From: Trachythela sp. YZ-2020
Lineage: Eukaryota; Cnidaria; Anthozoa; Malacalcyonacea; Clavulariidae
Direction: 5' to 3'
Length of the DNA: 64,000 nucleotides
Assembly: GCA_016169945.1 (NCBI GenBank)
Contig: JADLSH010000369.1
Span: 7,148,001-7,212,000, forward strand
Shown here one piece after another: positions 1 through 64,000 of this stretch. Within the stretch, counting starts at the first letter, position 1, and the number at the start of each line of letters is the position of its first letter. Below the pieces are notes generated by a model, which saw only the letters and a program-made list of their open reading frames with translations, searched no databases and was not told the origin of the DNA. A program made the translations under genes and the position numbers.

Positions 1-95
1 TCGTAATTACGTGAGTCTTTATTGTTGCTATTGTTATCAATAAGCAGCACTGATTCATCAAGAACAATACGATCATTTGCTTCATTAACTATTGA

Positions 96-1655
96 TTATT
101 TGGCTGATTTCGGTGGATTAGATGCTTCAGGCTGTGTTTCTAGCTGAGGCGATGAAATGAATGTTTCCGGGGAAATATTTCTATTAATTTCATTAGCATA
201 GATGATCTGATCAAAAAGATCTGCTTGAAGCGTACAGCTAAATTGATCAGTAAATTTTCTTTGCTCATTTTGAACAGTGGCCATTTCCGTGCGAAACTGT
301 TCGATTAGCTGCGAGTTAGAGTGAACATTGCTCATAATTCTAGATTCTAGATTTGTAAGTTCAGTAATTTCTGCTTTAAGAGCTTCATTTATTTTCTCAC
401 CAGCAATAATTTGATTCTTGAGGGATTTAATTGTGTTTGTGAATTCCTCAACCTCCAAATTTCTTTCTTTCACGACAAAACACATATCTGCTTCAAGTTT
501 TCTCGATTTTTCGCGTTCATGAAAAAGTTCTGCGTTTAACCTGCTAATTTCGTCCTTGTAACCTCCAATCTTATCCGTCTGAAGGTTTTCTGAATTAATT
601 AATATAAACGATTTGTTCTTAGGGGGTACTTCCTTCTCCTGTTCGGCCATGTGTGGCTTTAGTTTCAAATTCTCGAGAGAATCTTTATTTAAGTTATTTA
701 TGGTCTTCATACTGGTTTGTTTTTCAGGATAACAGGTTTCTTTTAGCGGTAACCTTTTAGGGTTTCCTGATAGAGGATTACTCATTTTGTCTTTAGGGAA
801 TACCTCTTTTTCTAATTCAGCCAAGCGTAACCTCAGATGCAAATTCTCACTAGACAATTTGCATATACCTTGTTTAATTTCAAAATTAGTTTGGATTTGT
901 TCAAAAAGCTTGGCACTTAAAATTGCAAATTCAGACTCAAGCCTGTCTTTAAAGATGGAAAGTTGCTCTTCTATAGTAATCTTGTTTACATTTTGTGACT
1001 GGAGCGGGGTAGAACTACTAGTAGTTTGCATGTACGAGATATTAACACTGTCATTTTGTGGCCCGCTCAAATGTCGAAATGATCGGTCGATAAAGTCTTG
1101 TAATTCCTCTATAGTAGATCCATCCGAGTCTGAGGCCGAATCTTCGCTTTCAAATTCAGCGCTATCAATATCACTGTCAATGGCAACTTCAGTATCAACA
1201 GACAGTATACTTACTGGTATTGTAAGTATACCAGCACTCGGAGGCGCCGCTTGTGTATCATACTTAGACAAGGCATCGTTTGTTGTTGTCTTACAAACTT
1301 TAGTCAGCGCCTTGAGGAGGTCAGGGCTTGAATTGCCGTTTATTATTAGTGTATTCTGTTTTCCAGGATACCAAGTTATCGTTAAGTCCAAATCATCGCT
1401 TGTAAATTTTCTTGATCTGCCACCAGGCGAAGTCCATCTGCCTTTTAAACCAACGACTTTATCGACAAATACCTTCAGTGCTTCGAAACTTTTAGACCAT
1501 CTGAGTCGTTTTCCATCATAACTGAGATCAGTGGCGCCGCCAGGATTTATTTTTGGGGGGGCAAACACATTCTCGGGGGGTCCGGGGGCATGCTTCCCCG
1601 GGAAAATTTTGAATTTTGGGTGTCTAAAATGGCATTTCCTGCGTTTTGGAGGCAC
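96..1655 (-). CDS. coiled-coil ORF1-like protein, probably from a LINE
   Basis: This is an uninterrupted 519-codon reading frame without introns. I do not recognise a host gene. Residues about 48-125 form a compact domain (LKGRWTSPGGRSRKF, then an ITWYPGKQNTLIING stretch) of a type I associate with ORF1 or other mobile-element proteins of early-branching animals. About residues 170-190 are acidic and Ser-rich. From about 225 to 480 the protein is heptad-rich and probably coiled coil. The segment LRLRLAELEKEVFPKDK near 280 recurs as LKLKPHMAEQEKEVPPKNK near 335, an internal duplication. The first ~42 residues (MPPKRRKCHFRHPKFKIF...) come from a G/C-run repeat that also occurs elsewhere in the window, so the true start may lie further in. 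A downstream ORF2 would lie left of the window. The LINE assignment is inference. Confidence 0.55.
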   Translation of the reverse strand: MPPKRRKCHFRHPKFKIFPGKHAPGPPENVFAPPKINPGGATDLSYDGKRLRWSKSFEALKVFVDKVVGLKGRWTSPGGRSRKFTSDDLDLTITWYPGKQNTLIINGNSSPDLLKALTKVCKTTTNDALSKYDTQAAPPSAGILTIPVSILSVDTEVAIDSDIDSAEFESEDSASDSDGSTIEELQDFIDRSFRHLSGPQNDSVNISYMQTTSSSTPLQSQNVNKITIEEQLSIFKDRLESEFAILSAKLFEQIQTNFEIKQGICKLSSENLHLRLRLAELEKEVFPKDKMSNPLSGNPKRLPLKETCYPEKQTSMKTINNLNKDSLENLKLKPHMAEQEKEVPPKNKSFILINSENLQTDKIGGYKDEISRLNAELFHEREKSRKLEADMCFVVKERNLEVEEFTNTIKSLKNQIIAGEKINEALKAEITELTNLESRIMSNVHSNSQLIEQFRTEMATVQNEQRKFTDQFSCTLQADLFDQIIYANEINRNISPETFISSPQLETQPEASNPPKSAK

Positions 1656-1790
1656 TTGGAGAGAAACTTACGCAGCACAGTTCATTCTCTATACACCCCG
1701 TCACCCCCCCCCTTTGTCACCAGATTTGGACGAATCTAGAAACCCATTCTGTAAAATATTGGGGGGGCGGCCGGCGCCACTGACTGAGAT
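1540..1790. repeat. G/C-run dispersed repeat
   Basis: This stretch has repeated G runs around a gggggcatgcttccccggg core followed by aaaattttgaattttgg. A related core (gagcatgccccgagaccct) lies near 17,570 in another dispersed repeat. It supplies the N-terminal codons of the minus-strand ORF1-like frame. The family was not identified. Confidence 0.4.
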
Positions 1791-2223
1791 ATGGCCAAAC
1801 ATCTTCTTTGTAATTACTATTGAGATTCGATTCCAAAACAGAGATATTTAAAAATATGTTAGAGCCATCTACAACACAACTGTCCGCCATTTTAATTTAT
1901 GTCGTTTTAATTTATATGCCAATCACTGATCTCAAAGACATAGTAGCTACATACATGGGATACCAGCATTATCTCCACTGCTATCGCAGTATAGCCGGGG
2001 GCAGTTTTAGTGTAAACTATTCCTAGTTAGGTATCAGCACTCACAGTTGCTATCAGCGTCAAATGTTAAATGAAATATTAATAAACAGCTAGAGCCTATG
2101 GAGGAGGCAGGTAATGGCATGCTTGGTCTTACTTATCTTTACCAGTCCTGTATAGCCTATATAGGTATTCAATAATTATTAAATTCGGTGACAATCTGAC
2201 ATACGCCAACTTGGTATAAAAAG

Positions 2224-2378
2224 CTATTTCTTGTTGACCATTTATTTTAAAGCTTCTGTAGTTAAACTCTTGGGTTTTTCAAGTGGTAAGCCGAGTGCTC
2301 TGTCCCAGACCAGAGATGCCATCACGCCGACAGCGCGGGAAATACCAACGAAAGCAGTGTTTCCTTTAAGCCGTAGTG
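2224..2378 (-). pseudogene. broken duplicate of citrate synthase exon 11
   Basis: On the minus strand this 155-bp stretch matches the functional last citrate synthase exon (7,585-7,749) over almost its whole length. That includes the coding run for [14 protein letters not shown] and the terminal VNKK stop. About ten bases are lost near the 5' end (the MNYYT region), shifting the frame. The Glu codon before the terminal MVNKK has become TAA, and the splice acceptor dinucleotide (ctacag in the parent) is gone. No exon-10 sequence adjoins it, so it looks like a genomic fragment duplication, not a spliced retrocopy. Confidence 0.85.
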
Positions 2379-2389
2379 GTATTATTAAT

Positions 2390-2950
2390 CTATGGACGTT
2401 TAAGACAACGATAAGGTTTAAATAAAGGACGGGGTATTCGAGATTGCATGCGCTCTTTTTCTACGATTTGATTCATTGGACTTTCAGACTACGTTCACCT
2501 TCGTTCACCTGAGATAGGACGAATACGGAACCGTATGCAAATAGTCGTTCTGTTCTGTTCATTTGTTGACACGGGAATTCACGTGCAAATTTTGGTTCCA
2601 AATTCATCCGGTCCAGTGTGAACGGAGACTAAGATCTTGTTCAACGAGTTGTTTCATTTCTCTACACCTAAACAAACACCCTCCTTAGACTTCCACGCTC
2701 ACACGGTACACAAGTCATATAGTTCCTCGAACAAGAAAACAGCAGGTCAGAGACAAATCTCGTAACGCACTTAAATCATAGCGTGGTTATAACGCATTCA
2801 AATAACTTTCGCATTCGGCAAGGGTAACTTTAATTCTTCCTGATGCACATGTGCGACTTGGTACGACAGTTAGTGCCGATAGTGCATTTTTGCTACGTAC
2901 GGGACCAGTTCATGCATCGTACGGACTTAGTGGTGATACTAGTGATAATT
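2390..2950. other. gene-less stretch
   Basis: I see no gene here. It is ordinary AT-rich sequence leading into a LINE fragment. Confidence 0.4.
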
Positions 2951-2959
2951 CACTTGCGC

Positions 2960-3532
2960 TACGGACCGGACTGGTGTAGAAGGAACAAGCTGACAGTCCA
3001 TCCCGGAAAAAGTGAAGCAATGATCTTAATGCAGAAACCATTTATTGGTCCCTTAAGACCAATGTAACAGAAGCTAACTACCTTGGAATTAAGATGGACA
3101 ATAAACTACCATGGGACATTCAAATCAAACAAACGTGCAAAATTCTTTCAAGACGTTGGAAGCTCTTATAAGAGAATGAAAAACTTCCAAAGAAGGTATT
3201 AGAAGGTATTTACTTCAAAACTATAATTCCAAGCGGTATGGTATACTGTATCTCCGTGCGGGGAAACTGTTCAATTTCATTATTTCAAAGAATAGAAGCT
3301 ATACCTGCACGGGCGGTCCGACTGTTACGCAATCTCCCAAGAGAGACAGTGGACGAAGAAAGTTTAAAACAGGCAAACTGGCAACCAATTTCATATATCT
3401 ATAAGCGAAGACTACTAACATTAATGCATTATTAACACTAACATTATGGCCATGCTGTTGAATCATTATTATCAATGTTTAACAAGAAAGGGACTAGCAC
3501 TAGATCAATGAGGAATATTACTAAAATCCGTA
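2960..3532 (+). mobile_element. LINE ORF2 C-terminal fragment (5' part)
   Basis: Broken frames on the plus strand encode typical non-LTR reverse transcriptase C-terminal sequence: NKLTVHPGKSEAMIL, then NYLGIKMDNKLPW, then IIPSGMVYCISVRGN and RLLRNLPRETVDEESLK. Stops and frame changes show it is dead. It is interrupted at 3,533 by a TA-flanked inverted-repeat element and resumes at about 3,937. Confidence 0.75.
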
Positions 3533-3934
3533 GAGTGTCTTTTCCGGAAGAAAAAAAGTTGTGTGGAAGCCAGCCAAACGATCATGTTTTGTGACGTCAC
3601 GGTGCATGAATGTAGCCAGCACGGCAACTCGGCAAGCGTTGTTTATGTCTGATCCTCAAACGCTTGTATGCACTGTATTTTCAACGAGGAAAGCTGAATG
3701 TCAAGTATCAAGTAAAGGGAGGACATTTATAGCAAAAAAGCACAAAATATTCAATTTAAGATAAGTTAATCGATCTACTAAAAGCGTACGAAAAATCATA
3801 TTCTCCGGTAAAACAGCCATTTTCTCGCCCAATTCATGAACCGTGATGTCACATAACCATGGTCATGGATATGCACATAACGTGAACGCTTGACTGGCTT
3901 CCGACCAACCTATTTTCTTCCAGAAAAGACACTC
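3533..3934. mobile_element. mariner-type MITE with TA target duplication
   Basis: The ends are imperfect inverted repeats of about 80 bp: GAGTGTCTTTTCCGGAAG on the left and the complement of CTTCCAGAAAAGACACTC on the right. A TA lies on each side (3,531-3,532 and 3,935-3,936). It has no transposase and sits inside a LINE tail. TA duplication and short size fit a non-autonomous Tc1/mariner element. Confidence 0.8.
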
Positions 3935-3936
3935 TA

Positions 3937-4238
3937 CTGATTTTGATAATAATATGAAATTTAATGTAGAAAGATTTAAAACGGAGATCGGAGGAATAGT
4001 TTTAGATATATAGGTCCAATGATTTGGAACGCTATTCCTGACAGTCAGAAACAAATTGAATTACTTTAAAGTCGTGTCTAAAAATAATAACAGACTTCAC
4101 TTTTAATAAAGAAGCTATTATTATTAAGAACAAGAAAGACCAATTTATGTATTAGTAAATATTATTTTGGTCCCCAATGAATACCAGCCTCGCGTAGCTG
4201 AATGGGCTATCTGTTTAAATAAAGTCATATCATATATT
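3937..4238 (+). mobile_element. LINE ORF2 terminus and 3' end
   Basis: This continues the LINE interrupted at 3,533. It encodes FNVERFKTEIGG and PMIWNAIPDSQKQIELL, typical of LINE ORF2 ends, and then becomes non-coding. It finishes near aataaagtcatatcatat. Confidence 0.65.
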
Positions 4239-4369
4239 GCAAATAGGTACAAGATTGTTCTAAGTTTTATTGCGGTTAAATGTTAGCTATATATGAAACT
4301 GTATGACTGTGTTTTGCAGGTCCACATCAGCTTTTATTTATTTTTTTATTTTTTTTTATTCAACTTCGC

Positions 4370-4650
4370 CTCAATGGCAGGGAGTCCACAACAGCGTCAG
4401 CCAATTACTGTGGCCCCATTGTTAGTTCCTAAGGGTTAGTATTAGTATTAGAGGGAGGAAACCGGAGTACCCGGGGAAAACCCTCGAAGCACAGGAGAGA
4501 ATCTCAACTTACATGAGTTATTTGAGCACACTGCCGATCTCATGCGAGTACCAACAGTGACCTCGACCTGTTGTGAAACAGGCTCAACTCAGTGGTAAGA
4601 GGCAGCGCGCTAACCGCTTCCGCCTTTTAGCTGCCTATATAACCAACCTG
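4370..4650 (-). repeat. dispersed repeat with tRNA-like segment
   Basis: It contains the motif ggaggaaaccggagtacccg (4,456 region), which I associate with repeats of cnidarian and other early-branching animal genomes. The 4,585-4,615 segment read on the minus strand (agcggttagcgcgctgcc) resembles a tRNA A box, which would suit a SINE. No clear B box was found. Confidence 0.35.
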
Positions 4651-4674
4651 CGTCATCAAATAAAATATGTAGGC

Positions 4675-4697
4675 TATGTATGTATGTATGTATGTAT
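4675..4697. repeat. (GTAT)n microsatellite
   Basis: This is a short run of GTAT repeats just before a foldback element. Confidence 0.7.
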
Positions 4698-4750
4698 GAG
4701 CGTGTTTTGGTTCACGAAATGCCAAAGATCGTTTTCACTTACCTCAAGGT

Positions 4751-4827
4751 ATCCACTACAGCCTGTTTCACGCAATAAGCGATCGATCGCGAGGATCGCT
4801 TATTGCGTTAAACAGGCTGTAGTGGAT
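4751..4827. repeat. 34-bp-arm hairpin
   Basis: Arms at 4,751-4,784 and 4,794-4,827 are complementary with very few mismatches and a loop of about 9 bases (centre gatcgatcgcgaggatc). Confidence 0.85.
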
Positions 4828-5129
4828 GTAATCTCAATAGCAGAATAAAACAATGAACAATAAATTGACGGTTGAACTAATACCAATGAGATGACACTTG
4901 GGTTGAATGGTGCGCAGGTAAAGTCGAACTCGATAGAATTAGACACGTGAACACAGATCGAAACAGTTCGTAATTAATAAGGTTACACTTTATTATACAT
5001 AAATCCATTGTTCACGAGAGAATATCGTAACAAATCGGTGAATCGTTAAATCGGTTCGAACTAAATAACATGACAATAAAAAACAACTACTGAAAACTCG
5101 TACGGTACTATATAACTATGTTGCGTGAC

Positions 5130-5172
5130 CCAGGGCGCTTATATACTTAAGCTTAGTATATAAGCGCCCTGG
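5130..5172. repeat. 18-bp perfect hairpin
   Basis: CCAGGGCGCTTATATACT at 5,130-5,147 is the exact complement of 5,155-5,172, with a 7-base loop. Confidence 0.9.
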
Positions 5173-5577
5173 CGTGACCATAGTCATGAAACACGCTATC
5201 ACAAGAATATGCAATATACTTGCATGTAACTGTACAAAAGAAAGGTCAAAATGTGTACTCACTTTGGTTTACACGCGCACCAATGACTTTAACTTGCTGA
5301 AAACCACTGCGAGTACGTAGAAATACAATGTGGATAGGTAAAATAGCAGTTCCAATATAACTTTGACGATAGTGTCCACAGAATATCTTTTTAGAACGAA
5401 ACGCACTAGACAATTGACCTTCCTCAAGTCACGAAATCTTGAACCCGTAGGCGCGCCACTTGATTGACAAGCTCTGATTGATATGATAAGCTGCATGTGA
5501 TATGCGTCGCATAAAAGTGTTGACGTTTACATTTATCTCCGCGTTTCAAAACTAACAGTGGATACCTTGAGGTAAGC

Positions 5578-5584
<7 letters not shown>

Positions 5585-5614
<30 letters not shown>
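5585..5614. repeat. (TG)n microsatellite
   Basis: About fifteen TG dinucleotides follow directly on the right end of the foldback element. Confidence 0.9.
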
Positions 5615-5616
<2 letters not shown>

Positions 5617-5696
5617 TTATGTATGTGCAACTTAGTGGGGAATGCATGTCACAAACCGGTCTGTGAGCAATTCACTGTCGTCCTACAGTTTGTATT

Positions 5697-6320
5697 GTGA
5701 TCATGTACGTTGGCTTAGGGCATGTCTGTGAACAAGTCCACTTGGTTCAGAGGGACTTTTTGAAACAGCTAATTCCAGTCGAGCCTTTTTCGTCACAGTC
5801 CGATCTTCGTTTTGTTTTCGTTCGTTGTTCCGGAGGATATTCTGTGAGATATTGTGTATGTGTAGCGTTCAAAAACGAGTTAAGCCTGGTTTCCATCTTT
5901 CTATATGGCCGTAACTGTCGCGAACGTGTCGTAACTGTCATTAGTAACGTTTGTCGCTCGACGTGGTGGGAAAGTTCGTTCGCATTTACAGGTCCTATGT
6001 GGAATGCGTTACCTCTTGATATTCGTACTTCAAAGCGCACACCAGTTTTTAAGACCCAATTGAAAAAAATATTATTTTCTCGTCTTCACGCTACTTTTGA
6101 CTCGGAAAATACCCGTTCCTGGCATATAATCTGTCCCATCTGCAGAAGCCCTAATCTGGACGCAGTTTGTAGCTGCTGAATAATAACTGTTGTACTTTGT
6201 ATTGTCTGTTTATATGTTTGTAACTTGGAGTCAAGCGTTTGTAAGGGACCATGTGTCCTATTGCTTTGGCTCATGTCAACTCGTTGCAAATGTCGTAAAT
6301 AAATAAATAAAAAATAAAAA
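5697..6320 (+). mobile_element. LINE ORF2 C-terminus and 3' UTR
   Basis: An open frame to 6,179 encodes GPMWNALPLDIRTS followed by FKTQLKKILF, the usual end of CR1/L2-type ORF2 proteins. A non-coding tail ends in aaataaataaataaaaaataaaaag near 6,298-6,320. The element is 5'-truncated. Confidence 0.7.
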
Positions 6321-7584
6321 GTGGGGGGAATTTAGCTTAGGGTCGACGCTTCTTTTGCAATGATTATTTTGCTGCTTTAATATTAATGCAACTGTGTTCG
6401 TAAATTAACTGACATGAAATTCGTGTCCTATCTCAGAACTACGAACGTCTAAAGAACATACAAGACAATGTTTTTAAATTGACCTAAACACCAAGTTTGA
6501 ATGGTCTTCAAACATGAGTCACGAGTTATTTCGAAACCCAATTTAATTTCACTGAAATTTAACCAACTGCCTTTTGTGCAGATTTTCCGAGATTTTTGTT
6601 CCAAAATTGGGCACCCGAAAAGACGCGACAACCACTTTGGTGCACAGTTTGATATTAGCCATTAAGGGAAGGATTAGAATTAAAGAAGGATTAGGATTAG
6701 AAGGGTACGAAATCGCTGTATTTAAATTGTCGTTGTAAATATGAGACAATTTCCATTACGGTTGGCTGAACTATCTTAAGGTGGCTCCCTACAGTTTGTT
6801 AATAAATGGAAGATAACGGATTTAGATCCAAATATTTCGACAATCATTGTTTGTTGAAAAATTGTGTCTGACTACAGAAAGCGGTAACTAAAGAATTCGA
6901 TTTTTTCAACAAATAATCGTAACTGCCGTTGCTATGGCAACATTGACGTTTCAATATGACGGACATTTTTTAATTGCAAAAAAATAACCTTTTATTCAAT
7001 TAAGAAATTCTACACTGGCGATTTTTTTAAAATCGATTAAACAATTGTTTTTTCTATAAGAATACTTTTTAAAAATAAAAAAATGGGGTCACGGGCGTTT
7101 TTCCCCCGAGTTAAATTGTAGTGCAAAGCCAGAATATCCGCCATATTGAAACGTCATAGTTAGCATAGCAACAGCAGATACGTCATTTTTCTCGAAAGTT
7201 TCAAACTATTTAGGTATTGTTTTCTATAACTCTTTGTTTTTCAACAAGTAAGAATATTTAAATTTTTGAACCTAAATCGTAAATGTTCCGGTACTTTTCA
7301 AAAAAACAGTTGGGAACCATCTTAAATGTTTAGTTGTTACAGTTAAAAAGTGCAAAGAGAAAAGACAATTATAAAAACAGAATACTTGAAAATAATATCT
7401 GCAATGAGTATAGTAGCTCGGGGTGAAATATATATTGCCCACATCCATAATTTAGTGTAATTAATTTTGTTTGTTACTCAGAGACCATATTAATACAGTG
7501 TGTTAGCATGTTACGTCTGTAGTAAAAACCATCCTTGGCCTTAAGTACTATGTTCCAGATTTGTAAGTTTATTTCTTTAGCAGC
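6321..7584. other. gene-less stretch downstream of citrate synthase
   Basis: I see no gene in this AT-rich sequence, and no inverted-repeat element was resolved. On the minus strand an AATAAA lies at about 7,568-7,573, only 12 bases past the citrate synthase stop, and may be its polyadenylation signal. Confidence 0.4.
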
Positions 7585-7749
7585 CTATTTCTTGTTGACC
7601 ATTTCTTTTAAGGTTTCTGTAGTTATACTCTTGGGTCTTTCAAGTGGTAAGCCAAGTGCTCTGTCCCAGACCAGAGATGCCATCACGCCGATAGCGCGGG
7701 AAACGCCAAATAGAACTGTGTAGTAATTCATTTCTGTTAAGCCGTAGTG
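7585..7749 (-). CDS. CS: citrate synthase exon 11 (last)
   Basis: Encodes [19 protein letters not shown] through [14 protein letters not shown] to the final MVNKK and TAG. The acceptor is ctacag. A damaged copy lies at 2,224-2,378. Confidence 0.96.
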
Positions 7750-10700
7750 CTGTAGATAAGCAACAAATATATTAAAAAGGTATTAGTAGTTAGTTTGGAT
7801 ACAACTACAATTCATTGTTTGGCGGATTAGTGGGAATATTAGTCAGATTAGTTTTATTCACTAATCGTTATAGACTAATCACTGACGGACAGATCAGTTT
7901 TAGAACAAGAGTGAAATTCGCGGGCTTATCTACAGGGTGTCTAAAAAAAAAGGTCAGGCTTTTAGCTGTTGAATGACACGTCCAATATGGAGAAAAAATG
8001 AGCAAATACGAGTCCGATAAAAATTGTTTGTCGAAATCGCATATTTTCAGCTCTGTGCCTAATTAAAGCAGTGCATATAGCAAAAGAAAAGCAATTAATC
8101 ACGAATGTGTCATTTTTTATCGGGCTCGTGTTTGCTCATTTTCCCTCCAACGTGTCATCCAACAGCTAAAAGCCTGATCTTTATGATTATGAAAAAATTA
8201 CGTTCATGCACCGAGTAATTAACGCACAATGGCATGCTAAAGTTGGTTTTTAGACACTCGTAGTATTAAATGTAGGGCAACTATATATTTGGCATTCCAC
8301 CCAAAACTGATATTATCTTTATCCTGTACTATTAAAGACCAAATGTCTCCCTGTTTTCAATTCCGATACCCAAAAAATTCTAAGCTACCAAAGAAAGGTT
8401 TTAAAAGAAAAACCGGCCAAATGAAATACAAGAAAACACGCAATTAGATTAATTGTTGGCAGACGAGGTCAATTTGTAAGAAATCGTCTTCATGCATGTC
8501 CTGCAGACGTTTATGGTTGTTAGATTGACTGTCTATATATATTTAAATTTAAAGTAATGTTGAAGGTTGAATATGTAAGAAAACTTCTGACACTGACCTT
8601 TATAACTAAGGTTAAACACAGATGAATTTTGTGAAGGCCGTTTTCCACCTCAAACGTATCGTAACGTACCGTAGCATTTCCTTTTGTGTCGGAGTCATTA
8701 TAACTCTAGCCGAGTGTTCAGGAAACAAAGAAATGCGCTACGTGTCGGTACGATACAGTTGAAGTGGAAAACAGCCTTCAAGGCCGTGTCATATGCATGA
8801 CGTAGCTATATTCTGTGCTTTGCTACACGGCTAAATAACTAAGATCCGGGCTCACTGATCGAGCGTTTTTCCAAGCAAATAAACGCTATAATCAAGTCCT
8901 GGAAAAACTAGCAAAGATTCTCGCGCAAGATTCGTCTGATGTTTCCTCGAGTCATTGAATGTTTCCCCGATCGTTCAGCCTTGTATGGAAACCGCATTGT
9001 GGTGGAAATAGATTTTGCCTCCCTTGTTGAAAAAATGTTTCTGCAACAATGCTTCCTAGTTTGCCCTGCTTTACAAAAACCTACCGTTAAAAGAACTCCA
9101 CTATGTGCATCGACATTGGGCCAAGGATTCTTTGCTTTGCCTTGCTCTAGGAGAACATCGGGTACGATATCGTACAGTTTACTGACCACCTTAAATAGCG
9201 GATCATTTGGCATATACTTTAGACAGAACTCTCGCTGACACGTGTATCGTGGATCAGTTTTACGAAGAACAGCATGTCCGAAGCCTGGGATAACCTGCAA
9301 TGGAGATATCACAACTGATCAAAATAATTCACTACTACTTTATAGTCCGGATCAAAAGAGATGCAAGTCATCGCAAGTTTTAGATTCTGAGGCATGGAAA
9401 AGAGAGAATGAATGGATTGAACACAAAACGTCGAAGGGTCAGTTTACTAAAAATATACATGGCAAACTATTCATACATGTGCATTACAAATATACCACAT
9501 TTATCGCTTTTCACACGACACATTGTGTATTTCACATTCCGTGTTTATCGAATTCAATCTCTACTTTCTCAGGAGTCAAAACTTGCGATGACTTACGTTC
9601 TCGTTTGAGAATGCCTTAAAAAAGGTTACAAACAATTTTTTTAACCCAACAAAAATTGAGGAGAAGCCATTAATGGCTTACAATTCTGTTATAGCTAAAC
9701 TATGACCAGGTTGTCGTATCCACATTGTCCAATGAGTTCCCGCGTTATCTAGTCACGTAACACGTTAAAAGTCAACAATTCGCCCAGCAGAATCAATCAA
9801 GAAACGCCGGTATTATTTTCAAATACTATATGTAGAAGTACTTACAGCAGTTTTGAGGGTTTCGACACAATAATTTTCCACTTCTTCTGTAGTAGGATCT
9901 TGGCCAAGATTTTCCACCAGCTTAGTCAGCCAAATCAATACTTCCTGCCAGAATGAAACAACAGTTGTTGGAAAATGAATGCATAAATACAGAGTTTTAG
10001 CATGCAAAATAATTCAATGTCAATACGGTGTGTGATGTGGTTGCTCCATCAATATTAAAAACGTTTCCGTGCATATTAAGTACGTTTACATGCTGCGATT
10101 TATCGGGCCGATTTCAGACGCACTTTAATGATATTTGAAAAATATGTGGCAAACATCATCTGACAACAACATCAACTGAAAATATTCGTCATAACATTGA
10201 GTAAAACCTAAAATGGGCCGACAGATCGCAGCGTGTAAACGTACCATACGCGACTGGAAAATATCTTTAACTAAGGCAATTTGGTGGTGAATCAAACAAG
10301 AAGCAAGCATAAAATGCAAGGACTTACAATATCTCACTTACGTTTTCGTTTGATCATGGCTTACATGTATTAAGCCCCGTACAGACGAGCAAGTTTTCCT
10401 TGACACGTTTTATTTGCCCGTGTGTACGGCAAAAAATTGACAAGTTTTCCTTGACAAGGAGCCTTGTTCAAAAGCTAGTCATGCCAGCTTTCGAACAAGG
10501 GAAATTGTTCGTGTGTACGGCCGACAAGGAAAACTTGACAAGGAAATGCGCAATACGCCACTGCACTCATCTCAATGCACCATTGCCACTATTAACATGA
10601 AGTATGCACTCGTGTCGTTAATACACTGGCTCGTAAAACTTGTCAAAGAAAAAACGTTTGCCGTACACACGAACAAATAAACTCGACAAGGATCTTGTCA

Positions 10701-13700
10701 AGGAAAACTTGCTCGTCTGTACGGGGCTTTAGTTTTAGTTGAGCTACATTCCTGGCAAAAATTATCGTGGACAGCGCGTGCGATAATAGAGAGCTCAAGC
10801 AAGCGACGTTTTTGATTCACGAACGTCAACCGGAAGTAAATCGAGCTGTTATATATGACGACAGCAGTTCTTGTTTGAAATCACGAACGGGAAATTAGAT
10901 TGACTGCCGTTCTTGATTTCAAGCAAGAACTGCTGACGCCATAATCAACGGCTAAGTTATGTGCACGTGACGTCCGTGTTGTCAAAAACGTCACTTGCTT
11001 AAGCTCTCTATTATGTATTCAGTCCTTGCAAGTGACGTCACCGAATGTCATGTTTTGTTTGGCTTCCGCCATTTTGAGTGGCAAATATGTGCGAGAATTT
11101 AGAAAGGCCATATTCTGCAGAATTCAATCAGGCATTATCACTGCTGTCTGGAGTCGTCGCGATGAATACACGCTTACCGATCATTTTCTTGCAAGAACAG
11201 CAAATGTCGCCCCCTTCCCCCTTTTCAATGTTGAACAGCATACAAATTGGTTCGAGGTAATGGTTTGTTAAATTCAAAGCGAAAGCCAACATTGGGCAGG
11301 AGGATGAGTGAAAACATGGAAACATATTTATATATGAGTGGTGATATTTTTGTTTACAGCTAAGTGTCAACATAATTTTTGCCATGATTGTACTTGGAAA
11401 TATAAATTTCACGTTCTACATACTTGATTAGCAAGACCATGTAGAGGACCAGCAAGTCCATTCATTCCAGCAGCAAAACATAGATATGGATCAGACAGAG
11501 CACTACCAACTAGATGTGTACAATGAGCGCTCACATTACCACCTTCATGATCAACATGAATAGCCAAGTACATACGTAACATTTCGGCAAAGTTTGGACT
11601 ATCAAATCCAAGCATGGTGGCTAGATTCTTTGACCAATCGTTTTGTGGATCTATAGGAGCAACTTTACCATCTCGATAAACATTGCGGTATATTACAGCC
11701 GCTACTGTTGGGAGTTTTGCAATCAAATCCATGGCGTCTTCGAATGCATACTAAATGAATGGAAATATGGTAACCAGACTATTATACAGCCATGCAGATT
11801 CAGTTTAAACTATAGCGAAATACTTCATTACTAAATGAATGGAAATATGGTAACCAGACTATTATACAGCCATGCAGACTCAGTTTAAACTGCGAAATAC
11901 TTCATTAAAGCCTTGTTTTCACTAGCGATGCATGTATAAGCGTACATACCTCTCCCCAGCTCCCATCCCCAAGCGCGTACGAAGACAAAACAGAAATAAT
12001 GTTATTTGAATATGCTTTTGTCGTGTTTGAATTTGCTTTTGTTCTGTCAAAAATTATGCTTTAATCGCACGCTTACTGTATATCGAAAATTACGTCGCAT
12101 GCTTTACTGCGTTCCCTTGTAAGAATTCACTAAGAACAACCATTACAGTAACTTTTACAACAAAGTTCTTACTTGACAATTACACGTTTCACACCTCAAA
12201 ACAAGCGATCATCGGTTTTGCTCGTGGTTTAATAGTTAACTTAAAGGTCTCAGCAAATACATTCTTTGTTCCACTTCAAATTGATCGAATTGGTACGAGT
12301 ATTGACGCATAAAGCTATTTCGTTTCGATACGACATTGCGATTGTTGTTTTGAAGTGTGAAACATGTAGTTGTCAAGTGACAATATTTTTGCAAACCTTT
12401 TTCGCGGCGCAGCGCAACACTTGAATGCAAATGGTAATAATTACCTCCCAAAATTCGCTTTTCTTTATTCCGTTGCTGTATCCTTTAGCAAAATGACTCT
12501 CACTGTTCATGGCCGTAACTGCAGCACTCAACTGACTCATGGGATGAAGTTCACTGGGAAAATCATTTAACAGTTGAACAACATGAGGGGGAAGATCAGC
12601 ACGAGCAGCCCATTCTTCAGATAAGGATTTCGCCTGAAATGTACAACATAATGAATACTGTACATATTTAATGCACCTACAGAAATCTGTTCAGTGTATT
12701 CCCTCGTACGTCTCATATGATAACAACTCTTTCCTAGATTTGTATTTATGTACAACGTTTTTCTACGTAAACCTTCGATGGTTAAGCTCCATGCATTCAC
12801 GTCTTATCTATTTACCACAGCATATATTATTATTATTATTATTGAATATATAAAACCGCACCAACGGTGAATTACTTTATATTTACATAAGGTATTGGAA
12901 GTTATAAAATCAAATATTTACAATTAAAACTATTTTAAAAGCAATTAATTTAATGTTGATTGACAATTTGAATCATGGAAGAAAAAAAGCTATATTGAAA
13001 TCGATTAGTTCTACATTTAAACGATGACGTATATCGTGAATAACATCACCCACTATGTACAGTGCACAGTAAGACATATTCCTTGAAGTTTCTGGATGTC
13101 ATGACATGGAATTATTTAATAGTCTTAATTCTTAAATCAAATTAAATATAGTGAACGGTCAAGAAACACCATGTTCATTGATTTAATTTTATTCATCTAT
13201 TTATAGATATTATAACCATTAATCTATTAAATATACAAGAAAACATATTTGCTTGCTCCAACAAAAAATACAGTCATTGTAACGAAAAGGACTGAGAACT
13301 ATGAATGACTGGTCCTTAATGCAATATTGCTGGATACTTCTATAAATAAACAGCTGTTTGGTTCTTCACTTATTATAACATTGTCATGCAACAGTTGTAA
13401 AATTACACTCTTAAACAAAATTTGGCTAAGTTTTACCTGTTCAGCATTTGGTACTTCTCCAGTTATCAACAACCAAAACATGGCCTCAGGTAACATTTGG
13501 TCACCACCTTCAGCTGTTGGCAAAAGCTGAAACATTTTAACAAATTGTTAAATACTTAATAAATATACTTCATAACTGTGAGCCAGTATGATTGTTTTAT
13601 GTTGGACAATTAACAATAATGATGAAGAGAGGACGCACAACTATAGGCATGGTAGGCTTCACAAACTCACAGCTCTAGGTGATAGTTATTTTGTAGTAAC

Positions 13701-16700
13701 TTGAATTTCTTGAAATGTTGGAGTTTCAGTCATGACACTGTAGTTTTAAATTAAATTGAAATCTTTCCAAGTCGTGTGTTTTAGTGAACATATAAAAATC
13801 ACTATCTCATGCAAAGACTTCATAGTTGACTTTGGTCGATCATTACAGCTAGGGACTAGTCTGCGAGCAGGCTCTTTATTTGAAATAGAGCCTGCACGAT
13901 TAGCATAGAAAATGCGTCCGTGCCCATCGTGTTAATTTAATTAAACAAATGTCAAATTTATCAAATATTAATTCAATTACACTATCGCCCGTTTGTAAAC
14001 ATAGTCTCATAACTCTCACGTCAAAACATAATAGCCTATAACCGACAAAATATTTGTTAAATCAGGGTGTAAAATAAAATATTATAGAAATTTTTTGTAA
14101 CATTTTTTGAAGTGTAAACATGCCCCATGTAGAATTGGAATTCAGGACAACTTGATTTTAAATCCTATACGATTGTATTAAGGGACCGTTCATTATTTAT
14201 ACCATAGGGTGGGGTGGGAAAAAATGAAGGGGGCTATACAATGTTCAGCTTGTCAAATGGGGTGGGTCCTTGTTTTTGTAACAGTCTTGTTGGGGGGGGG
14301 GGGTTATAAAATTTGTGGTACTTGTCTTCAAATGTAACATCTCTGCTGAATGTGTAAATTTAACAATTGAGTCAATACGAAAAATCAGGTTCAACAAGGC
14401 CAAATGCGCACTCGTGCTGGGAGACTTGCCACCAGGAAATCCTGGAATGATTATATTGTATACTAGGCAGTAGCGAAGCTAGTCTTAGCAACTGGTCATG
14501 CCATGGTAATAAACGTGCACCTTCGGGTTGATAATAGGAATTGTAGCAAGTGCATTTTCTTTGTTATACTTTAGTTTAACACACAACCTGATATGTAATC
14601 TCGAACGTAAAAAACAAATTTGGAATTGTGGCAGATTAATCATACATACATACATACATTATGATATTACTTTCTAATCTGTCTATCCTAACCCACCCAG
14701 TCAACTTTCCTTGTGTCCTCAACGAGAATCGAACTCAAGACTCAGAGGTGAAAGGCGCTTGCTCTGACGACTGCGCCACTAAGCGGCATAAACCTCGTGG
14801 ATTTTGCGCTGTAAGGGTCTGCGCACTCTCTTATTGTGTAGTATAACATAAAAAGCAATTATGGGCTTCTCAAAACGACACGTTTGGGCGGCTCAAAACG
14901 ACAAAAACATACATAGGCTCCCAAAATGCAGACCATGAAAACCACAGCGTTTTGACCTGCAGTTTTTGGGCCCCAAGAACATAAAAGTCCTATTAAATTA
15001 AAGCACTTAGCCTGAAAGAAACGCTGGGGGCTCGCCGACCAAATGTGGAGGAGGATCACGGGGAAGCAAATGTGGCCCAAACTACGGTCATAGCAGTTAC
15101 CAGACGACAACTCTCGATAACTCACAGAACTATGCCCTGATGTTCGGAGAAAGTCACAAGGCCCAGATTTCCCGGGCCCCTCTGAGGTAGCCACTAGCCA
15201 GTTCAGTTAGCCCCTGCATTCGGCAACATATTAGTTGCTAAGTGACACGAAATTACATTGATATTATTAGTATTCAATCACTATATATTTGTGATAATAC
15301 ATTAGCAAGTGTTTGTCGTAATAATCATTGAGTGTATGCTGTATGGGGGGGGGGGGGCTCCATGAAATTTTTGTATATGATCAAGAATGTCCCACCCCAC
15401 CCTAGGGTATAAATAAAGAACGGTCCCTAAAGTAAGCTTGAAGGAAAATCAAACTACCGTATATATTGTTACTGTCAATTTAATTTGTAAATGTATGTTG
15501 ATAACGGAAATACAATAATGAATATATATTGTAATAGATTAATTCGAGTTCATATATTAAATAATTGTTAACATCATGGGCAAAAGACCATTCTTGGTAG
15601 CTTTTAAAAGGGATAAATTTCTTTACAGAAGGAGTGTTCCAAACACTTCACGAAATCAATAAATCAGTGTAAATCATGATGTAAGATAATTTTTCTTAGC
15701 TTATCGTGGAGGCCCACTGGTGCAGGCTCTAGGGACAGGATGTATGCATCAAATATAATTCAAAACATTTTACCTATTAAATGCCAATGACTTTACAGGG
15801 TGAAACACTGCTTATGAAACAATGATTTATCAATCCTGGTCGAACATACCTTTTGGCACTCTGGAATTGAGTATCCTCTAAAACGAATACCCTACAATAA
15901 TATAAAAACCAAAATATAATACTAGTGCAAATAGTATAGAAAATTTAAATTGTATAGAATAATTTATAAGTACTAGACACGTTTGCAATGAGGGACAAGC
16001 TTGAGCAGGGCTGACATACAGTACCTCAATAAATGCAACAAACCCCACTATGGTCCCTAGCTCTTATTCTGTCTATTCAAGATCATGAAGTTTACTATGC
16101 TATAGCGGAATAGCGTAAATTTCGACCCCTGACGATATACCTCTTCAGGATCCAACAACGAGGTCTCAGTGACCAGGCCTGTTATTCCACGCATACCTCC
16201 ATAGATCTAGAAATGAAATACTACATTAATATTATGATACATCAACATCATGTGACCATGCGGGAACAAGCGGGCACACAAACTCGCCTGCCCTGGGACA
16301 ACTAGAAATTTCTATCAAGCAGCTGCAATTTTTCAGCTTACATCCTAAGGGGTAAAGATTTGATATGAACCACATGTCTCACTCGATGAAAACTTTGGGA
16401 TAAATGTTTTATACCAAGAAAATCATGCAATATCACACAATAATTAGCAAGATGGCATAATATAGCATGAGCAACACTTACTGGCAAGATCGCGCATGAC
16501 CATAAATGGAGATGTTTTGCATGACATTGTGTGTACTTTACATCCCCATTTTTCCAGGGATGGATCCAGCTTGATTTTATAGTGTGGGGGTGCTAAGCGG
16601 GCTTTGGTCATGAAGCAAGGCATGGTCGGCGACCGACGAAGGGTGAATCACCACTGAGGACCGCCTACAGGGTCAACGGGGTTATCTTGACAGAAAATGT

Positions 16701-19700
16701 TTGAAAAATAAGATGGCCTAGATGGTTAAAAAGGCCCATCAATGGCCCAATATTATATTTTTGTTTGATAAATGCCATGTCAAAACAAAATCCAAATTTT
16801 GGATTTGATATGGCAATTGGCAGCCCTCCTGCACCCCCCTTGGCCAAGGCTAGGAGGGGTGCGCACCCCCCTGTAAATCCATCCCTGCATTTTGCCAGCT
16901 AGTAATTAAGTGTCACTTACGCCATATGTCATGATCCGCAAGGCAAAAAGCAAGGACACAAACATCAAAGGGACCAACACCAAGTGAGACATCTGGTTCA
17001 TATTTAATCTGCGCTAAGTGGCAACCACTCCATTCAACATTTTACAAGCCATACATGTGACATTTGAAATAGATTTAAAACTGTAACTCTTGGAAACTTG
17101 GTAACTCTTGGAAACTTCCTAACAATTTTAGACAGTGGCGTACAGAGCGGGGGTGTACATTTTTAAAACAATGTCGGTAAATTGACCTTCGTCAGTTAAA
17201 ACGTATAATTTGAAAGTAACTTGGTCGGTAAATGTTAAAATTACAAACAACCACAGCCACAGAGCCGTCGGCAGTAATTTGGTCATCCAGGATTGTACTT
17301 CTTTTCATACTCTATCTAACTACAATCAACTCATCTGTAACAGTTTGTCGTTACTTTCACATCGTATATATATATCAGAAAGGAACAAAACTAATTCACC
17401 GACTCTTGTAATTGTGTACGGAGCGCATGAGGTTGTAAAAAGTTAAAAAGTGTGTTAAAAACCTTGAATTCTTAGGTTTTAGAAACTTCACAATTTTGAT
17501 TAAAAATCCTCTCAGGAAGCACGGAAAATACTCTTCTGAGGCTTCAAAAATGCAAAATTTTCCTGGGGGAGCATGCCCCGAGACCCTCTAGGTTCGGTCC
17601 CCCAATAAGAATTTGCTGCCGATGTCACTGAACCAAAATGCGCGACGGACTAGTGACGTTGTGCGCTCCCTGAGGTTTAGTAGCTATAACATCGCTTTTT
17701 TGCCCTGCGTCGTCGGTGTATTTTCGGTGAATTTCAGCCCGCCAATCCGAAAAAGCTTCTTACGGCACTGCATAATATCAAACTGAACCAACAAGCATAG
17801 TATTGCATCCTTTAATTTCTTCGTTCTGTTCAGTCATTAATACACAACTGCAAGAGGTCTATCTGTCATTGCTGGGAATTTTAGCACCCTACTGGCAATT
17901 TCAAATTTAAAAGTACAAAAACTGACAGCATAAGTTAATTTAATGTGTATTTTGAACACTGTTACTGACCTGATCGACAGTGTATTGTCCAACAACTTTA
18001 TCTGCATATTCCTTCCTAAACTCTGCAACTTCTTTCTGTTTCTCCGGGACAATAGTTTTCATAACATCTTTCAGACTCTAAACATGTAGTAAAATATGTC
18101 ATGTAGTCAAGTATGTCTACGTGATGTATTATTAAACATACCTATCTATTACCTAACCTTTGTTTCTATGTTGAATTTAGTATGAAGCGTTAACCTGGCA
18201 TTTGTGTTGACAACTACCAATATACTTTGCATGAAATAATTAGGTTAACATCACAGGAACTGTGTAGTCTTGGCATGAGTCACACCCTCAAGGCATTGGT
18301 TATAGAGAATGAATGGCAAGCAAACACATTGCTGATAAGCTAACATATAGCCACCTGGGGTAGTACTCTGCTTCCGCCCAACACTTTGTTGGAATGATAA
18401 GGTGCAGACGTTTGGTGACCTGTCAGGTCCTCACTGGATACGCTTAAGGTGACTCAGACAGGAATCCAAGTAACTCAAATCCCTATACCATTCTCTGACC
18501 AACTAACCATCAACACAGGCACGCGCATGGTGATGACAGATGTTAAACAGGGGCGGGGGTAATAAATCACTCCTCTGGTATTCCTAAGTAGAGTGATAGG
18601 GAGTGACAGTCGGCAAAGTTATCATAAATTGATTAATTTACCTGATGTAGAGGGAACCAAGTTGAACGGTTATTAGACAATGTATTGGAGTGTCTATTGT
18701 CTAATTATTATTGATCACAACACAGATGAATTGTCTAATTATTATTGATCACAACACAGATCAATTTGAGATATTTGTTGTTAAAAAGTTTCAACTACCC
18801 AGCTACAATCAGTGACATAATTATTGGACCGATTAGCCTGAAAAGGCAAAATTCCCCCCTTCCCCCCTTTTCAATGTTGGTAGTCTAACATGCATTTTCT
18901 ATGTTACATGCTATTGTCTCGTATTAGGCTGTCGATGCTTTTTCCAGCAGATAAACCAACATTGAAACGGGGGAGGGGGTTTACCAGTGAATTTTGCACA
19001 ATTGTGTACAAAAATACCCTTTCTATACAAGTGTCCCAAATTTCAATGTCACTGATTGTCTGAGTTTTTTCTTATGGCTTGCTGTTAGTTAGGAATTTGT
19101 TGGTATTAGTTTGGTAGATAATTAAGTCTTATAAATAGCTATGGTGGTTCTTTAAACATCGTTCTATCATATAAAGATGTGATTCGTATGAGATTGTACC
19201 CTAAAGCTACGTTTGCTGTAGATTTTTCTATCTATATATATATTTTATATATAGTGTAGCTTAAAACGCGCGCGCTATATTATTGTAATTTTGCGTGGCT
19301 GTAATACAAGCTATGCTTGCGGCACTATTTGAAATATTTATTATTGGCCGTTCAATGACACATCAACTATATATATGACTGGATCGCTTAATTATTTGCT
19401 AGCATGAATTACATTTCAAGTATTTGGACAAATACACTACCAAGTCTAATTTTACAAACAAAATGTGAATTACCTGTTTGTAGACAAGTAATTATCATGC
19501 GGGAAAGTCTAAAGAGCACAAGTAACCGCACGTCTCCACAAGTAACCATCTTTAAGCATTCAAATAAGATGCAATGTGTAGTTATTTTGGACAAATATAA
19601 CTGTCTAATGTTACACACAAATTGTGAATTCGCTATTTGTTGACGAATAATCATCATCCAAGTATAAATAGCGCAAGTTACCACAAGTAACCACAAGTAA

Positions 19701-22700
19701 CCATCAGTAAGCTTATATAAGTAAGTATATCATATATAGTTATTTAATCAAATGGTTACTTGTGGTTACTTGTGGTTACTTGTAAAAAAGTCTGTTATTT
19801 CTAGAAAAACACATGGTTACTTGGCATTAATATATATGTGTATTATATATGCATATATATATAATCTGTATATAAGCATAATATACGCAATAAACACAAC
19901 AATTTTGTTTGCATTAGCCACGGCTATAAGCATTATGTAATACGACACCAATGCATTAGTTAGGCAAATTTGCGAGATTTAAAATATATTTTGCTACTGG
20001 TATGCATGTATTCAGTAAACATTATACAACAATAAAATAAAATAAGTATGATAAGTATGAAATTAGGACTTCTTTCTCGGAGTTGCATAATTGCTCTTTT
20101 GAGTTTGCGCTCATCTCGTTGTGTCAATGATTTACGCCGACCTTGATAAGACTTTTTCAGCTTTTCGGTATTTTTATTATCAAACCGCTTAAAAACTCTT
20201 AGAAGGCTTGACTTTGACATGTTAACGCAATTTTCCGATACGAATATTTGAATTCGCGCCTCAGCAAGAGGGCTAAAGCTCGCTGCTCTGCAGTTAAATC
20301 GTGAATTCGTGCTATGTTTGGATATTAAAATGAAACTATTGTTACGCAATATAATTAATCTTGGAATGGTATCGACCTATCAATAGCTCAATTACCACTG
20401 AATTCTTGCTGAAAGTTTCATAAAGATATCTTGTTTAGTTTTCAAGTTACAGACATTTCAAAAGTATGATAACGCAGTAAAATACTCAGACAATCAGTGA
20501 CATAATTATTGGACCGATTAGCCTGAAAAGGCAAAATTCCCCCCTTCCCCCCTTTTCAATGTTGGTAGTCTAACATGCATTTTCTATGTTACATGCTATT
20601 GTCTCGTATTAGGCTGTCGATGCTTTTTCCAGCAGATAAACCAACATTGAAACGGGGAGGGGTTTACCAGTGAATTTTGCACAATTGTGTACAAAAATAC
20701 CCTTTCTATACAGGTGTCCCAAATTTCAATGTCACTGATTGTCTGAGTTTCTTCTTATGGCTTGCTGTTAGTTAGGAATTTGTTGGTATTAGTTTGGTAG
20801 ATAATTAAGTCTTATAAATAGCTATGGTGGTTCTTTAAACATCGTTCTATCATATAAAGATGTGATTCGTATGAGATTGTACCCTAAAGCTACGTTTGCT
20901 GTAGATTTTTCTATCTATATATTGTAATTTTGCGTGGCTGTAATACAAGCTATGCTTGCGGCACTATTTGAAATATTTATTATTGGCCGTTCAATGACAC
21001 ATCAACTATATATATGACTGGATCGCTTAATTATTTGCTAGCATGAATTACATTTCAAGTATTTGGACAAATACACTACCAAGTCTAATTTTACAAACAA
21101 AATGTGAATTCCCTGTTTGTAGACAAGTAATTATCATGCGGGAAAGTCTAAAGAGCACAAGTAACCGAACGTCTCCACAAGTAACCATCTTTAAGCATTC
21201 AAATAAGATGCAATGTGTAGTTATTTTGGACAAATATAACTGTCTAATGTTACACACAAATTGTGAATTCGCTATTTGTTGACGAATAATCATCATCCAA
21301 GTATAAATAGCGCAAGTTACCACAAGTAACCACAAGTAACCATCAGTAAGCTTATATAAGTAAGTATATCATATATAGTTATTTAATCAAATGGTTACTT
21401 GTGGTTACTTGTGGTTACTTATACCAAAAAGTCTGTTATTTATAGAAAAACACATGGTTACTTGGCATTAATATATATGTGTATTATATATGCATATATA
21501 TATAATCTGTATATAAGCATAATATACGCAATAAACACAACAATTTTGTTTGCATTAGCCACGGCTATAAGCATTATGTAATACGACACCAATGCATTAG
21601 TTAGGCAAATTTGCGAGATTTAAAATATATTTTGCTACTGGTATGCATGTATTCAGTAAACATTATACAACAATAAAATAAAATAAGTATGATAAGTATG
21701 AAATTAGGACTTCTTTCTCGGGTTGCATAATTGCTCTTTTGAGTTTGCGCTCATCTCGTTGTGTCAATGATTTACGCCGACCTTGATAAGACTTTTCAGC
21801 TTTTCGGTTTTATTATCAAACCGCTTAAAAACTCTTAGCTTGACTTTGACATGTTAACGCAATTTTCCGATACGAATATTTGAATTCGCGCCTCAGCAAG
21901 AGGGCTAAAGCTCGCTGCTCTGCAGTTAAATCGTGAATTCGTGCTATGTTTGGATATTAAAATGAAACTATTGTTACGCAATATAATTAATCTTGGAATG
22001 GTATCGACCTATCAATAGCTCAATTACCACTGAATTCTTGCTGAAAGTTTCATAAAGATATCTTGTTTAGTTTTCAAGTTACAGACATTTCAAAAGTATG
22101 ATAACGCAGTAAAATACTCAGACAATCAGTGACATAATTATTGGACCGATTAGCCTGAAAAGGCAAAATTCCCCCCTTCCCCCCTTTTCAATGTTGGTAG
22201 TCTAACATGCATTTTCTATGTTACATGCTATTGTCTCGTATTAGGCTGTCGATGCTTTTTCCAGCAGATAAACCAACATTGAAACGGGGAGGTTTACCAG
22301 TGAATTTTGCACAATTGTGTACAAAAATACCCTTTCTATACAAGTGTCCCAAATTTCAATGTCACTGATTGTCTGAGTTTTTCTTATGGCTTGCTGTTAG
22401 TTAGGAATTTGTTGGTATTAGTTTGGTAGATAATTAAGTCTTATAAATAGCTATGGTGGTTCTTTAAACATCGTTCTATCATATAAAGATGTGATTCGTA
22501 TGAGATTGTACCCTAAAGCTACGTTTGCTGTAGATTTTTCTATCTATATATATATTTTATATATAGTGTAGCTTAAAACGCGCGCGCTATATTATTGTAA
22601 TTTTGCGTGGCTGTAATACAAGCTATGCTTGCGGCACTATTTGAAATATTTATTATTGGCCGTTCAATGACACATCAACTATATATATGACTGGATCGCT

Positions 22701-25700
22701 TAATTATTTGCTAGCATGAATTACATTTCAAGTATTTGGACAAATACACTACCAAGTCTAATTTTACAAACAAAATGTGAATTCCCTGTTTGTAGACAAG
22801 TAATTATCATGCGGGAAAGTCTAAAGAGCACAAGTAACCGCACGTCTCCACAAGTAACCATCTTTAAGCATTCAAATAAGATGCAATGTGTAGTTATTTT
22901 GGACAAATATAACTGTCTAATGTTACACACAAATTGTGAATTCGCTATTTGTTGACGAATAATCATCATCCAAGTATAAATAGCGCAAGTTACCACAAGT
23001 AACCACAAGTAACCATCAGTAAGCTTATATAAGTAAGTATATCATATATAGTTATTTAATCAAATGGTTACTTGTGGTTACTTGTGGTTACTTGTGCAAA
23101 AAGTCTGTTATTTCTAGAAAAACACATGGTTACTTGGCATTAATATATATGTGTATTATATATGCATATATATATAATCTGTATATAAGCATAATATACG
23201 CAATAAACACAACAATTTTGTTTGCATTAGCCACGGCTATAAGCATTATGTAATACGACACCAATGCATTAGTTAGGCAAATTTGCGAGATTTAAAATAT
23301 ATTTTGCTACTGGTATGCATGTATTCAGTAAACATTATACAACAATAAAATAAAATAAGTATGATAAGTATGAAATTAGGACTTCTTTCTCGGAGTTGCA
23401 TAATTGCTCTTTTGAGTTTGCGCTCATCTCGTTGTGTCAATGATTTACGCCGACCTTGATAAGACTTTTTCAGCTTTTCGGTATTTTTATTATCAAACCG
23501 CTTAAAAACTCTTAGAAGGCTTGACTTTGACATGTTAACGCAATTTTCCGATACGAATATTTGAATTCGCGCCTCAGCAAGAGGGCTAAAGCTCGCTGCT
23601 CTGCAGTTAAATCGTGAATTCGTGCTATGTTTGGATATTAAAATGAAACTATTGTTACGCAATATAATTAATCTTGGAATGGTATCGACCTATCAATAGC
23701 TCAATTACCACTGAATTCTTGCTGAAAGTTTCATAAAGATATCTTGTTTAGTTTTCAAGTTACAGACATTTCAAAAGTATGATAACGCAGTAAAATACTC
23801 AGACAATCAGTGACATAATTATTGGACCGATTAGCCTGAAAAGGCAAAATTCCCCCCTTCCCCCCTTTTCAATGTTGGTAGTCTAACATGCATTTTCTAT
23901 GTTACATGCTATTGTCTCGTATTAGGCTGTCGATGCTTTTTCCAGCAGATAAACCAACATTGAAACGGGGAGGGTTTACCAGTGAATTTTGCACAATTGT
24001 GTACAAAAATACCCTTTCTATACAAGTGTCCCAAATTTCAATGTCACTGATTGTCTGAGTTTTTTCTTATGGCTTGCTGTTAGTTAGGAATTTGTTGGTA
24101 TTAGTTTGGTAGATAATTAAGTCTTATAAATAGCTATGGTGGTTCTTTAAACATCGTTCTATCATATAAAGATGTGATTCGTATGAGATTGTACCCTAAA
24201 GCTACGTTTGCTGTAGATTTTTCTATCTATATATATATTTTATATATAGTGTAGCTTAAAACGCGCGCTATATTATTGTAATTTTGCGTGGCTGTAATAC
24301 AAGCTATGCTTGCAGCACTATTGAAATATTTATTATTGGCCGTTCAATGACACATCAACTATATATATGACTGGGTCGCTTAATTATTTGCTAGCATGAA
24401 TTACATTTCAAGTATTTGGACAAATACACTACCAAGTCTAATTTTACAAACAAAATGTGAATTCCTGTTTGTAGACAAGTAATTATCATGCGGGAAAGTC
24501 TAAAGAGCACAAGTAACCGCACGTCTCCACAAGTAACCATCTTTAAGCATTCAAATAAGATGCAATGTGTAGTTATTTTGGACAAATATAACTGTCTAAT
24601 GTTACACACAAATTGTGAATTCATTTGTTGACGAATAATCATCATTCAAGTATAAATAGCGCAAGTTACCACAAGTAACCACAAGTAACCATCAGTAAGC
24701 TTATATAAGTAAGTATATCATACATAGTTATTTAATCAAATGGTTACTTGTGGTTACTTGTGGTTACTAAAAGTCTGTTATTTCTAGAAAAACACATGGT
24801 TACTTGGCATTAATATATATGTGTATTATATATGCATATATATATAATCTGTATATAAGCATAATATACGCAATAAACACAACAATTTTGTTTGCATTAG
24901 CCACGGCTATAAGCATTATGTAATACGACACCAATGCATTAGTTAGGCAAATTTGCGAGATTTAAAATATATTTTGCTACTGGTATGCATGTATTCAGTA
25001 AACATTATACAACAATAAAATAAAATAAGTATGATAAGTATGAAATTAGGACTTCTTTCTCGGAGTTGCATAATTGCTCTTTTGAGTTTGCGCTCATCTC
25101 GTTGTGTCAATGATTTACGCCGACCTTGATAAGACTTTTTCAGCTTTTCGGTATTTTTATTATCAAACCGCTTAAAAACTCTTAGAAGGCTTGACATGTT
25201 AACGCAATTTTCCGATACGAATATTTGAATTCGCGCCTCAGCAAGAGGGCTAAAGCTCGCTGCTCTGCAGTTAAATCGTGAATTCGTGCTATGTTTGGAT
25301 ATTAAAATGAAACTATTGTTACGCAATATAATTAATCTTGGAATGGTATCGACCTATCAATAGCTCAATTACCACTGAATTCTTGCTGAAAGTTTCATAA
25401 AGATATCTTGTTTAGTTTTCAAGTTACAGACATTTCAAAAGTATGATAACGCAGTAAAATACTCAGACAATCAGTGACATAATTATTGGACCGATTAGCC
25501 TGAAAAGGCAAAATTCCCCCCTTCCCCCCTTTTCAATGTTGGTAGTCTAACATGCATTTTCTATGTTACATGCTATTGTCTCGTATTAGGCTGTCGATGC
25601 TTTTTCCAGCAGATAAACCAACATTGAAACGGGGGAGGGGGTTTACCAGTGAATTTTGCACAATTGTGTACAAAAATACCCTTTCTATACAAGTGTCCCA

Positions 25701-28700
25701 AATTTCAATGTCACTGATTGTAGCTAATGCGCTTTGTAAATCATATTTCAGGGTCAAATTCTATTATATCTATGGTCAAAATTGAACGGAGTGAAAACAC
25801 GTGAGAGCAATGTGTCTCTATTAAGATTAACAGTCACAGATATACATTGTCTGTTCTTACATGATACTTCAATGTATGTAACGAGCATTTGAAGGTTTCA
25901 ATATGAGGCTTGTTAACAGGGGCGTACCGAGCGGGGGGGGGGGGGGTTGTTCATACTCTAGCTAGTTTTTGCAGATTATCTAAAAACTTGGGAATGAGGT
26001 TGTAAAAAGTTTAAAAAGTGCGTTAAAAATCTTGAATTCTTAGGTGTCAAAACTTCACAATTTTTATTAAATATCCTCTCAGGAAGCACGGAAAATGCAC
26101 TTCTAGATTACGCCCCCAATAACAATTTGCTGAACCAAAATGCGTGACGGACTAGGAACGTTGTGCGCTCGCTGAGGCTTAGCAACTAACATCGCTTTTT
26201 TTGCCCTGGGTCGTCTGTAAATTTTGGAATGAATGGAAACGTTCTCGGTACGCCACTGTTTGTTAATTACACCCGTTTTCAAAATTACGCGACTAGCCCA
26301 GGTTATGTCAATTCGAAATTCAAAGTGTTTACTGTTAAGCCTTCAAATGTGTGTTTCCTTAGGAAGATTATTAACTTTTGTAGCCTTCATGTTTAGAGTT
26401 TGGAATTATTCTCAAGATATTTTAGTGACAGTTATTGTAAAATACAAAATTATAGTATGACGCTATAGTCTAGCGCAAGCGGGTTTGACACATAGTTAAA
26501 TTATGCTTTTTGACTTTTTCGAACTTTCAAAGTCATTTACGGGATAGATTTCTGCTGTGCTAATACTGATATATATCGCTTTATTTCGATTAAAAATGCT
26601 CCTTCAGGTGTTAAATATGGTTTAAAATTTATTTTGTTTACGTTCGCTATTTTTAGTTCCCGTGACATAAAACTGACTGACATTTCAACTCAAATTATTT
26701 TAGGGCAGGTCGCGTAATTTTGAAAACGGGTGTAATGGGATTGGCTGATCATATTAAAAATTGTGAAATGCTCTTCTTAAAAACATTGAAGTTGCATGTG
26801 AAATTGGCCCTAGAATTATGAGAACTGGTAAAACAACAGGATAGCCAAAACTGAAAAGGCTATAACAGTACATTTGGAGCTATAACAGTACATTTGGAGC
26901 TATAACAGTACATTTGGGGCTATAACAGTACATTTGGGGCCAGTTGTACGAGGGTCGGACAATGTTATCTTCTGGATTGTGAATTTTTCACCTTGTGTAA
27001 AAATGCCTGAAAACTGTTAAACAGATATGGACCACACAATAAATATATATGCCATTGCATGAAATAGTTTGGCAGCAGGACCGGCTGACTATTCCAGTCT
27101 ATTAAGATGCTTAACATATACAACTTGCCAATGATATTACAACAAACAGGGCACAATTAAAATGTACATCTTGATTAAAATGTATCAGATCTCGGGAGAT
27201 CCCTTCTGGATCGGAAAATATGTCAACTGCATCACTAAATATGAAGATACATGGAAAGCTGATAAGCCAACTAAGAGTGGAGGAACTTAAAAATGAACTT
27301 GAACTCCGAGGTTTAAAGACAGGAAATAAAAGAGAATTACAGGACTAGTTGAAAACCCAACTCGAAACAAGGCTTCATCGGTGACAGGAAGCGAAACTTC
27401 AGAAATTGACAATTCAAGCTGTTCAGCTCAAAGGCAAAGTGACTTTAAGTGAGGACAACGACTCGGCTCTAAAAGATCTCAACGAACTTAAAAGCTATGT
27501 GAAAAACTTAGAAGATTCTATACGTGCCAAAGTCAACACCCTCTCAACTGAAATAGACATGATCAGAGTCGAGAATCGCCAGTGTCCTGTGGCAGCTGAT
27601 CTCGTCAACGACCTACGAAATGAAAACTTACGTTTAAAGAATGAAATTAATGAGCTGCGTGAAAGAAATAATAATTTATGTTACATTATGTCCGACCTGA
27701 ACACTAGAGTTAAAGATGTTGAAAATGAAAACAGGTGCTTGGTTAGTACTCTTAAAACTCTACAGGTTGAAAATTCAAACGCCCCAAGTCCTATTGTAAA
27801 TGATAAAGTTGAGATGACCAATAGAGACAGTGATTCCAACCGATTGATCCACGTGGGAAATACTACCATGATGCCGATACAGAATCCCATCCCTTTATCA
27901 GATAATAGATTTGCTGTTTTAGATGTGTTGATGACGCTGATAGAGAAGACGTTCCAGCTAACGAAAGTGTCATCATTGTTGGTCAGTCACCCCAAACACC
28001 AAATCAAAATCACCATCGACCAAGGGCAAGGAGTAAATATTATGGAGGTGGCCCACCACACGAGAGTTCACCCCCTGGTAATCTAAAATCGCAAGTCTCA
28101 CACCACGTCAATAGACTCAATTTTAAGGAATCTCCAAGGTAGAAAAATGTCAAACAAGGATAAAATTAAGGTATCCTCTTTCCCTGGTTGTACGACGTTA
28201 GATATGAAAGATCATTCCAAGCCAATAATGCGCAAAAACACAGCGGAAATAATTGTCCATGTTGGGACAAACAGTCTGCGTCAACATAACGAGGAAACGG
28301 GATTTAGAACAAAAGCCATGGGATGATGCTAATTTACAAACTAACCCAGATGACATGTGGTGTACTTGGAAAAATCTCTTAATGGAAAGTATTGATAAAT
28401 TTGCACCATACAAAAGTAAACGTGTCGGTAGAAAAAGATCACCATAGATAACTAGCTAGTGAATTGTTGCAAAAAATGCGAAAACGAGATTACCTGAAAA
28501 AACAGGCAGCGACTAAAAATGATGACGCGTTATGGCAAGAAATCAGACGAATAATGCAATTAGACAAGCCAAACAAGATTATTTCATACAAAACCTTGAG
28601 TTTAACAAAACGGTTCTCGCAAGTGTAACAATTCGCAAGGTATCTCTGAAATTAAAATTGGCGAACAAACTATAAAATCTCCTACCAAAATAGCTGAGAC

Positions 28701-31700
28701 TTTTAATGAATATTTTACCAACATAGGCACAAATCTGGCCAATCAGATACCACCAAGTGATATTGAGCCTGAATTCTATCTTGAGCTTTCAGTCTTAGAA
28801 CCCCTTCTGTGAGTACAGTTTGCGCATTATTAAGTAAACTTACCGAGAAAAAAGCCACGGGACTTGATAAAATTCCGTGCAAGCTTTTGAAGATTGTGCT
28901 AATTTCATGAATAATAATTACCTCAGTAGTTACTAGGCCACTTACTGAACTCAGTATTTAAGGACGCCATGTTGTTATTTATTTAGTGTAGAGTAAAGCC
29001 TTGAGAAATGAGGTTGTATTTTCTGTATTAGTCTATTTATTTACAAATATATTTATGTCAATTTACTCTACACTACCTGTGTGAAGAAAGAATCGAAGTA
29101 CAAGCATGGACAAAGTTCTACGACCAGAGAGATTCAATACGAGTCCGAATGCTCAGAACGCTTCAAAATCATGGAGGCATTGGTTGGCAACGTTCGAGAA
29201 TTTCGTTGCAGCAATCCCGGGCGAGAGCGTGGACAAATTAAACGTCTTAATCAATTATGTATCCTCGGATGTATATGAATTGTTTTGCGAGGCAGCTACG
29301 TACGACGAAGCTATAAATTTGTTGAAAAATTTGTATCTGAAGACGCCTAATGTGATATTCGCACGACACAAGCTGGCCACGCGAAAGCAGCAATCCGGAG
29401 AGTCTTTGGACGAGTACCTTCAAGAATTAAAGATCTTAAGTAAAGACTGTAATTTTTCCAGCGTTACAGCCAACCAATATCGCGATGAAGCAGTGCGAGA
29501 TGCGTTTATTGCTGGGTTGGTATCCAGGAACATTCGTCAGCGCTTATTAGAAAATAAAACTTTAAATTTACAAACTGCTTTTGAGCAAGCACGTGCTTTG
29601 GACACGGCTCAACGAACATCAGAAACATATAATAATTTTCCTACTTCAGCTACTACTACAAAGGATAGCAACCAACAGCAAGGTAATTTGCCAGATTCAA
29701 CGCCACCAAAGGCTCAAGAGGAGTATATCGATAACAAACGTCAGGACTCTAGCGGAAGGTATGTAGCGTTAACATCGCAAAGTATAAAGTGTTTTTTCTG
29801 TGGCAATAAGCTACACCCCCGAGCATTATGTCCCGCTAGAGAGGCTAATTGTCATAAATGCAAAAAGAAAGGACATTTTCAGAGTGTGTAAATCTGTAGC
29901 TGCTATTGAATCGCAGTCATCCTACCTAACACTTGCTTCATCCAAACACTCGGCCGCTGAATCATTAAAGAAGGCCTGTGTAGAAATTTTAATTAACGGG
30001 AAGTCGGCACAGGCGTTGATAGACTCGGGGAGTACACATAATTTCATTCACCCAGACATAGCCAAATCACTTGGGTTAGTGGCATATCCTACTCAAGAAA
30101 AAGTAACAATGGCCTCTTCTTCTCACTCATCTAAGATCGAAGGGTATTGTCACGCAGACATAATTTTAACGGGAAGAGTCTACACAGATATTAGGTTGTA
30201 TGTTTTATCAAACTTGTGCACGGACGTTATCCTAGGACAGAATTGGCAAGAACAGCATGAGAGTATAACGATATGTTTTGGAGGGACAGCTCCACCCGTG
30301 AATATATGTGGTCTATCTACTTTGCATGTTGATCCCCCACCATTATTTCAGTTTCGTGCAGCGGAATGTAAACCAATTGCTTCGAAATCAAGAAGGTATT
30401 GTTTGGAAGATAAAGAGTTCATTTCCACTGAAATTGATAAATTACTTAAAGAAGGAATAATTGAACCAAGTGACTCCCCATGGAGGGCACAAGTTGTAGT
30501 GACGCGAAATGAAAATCATAAGAAACGATTGGTTATAGACTATTCTGAAACAATAAACAGATTTACTCAACTCGATGCGTATCCAATGCCCAGAATTGAC
30601 GATACAGTCAATCGAATTGCCCAATATACTGTTTTTAGTACTGTAGATCTTAAGAGTGCTTATCACCAGGTACCTATTAAACAGGAAGAAAAGATGTACA
30701 CTGCATTTGAAGCAAATGGTCGATTGTATCAATTTCGTAGAATCCCATTTGGGGTGACTAACGGGGCCGCTGCTTTTCAAAGAACGATGGACAACTTTAT
30801 TTCTGAGGAAAACTTGGAAGATATATTCGCCTATTTGGATAATATCACTATTTGTGGTCGGGATCAGGCCCACCATGATGAGAACCTCGAGAAATTTATG
30901 GAAGCAGCTAAGAGGAGAAGTTTGGTATTCAATGAAGGTAAATGTGTGTTTTCTACAAGAACAATAAGTATTCTCGGTAGTGTGGTTTCAAAAGGGGAAA
31001 TTAAAACAGATCCGGAAAGGTTGAAACCATTGCAAGAGTTACCCCCACCAGTAAACTTGAAGTCACAAAAAAGAGTAGTCGGCCTATTCTCTTATTATTC
31101 ACAGTGGATTAAAGATTTCTCAAAGAAGATTAGACCCTTGTCTCAAAATACTGTGTTTCCTTTGCCAGAAGAAGCTCTGAGAGCATTTAATTTGATTAAA
31201 GAGGATATAGAGCATGCAGTTATCGGGGCTATTGATGAAAGTCTCCCCTTTGAAATAGAGACTGGTGCATCTGACCACACTCTTTCTGCAGTATTGAATC
31301 AACAAGGGCGTCCTGTAGCTTTCTTCTCAAAAACATTAAACGGTCCTGAACTAAAACACTCAGCAGTTGAGAAGGAAGCAGCAGCCATAGTTGAAGCAGT
31401 ACGTAAGTGGAAGCATTACTTAACTGGAAAACATTTTAGGCTTATAACAGACCAAAAGTCGGTTGCTTACATGTTTGACATCAAACACCATAGTAAAATC
31501 AAAAACGACAAAGTAATGAGATGGAGAATAGAATTGTCGATGTATGACTTTGACATTATATATCGAGCGGGAGAGGAGAATATACCAGCGGATGCTCTTT
31601 CAAGAGTAATCAGTATGTCTCTTACGATTGATAAACTACATGAACTACATAGATCATTATGTCATCCGGGCGTAACGCGAATGACACATTTCGTTAAAAG

Positions 31701-34700
31701 TCGAAATCTACCCTTTTCAGTCGAGGATGTAAAGCGCATGACACAAACCTGCAGGGAATGTCAAGAATGTAGACCGCAATACTACTCTCCAGAGCCCTCG
31801 CAATTGATAAAAGCTACACAACCGTTCGAAAGACTGAACATAGACTTTAAAGGTCCTGTGCCCAGTAACAATCGATGTCGATTTTTGTTAACTATTATTG
31901 ATGAGTATTCTAGGTTTCCCTTCGCATTCCCATGTGAAGATGTTAGTGCTCGAACTGTCATCAGATGTCTCTCGACACTTTTCTCTATGTTTGGGATGCC
32001 AACTTTTATCCATACGGATCGTGGCTCGGGATTCATGAGCTCGGAGTTAAATAATTTTTTATTACAGAAAGGGATTTCAACTAGCAGAACAACAAGTTAC
32101 AACCCACAAGGAAATGGGCAAGTCGAACGGCTGAATGGAACGTTATGGAAAGCTATCACCCTAGCACTCAAGACGAAAGGTCTTCCCACTAGCTGTTGGC
32201 AGGAAGTATTGTTGGATGCCCTTCACTCCATACGGTCCTTGCTTTGTACAGCGACGAACGCGACTCCGCATGAACGTATGTTTGCTTATCAACGAAAATC
32301 GACCAGTGGAGTCTCGGTGCCATCCTGGTTAACGACACCTGGTCCTGTGTTACTGAAACGATACGTAAGAAATTCTAAGTACGACCCCTTGATAGATGAA
32401 GTTGACCTGCTGGAAGCCAACCCGCAATATGCTCATGTGCGGTTTCCCGATGGGAGAGAGGATACAGTATCAATTAAACATTTAGCTCCACCTGGTAACG
32501 TGGAAGCCTCGGTTGGCAACGTAGATCAATCCTATCCCGTCGGTTCTGCTGAAAATCATAGAGAAGTCGATCTCGAGCAAGATGGGGCGGAAATCCAGAT
32601 AAAAGACGCCGAAAGCACCGCAAGTCCTGATCACCAATCGCTGCGTTTACGACAGAAAGCAACGAATGGGTCAACAGACAGTACTGGAGATGATAATCAA
32701 CCCCAACATCTCCGTCGATCTGAGCGATTAAGAAAGGCACCAGATAGACTAACCTTAATGACATTTGTTTAGATTTAGGAGTTTGAATATATGAACTACA
32801 TTAGAGACACTTAGATTATTTAATCTGAACTACATTAGAGACACTTAGGCTATTTAATTTTATATTACTTAGTTTATTTATAATATTGTTTTATTATTAT
32901 GTAGGGGAGAATGTGCTAATTTCATGAATAATAATTACCTCAGTAGTTACTAGGCCACTTACTGAACTCAGTATTTAAGGACGCCATGTTGTTATTTATT
33001 TACAAATATATTTATGGCATCCCATATTGCAGTGAGTGAGGCACTGCGATATTTGAGCAATCCATTATCACAGGATTTTATCCACATGAATGGAAGCTCG
33101 CTAAAGTGACACCAGTGTTCAAAAGAGGCACAGAATCGGATGTAAATAACTATAGACCAATTTCTATTTTACCGATTGTACCAAAGATCTAAAGATGAGA
33201 AAATAGTCTATGACCAGCTGTCAATCAGGTGTTCGCTCACTCCATATAGCACGTTGCACTGGCTGTCACAGCTTTACTTGAGGCCACTAACAATTGGTCA
33301 GTCAATATAGACAAGGGTTTTCTAAATGGAGTTATTTTTATAGACCTGAAGAAAGCCTTTGATACTATTGACCAGATCATTTAAAGTGCTTATGAACGCA
33401 AAATGGTTAGTTAGTTAGTAAGTTCTAGATTAGTTTTTGGCTTAGACTTTTAGTTTCGGAGATATAAAGGCTCAAACAGGCAAATTTTGCCATTTTCTGA
33501 AAAAAAGTAGCGCGACCAAAATATCACCAAGGGGCCTGGATCCCAGGAACCCAACTTTGATAAACAACTAATAGTCAGGTCGCTTAGTGCGACTTTTTAG
33601 GATTACTGTTACCGGTCGGATAAAAGCAACAAATTTTGCACAAAACCTTCTCGGAGTCTATTGATTAATTTTAGCCTAAGAGCCCTCCATGGATATTCTC
33701 AGTATTCCCGTAAAATGTTTCAATGATTTTGTGAAATTGGAGAATTCGTCGAAATCTAAGATGGCCGACATTAATGATAAAGAAAATACATTTCTCTAGT
33801 TCTAGTCGTCGTGTAAAGGCCAGGTTTGTTCCAAACCAGGGGTTTTTCATGTCACCGATTCTGATTTTAGACATAAAAATATCAAAAATACGCTAAATGT
33901 GCTTGCGCCTATCTTGCTACATTGCTGTCTTCGTAAACAACACAACGAAACCTTCGAAACTCTTCGAACGACGTTACACGCTATTATATTATTGTCTAGT
34001 TTTTCGATGTTTTAACTCAGATATTTCTATTTTCAAGTCCACTAAAATCATTTGTTTTAATGGCGGGTTGACGGCAGCACCCGGATAAGTCGGATGGAGC
34101 CGGCGCTAGACTGGAATCGCTGTATCATTTGCCAGCAAGACACCGCTGAACCTTTGAAATGTCCTTTGAAGAGTCCTCATGGTTCAAGTGCGCAGAAAAC
34201 AAATGTATATACATCATTTCTGCGCAACAGTTCCAGTTAAGCTGTGTTTTGGAAAAGATGAAAGTGATGTTAATTTTAAAATTTAACAATACTAAGTTAG
34301 AGAAAGCATATGATGCAGATACCAATCTACGAGCCATGATAACAGAGTTAAATGATACCCAGCATCTGACTAGAATTGTGGGAGGATCTAATTGCAATGG
34401 AGGCAAAATATCATCTGAAATGCCAAGTCAATCTGAAATCGATACCGCAGTCTCATTCGGATGTCAAATCAAGCTGCAAAAAATGAACGAGTCTATAGCA
34501 TTCGTAGAGCTGACAAGCTATATGCTGAAGGAAAATTTAATGATCCTTTCTTCAGTCGCAACTGTATGGATGAATCTGTGATAAACACAGTCCGCACTCT
34601 GGAAGCCACTGAGAAGAAGCAGAAGACCGCACCACACTATCCATGAACCGATCAAGAGGAATTATCTGTCTAAAGATCAAAGTTCTTCAGAATAATGTAT

Positions 34701-37700
34701 GTTGTATATATTTCTGACAGCCGTTTTCTGGATGCGACACCACTTCTGCTTTTAATGGCAAGTGAAAGTTCATCAAAGTTGTTCATCTGGCCTGTCATCT
34801 TCCAGAAGCTAGAGCGGCTGACCGTTGTGACCAAGGTTGCAGACTCCTGGGTTCCAGTTTGGGTGACTATTCCAGAGGTCTCTAGAGCATGTAGAGAACT
34901 GATCAAGTGTTCTTGCAAAGGAGATTGTTCCCAGTGTAAATGCGGCAAAGCAAATCTGAACTGTTCGCCACTTTGCAAGTGCAAATGCAAACAAAACTAA
35001 CACCGTGATTATTATGTAATATCTAACACAAAACTAACACCGTGATTATATATATATATATATATCGGGAAATTTTTCCCTTTCATATTCTAGCTATTGA
35101 ATAAAATATTATATATCAATGGCAAGTATGGATAATTATTAATGTATTTTTAATATTTGTATAACATTTACCGCCATTAATTTGACCTTGTTGTTGCACT
35201 ATAAAACTTTGAAAAAGTGCAACGTCAGCAATTTTGGATTTTGGCGGTTTGTGCGAACGGTTGAAATATCTCAAGCGTGCACCATGCCAAATTTCGTGCT
35301 TTTATCCGACCGGTAACGGTAATTTTGCTAAACGACCTGACTATAAGATATATATATGGCGAAGACATCGATATCTCGTGTTTTTTTGCATATTTTGTCT
35401 AAACGATGTTTCGTTTGTGCAATTGTGCGTGATCTTACACAGAAAGTACCAACAGTAATATATCTAGCTATCTGACAGACTGACACCTTTTTTGGATGAT
35501 AAATCACCTAATGCGGCTTTAAACCGATAGAAAAGAGGGCACCGAAACTCATCGATCCGAGACATTTGGTGGCAAATACAGGCCATAGTTATCGACCTAT
35601 AAACAAAGACAAATGTACCCAGTTGTCCCAACATAGGACAGGAATCAACATGCAGGTAAGCTGTGATTTTAACAAATGTAATGATGTCTATTCGCGCGTA
35701 TGAACTTTGGATATTTAACGCTGAATCATGTCACCTAAATGTGCATATTATTTGCTTAGAAGCCAGTATGGATGAAAGGTTCTGCGCCGGACATGTCCGG
35801 TGTACAACGGTGTTTGTTGACGCACAAATCGATAGAAGTGCTTCTACCTCTGAGAGATTACATACTGCTGTTATAGAATAATATATCATATATGTTTCAA
35901 TGTGGAAATTATCACAACTTTAATGCCTTTATGGTATTTAACTAATATAAATTAATAGGCCATTCTACTTTTAGACTTCAACCTACTTTATATGTGGACT
36001 TTTAGTGTCTTGTATTATCCTACACATGTGGTCAATGTCACATGTTTTATATGACAGTGAGATACTGATGATATATGTTTAATTGATACATGTATTTGGC
36101 ACAAAGTTGATCACCAAGTGCTGCACTGTCCCACTAGTGGAACCACCTTAACCTGAGTATCAGGCATTTCTGCGGTAGGCCTTGGTCCCTAAGCCACCTA
36201 TGTTGAAGAACCTTAGGGAGGCTAACAGAAAATTCCCTAAATAGAGAGATACACTTCAACATTGTATAGCCCATTAAACTATTTGTTTGTGATTTCATCT
36301 AGATTATCAGTGAAGTAAACTGGAACCATCAGTGAAAGATGAATTAACATTTTTAATTAAATATTTATTAAACATCTTTATCAATATATGTTGCAGTGTG
36401 ACTCTATTGTCTCTTGGGGGCAAGTTCACTTTTAATAGCTCAGCCCCTTGATCGATTGGATTGGCTTAACCCATTAATTGGCAAATTTTACTCATCAGTG
36501 GTAGAGTACTGCCAATTAATGGGTTAACTGCGCTTGATTGGATCGGCTAAACTTTAGCTGCTTTTTGGGTAATGGGTTACCTAGAAAAGAGCCAGACTCC
36601 CACTATGGAAGAACTTTACCCATCTGGAAGGAGAGATTCCACTTCTAAAATGTGCAAGGACATCTGGTAGGGGAGGGGGTCAACATCCATTTTCCTCCAT
36701 GGGGAGAATGTCATTTTACCTGCACAGAGAAGCACCTTTCCGAGTTACTTAAATCAGCTATGTGGGCATGCCAAGAAAGTTGGATGTGTGTACACTATGA
36801 GTAAAGCAAACATCACTCTCACACCAGACATCTTACATCTAATGTGAAAGTTGAAGCATGTTTGCTCTGCCCACACAGGCAAAGCTACTGTAATAGAAAG
36901 TATGAAGTTTTACAGATCACATACTGGCCTTATGGCTTATTTATTAAATTAGATATGTTTCCCCACTAAAACATTCTCAAAAGATGAATATTATTCTAAG
37001 CCTATTTATGTGGCAATTAATGTTTAGTGTCGTCACAATAATTCCATATATATATATCTATATATCCAGTTTATGATATCTGTGTATTGATCATCTTTCA
37101 GTTACATGGACAAAGATGACAATCTGCCAACCAATCTTTCTATGAAAGGTTCTGTGAGAATATACATGGGGGCCAATTTCATTAGATTGTGGGTTGGCCA
37201 GTTGCAGTTAACCAGTTACTATTCTTGAAAATGTCCAAATGTTGGGCAAATTTGAATGTAAAATTTGTAGGGAAACAAGCTTCCTTGCTAAAGTGAGAAC
37301 CAACTTTAAAGCAGGTGTAGAAATGAAATGCAACCGATTCCCATGTCCATGAAGGCATGAAGACTATAAAATGCAGTAAAAGGTTTAAGTTCCATTCCAA
37401 CAAACTTTTAACCCTTGCATTCGTTCATTTATTTCTTCTTTCGAAAGAATTTTATAAGCAAGAGGCATCTATGTCCCAGAATTTATAGACATAAGTTACT
37501 GTCATCAAGTGTCATGGTCGTCTCCACGATCGACTTTGAAATCGCATTTAAATCCATTCCTTCGTCTATATTCCACGATTGACGATGCAACCCACTAGAA
37601 GGGTTACTTTACACACTCAAAAATGTGTTTGAGTTCAAAAATGTGTTTTTTTCCTCAAGAAATAGCCGACCTTTCAAGATGATTTATCCAAATGTAATTG

Positions 37701-39676
37701 TTTTTATAGTAAAATTAAATACACACGTTCCTGGGACCCAGTCCCCCGGAAGACGCTACTTTTTTTCCAAAATAGCGACTTTGAGCCTTTATATCTCCGA
37801 AACTAAAAGTCTAAGCCAAAAACTAATCTAGAACTTATTAATTAACTTTTTATGTTCTATCCGAATCAATAAAAACCCATTTTGCGTTCATAAGCACTTT
37901 AATTTGTATCTCAGTGATCGGAGTCAAAAACTGCAGTGTAAATGGCAGTTTGTCCATGCAAGTACAATTAAATGCAGAGTACCTCAAGGTCGAATTATCG
38001 GTCCTTTACTTTTCTTAATTTATATCAATGATCTGCCGAATTGTCTCCATACAGCTTCAGCAAATCTTTTTGCAGATGACACAAACATTAGTCTTACTGC
38101 CAGCACCCTTCCTGATCTTGAATCTGAAATTAACTCGGAATTGCACAATCTAAATAATTGGCTAAGACCCAATAACTTAGCTTAAATATAGCGAGTTTAT
38201 GGTTATTGGCTCAAGACAGAAACTTCTCACTGAAGTAAATAGCGACATTTGTATCAAAATAGAGAATAAGAGGATTGAAAGGATCTCTCATACTATATCC
38301 TTAGGCCTTACTACTGATGATCGACTCTCCTGGTCCAACAACATTGACAAATTGTGTAAGATTTCCTCAGGAATAGGAGCTTTAAAAAGAGTATGAGCCT
38401 TTACAAATACTGCAGTTCAAATTTATAATGCAAATAATCCTGCCATACTTTGATTACTGTAGTCCTATATGGGATCAGTTATGCAATAAATTTTAAAAGT
38501 GAAAAACTGCAAAAACTACAAAACTGTGCTGCTGGAGTCATGAGAGCCAGTTACGACATTAGATCTAATTAACTTTTAGATACGGTTAGGATAGGCTATC
38601 ATGAGATGTACAAATGTGTAAATAAGCAGGCTCCTGATTATTTGCAAAATATATTTGTTCCATGGAGCACAGAATATCCTTTAAGAAATTCAATAAGGCA
38701 ACTAGAGTTACCGTTGCCACAAACCAATTATTTAAAACGATGTTTTAGCTATGATGGGGCTCAATTATGGAATAATCTACCCCAACCAATCAGGAATACG
38801 AACTCACTAAGACAATTCAAACTTGAACTTGAGATGGTATTTTGATCATCTGAGTTTTCCACACTGCAATCATGTAAAACAGTATCTAGTTATTCTTCGT
38901 CTTTCTTTTCCGCAATTTTCATTCTTCCTTCTATCTTTATTGTAAATATTTACTGATGATTCGACCGCGTTTAAATAAATTCTGTATGTATGTATGCATG
39001 TGTGTAGTCGATTGTCAACAACTGGAAACTTTTGCTCTTCAATGAGTACCACATGGTTTCAAGAACAACTTTAGAAACATGTTAAATTAATGGTGTAATT
39101 AACAAATATTAATAAGTTAGCATGTACTGTACACAATGGTCAAATTTGTACTGAGTACAAGGTATTTATTAACTATTTAACAACCACTAGCTAGCCTTGT
39201 GGCAAGATGACAGCTATAAAGTATGACATTTATCTACCAGGCAGTGCCAAGAAAGAAATTCCAAGCATTCATTCTCAAAAATTTTCATTAACGATGTAAC
39301 AAGCATGAAAATTCGAACATAAATTATGTACGCTTGCATCAGGGGCCGGCACAAAATATATATTAAATTTCATCATTAACACGCTGTCAAAATTTTAGTC
39401 AAATATATAAAATGCATACAGAAAAATCCTAATTTTAAAGAAATCTTACCGATGCAGCTGTAGATTGAGATCGCACAGAGATTGAAGTCAAATGCTTGAC
39501 AGAAATCTATAAAATTATTGTATAAAATGGAAAATAATTATAGATATTAGATACAGCAGTGAATTCTACTGAATTGTTGTGTAAAGTAGGGCCTTGTCTA
39601 GTGTACAATACACCATATTTAAACATACCTTTGGAGCTTGACGACAACCTCGTAATACAACACCTACACTCGTCAT
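7585..39676 (-). CDS. CS: citrate synthase, mitochondrial (11 exons)
   Basis: Condenses acetyl-CoA with oxaloacetate to give citrate, the first step of the TCA cycle, in the mitochondrial matrix. Exons on the minus strand: 39,629-39,676; 39,450-39,506; 17,970-18,077; 16,141-16,206; 15,850-15,891; 13,437-13,526; 12,445-12,633; 11,424-11,750; 9,846-9,944; 9,085-9,294; 7,585-7,749. Every exon is a whole number of codons, and all junctions are GT/AG in phase 0. They total 466 residues, the length of the human enzyme. Residues 1-35 are Arg/Ser-rich and without acidic residues, a matrix-targeting presequence. Catalytic residues are His304 (PLHGLANQ), His349 (GFGHAVL) and Asp404 (NVDAHSG). One residue before His349 is missing relative to vertebrates. 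An in-frame TGA lies 6 bases before the ATG. Intron 2 is 21.4 kb and packed with transposons. Confidence 0.96.
7935..8258. mobile_element. MITE with ~80-bp inverted repeats
   Basis: The left end gggtgtctaaaaa pairs with tttttagacactc on the right. Inner arms around caggcttttagctgttg and caacagctaaaagcctg also pair. It lies in citrate synthase intron 10 and has no coding capacity. Confidence 0.75.
8632..8779. mobile_element. short MITE
   Basis: Inverted ends gaaggccgttttccac and gtggaaaacagccttc, with inner complementary segments around the cgtatcgta and tacgata motifs. It lies in citrate synthase intron 10. Confidence 0.7.
9085..9294 (-). CDS. CS: citrate synthase exon 10
   Basis: Encodes [20 protein letters not shown] to [15 protein letters not shown], carrying catalytic His349 and Asp404. 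Acceptor attgcag, donor GTAGG. Confidence 0.96.
9846..9944 (-). CDS. CS: citrate synthase exon 9
   Basis: Thirty-three codons, [20 protein letters not shown] to VETLKTA. Acceptor ctggcag, donor GTAAGT. Confidence 0.94.
10373..10728. mobile_element. Harbinger-like MITE with TTA target duplication
   Basis: Inverted ends of about 30 bp start AGCCCCGTACAGACGAGC and end with the complement. TTA flanks both sides (10,370-10,372 and 10,729-10,731). Three-base TWA duplications are typical of PIF/Harbinger elements. The same cttgtcaaggaaa motif recurs several times inside. It lies in citrate synthase intron 8. Confidence 0.8.
10781..11012. mobile_element. MITE ending in AATAGAGAGCT
   Basis: The left end aatagagagctcaagcaagc pairs with gcttaagctctctatt on the right. 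An inner pair around cagttcttg and caagaactg also matches. A related end (acttgcttaagctctcta) occurs alone near 44,575. Confidence 0.75.
11424..11750 (-). CDS. CS: citrate synthase exon 8
   Basis: The largest exon, 109 codons, from [18 protein letters not shown] through [18 protein letters not shown] to GPLHGLANQ. It holds the citrate-binding and catalytic His304 regions. Acceptor catttag, donor GTATGT. The acceptor lies in a tandem duplication (11,751-11,908). Confidence 0.96.
11751..11908. repeat. 80-bp tandem duplication covering a splice acceptor
   Basis: The block beginning ctaaatgaatggaaatatgg at 11,751 recurs at 11,831 with few differences. On the minus strand each copy begins with catttag, so the end of citrate synthase intron 7 carries two equivalent acceptors 80 bases apart. 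Only the proximal one opens the conserved frame; the distal one would start with TAA. Confidence 0.9.
12445..12633 (-). CDS. CS: citrate synthase exon 7
   Basis: Sixty-three codons, [19 protein letters not shown] through [19 protein letters not shown] to KKSEFWE. Acceptor tttcag, donor GTAATT. Confidence 0.95.
12634..13436. other. citrate synthase intron 6
   Basis: AT-rich intron with a short (TTA)n run near 12,826-12,843. I see nothing else. Confidence 0.6.
13437..13526 (-). CDS. CS: citrate synthase exon 6
   Basis: Thirty codons, [20 protein letters not shown] to EVPNAEQ. Acceptor tttcag, donor GTAAAA. Confidence 0.95.
13867..13895. repeat. short hairpin gcaggctc/gagcctgc
   Basis: The sequence gcaggctctttatttgaa followed by atagagcctgc folds as a hairpin. 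A gcctgcgaacaggc motif near 45,928 looks related. I associate this motif with repeats of anthozoan genomes, from memory. Confidence 0.5.
14182..15427. mobile_element. 1.25-kb inverted-repeat element with TAA duplication
   Basis: The left end GGGACCGTTCATTATTTATA, continuing to a gggtggggtggg run, is matched by its complement at 15,388-15,427. TAA flanks each side, fitting PIF/Harbinger. No transposase is readable. A tRNA-like SINE head lies inside at 14,716-14,786. It lies in citrate synthase intron 5. Confidence 0.8.
14716..14786 (-). repeat. tRNA-derived SINE head
   Basis: On the minus strand an A-box-like tggcgcagtcgtcagagc is followed about 40 bases later by a B-box-like gagttcgattctcg, the spacing of a tRNA gene. 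The cloverleaf is imperfect, so a SINE or tRNA relic is more likely than a working tRNA. Confidence 0.55.
15850..15891 (-). CDS. CS: citrate synthase exon 5
   Basis: Fourteen codons, [14 protein letters not shown]. Acceptor ttgtag, donor GTATGT. Confidence 0.95.
16141..16206 (-). CDS. CS: citrate synthase exon 4
   Basis: Twenty-two codons, [18 protein letters not shown] then DPEE. Acceptor ttctag, donor GTATAT. Confidence 0.95.
16555..16887. mobile_element. hAT-like MITE with CAGGGATGGAT ends
   Basis: CAGGGATGGAT at the left and ATCCATCCCTG at the right are inverted, and adjacent G- and C-run segments (gtgggggtgc, gcacccccct) also pair. Flanking octamers (catttttc, cattttgc) are near-identical, which would suit a hAT 8-bp duplication. 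Confidence 0.7.
17130..17740. repeat. dispersed repeat, copy 1
   Basis: Starts agtggcgtacagagcggggg. The central part (gaggttgtaaaaagtt, ccttgaattcttagg, cctctcaggaagcacgg) matches 25,985-26,120 closely. The two copies lie on opposite sides of the tandem array. Confidence 0.7.
17970..18077 (-). CDS. CS: citrate synthase exon 3
   Basis: Thirty-six codons, [20 protein letters not shown] to VVGQYTVDQ, the first part of the mature enzyme. Acceptor gtttag, donor GTCAGT. It lies downstream of the 21.4-kb intron 2. Confidence 0.95.
18805..19058. mobile_element. block A: palindromic MITE-like element, copy 1
   Basis: Ends ACAATCAGTGACAT and ATGTCACTGATTGT are perfect 14-bp inverted repeats. Inner pairs are CAAAATTC/GAATTTTG and a C-run plus ttttcaatgttgg against ccaacattgaaa plus a G-run. 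TA on the outer side and ends starting CA fit a Tc1/mariner MITE. Copies start at 20,489, 22,122, 23,803 and 25,467. Confidence 0.8.
19674..19782. repeat. 31-bp inverted repeat built of CACAAGTAAC units
   Basis: Three CACAAGTAAC-type units at 19,674-19,704 face three GTTACTTGTG units at 19,752-19,782, with one mismatch between the arms and a ~47-base AT-rich loop. Equivalent structures occur in each array unit (near 21,315, 22,985 and 24,660). Single copies of the decamer occur at about 19,510-19,550. Confidence 0.9.
19960..20349 (-). pseudogene. truncated Tc1-like transposase N-terminus (array unit 1)
   Basis: A 129-codon frame. [13 protein letters not shown], then [20 protein letters not shown] and RERSPNF, resembles the helix-turn-helix DNA-binding region of Tc1-type transposases. 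After SPNF the frame runs into hydrophobic sequence from non-coding DNA, so the DDE catalytic region is absent. Similarity is recalled, not searched. Confidence 0.6.
21599..21990 (-). pseudogene. frameshifted transposase fragment (array unit 2)
   Basis: The counterpart of the unit 1 frame, broken by several small deletions (one base near 21,720, one near 21,792, three near 21,806, four near 21,838). Confidence 0.6.
23273..23662 (-). pseudogene. truncated Tc1-like transposase N-terminus (array unit 3)
   Basis: A 129-codon frame with the same translation as unit 1, including [20 protein letters not shown], and the same truncation after SPNF. Confidence 0.6.
24943..25326 (-). pseudogene. truncated Tc1-like transposase N-terminus (array unit 4)
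   Basis: A 127-codon frame like units 1 and 3 but with an in-frame six-base deletion removing two residues (in [10 protein letters not shown]). Confidence 0.6.
25921..26254. mobile_element. MITE with GGCGTACCGAG ends (dispersed repeat, copy 2)
   Basis: GGCGTACCGAG at the left and CTCGGTACGCC at the right are exact inverted repeats. A 14-base G run follows the left end. The interior matches 17,420-17,700. Confidence 0.75.
26860..26939. repeat. 20-bp tandem repeat x4
   Basis: Four head-to-tail copies of ctataacagtacatttggrg, nearly identical. Confidence 0.95.
27200..28894 (+). mobile_element. CR1/L2-like LINE, 5' segment of a split element
   Basis: This is the first part of a LINE split twice by later insertions (continuing at 33,013-33,380 and 37,903-39,004). 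It holds ORF1 relics (SAP motif, coiled coil, SGNH-hydrolase-like piece [14 protein letters not shown] near 28,240). It then jumps into the ORF2 linker ([36 protein letters not shown]) and the start of the reverse transcriptase ([20 protein letters not shown]). The endonuclease region between about 28,290 and 28,310 is missing, so the element had an internal deletion. Confidence 0.85.
27220..28086 (+). pseudogene. LINE ORF1: SAP motif and coiled coil
   Basis: From ATG 27,220 the frame reads [20 protein letters not shown], then [20 protein letters not shown], a SAP-type DNA-binding motif. It meets a stop at about 27,346 and another soon after. The same frame is then open from 27,406, with heptads over about 130 residues ([19 protein letters not shown]). 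The coiled-coil and SGNH relics fit ORF1 of CR1-type LINEs. It is dead because of the internal stops. Confidence 0.7.
28895..29077 (+). repeat. 5' LTR of Ty3/Gypsy element
   Basis: Begins TGTGCTAATTTCATG and shares over 100 bases with 32,912-33,016. The start is fixed by the other copy, which follows a polypurine tract. The right end is uncertain; ctctacactacctg near 29,066-29,078 is the likely limit. It contains a perfect 12-bp inverted repeat, GTGTAGAGTAAA at 28,986 and TTTACTCTACAC at 29,062. Confidence 0.75.
29106..29891 (+). CDS. gag: Gypsy gag (capsid/nucleocapsid)
   Basis: A 261-codon frame starting [11 protein letters not shown], with a capsid-like helical region to about residue 170 ([35 protein letters not shown]), a polar linker, and a C-terminal CCHC region. 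The first knuckle is C-X2-C-X4-H-X4-C ([14 protein letters not shown]). The second starts CHKCKKKGH but its final cysteine lies only in the next frame, because a stop comes at 29,889. It packages element RNA in cytoplasmic particles. Confidence 0.88.
   Translation: MDKVLRPERFNTSPNAQNASKSWRHWLATFENFVAAIPGESVDKLNVLINYVSSDVYELFCEAATYDEAINLLKNLYLKTPNVIFARHKLATRKQQSGESLDEYLQELKILSKDCNFSSVTANQYRDEAVRDAFIAGLVSRNIRQRLLENKTLNLQTAFEQARALDTAQRTSETYNNFPTSATTTKDSNQQQGNLPDSTPPKAQEEYIDNKRQDSSGRYVALTSQSIKCFFCGNKLHPRALCPAREANCHKCKKKGHFQSV
29880..32772 (+). CDS. pol: Gypsy pol polyprotein
   Basis: Follows gag in the +1 frame and is open for about 960 codons. Protease: [12 protein letters not shown] near 30,020. 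Reverse transcriptase: [14 protein letters not shown] near 30,630 and the active-site box YLDN at 30,832-30,843, where the usual second Asp is Asn. RNase H: about 31,210-31,600 ([11 protein letters not shown]). Integrase: an HHCC zinc segment near 31,640-31,775, then a catalytic triad in NIDFKGP (31,836), HTDRGSG (32,010) and GQVERLN (32,118). The C-terminal part has a GPY/F-like stretch ([13 protein letters not shown]) and a charged tail. A frame opening at 29,800 overlaps gag, but translation probably reaches pol by a frame shift. Confidence 0.9.
32790..32858. repeat. 34-bp tandem duplication before the polypurine tract
   Basis: The sequence gaactacattagagacactt and following bases occur twice head to tail in the Gypsy 3' untranslated region. 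Confidence 0.9.
32903..32911 (+). promoter_or_regulatory. polypurine tract
   Basis: aggggagaa lies directly before the 3' LTR. This is the position of the plus-strand primer in LTR elements. Confidence 0.8.
32912..33016 (+). repeat. 3' LTR, shortened
   Basis: Matches the 5' LTR from TGTGCTAATTTC on. It lacks about 57 bases lying between two tatttattta copies of the 5' LTR, as expected for a deletion by short direct repeats. Similarity stops at tttatg, where LINE sequence resumes. Confidence 0.8.
33013..33380 (+). mobile_element. LINE, middle segment
   Basis: Encodes [19 protein letters not shown] and [17 protein letters not shown], then [10 protein letters not shown], all non-LTR reverse transcriptase motifs in order. 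It joins the 28,894 breakpoint on one side and the 37,903 breakpoint on the other. About 20 codons are missing near the second breakpoint. Confidence 0.88.
34093..35000 (+). pseudogene. decayed gene of the TTAA element, Cys-rich C-terminus
   Basis: ATG 34,093 opens [20 protein letters not shown], a CxxC start I recall from repeat-encoded proteins of corals and fish. The frame then breaks. Later pieces are [17 protein letters not shown] (34,312), IAMEAKYHL in another frame (34,395) and [19 protein letters not shown] (34,480). The last piece, 34,695-35,000, ends [19 protein letters not shown] and a Cys-rich cluster ([20 protein letters not shown]). Frame breaks show it is non-functional. Its function is unknown to me. 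Confidence 0.6.
35230..35345. repeat. inverted copy of the left subterminal region
   Basis: Read in reverse, ccgttaccggtcggataaaagc and tagtcaggtcg match 33,570-33,630 near the left end of the same element. This fits the inner part of the original right inverted repeat, now separated from the terminal part by about 2.35 kb. Confidence 0.7.
36466..36526. repeat. short TTAACCCATTA inverted-repeat element
   Basis: Bounded by ttaacccattaattgg and ccaattaatgggttaa. Related to the triplicated units at 50,812-51,157 (shared gtactgcca...ttaatgggttaa). Confidence 0.65.
37903..39004 (+). mobile_element. LINE, 3' segment
   Basis: Three broken frames encode [33 protein letters not shown], the catalytic FADDTNISL (near 38,070), [15 protein letters not shown], and the ORF2 end [20 protein letters not shown] to LELEMVF. 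A short 3' tail with aataaa ends in (TGTATG)n at 38,977-39,004, like CR1/L2 microsatellite tails. Confidence 0.88.
39450..39506 (-). CDS. CS: citrate synthase exon 2
   Basis: Nineteen codons, [19 protein letters not shown], the end of the mitochondrial presequence. Acceptor tctatag, donor GTAAGA, phase 0 on both sides. It joins SLKDVMK of exon 3 across 21.4 kb. Confidence 0.85.
39629..39676 (-). CDS. CS: citrate synthase exon 1 with start codon
   Basis: Sixteen codons, [16 protein letters not shown], followed by donor GTATGT. The Arg content and lack of acidic residues fit a mitochondrial presequence. An in-frame TGA lies 6 bases upstream, so this ATG is the start unless an upstream intron is present. 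Confidence 0.8.
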
Positions 39677-41403
39677 TATTCAAAAATGATAATCACAAAA
39701 AAAGAAAGATTCTCTGCAATAATTTGCCTTCGTTATTGATGGAATTTGGAACACTTTGTACTTTTATATTGGTCCCAGGCCCAAAGACGCGCGAAGAGAA
39801 ACAAGAGCGATGACGCAACATGATTACTGTGGATTACTGTGAGACTAAATTGTGTAAGATTAAAATTCAAGCAAACACGCACGCACGATTTTAAAAAGAT
39901 TGTAATTTGAAACAAAAAATATATTTGCTTCATTCAAAAGAACTTGTTCAATCGCATATCACTATTTTTCATAGTTTTCGATTGAATTATTTCAACCAAC
40001 ATTCTCTTCAAAACTAGGTGTTGCTACGGCCTACGTTATATTAACCAGTATATTGGCTTGTTGGAACAACCTTGTAGCAAGTGACTGTGCCACCACAACT
40101 ATAGTATAGGGTTGTTCCAAACTACGCATTTTTATCTGTACAGACTATACTTAATCGAGTTTGGAACCCGGCAACTAATCAGTTATTAGTTAATCTGATA
40201 TTAAATCTCCTTAACTATACTTATTCTAATACGTTAACGATATAAGATTGAGTTTTCACTGTTATGAAATCATTATTACAGTACTATTTCAAGACCTTTA
40301 TTTGATGTTTGAGAAAATGAGATGGACCCACGGACACAAATATTTGCAGGCGCCATATATTATGTAAATAGGGCACTCCGCAAATCTCGACAGTGTGTGA
40401 CGTGTTTTGTCACATATTTTGCGCGTAAAAACCAGCTGAAGTCAAAATTTCAGTTTCTGTTTTTTGTTCCATGAAAGCTTGCTTGAATTGTGTGTATAAT
40501 GAAATATCAATTTAAACAACACACACTTCGGTTCAGAATGTGTTATATTCAGATCTTCTATGATGGGTCTATACATATACATAATATAATAGTATTAAAA
40601 CTCGGCCTAAATTTATACAGCTTATCATAAGCCCACGAACTTTGTCCATGCACTTTGTCTTTCCAAGAAAAGGGAAATATATTGAAATCTATGATACAAC
40701 TATAGAAATATGAACACTGAAGGTGTACCTCTCTCCGCAGACTTCTACCGCTTAGTAGAGAGAAGCTCAGGCGGAACAGAAAACGTACGAGACCCACCTG
40801 CATTTCCTTCGTTGAGGGGCTGAAAGATATGCAGAGAGCAAGTGCTAAAATAAATGGGTTTTCGACCATACCAGATTTTGTCGGTGGGAACTAGAGTCCC
40901 CGGGCGAGAATAGCAAATAATATTTACGCTTATAACAACGTCAAAAGCCTTTTCGCCGTATTAAACACTGGTATTTATAACTACTTCTTTAATTTGAAAG
41001 ATATAAGGAGTTTCGGAAAAGACAAGAGAACGTAATTTGACACATCTGCATTGTTTGTTTCACAAGACATCTGTTTTATAATAATTTTTATCATATTTAA
41101 TGTCTTCTTCGGCGCCATTTTATGAGAAACCAGCCCTTGTTGTCGTATAGTACAAAGAAAAGCGTCTTTGCTGAAACTCCTTATGAGTAATGGACAGTAA
41201 TGGACACTAGTATACAAATTCTGTTCGAAATTATTTACATTTAGTTGTACTACAGTCAAGTCAACCTATCTGAAGAACCTGACCATACATATACTGTTTT
41301 GCGATTCCTACAAATGAAGGGAGTACTAATACCACCATCCAGCTACAGTATTAAATATATTGAACCGATGTCCGCGTCACTTGCCTCCATGAACGATAGA
41401 CTG
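39677..41403. other. intergenic region between CS start and MBD gene end
   Basis: This 1.7-kb stretch should hold the citrate synthase promoter and the MBD-PWWP 3' untranslated region, both for the minus strand. I found no clear TATA box and no unambiguous polyadenylation signal. No other gene is visible. Confidence 0.5.
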
Positions 41404-41432
41404 TTATAACCTTCGTTTCTTCGCTTTAGGAC
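41404..41432 (-). CDS. MBD5: MBD5-like exon 8 (last)
   Basis: Completes a Gly codon and encodes PKAKKRRL and TAA. Acceptor ttgtcag. The phase fits only through the 25-nt exon 7. Confidence 0.8.
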
Positions 41433-44400
41433 CTGACAAAATTGTGGTAAAAAACGTCACATGTATTTTAAACCAATAAGAATTAAGGAAGAATCAGTAT
41501 CACGTTACAATTGTCACATCTATTATACACGTTTAGTTTTCATACCTTGCCTAGATCTTAATCTTTCTCGCTAGAGATAAATAATTAAATACAGAACATT
41601 TGAATCACCATCACAAGAATGAAAATAGCAACTTTGAAAAAATATGAAGATGTCTCAGTATAACACATTAGAATGGAGGGCTGTTAATAAATATACAAGT
41701 CGTTCATGTTAATTGTACCTGATCTAGTTCCTCTAAAGCCTCACTAATCGCTTGCTCTAATCCTATCCTTGTCCTCTTGCCTCTACAGAGGATAGACAAA
41801 AATAAGATTTAGTTGCAGAGCACCTACATGTGAGCCCCACTAAACAAAGAGAGACCACTCTCCACTGCGACTGGTTTGCCTACCATTTAGCATAACAAAA
41901 GTGGCATTTCTGCCTCGTACAGATTTGTGCTCCATGCAGATTTGCTACGCCGCTGCAGACGTGTGGCGGTTCCTTAGGGTGCGTGGATCACTCTCTCCTC
42001 CGTAGAGGCTTTTAATTTATAAACCAGAAAAATGTAAGGCATACGGGTAATTCTGGTGAATGCTCGCGGGAGGCGGGATACTGTGGACACAGTACTCGAA
42101 AAAGCAGGGTCAGCTTTCGTTCCTTGCGTGTCGTTCCGCGTAACGCAGCGGCGTAGCAAACTAAAACGGCTGGGTACGAGACAGATGCCATCTATAGTCA
42201 CGTTCTAGGCTTGATTACCAAAGTGACGCTCCAGTGATCGGACTGTTCCATTGTCTTTCCATTATTTTGAAAATCTTACTGTTCTCCATGCCATCCAGTC
42301 ATTCATTGTTTGATTTATTTGTGAAATTATACAAGTCATTTCAGTGATCCAGTCGAATTACGTTGGGCTTAGCCTACGGTGTATACCCTCGCTAGGTTGG
42401 GCTCGACTATCGAGTTGTCGAAAATGGCGACTCGACTTCACTATTGGAGTACAAGTAGCGAAGTAGCGTCATGTTATGCTAATAAACCTGCACCTGAAGA
42501 CAATACATTTCAACAGTAAAGGTTTGAACAATGCAAATAATGTAAAACTTGCGTAACATTACCAGTTGGTATACTTAACTTCCTCCATTCCTAGTGACTC
42601 ACCATGAAACAAATCTGTCAGGAATACCAAGTTACCAGCTAACTAGCATTCTATCCTATCCTATGCTATATATAAAACGTCTATGCGTACCTATATTTTC
42701 TTTTCCTGCCTTTATCATCCAGTGTTTTCAAACCATCAGTCAACGTCTTTAGTTTTTCCACTTCTACTTGACTGAAATTATGATCTCCAAACCACATCAC
42801 CCATTTCTACATGAAGTATGGCAACTTAATTGACACGTGGGTTAAAATGAAGAAGGAAATTATCTACGTTTCAGTATTACTATTATGATTAATATCCAAT
42901 GCAATCCTGCATATATATAACAAAATAATTATAGTAAAATCTGCGGCAGAAATATCGGCAAATATCAAATTCCTGATGATATGACACAAATTTACACACA
43001 TAACATCATTTACCCCAGTCTCACAAAGCCAGACTTTTCACCTCTGCCGCCCATGGATCATGCCACATCGTTGGTGGGGAGGGGATTGGTAAAGAGCCTG
43101 TATTGCGAATATATAATTACCTTGCCAATATCAGCAGCAGCCTTACCAACATCACGTTCATGAACAATCTTGCCAGGCCAAGACGGCAGACCTCTTGCTT
43201 GAGCCCACACTATATCACCAATTGTAAACTCCACAGGAGCTTCAGACGTTTCCATCTCTTTATTTATAACTTCTTTAGTACTTTTAGTATCTTAAAACAT
43301 TGACAATATGTCCCAATGTTAAATCTATTTTTGCAGTTATGGGTATGTCACTACCTACCTACATACAGTCATCTGTCTACATACCTATAATGGCTACCTT
43401 AATAGTCGTCCTACCTATACCGACCTACCTACCCAGGGCCCTAGCTAAGGAGTAAGGGGGGTATTGGGGGATGCCGCACCCAGAATTTCTTATATTCGGA
43501 AATTGAAACGTCTCAGAGAAAACGACGTTTGTATATAGTATTCAATAACTATGAGATTCCTATTCAGATAATTGAATCCTATTCAGAAGTACGAAGTTTC
43601 AATCCTGCAAAGTTATAAAAGCAAATTGTTTGTTTATCGAGATCATAACATTTGAATGTGTCGCAAATACGAATTTCACTTTCCGAATTAAAATTACTAA
43701 ATTCGGGAAACCTGGTAAATTGGGAAAACCTTGTGGTCCAAGGCCATTATAGAGATATAAACTGAAAATTTAAAACTGCTTAATTGAAGAAAGAAAAATC
43801 CCTTTCACCGTTCTGCAGCCGTATTACATATATCTAGTTGAAGAACTGCCTGAAAAAATGTGACGTTGTCCTTGATGAGCTAGTTTATAGAATACACCCA
43901 TTAATACAATCGATAATTACGTCACAAATCCCTTCTTAGCCCGGGAGCCTCGTCAGTTCTCATGAATCGCGAGCCAATTAGCCGAAAGTCTTGATTCATG
44001 AAAGCGAGGCTTCCAGGCCAAGGATGTATTCGTGACGTAATTATCGAAAAGGTGTATTCTTTCCAATGCGGCCGTTCGATCATTCTAATTTTGTTGCAAA
44101 GTTTGAACTTTTTGTCAAAGATGACAAAAGAATGTGTCAGAGACGAAATTATAAACAATAGGTACGCTAAGCGTACATGTATTTGCACAAAGTGTTGACG
44201 TTAAGCATGCCTGTAGATTTAATTTTTGTGGAGGTAGCCACTCTTCGAATGGAGCTATGCTATGCTGGCGTAGCCATTAACTCCAACCTTAGATAACTAG
44301 CTCCACGTGATTTTTGGAGTTGTTAGCCAGTAACTCCAGGTTTAGGGAGCTAGCTCCACTGGCGCCACACGATTTTTGGGTTGGCCTGTAACTCCAGAAT

Positions 44401-47400
44401 TCTTAATTCAACTAAGTTTTGAAGTTTTGAAGCTCCCTATCTTCTGCAGCCATGGACCTAAGTTTGCTCTTTTTGTCGCTTTTATCAGCTCTTTTTATCG
44501 CTTTTATCGTTTTTGGAGTCATTGTGGAATAATTGCCAGCTTTAATACATAAATGACTGTGGTAACGCAACGTACTTGCTTAAGCTCTCTAACTATAGAA
44601 ATGGCATTAACCTTTGTATTCATTCCTGTCTTGTGTAATAGTTTTATATTACCATTGGTTTTCAAAAGTAAAAGTTAGAATGTTTGAGAATTCTTCATTC
44701 CATGACTCACATTATTTTTCTTAATTTAATACTGTTTTACAACAATAATTTATTTTTTTTAAACTGGGTAATTCAGTAAAGGCCTAGAATCTAAAATAAA
44801 CGATAGATAGCGAATAGCAAGTGTGCCATAGCCATTCATTGATGTTTTCATCTGAACACGATGGTTTTCTTTCTTTTATCAAAAAATCCAAAAAAGTACA
44901 AGGAACTGAGGTAATAATTGGTAAAACGCATGTGATTTAGTACAATGTCCGAGGGGTGTATCACTCCAAAAAATCTTGTACACCTCGAAACAAAATCCCT
45001 AAAAATCCCTATAAAATCCCTGAAAATCCCTAAAAAAATCTCTATGAAATCCCTAAAAATTCCTGAAAATCCACAAGTCCCACAAAAATCTCGAAAACCC
45101 CCCCCCCCCCAAAATCCCACGGGATTTTCAAAATCCCAAAAATCTTGTACGCTTTTTTTGGAGTAATACACCCCTCGACAATGTCAAAGCATATTTTACG
45201 TTTCCAGCATAAAATCTTGACTGATTTGTCAGCCCAGGGGTGGGACAATTCCTCCGAACCACTGATCTATATATTACTGATATTTATATTTGATCTATAT
45301 AATTATATACTATATTAACATATGTAGAAGAGCCTGCAGAGGAGGCAGGGACATTTCTTCTACTCCCTACTCGGGGGTGGGACATTTGTCCCAGGGGTGG
45401 GGCACTGTTCCTTCTTTTTTGCCCTACTCCGGGCATTTGCACAAGAAAAGTAAAAATGTACAAATACCCGGGGGTTAGCCCAGGGGGGGATAGTTGCAGC
45501 TGGAATTGACTGATGCATAATGTCCACTTCCCTCAGCCTTAGTTAAATGTCGTATGCCATTCTCAGTTCTGACTTTGGTCTAAAACAGTAAAACTGCAGT
45601 GAAAACAATCCAAACTACAGTGAAAACATTGTAAAAACATAGAAATTCCATAGATTATCTGCTCTATTGAACATCGTCACTTTGAAGTCGTACCGAAATA
45701 TCAAATACGAGTGTGTGATCTCAACCCGGAACACAGAATTGGAAGTATTAAAAATCTTGTGCAGCTTTATATCATTGACGGTTCTTTCTGTTGGGAACAA
45801 TTTTCTTAACTATTATGCTGTATAAAGACTATATTTACACTATGTAATGTTATATTATAGTATTTCTCACCTAATTCTGCTTCGACACTGCGACAAATTT
45901 CCTCCGCCATGTTGAATTTAATGTCTAGCCTGCGAACAGGCACAATAAAATGACGTAATTTTTCAGGGAACATTACGTTATTGTGTTCACTTAGCTAGTG
46001 GTGTAAGCTAATCGCTGATTGGTAATTATAAGCTCATCGCTGATTGGCCACAAGCTAACGCATAAACTAACAAACATCGGTTACACACTCGAATGACTCG
46101 ATAGCAATATATCAGATGTAAACATTTTATAAGATGTCATAATACAACAACATATTTTCCCGTTGACAACATTAAAATACACTTAGTCCATGACCTGCAA
46201 CTGTCGCCAAATGAAAAAGAACATGGGTCGAAAACACATAACAAGCTCCAATATTTTATGTAGACTATATAGTGCTGAAATGTGCAGTCTAAATTGTGTG
46301 TGTTTGATACGGGCCTATACGATGCTTAGAACTTTCTGAATGGTATAAAACGTTTACCCCGAATGCCTACCTCCTCCAAAGGAACGGTATTTATCTTTCC
46401 GCCCGTGCGTGCGCTCCCTAATTTTCCCAGTCCGCTCCAATTAATAAAGCGCCTGTGGAGGAGGTAGCCAGAATGCAGAAAATACCATTTCAAGGACCCG
46501 AAATTCTACAATTTTCTTGCATCTTCGGCGGCAAGGAGATATGCGTATCGCCTCGCCTTATTGTGAAACTGACATTTTTTATGTGCAAGTTATGTTAGCT
46601 TAGCGTTCAGTAATTACTTGTAAACTAATGATTTTTAACATCCGTATAATAAACATTCATCTTGAGATCCATTCGGAAATTTTTCATCTGCACCAACCAA
46701 TCATTAGGGGTTAGCTACGGCCCTGTACCTTGTTCTTACTTCTACCTATCTATGTATCTACATCTACTTACCTAACATTCCTGTATATTTATATCTAGAT
46801 TTGCGTTAGCCCCGTGTACCTAGTCTGAGTTGCAGCCTTGAAATACCGTGTACCTTGCTAGCGAGGCGAGCGAGTTACGGGAGGAAATGTTTGAGAAATT
46901 AGGCCTCAAATTGTCAATTTTGGCAATATGAAACATCACTAAAAGAAAAGATACTTGTGATGAATCTGGACGAACATCACGCAAACCTGACCACCGCGAG
47001 TATTAAATTTGCAAAAAGATACTGGGGGAAAATGAAATTCTGAGTTCTGACCTAGCTTAGGTTTGCAGTTAGCTCATGCCACTTTGCAGGTAATTAGGTT
47101 ACCACAGATCTCAATATCTGACACCTGTGCTATACCTATGCTCCACCTACCTACACTACTGGTAACTACCTAACTATGGAAAACTTACCATTCGACATAC
47201 TTTCAGTTTTGCCATTCTGAACATCGCTGTCAACCGGCTGCTTATCTTTGACCTTGCTATCTTCATCACAGTTCTGTTTATTGGACATACTGCTTGATGT
47301 ATCATCCTTTGTTTCCATCAGTATTTCTCCTTGCATATTATCTCCAAGTGGGTCTGTTTTCACATTAGTATCCGCAATTAAATCTGTTTTAACTTCCTTA

Positions 47401-50400
47401 TCTTCAAGTGAATCTGCTTCAATATCATTATCTCCACGTGAGTCTGTTTTAACGTCACAACTGATATCTTTTTCCTCTTCAAGGACTTCAATGTCCTTCT
47501 CTTTATTAGTATTTGCACTATCATTGTTAACTAAGATATCTTCCTCACATTTTGAGACGGCTATAAGATTTGTACATTCATTCACTTCATTGCTAACATT
47601 ACCTGAGTCCGATGTAGCATTATTACATTCATTGTTAACATTCTCTGAATCCGATGTAACATTAACATTATCTGAACCAGATGTAACAGTTGTACATTCA
47701 GTATTAGCATTCTCCAACTTTATTTTTTCACATTCCGATGTGGATTTACATTCGGACGTCACAATATTTTCATCTCCCAATGTACAAAAGTCAATCTTTT
47801 GCTCGTTTTCTTGAACGTTTACTGAGTCTCTATTAACAGTAACGCTAGTCACACCAACTTTCTCTGTTGTTGAATTGAAACAAACATCAGTGATTTCCTC
47901 AGTTAAGGTGTCTTTGGACACTTCATGGGGTGGTGCCGTTTTGTCTTCGTTGTTCGTGATTTCTGTACACATTTCCTCACTGGAATTCTGAGTGATGGTA
48001 TCAGTCAAGTTAGTATCACCAGGGCTGTTTTCACAAGGTTTGTCAGAGGTAGTTTCTGCTGACTTGTCTTTTCTTGAAGCATCCATCTCGCTACCAGTGC
48101 AATCACTTTTCTCTGCTGAATTGTCTTTTGTTAAAGCAACTGTCTCGTTACTAGTGCATTCCATTTTCTCCGCTGAATCGTCGTCTATTAAAGCAACTAT
48201 CTCGCTATTAGCGCAAGCACTTTTCTCTTCTGAATTGTCATTTCTTAAAGCATCTTTCTCGCTACTGGTACAATCACTTTTCTCTGCTGAATCGTCATTT
48301 GCCGAAGCAACTGTCCCGCTGCTTGTGCAATCCATTTTCTCTGCTGAATTGTCCCTTGTTGAAGCATCTATCTCACTACTAGTGGATACACACTTTTCCG
48401 TTAAAATTTCATTTGTTGAAGTACTAGTCTCGCTACCTGTGCGAGCATTTTTCTCTGCTGAAATGTCATTTGTTGAAGCAATAGCCACGCTAGTAGTGCA
48501 GGAACCTTTATCATTTATTAAAGCGCCTCTCTCACTACTAGTGAAAGCACGTTCATCTTTTATATTATCATTTGTTGAAACAACTGTCGCGCTATTAGTG
48601 CAAGCAGTAACCGTACTCGAAGTACACGATTCGCTTGTGATTGTAGTAGAGTCTGTGGTTTTTCTCCTATCTCCTTCAGTAACCGTAGTCTCAGTCGTAC
48701 TGGTTACAGCACAGGACGTACTTACAACACTGGATGTTGTTACAACACTGGACGTAATTGGAACAGATACTGAATTCTTAGTGGCAATCTTTGGTTTACT
48801 TTCTTGAGAACTAGATCCGGAAGATTTAGAACTTGACGTTGTCATTTTAGTTTGGCCATGAGATGAAGTCGTGTTTTTACCAGTGGACGTTTTCGTGTTT
48901 TGACTTGGCAAACCAGGACGTGTACTTGCATACTGACTGATTTGCATCAGCTGATACGCTAACGTGTTTGAATTCGCACCTTGAGTTAGCAAATGTTGCC
49001 AATAAGGATTATTATAGTTACTTACTAAGTTCACCAACTGTTGTGAAAAACTGGAGTTGGTAACTGAAGCTGGGGCTATAGAAACAAATGCACTGTATGC
49101 TGCAGCAATTGCAGATGTACTCACCGGAGCCGCACTACAGGTTGGCGAAGACTCCTTTGTTGTATTCGTTGACGTTGTTGCTGGTACAATGGGTTTTGGC
49201 ATATTACCTTGTTGTGCGATACCTACAAAGTATGGTATTACAGTGTTGGGTGTCATACCCACAACTGCGGGATTTGCAACATTACTTCCATAAGGTAATC
49301 CTTGTAATGTGTAAACATTACCATAAGGATTTTGTTCTTGACTATTGCCTGCACTTACACTTGGTCGGGGTCCTGCACCAGTCAGCTGAACTTGGGGTAC
49401 CATACCTGGTTGTAATAATATTCCACAATATTGAAGTGGTTGATTTAATGGATCCACTGGGTTTGTTGCAGCTCTAGTGTTGTTGTGTTTATCTGTGCTA
49501 GAGGTCTTAGTACTTGGATGTCCTGCCGTTTGTAATACTGGTTCAGATCTACCAGGAACTGTTGTCTTAACAGATGTTTGTTGTTTTTGTATAACCTGTG
49601 GTAAATCTTGTTGTTTCATCTGTACTTTGGAAGTCACAGGAGATGCACTGCTACAAGACATCGTTGACTTAGCACTTGGTGCCTGAGTTGGATAAGGGTA
49701 CACCATTTTCGGCAAACTGTCTTTAGCTTTCATTGTACAACCTCCTTTAGATTTATCCAGAGAAGGTTTATCAGCACTGCCTTTACCTTGAGGTAGCATG
49801 GAGAGAGGAATACCAGACACCTGCGGCCAATTCAGTTTTGAATTCTGGTTGGGTATTGTATGTAAACCACTTGATAAATACACAACATTATTTGGTTGGT
49901 TAGGAGCACCAGGAAAAGTTGCAAGTTTTTGACCAAATGGTGCATGTTCAACAGTTGATTTAGTTGAAAATGGATGCAAAGGATGCACATAGCTCACTTC
50001 ACCTGCACATGATGTTGTTGTTCTGCCTGGTATAGTGGAGGGAGCTGAGGACATGGCAGCCAGGAAACTTGATGCATTTAATTGTGTTGATGGAAATGTC
50101 AACAGAGAGCCAACATTCTGGGGATGAATATACTGCTCTGAAGTACCAAAAACAGCCCCTGTTGAGACAGTAGGGTATTGCTGTGCCTTAGACATAGCAT
50201 CTTTACTTGAAGATTTCTGCATCTGGAATGCGCTGTGAAGTATTGGAGCAGTATTGGAATGAGCTGTTTGGCAGATCGGTATCTTTGCAGCAGTGGGGGC
50301 TGACATAGGTATAACTGAGGTCACTGTTAGGTTTGACTTTTTCTTGTGTGATGCAGGTCTTCTTGGTTTCTTTGGCTTTGGTTCTTCTGTTAGTGCACCT

Positions 50401-53400
50401 TTTTAATAAAAGAAAAACATAAAATATCTGTCACTCTAGTAAACTATGCAGCTATATTTTTTAGCTGTATTCCTACCACTCCCAGTCTACGTCGATTCTG
50501 ATCATAGATTCTCATACAAATAAGTAGGTTTTGTTTCCTTTGGAACAAATTTGATTGAGGACTTTTAACAACATTTTAAAGCTTATATATTAATTAAACT
50601 AGTTAGTTGGTTGATTAAACTGTGGTGGTTTTGATCTTTAATGATTGAAGAGTTTTAATAAAATCTCTTTCAGGTAGTTCCAAAAGAAACCACCACACCT
50701 TACCCTAGAATACACTGAACTCCAAGTTCAAGTTAGTTGATAAGTTAGTTCATTAACTTGTAGTTGGTTACTTATTTGGTTAGCTAGTTGAAGTTGGATC
50801 ACTTCTTCAATCCATTAGTTTGCAATGCGCCCAGATGCACCCTACTTTAGTATTTTACTCTGTCTAACGCCAGCCAGTGGTAGGGTACCACCAGTTAACG
50901 GGGTAACAAAACTATCTGCCAGTGTCTTGTGTTAACCCATTAGCTTGCAATGCACCCAGATGTGCCCTACTTTAGTATTTACTCTGTCTAATGCCAGACA
51001 GTGGTAGGGTACTGCCAGTTAATGGGTTAACAAAACTATCTGCCAGTGTCTCGTGTTAACCCATTAGCTTGCAATGCACCCAGATGTGCCCTACTTTAGT
51101 ATTTACTCTGTCTTATAATGCCAGACAGCAGTAGGGTACTGCCAGTTAATGGGTTAATACATGCTGTAGAGCAAAGGAACATTTACCAAAAGTTCCCCCA
51201 AAATACAACACAACTAAAAATTATGTACAAATTGAGGGTTGCTTCGTGTGTGCCTAAAAGATATAAACAAAATCTCGACGCTTCGAGCTAAAGCCCTTCG
51301 TCAGGAGAAATTAGTAGGATTAACTACTAATTTCTACTGACATAACCTACTAATTTCTCCTGACGAAGGGCTTTAGCTCGAAACGTCGAGATTTTGTTTA
51401 TATCTTTTAGGCACACGCGAAGCAACCCTCAATTTGTTCTATATGTCCGTGGCCGACGCTGAATTAAAGTCTAAAAATTATGTAAATACCTTGTAGACTT
51501 TGACTTGGCTTTGCATCAGCAAAACTGACAAATGTGTCAAATGATGGTAATTTTGATGTTTCATTTTTCTTCTTTGACACAGATACTTCCGACTTCTTCT
51601 TAATTATCACAGGCTTGCTGACTTTAACCTCTTGTTTAACAACAGTCGGTGTCTGTGCAAGCGTAGCAAACCTTGCTTTAATGGTTTCTTTACATAATGT
51701 TTTGTGATCATTTTCCAACTTTGTAAGCTTGAAATGACAGCTTGGTAAGGATGCATCAAAGTTAAAAACCTTATCAATATAGAGAGGGCAATCCAATCCA
51801 CATTTGCAAGTCCTGTCAGAGATCAAGTACCTTGCAATGTCTTCTTTCGATCTCAAACATATCTGAGTTGGACTAAAAATATATTGACAACACATTAATG
51901 TAACTTTACACATTTAGAGTAAGCTTGGGCAGTTTTGAAAAAAATAGAAACTGGTAAACCGTGATTCCAGTGTTGAATATTAGTCAACAAATGGCAAAAT
52001 TGTAAAAGCACTTGACATTATACTGGTAATAACTGCTGTACGTGAGTTATAAATAACTAAAAAAATCATCACAAATTGAAAAAAGAGAACAATGCAATAG
52101 CGAAACGTTCGCTAACTAGTAACTTTAATGTTATAATTTTGCTTCTCCTGCAATCCTGTCTTTTATATAATTTATAGTAATATGAATGTTAATACGTATA
52201 AAGTACATGTCATAAGGTCAAGATGTTTTGGTGATGCAGAAAATGTTATATCTAAATCGCATAAGTCTAAGCCCAAGCAGGTTTGAAACTATTAAACTAT
52301 CCTTTTTCAAAATTCCAATGACAGCAATGTCATTTACGTCTTTAGTTTTAGTTTTGATAATTTGGTTCAATATTCTTCTTTAGATAATAGATACTATAAA
52401 TATGTTTTGATATCAGCTACTTTAAGTTTGCGTGACTCGAAATTCGATCGAAATATTATTGAAGCTAGTTACAAAATTGATAGTATGCGAATAACTTTGA
52501 CACTGTTACTGTCGCGGAATACACGTCAAGTAATTGGTTAAACTGCTCATTTTGTGCTTATAAATGTGTCATGTATGAAATATTTAATATGTCATATTGT
52601 CATCATTACTGAAAATTCAGGAAAGTATAAAAACCAGGTTTCCAGTTGTTGAAATAAAAAAAAGGTTTAATGAAAATGACTGAAGAAAATCGGTAAACTG
52701 CCCAAACTTATTTTAGGGAATGTTTTCTTTTGGTCTATATTTTTTAAACAAATTCACCTAAATAGTATGCATGCAGGCAGTAACATATCACAAAGTTGCA
52801 TGGTGAGATGCTGACTTGTCTGAGGGTGCACCCGTGATTTAACTGCAAATTGGGTAAAAAATGTCATAAATAATTTTATTTTCAGTATGCATTGTAATTA
52901 CAATTACAGTAGAAACTGAGTTTTGCGACAACCCTTGGTTCTCGTAAAAACGGTCGTAAATGACAGGTGGTCGTTAACATAGGTTTGTAAATGACGTCAT
53001 AATTTCTCAAAACTTATCAAATAAGTGTTTTAAATGCTATAACAGTCACAATACTTCGAATTGTTCGTTTGAAAGTTCGTTCCGATGATTTACGATTATT
53101 GAACACTTACAATGCTTGTTTATGGTAAATCATCAGAACGAACTTCGAAACGAATTTCGAGAGTAAGAGACAATGCATGAGTCATTTGTTGGGAATGTGT
53201 TTTATGTGAAGTTAACAAAATACCCCATTTATGAAAACGCAAGAAAGGCTGTATTAAAAGTAAATCTCATTTTGCGAATCCTGCAAAAAGTTCAGAAATA
53301 AATCTCATACATAATAATGATGTTGATTTTTCTGGGGGTGCTGACTAGGCATCATTGAAGAGTGCAAGCACTGCCCCCAGGTACATTTTCAATTTGTGCA

Positions 53401-54204
53401 GACAAATTTTAAAAAATCTAATATAAAATGCATTTTTGCAGGCATATTTTGAAGTTATGATTTTTGCTCACAGGCAAAAAAAAATTATCAATGAGCCCTG
53501 GTGTTTCGTGGGGGCATCCAGGGATCATTAATGGTTTTTGTTAAAAAAACAAAATATTAAAATCTGCATGTACAAATCCAAAAAGTGGCTGCGAGTGGCA
53601 CCTGTGGACACCATCTGCAACCACCCCCCTTTAGTTAAATCTGCACACCTCTATCGGGTGAATGTGAAACCACCCTGGAATGTAAGTCTCTCTCGAGGCA
53701 GCTTAGTGGTTAACTGAAATCTTTTTTTGATAAGACAAAATAACTGTCATGTATTTTATCAATAACAAAAGCAATTCTCGTTTTTTTCAACATTAAATTT
53801 TATTATAAATTACTTTGACTGCAAAGGATCTATGGAAGTCAAGTATGTAAACAGGAAATAACTTATCTGAAATTCATATTAACACAAATTGGCTGGAAAA
53901 TTGCTTCAAAATTGAGCCAAATTTCAAAGTTGGAAATCTCTGAAAAATTCTATGGCAAGAATTCGAAATAGTACAATAATTATTATATTTCATTCAATGG
54001 CAATGGTGCCGCCGTGCCGGTGGCTCATGTTCTAATTATCATATTTTGTCTGACTTTCTAACTTATTGTAGCAATTACAAACCTGAAATATACTATGCTG
54101 CCGTTTTCCAAATAACGATTCCAACCTCTGGGTACCTCAATATACCGTTCACGATTTACTGTGTTTTCACTTTTCACTAGCTCTTCGTTGTTTGCTATAT
54201 TCAT
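41404..54204 (-). CDS. MBD5: MBD5-type methyl-CpG-binding/PWWP protein (8 exons)
   Basis: Exons: 54,083-54,204; 51,490-51,872; 47,189-50,398; 43,121-43,290; 42,691-42,806; 41,719-41,782; 41,546-41,570; 41,404-41,432. Phases agree at all seven junctions and give 1,372 residues. An N-terminal MBD spans about 22-75 ([17 protein letters not shown], then [20 protein letters not shown], the Cys pattern typical of MBD5/MBD6). A long low-complexity Ser/Thr/Gln-rich middle is in the 3.2-kb exon. A C-terminal PWWP lies at about 1,258-1,330 ([38 protein letters not shown]), then [20 protein letters not shown] and a basic tail, [11 protein letters not shown] plus PWWP in this order is the MBD5 architecture. 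MBD5/6 proteins recruit the PR-DUB deubiquitinase in the nucleus. MBD5/6-type MBDs lack some methyl-CpG contacts, so the name does not prove methyl binding. Confidence 0.93.
41546..41570 (-). CDS. MBD5: MBD5-like exon 7, 25-nt microexon
   Basis: Encodes RERLRSRQ plus one base. Acceptor tctctag, donor GTATGA. Without it, exon 6 joined to exon 8 would shift frame and miss the basic C-terminus. Confidence 0.75.
41719..41782 (-). CDS. MBD5: MBD5-like exon 6
   Basis: Encodes (R)[18 protein letters not shown] and LDQ, the helical extension after the PWWP. Acceptor ctgtag, donor GTACAA. Confidence 0.88.
41913..42183. mobile_element. MITE with CTCGTAC ends
   Basis: ctcgtacag and tttgctacgccgctgc on the left pair with gcagcggcgtagcaaa and gggtacgag on the right. 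Inside at 41,990 is an agcctctacggaggag motif (minus strand) that recurs in the window. Confidence 0.6.
42691..42806 (-). CDS. MBD5: MBD5-like exon 5 (PWWP second half)
   Basis: Encodes [20 protein letters not shown] through [10 protein letters not shown]. Acceptor atgtag, donor GTACGC, ending in phase 2. Confidence 0.93.
43121..43290 (-). CDS. MBD5: MBD5-like exon 4 (PWWP first half)
   Basis: Encodes [20 protein letters not shown], then [24 protein letters not shown] is the PWWP signature. Acceptor tttaag, donor GTAATT. Confidence 0.93.
43891..44058. mobile_element. MITE with AATACACCC ends
   Basis: aatacaccc and cgataattacgtcac on the left pair with gtgacgtaattatcg and ggtgtatt on the right. 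The end resembles that of the element at 58,840-59,077. Confidence 0.7.
44950..45177. mobile_element. hAT-like MITE with 8-bp target duplication
   Basis: Ends CGAGGGGTGTAT and ATACACCCCTCG are inverted, and the pairing continues for about 30 bases. ACAATGTC flanks both sides exactly (44,942-44,949; 45,178-45,185). The interior is a degenerate ~10-bp repeat of aaaatccct and a C run. Confidence 0.9.
45186..47188. other. MBD5-like intron 3, left part
   Basis: No gene seen. It holds gagcctgcagaggagg (45,333) and gcgcctgtggaggaggtag (46,454), two examples of a recurring motif, the second in a small inverted-repeat block at about 46,360-46,477. Confidence 0.5.
47189..50398 (-). CDS. MBD5: MBD5-like exon 3 (3.2-kb low-complexity exon)
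   Basis: 1,070 codons without a stop. It starts with a basic stretch ([16 protein letters not shown]) that may be a nuclear localisation signal, then Pro/Ser/Gln/Thr-rich sequence, then Thr/Ser tracts. An acidic region follows with about seven 20-residue repeats of the type [15 protein letters not shown] (48,045-48,480). Acceptor aaaaag, donor GTAAGT, phases 1 and 1. A single long exon for the middle of the protein matches vertebrate MBD5. Confidence 0.92.
48045..48480 (-). repeat. 60-bp coding repeat in MBD5-like exon 3
   Basis: On the minus strand the units read [60 protein letters not shown] and similar, at 20-residue spacing with substitutions. This is diverged in-frame repeat expansion. 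Confidence 0.85.
50812..51157. repeat. 124-bp tandem triplication of a TTAACCCATTA element
   Basis: Units start at 50,812, 50,937 and 51,061. Each has ttaacccatta and taatgggttaa as inverted ends and a ~25-base linker (caaaactatctgccagtgtc). The last copy lacks the linker. A related single element is at 36,466-36,526. Confidence 0.9.
51227..51436. mobile_element. long palindromic MITE
   Basis: Arms of about 85-90 bases are almost perfect complements: attgagggttgcttcg, aaaatctcgacg, cgagctaaagcccttcgtca on the left against tgacgaagggctttagctcg and cgaagcaaccctcaat on the right. The centre is ~30 bases. It lies in MBD5-like intron 2. Confidence 0.9.
51490..51872 (-). CDS. MBD5: MBD5-like exon 2 (MBD second half)
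   Basis: Encodes [20 protein letters not shown], then [20 protein letters not shown] and a Lys-rich linker. Acceptor tttttag, donor GTATTT, starting in phase 2 and ending in phase 1. Confidence 0.93.
51873..54082. other. MBD5-like intron 1
   Basis: AT-rich intron. It contains an inverted repeat at 53,057-53,159 (cgttccgatgatttac against gtaaatcatcagaacg). I see no other gene. Confidence 0.6.
53057..53159. repeat. 35-bp-arm inverted repeat
   Basis: Left arm 53,057-53,093 and right arm 53,125-53,159 share cgttcg, aagttcgtt and gatgatttac in inverted form, with ~30 bases between. Confidence 0.75.
54083..54204 (-). CDS. MBD5: MBD5-like exon 1 (start, MBD first half)
   Basis: Starts [20 protein letters not shown] and ends [14 protein letters not shown]. 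Donor GTTTGT, phase 2. This is the first in-frame ATG in an open stretch that extends a further 48 bases upstream without one. Confidence 0.85.
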
Positions 54205-54907
54205 CACCAAATATACATGTATGAACAAGCGGTCCTGTAGATCACATAACAACGGCAGTGAATGGCCAAATATTATTGCGACTTTACTCCATAATATTCA
54301 CTCAGGTCAAGAATAATCAAAGTTATCTTTCTGTAGCAATATATCGTCTCTCATCGCATTATACACGAAAGCTTTATTCCTTCATACTATACAAAATACA
54401 ACCGCCTCGCAGACACCGAAGCGACGGAAAATGTACTCATAAAATAGCCCACACAACGACAGCCACAACATAAATTCTATAACTATATGTATAAAAGATT
54501 CCTTCTTCAATTCCTGTCACCAAAGACGTTATAGATATGCAGAATATTTGATCTTTTTCTTTCAAAATTTCACTATTTTATTCAAAGAGTTTCAATGTTG
54601 TACTGCAGCAACCGTGCGTCCGTGCGGAGATTGGGCCGAGTTCTTGTTCTTTTCAAATTTCAAATTTTGCATGGGCTTTGCATCATGGGCTCTGACTTTG
54701 GTAGTAAAAACATCTTATCTGGATTTTATCTGGGTGAATTCGTCATGATATATTAAACTGTAATTATGCAACTGCAACCAGTTATGTTTAGGTTTTTGGT
54801 TGGATTAAACCTCGTAACCAGGGCTTCTGCAAGCCAGCCTCCTATTACCACCTGAGACTCTCTTTGTTGAGAGTCCACACTTTGCCAATATGCATGCATT
54901 CAGAGAC

Positions 54908-54952
54908 AATCTCGTACCCAGAGCCATGAGTCATGGCTCTGGGTACGAGATT
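54908..54952. repeat. 45-bp perfect palindrome
   Basis: AATCTCGTACCCAGAGCCAT and two more bases are exactly complementary to the second half around a single central G. The ctcgtaccc end resembles the MITE ends at 41,913 and 42,183. Confidence 0.95.
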
Positions 54953-55965
54953 GATTCAGAGAGGGAAATTGGAAGTAAATGACTTGCAAGGTTTAAGTGG
55001 GTATTTAACTTGGGTATGCTATACGTATACAACCTGGGTGATCATTGAGGTTGAGCAATTATCATTCTGGTCTGATTTTATCCTATTAAACCTTGCCAGA
55101 ACTCTCATCCTTGCCCTATCCCAAACCTATAACCCTACACCTAATTAACCGAACTATATATAGCTGTGGTTATATGGGAAACCTCAGACCAATACAGTAC
55201 TCTTAACAGAGCTGCAAAATTACTGCTCAAAAAGGAATTAATTACAATTACTTGCTTGAAAATGTAATTCATTCCTAATTGCAATTACCTCAATTCAAAA
55301 GTAATAATTACAATTACAAAATCACCTCCTCAAAAATTATACAAGAAATGAAAATAAGCCATGTTTAATGAAGTAAATTAAGTTCTATTTCAATAATCTT
55401 TAACCAAAATCGCTACTTCCACAGAGAAAATTACCGTTGTAAATCCGAATTCCGAAAAGGGGAACCACTGAGACAAGATGGTCTCACAGAGATTCTTGTT
55501 TTTGCATTTTGATGGTATATTTTTCTCGATGATAAAGAACGTTCTATTCCCTTTATGATTTTTTTCAAGATTTAAGTAAAGGAATTTGTAATTTCCTCAG
55601 CTAAAGGATGCGTTCCTTCGTTTAGTAATTAATTACCTTTTTCCCTTCCTTTTCAAAAAAGTAATTAATTACAGGTTAATTTAAATTACTACAAATGTAA
55701 CGAGTAGCCGGCAACGTAGTCCGTTGTAACGAGTACTCACAGACTGGTACTGTAGAAACTAGCTTTCAATCTCCACTGTAATTCTGTAAATTTTGCTTAA
55801 AAGCACTGGTCAACGTCAACTTTTCTGGGCGGGAGGTGCTAATTAGTCTGTGAGCGCGCATGGAGGGAGGGGGGTAGCACAATCTGCTATCTTATTAGTA
55901 CTGTAGTGCACTAGTGTGTGTGTGTACGCATGTATAGGGGAATTCATTCTTTAATAAATTAACTG

Positions 55966-56016
55966 GACTCTGTAGCTCAGTTGGTTAGAGTGCTGCACCG
56001 GAAGCGCAGGGCCGCA
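55966..56016 (+). repeat. tRNA-like fragment (SINE head)
   Basis: ctctgtagctcagttggtta followed by gagtgctgcaccggaagcgc resembles the 5' half of a tRNA, including the A box. Similarity stops before any B box, so it is a relic. Confidence 0.5.
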
Positions 56017-56286
56017 GCAAAGCTAATTTGGTGTCAACAAATTTTTGACAAAGTGAAAATAGTGTGGAAATGAACTGGTTGTTTGATTCTTGTCAGGGGA
56101 AACAGTGTTCCCCAGCTTTGGTTTTTGTCAGGGGGAATGGCATTCCTCCAGCGTAAATAGTGGGGGGATGGCATTACCCCATGTTTCCCCTGTAAGCCAG
56201 TAGAGCATGACAGCACACTGAGTATTATCTCACAGTGGGACGGCCCCCAGACTAGATTGCAAGTGATGGCCAATTATTCCATAATT

Positions 56287-56640
56287 CATAGGCGGATTTT
56301 CAGATTTTGCTCCGGGGGGGTGCGAAAATTTAGGGGGGTGCCAAAAATTTAGGGGGGGGAGGTGAGCGACAGGGTGCGTAGGACCGCTGAGCAAGCTGCA
56401 GCAGGGGTCTGGGGGCACAGTTGCCAATGGGGGTAAGGGGGCGAAGCCCCCAGAAAATTTTGAGATTTTTGGTCTATTTAGTTCAAAATCCATGTTTTTA
56501 GTCTTACTTAGTTCAAAATCTTTATTTCAATCACACTACTGTCATTTATCCCAATGAGCTTTTAATTTTTTTGGGATGGTTCAAATTTCTCTAGGTGGGT
56601 GCGCACCGCCCCCCGCACCCCCCCATAAAATCCACCTATG
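56287..56640. mobile_element. hAT-like MITE with CCATAATT duplication
   Basis: Ends CATAGGCGGATTTT and AAAATCCACCTATG are inverted with one mismatch, and G/C runs next to them also pair. CCATAATT flanks both sides exactly (56,279-56,286; 56,641-56,648). Confidence 0.9.
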
Positions 56641-57502
56641 CCATAATTCCAGAGTTGTGCCCACTCACTTGCACAACAGCACTTTGGTGGTTAAGCACAT
56701 TTACAATTCAAAAATTAACCCAAATTATTTAGAGTATTAGAGTTAAGCCAGGGAGAACTTGGGTTAGTTTACTTTTCATAGTGTAAATTGGGCTTTAGCC
56801 TTTAGAAAATGTGCACACTGTACATTGTTTGTCGCACAATACAGTAACTGGAATTCAACTGGAATTATGCAAGATTATTTAATAACACGTATTCACACTT
56901 CCGTATAGTTCATTGCCATTTTGGCCCATTTGGTACTCTATTTTACAATTTTACAATACATACAAGCACACAAGTCCTGTAGACCGTAGTCTGGTGTAGA
57001 CCTACATATAAAATAACACGTAGCCTCTCGGCTATATATAAAACAATTCAAGTGCTCTCCACTGTTTATTTGTCGCGCCAAGTGATCGGCATGGCCCAAT
57101 ATATCACATAAGAATGAAACATCAAGTAAAATTCAACAAACTTGGCCACACAGCTGCAAAAAAATAATTTCTTTTCATAATTTCTTCGCTTCTTTGTCAC
57201 TCCTCTTGGAGTTTGTACTTGGAAATGGTCTGAGCATGCGTCAGCATCTTCCAGATGAATTGTGGGTAAGAAACAACAGCAACAGAATTTTGCCGCCATG
57301 ATGGATTTTCAAAATACGCATTCAAAAACAAAATCCTATCAGAATGATTGAAAAACGAAGAAAATGACCAACAAAATGCACGACATGCGTTAGAAAAACT
57401 ACTATTTATCAACATCATAGTGTTACTTGTGAAGCTCTGTGGGAGTGGTGACGGGAAATTTGCTTCGAACTTCACCTCATCTTGGAAGAAAACAGGGTCA
57501 GG

Positions 57503-57655
57503 ATGAGTAAATTGTCGTTTCGAGCTCGCCAGCTGGATTCTAACAAGCCGTTACCCGTCTATCGGGTCGAGGAGCTGCCAGATTTGACAGAATTGTCCAC
57601 AATAAATCGCGCAGTGCCTCAGATGCCGACGGGAATGGAGAAAGAAGAGGAAACC
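57503..57655 (+). CDS. EPC1: Enhancer of polycomb exon 1
   Basis: Fifty-one codons: MSKLSFRARQLDSNKPLPVY, then EELPDLTELSTINRAVPQMP and TGMEKEEET. This is the very conserved N-terminus of Enhancer of polycomb (EPcA domain), a scaffold subunit of the NuA4/TIP60 histone acetyltransferase complex in the nucleus. Donor GTAAGT, phase 0. No in-frame ATG precedes this one nearby. The human EPC1/EPC2 split is vertebrate-specific, so the symbol stands for the single ancestral type. Confidence 0.95.
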
Positions 57656-58839
57656 GTAAGTTATTTATGTATAATTTTGGCCGACATTGGTGATAATTAT
57701 GAATAAAAATCATTTTATATTAATTTGATGCATATAGTTTGCAACGCGCCATTTTAAATATTATTTTTGAATTTTTAAGTATTTTTTCTTGGGAAATGCC
57801 ACTATTTTGAATTTGTAAGTCACGTGACCTTTACTCACTTGCGTCGGAAGTGGACTATCTGAATTAAAATCTCGCGCCGAAAATAATAAATCACACCTGA
57901 GATATTTTTAGATAAAAACAAGTACATTTTGATGAAGTAATTACTTTCTAATAGTGGGAATATTTTTGTTTTGGTATAAAAATAGATATTTACATACATA
58001 AATTGTGTTATATTTTGTAATAAATTTGCATACTTAATGTTCTTATTGTGTTAGAAATTACTTTCAAATGGTTGTTGTTTTTATGTGCATCAGATAGTTG
58101 TTTGTCCTATGACTATATTTTGGCAATTGAGAGTAGATTGATCTTGCTTAGGTCAGAAATCTAGGTTTGCTTAGTGACAAAAACCATACTCATTTTGCCA
58201 TGTAAATGATGGGTAGGTTTTGAAAGATTCGCCATAGTGGAAGTACGCTTCGGCTGCTGCAGGAGTCTGCCGCAAGTCCACATGACCACATCTTTCATCC
58301 TGCTGCAATACTTAACATTGATGTCTAACATTTTAGCCATAAGTCCATGACATGCAATTGCATTTTACTCTGATTTATTAAACTTAAACTACTGTAACAC
58401 AACAATACAATGTTTATTTTTTGCCATTTTGGTCTCTTTTACTGTTTATCTGCTGCAAAATCCTGCTGCAATGGAAATTTTACTGCTTATCTGCTGCAAA
58501 ATTCTGCTGCATCAACAATTTTGAACGTTTGCCTGCCACAGGAGATCTCCTGTTAAAGTGCCAAACTTTCCACTATGGGAGATTTGACATTTTACATGCC
58601 TTTCCAATTTGTAAGAAAAGAAAAAATAGGTATGCTAATTGCTAAGTGTACATGCATCTGTGACAAGATGGTGTTGTTGTTATTGTTGGTGACTGTAGTT
58701 TTCACTGTAGTTGTTGTAGTTTTTGATAGAGTCATAGTAGTTGTTGTTGTTGGTGATGGTATTGTTCAATTTGTGGTATGCTGTCTCCTAGAGTGAATGG
58801 ATATAAGCTAACGTGCTGGTCTCTGATTGGCTACAAGCT

Positions 58840-59077
58840 AATACACCCTTCCAGAAAGTATGTAGCCTTGGCTATAGAGCCTCACTTTCCTGATCGAGAC
58901 CTTGGCTTTACAGTCTTTTATCTTGTTACTGGTGTCCTAATTATATAAAACTATTTTACACTATCTATTATAACTATGATTTCGTAAGTATTTCTGCAAT
59001 AATGTATTAAATGCTGAAAACGCAAGGTCTCAATCACAAAAATGGTCAAGGCAATGTACTTTCTGGAAGGGTGTATT
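58840..59077. mobile_element. MITE with AATACACCCTTCC ends
   Basis: aatacacccttccagaaagt at the left is the exact complement of actttctggaagggtgtatt at the right. Further inside, ccttggc/gtcaagg and gagacctt/aaggtctc pair. Confidence 0.85.
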
Positions 59078-59332
59078 ATTTTATGTAAAATTTTTTAATA
59101 ACAAAAAAAAAAAGGTTAGAAAAAAAAAACAAAGGACTTGAGCAGAGGGTGCAAAACTGAGTTTTTATGTTGATGTTCTACCTTAGAAATAGAATATAAT
59201 TAAGTGATATGAATAAGTACTGTTAGGCAGGCAACAATGGCTTCCCCATGGAACTAAACTATTAAACAAGACTGTTTTAACGAGCCTGTATTGGTGTGTT
59301 TAGTCACAAAAACAGGGTTTTACTGCAGGCGC

Positions 59333-59400
59333 TTTTTCCCCATTTCTCTTTTTCCCCGTTTCTCTTTTTCCCCGTTTCTCTTTTTCCCCGTTTCTCTTTT
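59333..59400. repeat. 16-bp tandem repeat x4
   Basis: About four copies of tttttccccgtttctc. The pyrimidine-only strand could act as a strong tract within the intron. Confidence 0.9.
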
Positions 59401-59798
59401 CCGCTCTAATATTATGAGAGCCAGCTATGCAGGCTTCCCATCCCCATCCAGATAGCAGAAATTTCCTCCATAGGTAGGTGTTTTTTTCCAGAACAACACA
59501 TTTTTTTAATTTGTTTCAAAGTGAAGTTGTTATACCTTATTTGAATTGCATATAATTTATTGCTATGATTGTGGGTTGTTACAGTAAATTATCTATTAAG
59601 CCGCAGGTCATTTATTAATTTCAGGCACATTTGAGGGGGGATAGCTTATTGTAGAGTGGATCTTGTTAATTTAGTAGAAAACATTATATCTGATCAGTGC
59701 ACATGTGTTTCTTTGTTGTCAAGGGGAGGGGCTTAATAGAGAGGAATGGGCAGAATAGATTTCTTCTAAAAGGGAGGCTTATTAAAGAAGGGGCTTAA

Positions 59799-59947
59799 AG
59801 GCTCTTTTCCACTCGTCGCAAAACCAACTCGCAAACTCGCTGCGAGTTCTTGCATGTAATTAAAATAAACTGTCGAGCATTGTGATTGGATGAAAGTACT
59901 CGCAGCGAGCTTGCGAGTTGGTTTTTGCGACGAGTGGAAAAGAGCCT
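59799..59947. mobile_element. 149-bp near-perfect palindromic MITE
   Basis: Ends AGGCTCTTTTCCACTCGTCG and its complement, with arms of about 50 bases that include caactcgcaa and gctgcgagt. TAA (or TTAA, both fit) flanks each side. A three-base TAA would suit PIF/Harbinger. Confidence 0.88.
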
Positions 59948-61154
59948 TAATAGAGGATTTTCAGTATATAATTTATTGCATAGGGGATCTCAATTGGTAA
60001 CTGGAGTGATAAAGCTATATATATTTTCGTGGTTTTTCTAATGTATTATTTTGAATGTGTAAACTCCTTATACTTAAATGTGGATCAGCATTGAATGTCG
60101 CTGTATATGGAACGATATACTAGGAACATTTGTGAGACTGTTGGATCTCAACATATAACTGGAGTGACCAAAACCAGATGTAGAAGAAACATCACACATT
60201 GATTTGTGACAGTGAGCAAAAATAGTAAATGTTTGTTAAAGTGTCCGGACAGGGTGAATTGTCCCGCTGTGGCAGTAAAAGCAAGTGGCATGAAGTGCTA
60301 AGTGCTATTGGTTTGAGGGGCTGGAAGCTTCTATGCATCTGCTGCCGTGCTTGAACGTTCTAACAACAAACCAGAATTACGCGAATTCAGGAAATCCAGA
60401 TGATGATGCAAACATCTAACAAGATGATAGATAGACATATGATAGCAATGGCTGATAGCAATGGATCATTTCTTCGGAAGACTGAATATAACAATCATAG
60501 AGTAAATTAAACTGTTAAGTTTACCAAATCCTAAATACAAGAGGTTGGGATGGAACATTTGGTGGCCAGTTAGCTGTGATATTTCCTACGAAGAAGTGTG
60601 GTTTTGAACTGTCCAATGGAAGAACGACCAGACGCAATCGACGGTGTACTCGGAAAAAAATAGCTACAGGAAGACGAGTAGATAACCGCTTGGACAGCCC
60701 GATTTCTATCCAATATTTTAAAGTCAAGATAAACTTCGCTTTGGAATTGCAACGGATGTTAAACGCGCCAAGCATGTATGGCGAAGTAAGCGAGCAGTTT
60801 GGAAATGATGGAGACGGAGCATAAATGGTTTCTCCTTCATAACAGAAGGCAATGAAAAAGCAAGGACATTCTCAAGTCAAAATACGGAGAGGGTAACGAA
60901 GTGATTAATGCGTACCCGAAAACATTGTTGCTCCCAGTTATTTATGGTAGTCAACCGTAAAAGTTCTATTTGATCTTTTTGGGAGCACTGGACGGAATAA
61001 TGAATGAAAGCTATCAGTGAATAGTCTCCTACGCAGACGTTCTTAATCTTATCATGGCTCCAACTAGTCAGATCTCCAATTTTCGTTGGTCACCCGGCCA
61101 TAGATCCTTGGCACTAGTTTTTGATCACAAACTATTTAGCAAACACTATAGACA

Positions 61155-62357
61155 CTCTCCTCCGCAGAGGCTTTATTATTACGATTATTGTAATGACGCA
61201 TTTCACTACGCTTTACATGGCGTATTACGGGGAATATAAGCCGCTGGGCGAAGGAACGCAGGCGCAAAACGTGCAAGAAGGAACTTCAAGGAAGGAACTT
61301 CCTCCTCTCCCATTCTTCAAGGAAGGAACTTCCTCTTCTCCCATTCTTCAAGGAAGGAACTTCCTCCTCTCCCATTCTTCAAAGAAAGAACTTCCTCCTC
61401 TCCCATTCTTCAAGGAAAGAACTTCCTCCTCTCCCATTCTTCAAGGAAGGAACTTCCTCTTCTCCCATTCTTCAAGGAAGGAACTTCCTCCTCTCCCATT
61501 CTTCAAAGAAAGAACTTCCTCTTCTCCCATTCTTCAAGGAAAGAACTTCCTCCTCTCCCATTCTTCAAGGAAATAACTTCCTCCTCTCCCATTCTTCAAG
61601 GAAAGAACTTCCTCCTCTCCCATTCTTCAAGGAAATAACTTCCTCCTCTCCCATTCTTCAAGGAAAGAACTTCCTCTTCTCCCATTCTTCAAGGAAGGAA
61701 CTTCCTCTTCTCCCATTCTTCAAGGAAGGAACTTCCTCTTCTCCCATTCTTCAAGGAAAGAACTTCCTCTTCTCCCATTCTTCAAGGAAGGAACTTCCTC
61801 TTCTCCCATTCTTCAAGGAAGGAACTTCCTCTTCTCCCATTCTTCAAGGAAAGAACTTCCTCTTCTCCCATTCTTCAAGGAAGGAACTTCCTCTTCTCCC
61901 ATTCTTCAAGGAAAGAACTTCCTCTTCTCCCATTCTTCAAGGAAAGAACTTCCTCCTCTCCCATTCTTCAAGGAAAGAACTTCCTCCTCTCCCATTCTTC
62001 AAGGAAAGAACTTCCTCTCCCATTCTTCAAAGAAAGAACTTCCTCTTCTCCCATTCTTCAAGGAAAGAACTTCCTCCTCTCCCATTCTTCAAGGAAGGAA
62101 CTTCCTCCTCTCCCATTCTTCAAGGAAAGAACTTCCTCCTCTCCCATTCTTCAAAGAAAGAACTTCCTCTTCTCCCATTCTTCAAGGAAAGAACTTCCTC
62201 CTCTCCCATTCTTCAAGGAAGGAACTTCCTCCTCTCCCATTCTTCAAGGAAAGAACTTCCTCCTCTCCCATTCTTCAAAGAAAGAACTTCCTCCTCTCCC
62301 ATTCTCCGCCTGAAAGCGTAATAATAATCGTAATAATAAAGCCTCTGTAGAGGAGAG
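61155..62357. mobile_element. inverted-repeat element carrying a minisatellite
   Basis: Left end ctctcctccgcagaggcttt, then attattacgattatt. The right end (62,315-62,357) is the complement with few changes. Between them lies almost only the 31-bp tandem array. The terminal ctcctccgcagagg is itself partly palindromic. Confidence 0.85.
61287..62305. repeat. 31-bp minisatellite, about 33 copies
   Basis: The unit is aaggaargaacttcctcy followed by tctcccattcttc. Variation is concentrated at three transitions (G/A at two places, C/T at one). One unit near 62,010 lacks three bases. The ggaag...cttcc part is a short inverted repeat. Open frames over it are by-products of 31 being out of register with 3. 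Confidence 0.97.
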
Positions 62358-63792
62358 AGCTACAGACACCTTGTTTTAAAGCACTTGAATTGATCTACCG
62401 AACAGCCGCCCGATGAGATACAACTACATAAATTTTACATTGTCTTGGCTTATAGCGCTTGTCGCGTTATGTTATAGCATAGTTATATAGTTGATAAAGA
62501 TCGTTGCATTAGACGACACTTTCGTTAGACATATGTGTACGTATATGAAGCATGTATATAGACAATTTGCGTACTAGTACTAGTACTGACGATAACCTAG
62601 GTCAAATAATGAAACAAAGTGACGCATATGTATATAAATTGCATCGACATTATGCTTAGCCTTAGGACACTATTACAGTATTCGAATAATTCCAAGGTTT
62701 TAAAACGAGCTATATGTGAGCTTCGCCTGTGCAGGACTTTGAGAATAAACGGCAGCTGTGCAAAGTGTTCAGGTATATGTTGGCTTGTATGTAGGCGGTG
62801 GATCGTATATATTTAGCGTTGTGCTGATCGCATCAAACCAGCTGACGCTTCTTAGTGTCTTCATTTCTTTCATGAAATCGTCATCCGCAAGGTTTGCTAT
62901 GCATAGAAAGCCTTTGTAAGAGGCGCTTATATACAGCAGCCTGCGTTTATTTTATGTATCAGAAATCAAACAAACTCGGTTATACGTCTAAAGTCGATCA
63001 AGCAAATAGCACTAAATCGGGTGCGGGAAAAATTGTATTTTTTATCAGTTTCGACACTGGTTGGTTTTTTAAAGCATATTTTATCGGTGTCTTGGTGAGC
63101 ACTTATTCTATCTTATGCAGCACGCACTGTTAAGTGTTGACAGAATGACAGGACTATTGAATTATATCGCTACAGTCCAATCCAGTCTTTTGTATCCCAT
63201 TCTTTACATTATCTTCTGAATAAAGTCTCATTGTATAAACCGGTATTCGAGTTGCTGTATGCTGAAATTTATATGTCATAGACATAGTAGATAGACAAAT
63301 TTAATTTATCGATAATTAATTTACTAGCCTCAGCAACTTTACGCTCAATAGAGCGTCTTGAGAAGTGATTCTTTTACTGTCGAGGAAACTCCCAACCCTA
63401 TTCCCAAATGTAATTAAAATTCAAAATAGATATATATAACCTCCTGCGAGCCTATCCCAACTTGAAACAGAACAATCTCGTGCAAAAACGCGACAAGTCA
63501 GTGCCCACGAGAGAAAACTATCTATAATGCTTACGAGTAAATGTTGTGTCAGTCATTTTGCACCTGACTGTAGCCCGCTTAGCAGGCAAAATCTGACAGA
63601 TAACCTGCCCACAAGGAAGTGTACCATTATACATGCATAGCTTCAACTCAATCTTTAATTTAGCTTTACGCAATGTTTAAAGTTCCTGTCTGTTTCCAAA
63701 TGTAGGTTTATTGTTAGCCTAACTCGTACACCCTAACTCGTGTTAGGGGTCTATGACGTATGTATTTAGCAACGAAACTATTGTTTTATAAG

Positions 63793-63955
63793 GAGCACCA
63801 TCTTCAACGAGCTATCTCAGCACAGCAGGTGTATGGTGACAAACAACAACTTGTTATTCCTACTCCTGAAACCAAGCCAGTTGATGTTGATACCTCGCTC
63901 ATTGATGACAATGAAGGCGATTTCAAAATGCCAAAGCAGTATATTCATATACAAG
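63793..63955 (+). CDS. EPC1: Enhancer of polycomb exon 2
   Basis: Encodes EHHLQRAISAQQVYGDKQQL, then VIPTPETKPVD and DFKMPKQYIHIQ, continuing the EPcA domain directly from exon 1 (GMEKEEET joined to EHHLQRAI). The acceptor is tttataag and the donor probably GTTAGA, leaving phase 1. The rest of the gene lies beyond the window. Confidence 0.94.
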
Positions 63956-64000
63956 GTTAGAACCTTGTGTGTATTATAGCTTCTAGGGTAGTGCAGGGTA

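Follow-up and report, generated by a model that had tools for sequence, protein, structure and literature searches.

Positions 18805-25721 of the 64-kb window (the whole stretch of DNA analysed here) are occupied by an array in which five copies of a palindromic MITE-like element (A, 251-255 bp) alternate with four copies of a block carrying a transposase relic (B, 1,379-1,430 bp), head to tail and in a single orientation (A-B-A-B-A-B-A-B-A). We lean towards a model in which the array is the recombination product of one A-B-A composite insertion at a single target site. Most likely, it represents a recent case of a known process, the conversion of a transposon into a tandem repeat, here through recombination that copied one composite.

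Results

The alternation of five A with four B in the same orientation, which an earlier note on this DNA had described, is borne out both by the self-matches of the whole array (97.0, 97.5 and 98.3% over 5322, 3632 and 1952 columns, respectively) and by alignment of the units. All units read on the plus strand. A1 (18805-19059) and A5 (25467-25721) form the outer ends and are identical at 255 of 255 positions; between them, A2 (20490-20742), A3 (22122-22372) and A4 (23803-24054) separate the blocks B1 (1430 bp, 19060-20489), B2 (1379 bp, 20743-22121), B3 (1430 bp, 22373-23802) and B4 (1412 bp, 24055-25466). With just four units and one further A, the array falls short of satellite DNA in the sense of a long, many-copy head-to-tail array, and an Rfam search over 18400-26300 gave no match at the gathering score. 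B1 is AT-rich, with a GC fraction of 0.32 against 0.40 and 0.37 in the 2-kb flanks. Two repeats lie close by. A 34-bp repeat in two copies (18696-18766) ends 38 bases to the left of the array, and a direct repeat of up to 300 bp flanks it with one copy per side (17427-17724 and 25994-26225; 69% identity in the gapped blastn match, 83% as a mean over alignment columns), the two copies probably belonging to one dispersed repeat family.

Every A starts with ACAATCAGTGACAT and ends with ATGTCACTGATTGT. The exact 14-mer at the end of A occurs five times per strand in the window, always inside the array, and its 13-base core, with up to two mismatches allowed, gives 11 matches (10 within the array), whereas shuffled sequence yields 2.6 on average. 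A1 folds as DNA into a strong hairpin (-49.2 kcal/mol, z -7.3), a stability that none of 200 shuffles equalled. By its size (251-255 bp, below about 500 bp), its 14-bp perfect TIR and this hairpin, A is a palindromic MITE-like element, in agreement with the earlier description. The longest stop-to-stop frames overlapping A1 and the left end of B1 have 59 and 55 aa, at a minimum of 45 aa. The idea that A is a deletion derivative of the transposon in B found no support, A and B sharing no blastn match at E 0.01. Nor is A a piggyBac-type CMITE, its ends being ACAATC and its flanks AGCT or CTCAG/CTGAG, with neither TTAA nor a CC[C/T]T end. The TIR pattern of A had no match in the viral_contigs collection.

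Elsewhere in the window, sequence like A is confined to 34 bp at 11200-11233 (85% alike). This stretch resembles the core of A and by eye seems to have a degenerate inverted partner nearby; the repeat search found no inverted repeat there, and the stretch is perhaps a decayed relative of A. Six more palindromic MITE-like stretches were noted at 4751-4827, 7949-8182, 10783-11014, 43910-44047, 51227-51437 and 59798-59948, and the window holds further inverted-repeat pairs beyond these.

On its minus strand, each B carries a frameshifted and cut-off Tc1-like DD34E transposase, of which 80-96 codons at the N-terminal end are left. In tblastn with P0002, a 365-residue transposase, B1, B3 and B4 were each matched in two frames. 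The relic in B1 (20041-20315) matches residues 1-34 at 20315-20214 and residues 35-96 at 20220-20041 in another frame, that in B3 (23354-23628) the same two residue ranges, and that in B4 (25024-25292) residues 1-34 and 38-96; the relic in B2 (21723-21947) matches residues 1-82 and has small deletions of its own. Of 152 candidates, 13 proteins matched a read-through of the first 90 residues of the relic at E <= 1, led by P0001 (1.3e-29, 72% identity), and P0002 likewise has 72% identity over this 90-aa read-through. Two of the 13 carry a species name (Dendronephthya gigantea and Paramuricea clavata), a hint of a cnidarian host, although transposons say little about the host that carries them; 10 of the 13 were taken into the alignment of transposase relatives. 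P0002 itself matches the Pfam families DDE_3 and HTH_23 above the cut-off and HTH_Tnp_Tc3_2 below it, and its catalytic triad is D163, D263 and E298, with 34 residues between the last two. This DD34E pattern is a mark of the Tc1 group. By transposase homology, the relic in B is thus that of a Tc1-like DD34E transposon, and the previous assignment of a transposase relic to B stands.

The relic has no intact catalytic domain, similarity to P0002 ending, with frameshifts, at residue 82-96. Its codon 1 lies 174 nt from the right end of B, which we take to be a plausible distance to a transposon 5' end; the repeat search found no inverted copy of the 5' region of the relic in B. For the B1 frame, Pfam gave no match at E 0.01 and, when opened to E 10, a single one (DUF6694, E 0.066), and PDB gave seven matches at E up to 10 (best 0.1), with no transposase among them; the transposase call therefore rests on the protein homologues and tblastn. 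The transposase alignment pattern had 28 matches in genome_contigs and 8 in viral_contigs, of which none was confirmed, and DNA of relatives is indeed not expected in prokaryote and virus collections for an apparent animal element. The remaining ~980 bp of B contain a diverged tandem pair of ~163 bp (75%) and an inverted set of CAAGTAACCA repeats.

The ends of B abut the ends of A directly. The A/B joint reads TACTCAGACAATCAG, and all eight joints are alike, save that in the T-run of B one T is replaced by C in B2 and one T is missing in B3. A complete target duplication was found at none of the inner joints, across all inner A copies, which read AAAATA/CTCAG...CTGAG/TTTTTT (slashes mark boundaries), one base short of a TA duplication; alternatively, the same joints can be read as a longer MITE with TA at one flank and TT at the opposite one. 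The two ends of B form an inverted repeat (AAAATACTCAG and CTGAGTTTTTT) that matches at 10 of 11 positions in B1 and B4 and at 9 of 11 in B2 and B3. Among 20 million random window pairs, 365 reach 10/11 and 4683 reach 9/11, figures that must be read in light of the stretch having been picked after the data were seen. In all three inner copies, the ends of B lengthen the perfect TIR of A from 14 to 20 bp (ACTCAGACAATCAGTGACAT; A2, 20484-20748; A3, 22116-22378; A4, 23797-24060), whereas the outer boundaries of A have the 14-bp TIR. The earlier account of the ends had overlooked both the absence of inner duplications and this extension of the TIR of A by the inverted repeat of B, a feature for which any model must account. 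Because B and A are joined end to end, the A copies do not appear to come from separate insertions.

At its outer ends, the array reads cccAGCT/ACAATC...GATTGT/AGCTaatg. The flanks can be understood either as a TA duplication within an 8-base palindrome (T18804 plus A18805 on the left, T25721 plus A25722 on the right) or as a 4-bp duplication of AGCT (18801-18804 and 25722-25725). Neither is strong alone, because in 2 million random position pairs TA..TA has a frequency of 0.7% and a direct repeat of any 4 bp one of 0.5%. The proposal that the array sits in a single TA thus holds insofar as a complete A stands at both ends within a short direct repeat, and remains ambiguous between TA and AGCT. 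A solo A with TA flanks, if found, would identify A as a Tc1/mariner MITE, and one with 4-bp flanks would argue that it is not; a solo A ending in CTCAGACAATC would make the inner copies the full-length form. Similarly, a solo B bounded by CTGAGT/ACTCAG with its own duplication would make B an element.

Substitutions are few (2-7 per 1361-1429 aligned sites between pairs of B, 0-2 per 251-255 between pairs of A), which suggests that the array is young. Among the B copies, indels predominate. Relative to a majority sequence built from the four rows, in which ties occur, B1 has no indels, B3 a single deletion and a single insertion, and B4 seven deletions; B2 combines one insertion with five deletions, a 44-bp one and four that are smaller. 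B4 also has 4 transitions, and three places differ between B1 and B3. The majority of variants occur in B2 alone or in B4 alone, and no stepwise duplication ladder is visible. In the G-run of A, the outer copies A1 and A5 read 5G-A-5G, and the inner copies read 4G-A and then 4 G (A2), 2 G (A3) or 3 G (A4). Given the distinct variants of B2 and B4 and the three differences between B1 and B3, the units appear to be real separate copies rather than a false duplicate. The excess of deletions, some of them in homopolymers, leaves room for consensus errors in the inner units, and single-base differences therefore deserve little weight.

Several further features were observed in the window. A tandem array at 61284-62305 has a period of ~62 bp with repeats ~94-98% alike and is open in several plus-strand frames with a repeating peptide like KELPPLPFFKERTSSSPILQG. 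A Gypsy-type element (28891-33002) has two overlapping open frames, with protease, RT, RNase H and integrase matches above the cut-off and a gag match below it, and has a 95-bp direct repeat on either side, the two copies having a single mismatch. A citrate synthase exon lies at 8911-9318, and a 1078-aa open frame on the minus strand (47166-50402) has 11 homologues at 34-54% identity, 3 of which have a PF00855 match.

Discussion

In the model that we favour, B would be a 1.4-kb cassette comprising, from a dead Tc1-like transposon, the 5' region together with the ~90 initial codons, with its two ends fused directly to ends of the MITE-like A. Two near-identical copies of A in direct orientation would have bracketed this cassette, and unequal crossing-over through A-A pairs would have multiplied the A-B unit to four; alternatively, the multiplication step might have involved an A-B circle that replicated and recombined back via A. 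We infer the order of these events, and the use of A-A homology as their substrate. The single orientation throughout and the A at both outer ends support a composite origin. The lack of complete inner duplications together with the uniform joints argues that the copies arose by DNA copying or recombination, not by repeated insertion. Moreover, a separate G-run form in A1 and A5 is expected if the inner copies share one inner ancestor and the ends escape exchange. Against this model, the G-run is a homopolymer in which the differences may be consensus errors, and the private variants fit a single burst, for instance by rolling-circle copying, equally well.

The earlier note had offered two routes, an A-B-A composite amplified by unequal exchange and an A-B circle entering a resident A. 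Both would yield the observed end state, and neither accounts for the initial fusion of A with B. In the second route, an A-B circle from another locus or made by a rolling-circle mechanism would have entered a resident A by recombination and brought in several or all of the B units in one step, which we consider possible but distinctly less probable than a composite origin. It explains why a short direct repeat is present at the outermost ends only and, if the A of the circle and the resident A came from different loci, also why the TIR is 20 bp at inner and 14 bp at outer boundaries, a length difference that favours this route a little. The star-like pattern of private variants suits one burst, and for Bari1 clusters circularisation followed by rolling-circle copying has been put forward (PMC8909793). 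However, A1 and A5 have a common G-run form that sets them apart from A2-A4, and after a single crossover with a circle only one of the two outer A would be expected to keep the resident form, so that this pattern favours the composite a little. We speculate, as an improbable extension, that A and B, fused TIR to TIR, travel as one chimeric mobile unit in the form of an A-B circle, which is captured by a resident A and seeds arrays at many A sites.

It is very improbable that the copy number or the tandem structure is an assembly artefact. The many small deletions in the inner copies, several of them in homopolymers or short repeats, are as in an unpolished long-read consensus, but the distinct unit variants (the 44-bp deletion of B2, the transitions and deletions of B4) go beyond a false duplicate, and the flanks are not duplicated along with the array. 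Slightly less probable still is the reading that the longer inner form (TIR CTCAGACAATCAGTGACAT) is the real MITE, which inserted at a TA in B-like DNA and was amplified, its outer ends being shortened at a new site; although the inner copies come within one base of a TA duplication and have a 20-bp perfect TIR, this reading requires one altered duplication base common to all copies and does not account for the two outer ends breaking off at one and the same inner base, with AGCT next to both. Finally, MITEs can nest, and the joint would also fit a clean insertion of A at AG/CT within ACTCAGCTGAGT, AGCT being the outer site too, but we regard it as extremely unlikely that every A inserted on its own next to B copies or between them, the inner joints having no complete duplication and being the same in all copies, and several insertions needing an identical loss of duplications.

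Precedents for such an array come from other genomes. In Acropora, full-size MITEs (CMITEs) form tandem arrays, one of them with gaps between elements, in which elements and intervening sequence are highly similar, and growth by replication slippage rather than separate transposition was inferred (PMC2872659). These arrays resemble the present one in combining full-size tandem MITEs with similar spacers, and to call such a structure unparalleled is therefore too strong. They differ in that CMITEs are ~100 bp long, with CC[C/T]T ends and TTAA (piggyBac type), whereas A has ~255 bp, an ACAATC start and no TTAA, and in that the spacer here is a 1.4-kb transposase-relic block (PMC2872659). Bari1, a Tc1-mariner element of Drosophila melanogaster, forms heterochromatic tandem clusters with TIR-TIR joints that lack two bases (CA) at the left end, for which circularisation and rolling-circle copying were proposed (PMC4877112, PMC8909793, PMC9659126). 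Like the present array, Bari1 clusters are a case of a Tc1-like element in tandem; however, they consist of tens of directly joined copies in heterochromatin, whereas in the present array the alternation is between a dead fragment and a second element that is smaller and of another kind (PMC4877112, PMC8909793, PMC9659126).

Xenopus Xstir and miDNA4, the latter a Tc1/mariner MITE, are composites of MITE and satellite and similarly unite a MITE and a tandem repeat in one structure; in those cases the tandem repeat is internal to a single MITE or originated from its interior, while here complete MITEs lie within the repeat unit (review, PMC12628747). At inversion breakpoints of Atlantic cod, tandem MITEs are present as highly similar copies at one locus, as is A here, but these are hAT-derived with internal repeats of 167-169 bp, and the accessible part of that report does not describe an alternating foreign block (PMC12368964). 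Among the titles and abstract openings that searches of an open-licence library brought up, we found no array of complete MITEs that alternate with a transposase relic and are closed by a target duplication.

With its few units, low divergence, intact ends and readable target site, the array looks like an early stage in the conversion of a transposon into a satellite. The end-to-end joint of two different elements is the part left unexplained. If the chimeric circle unit is real, it would be a route by which a fragment of a foreign transposon becomes, through a MITE, a dispersed satellite. Young arrays such as this one can test unequal exchange against circles as the source of the first tandem units, which old satellites hardly can.
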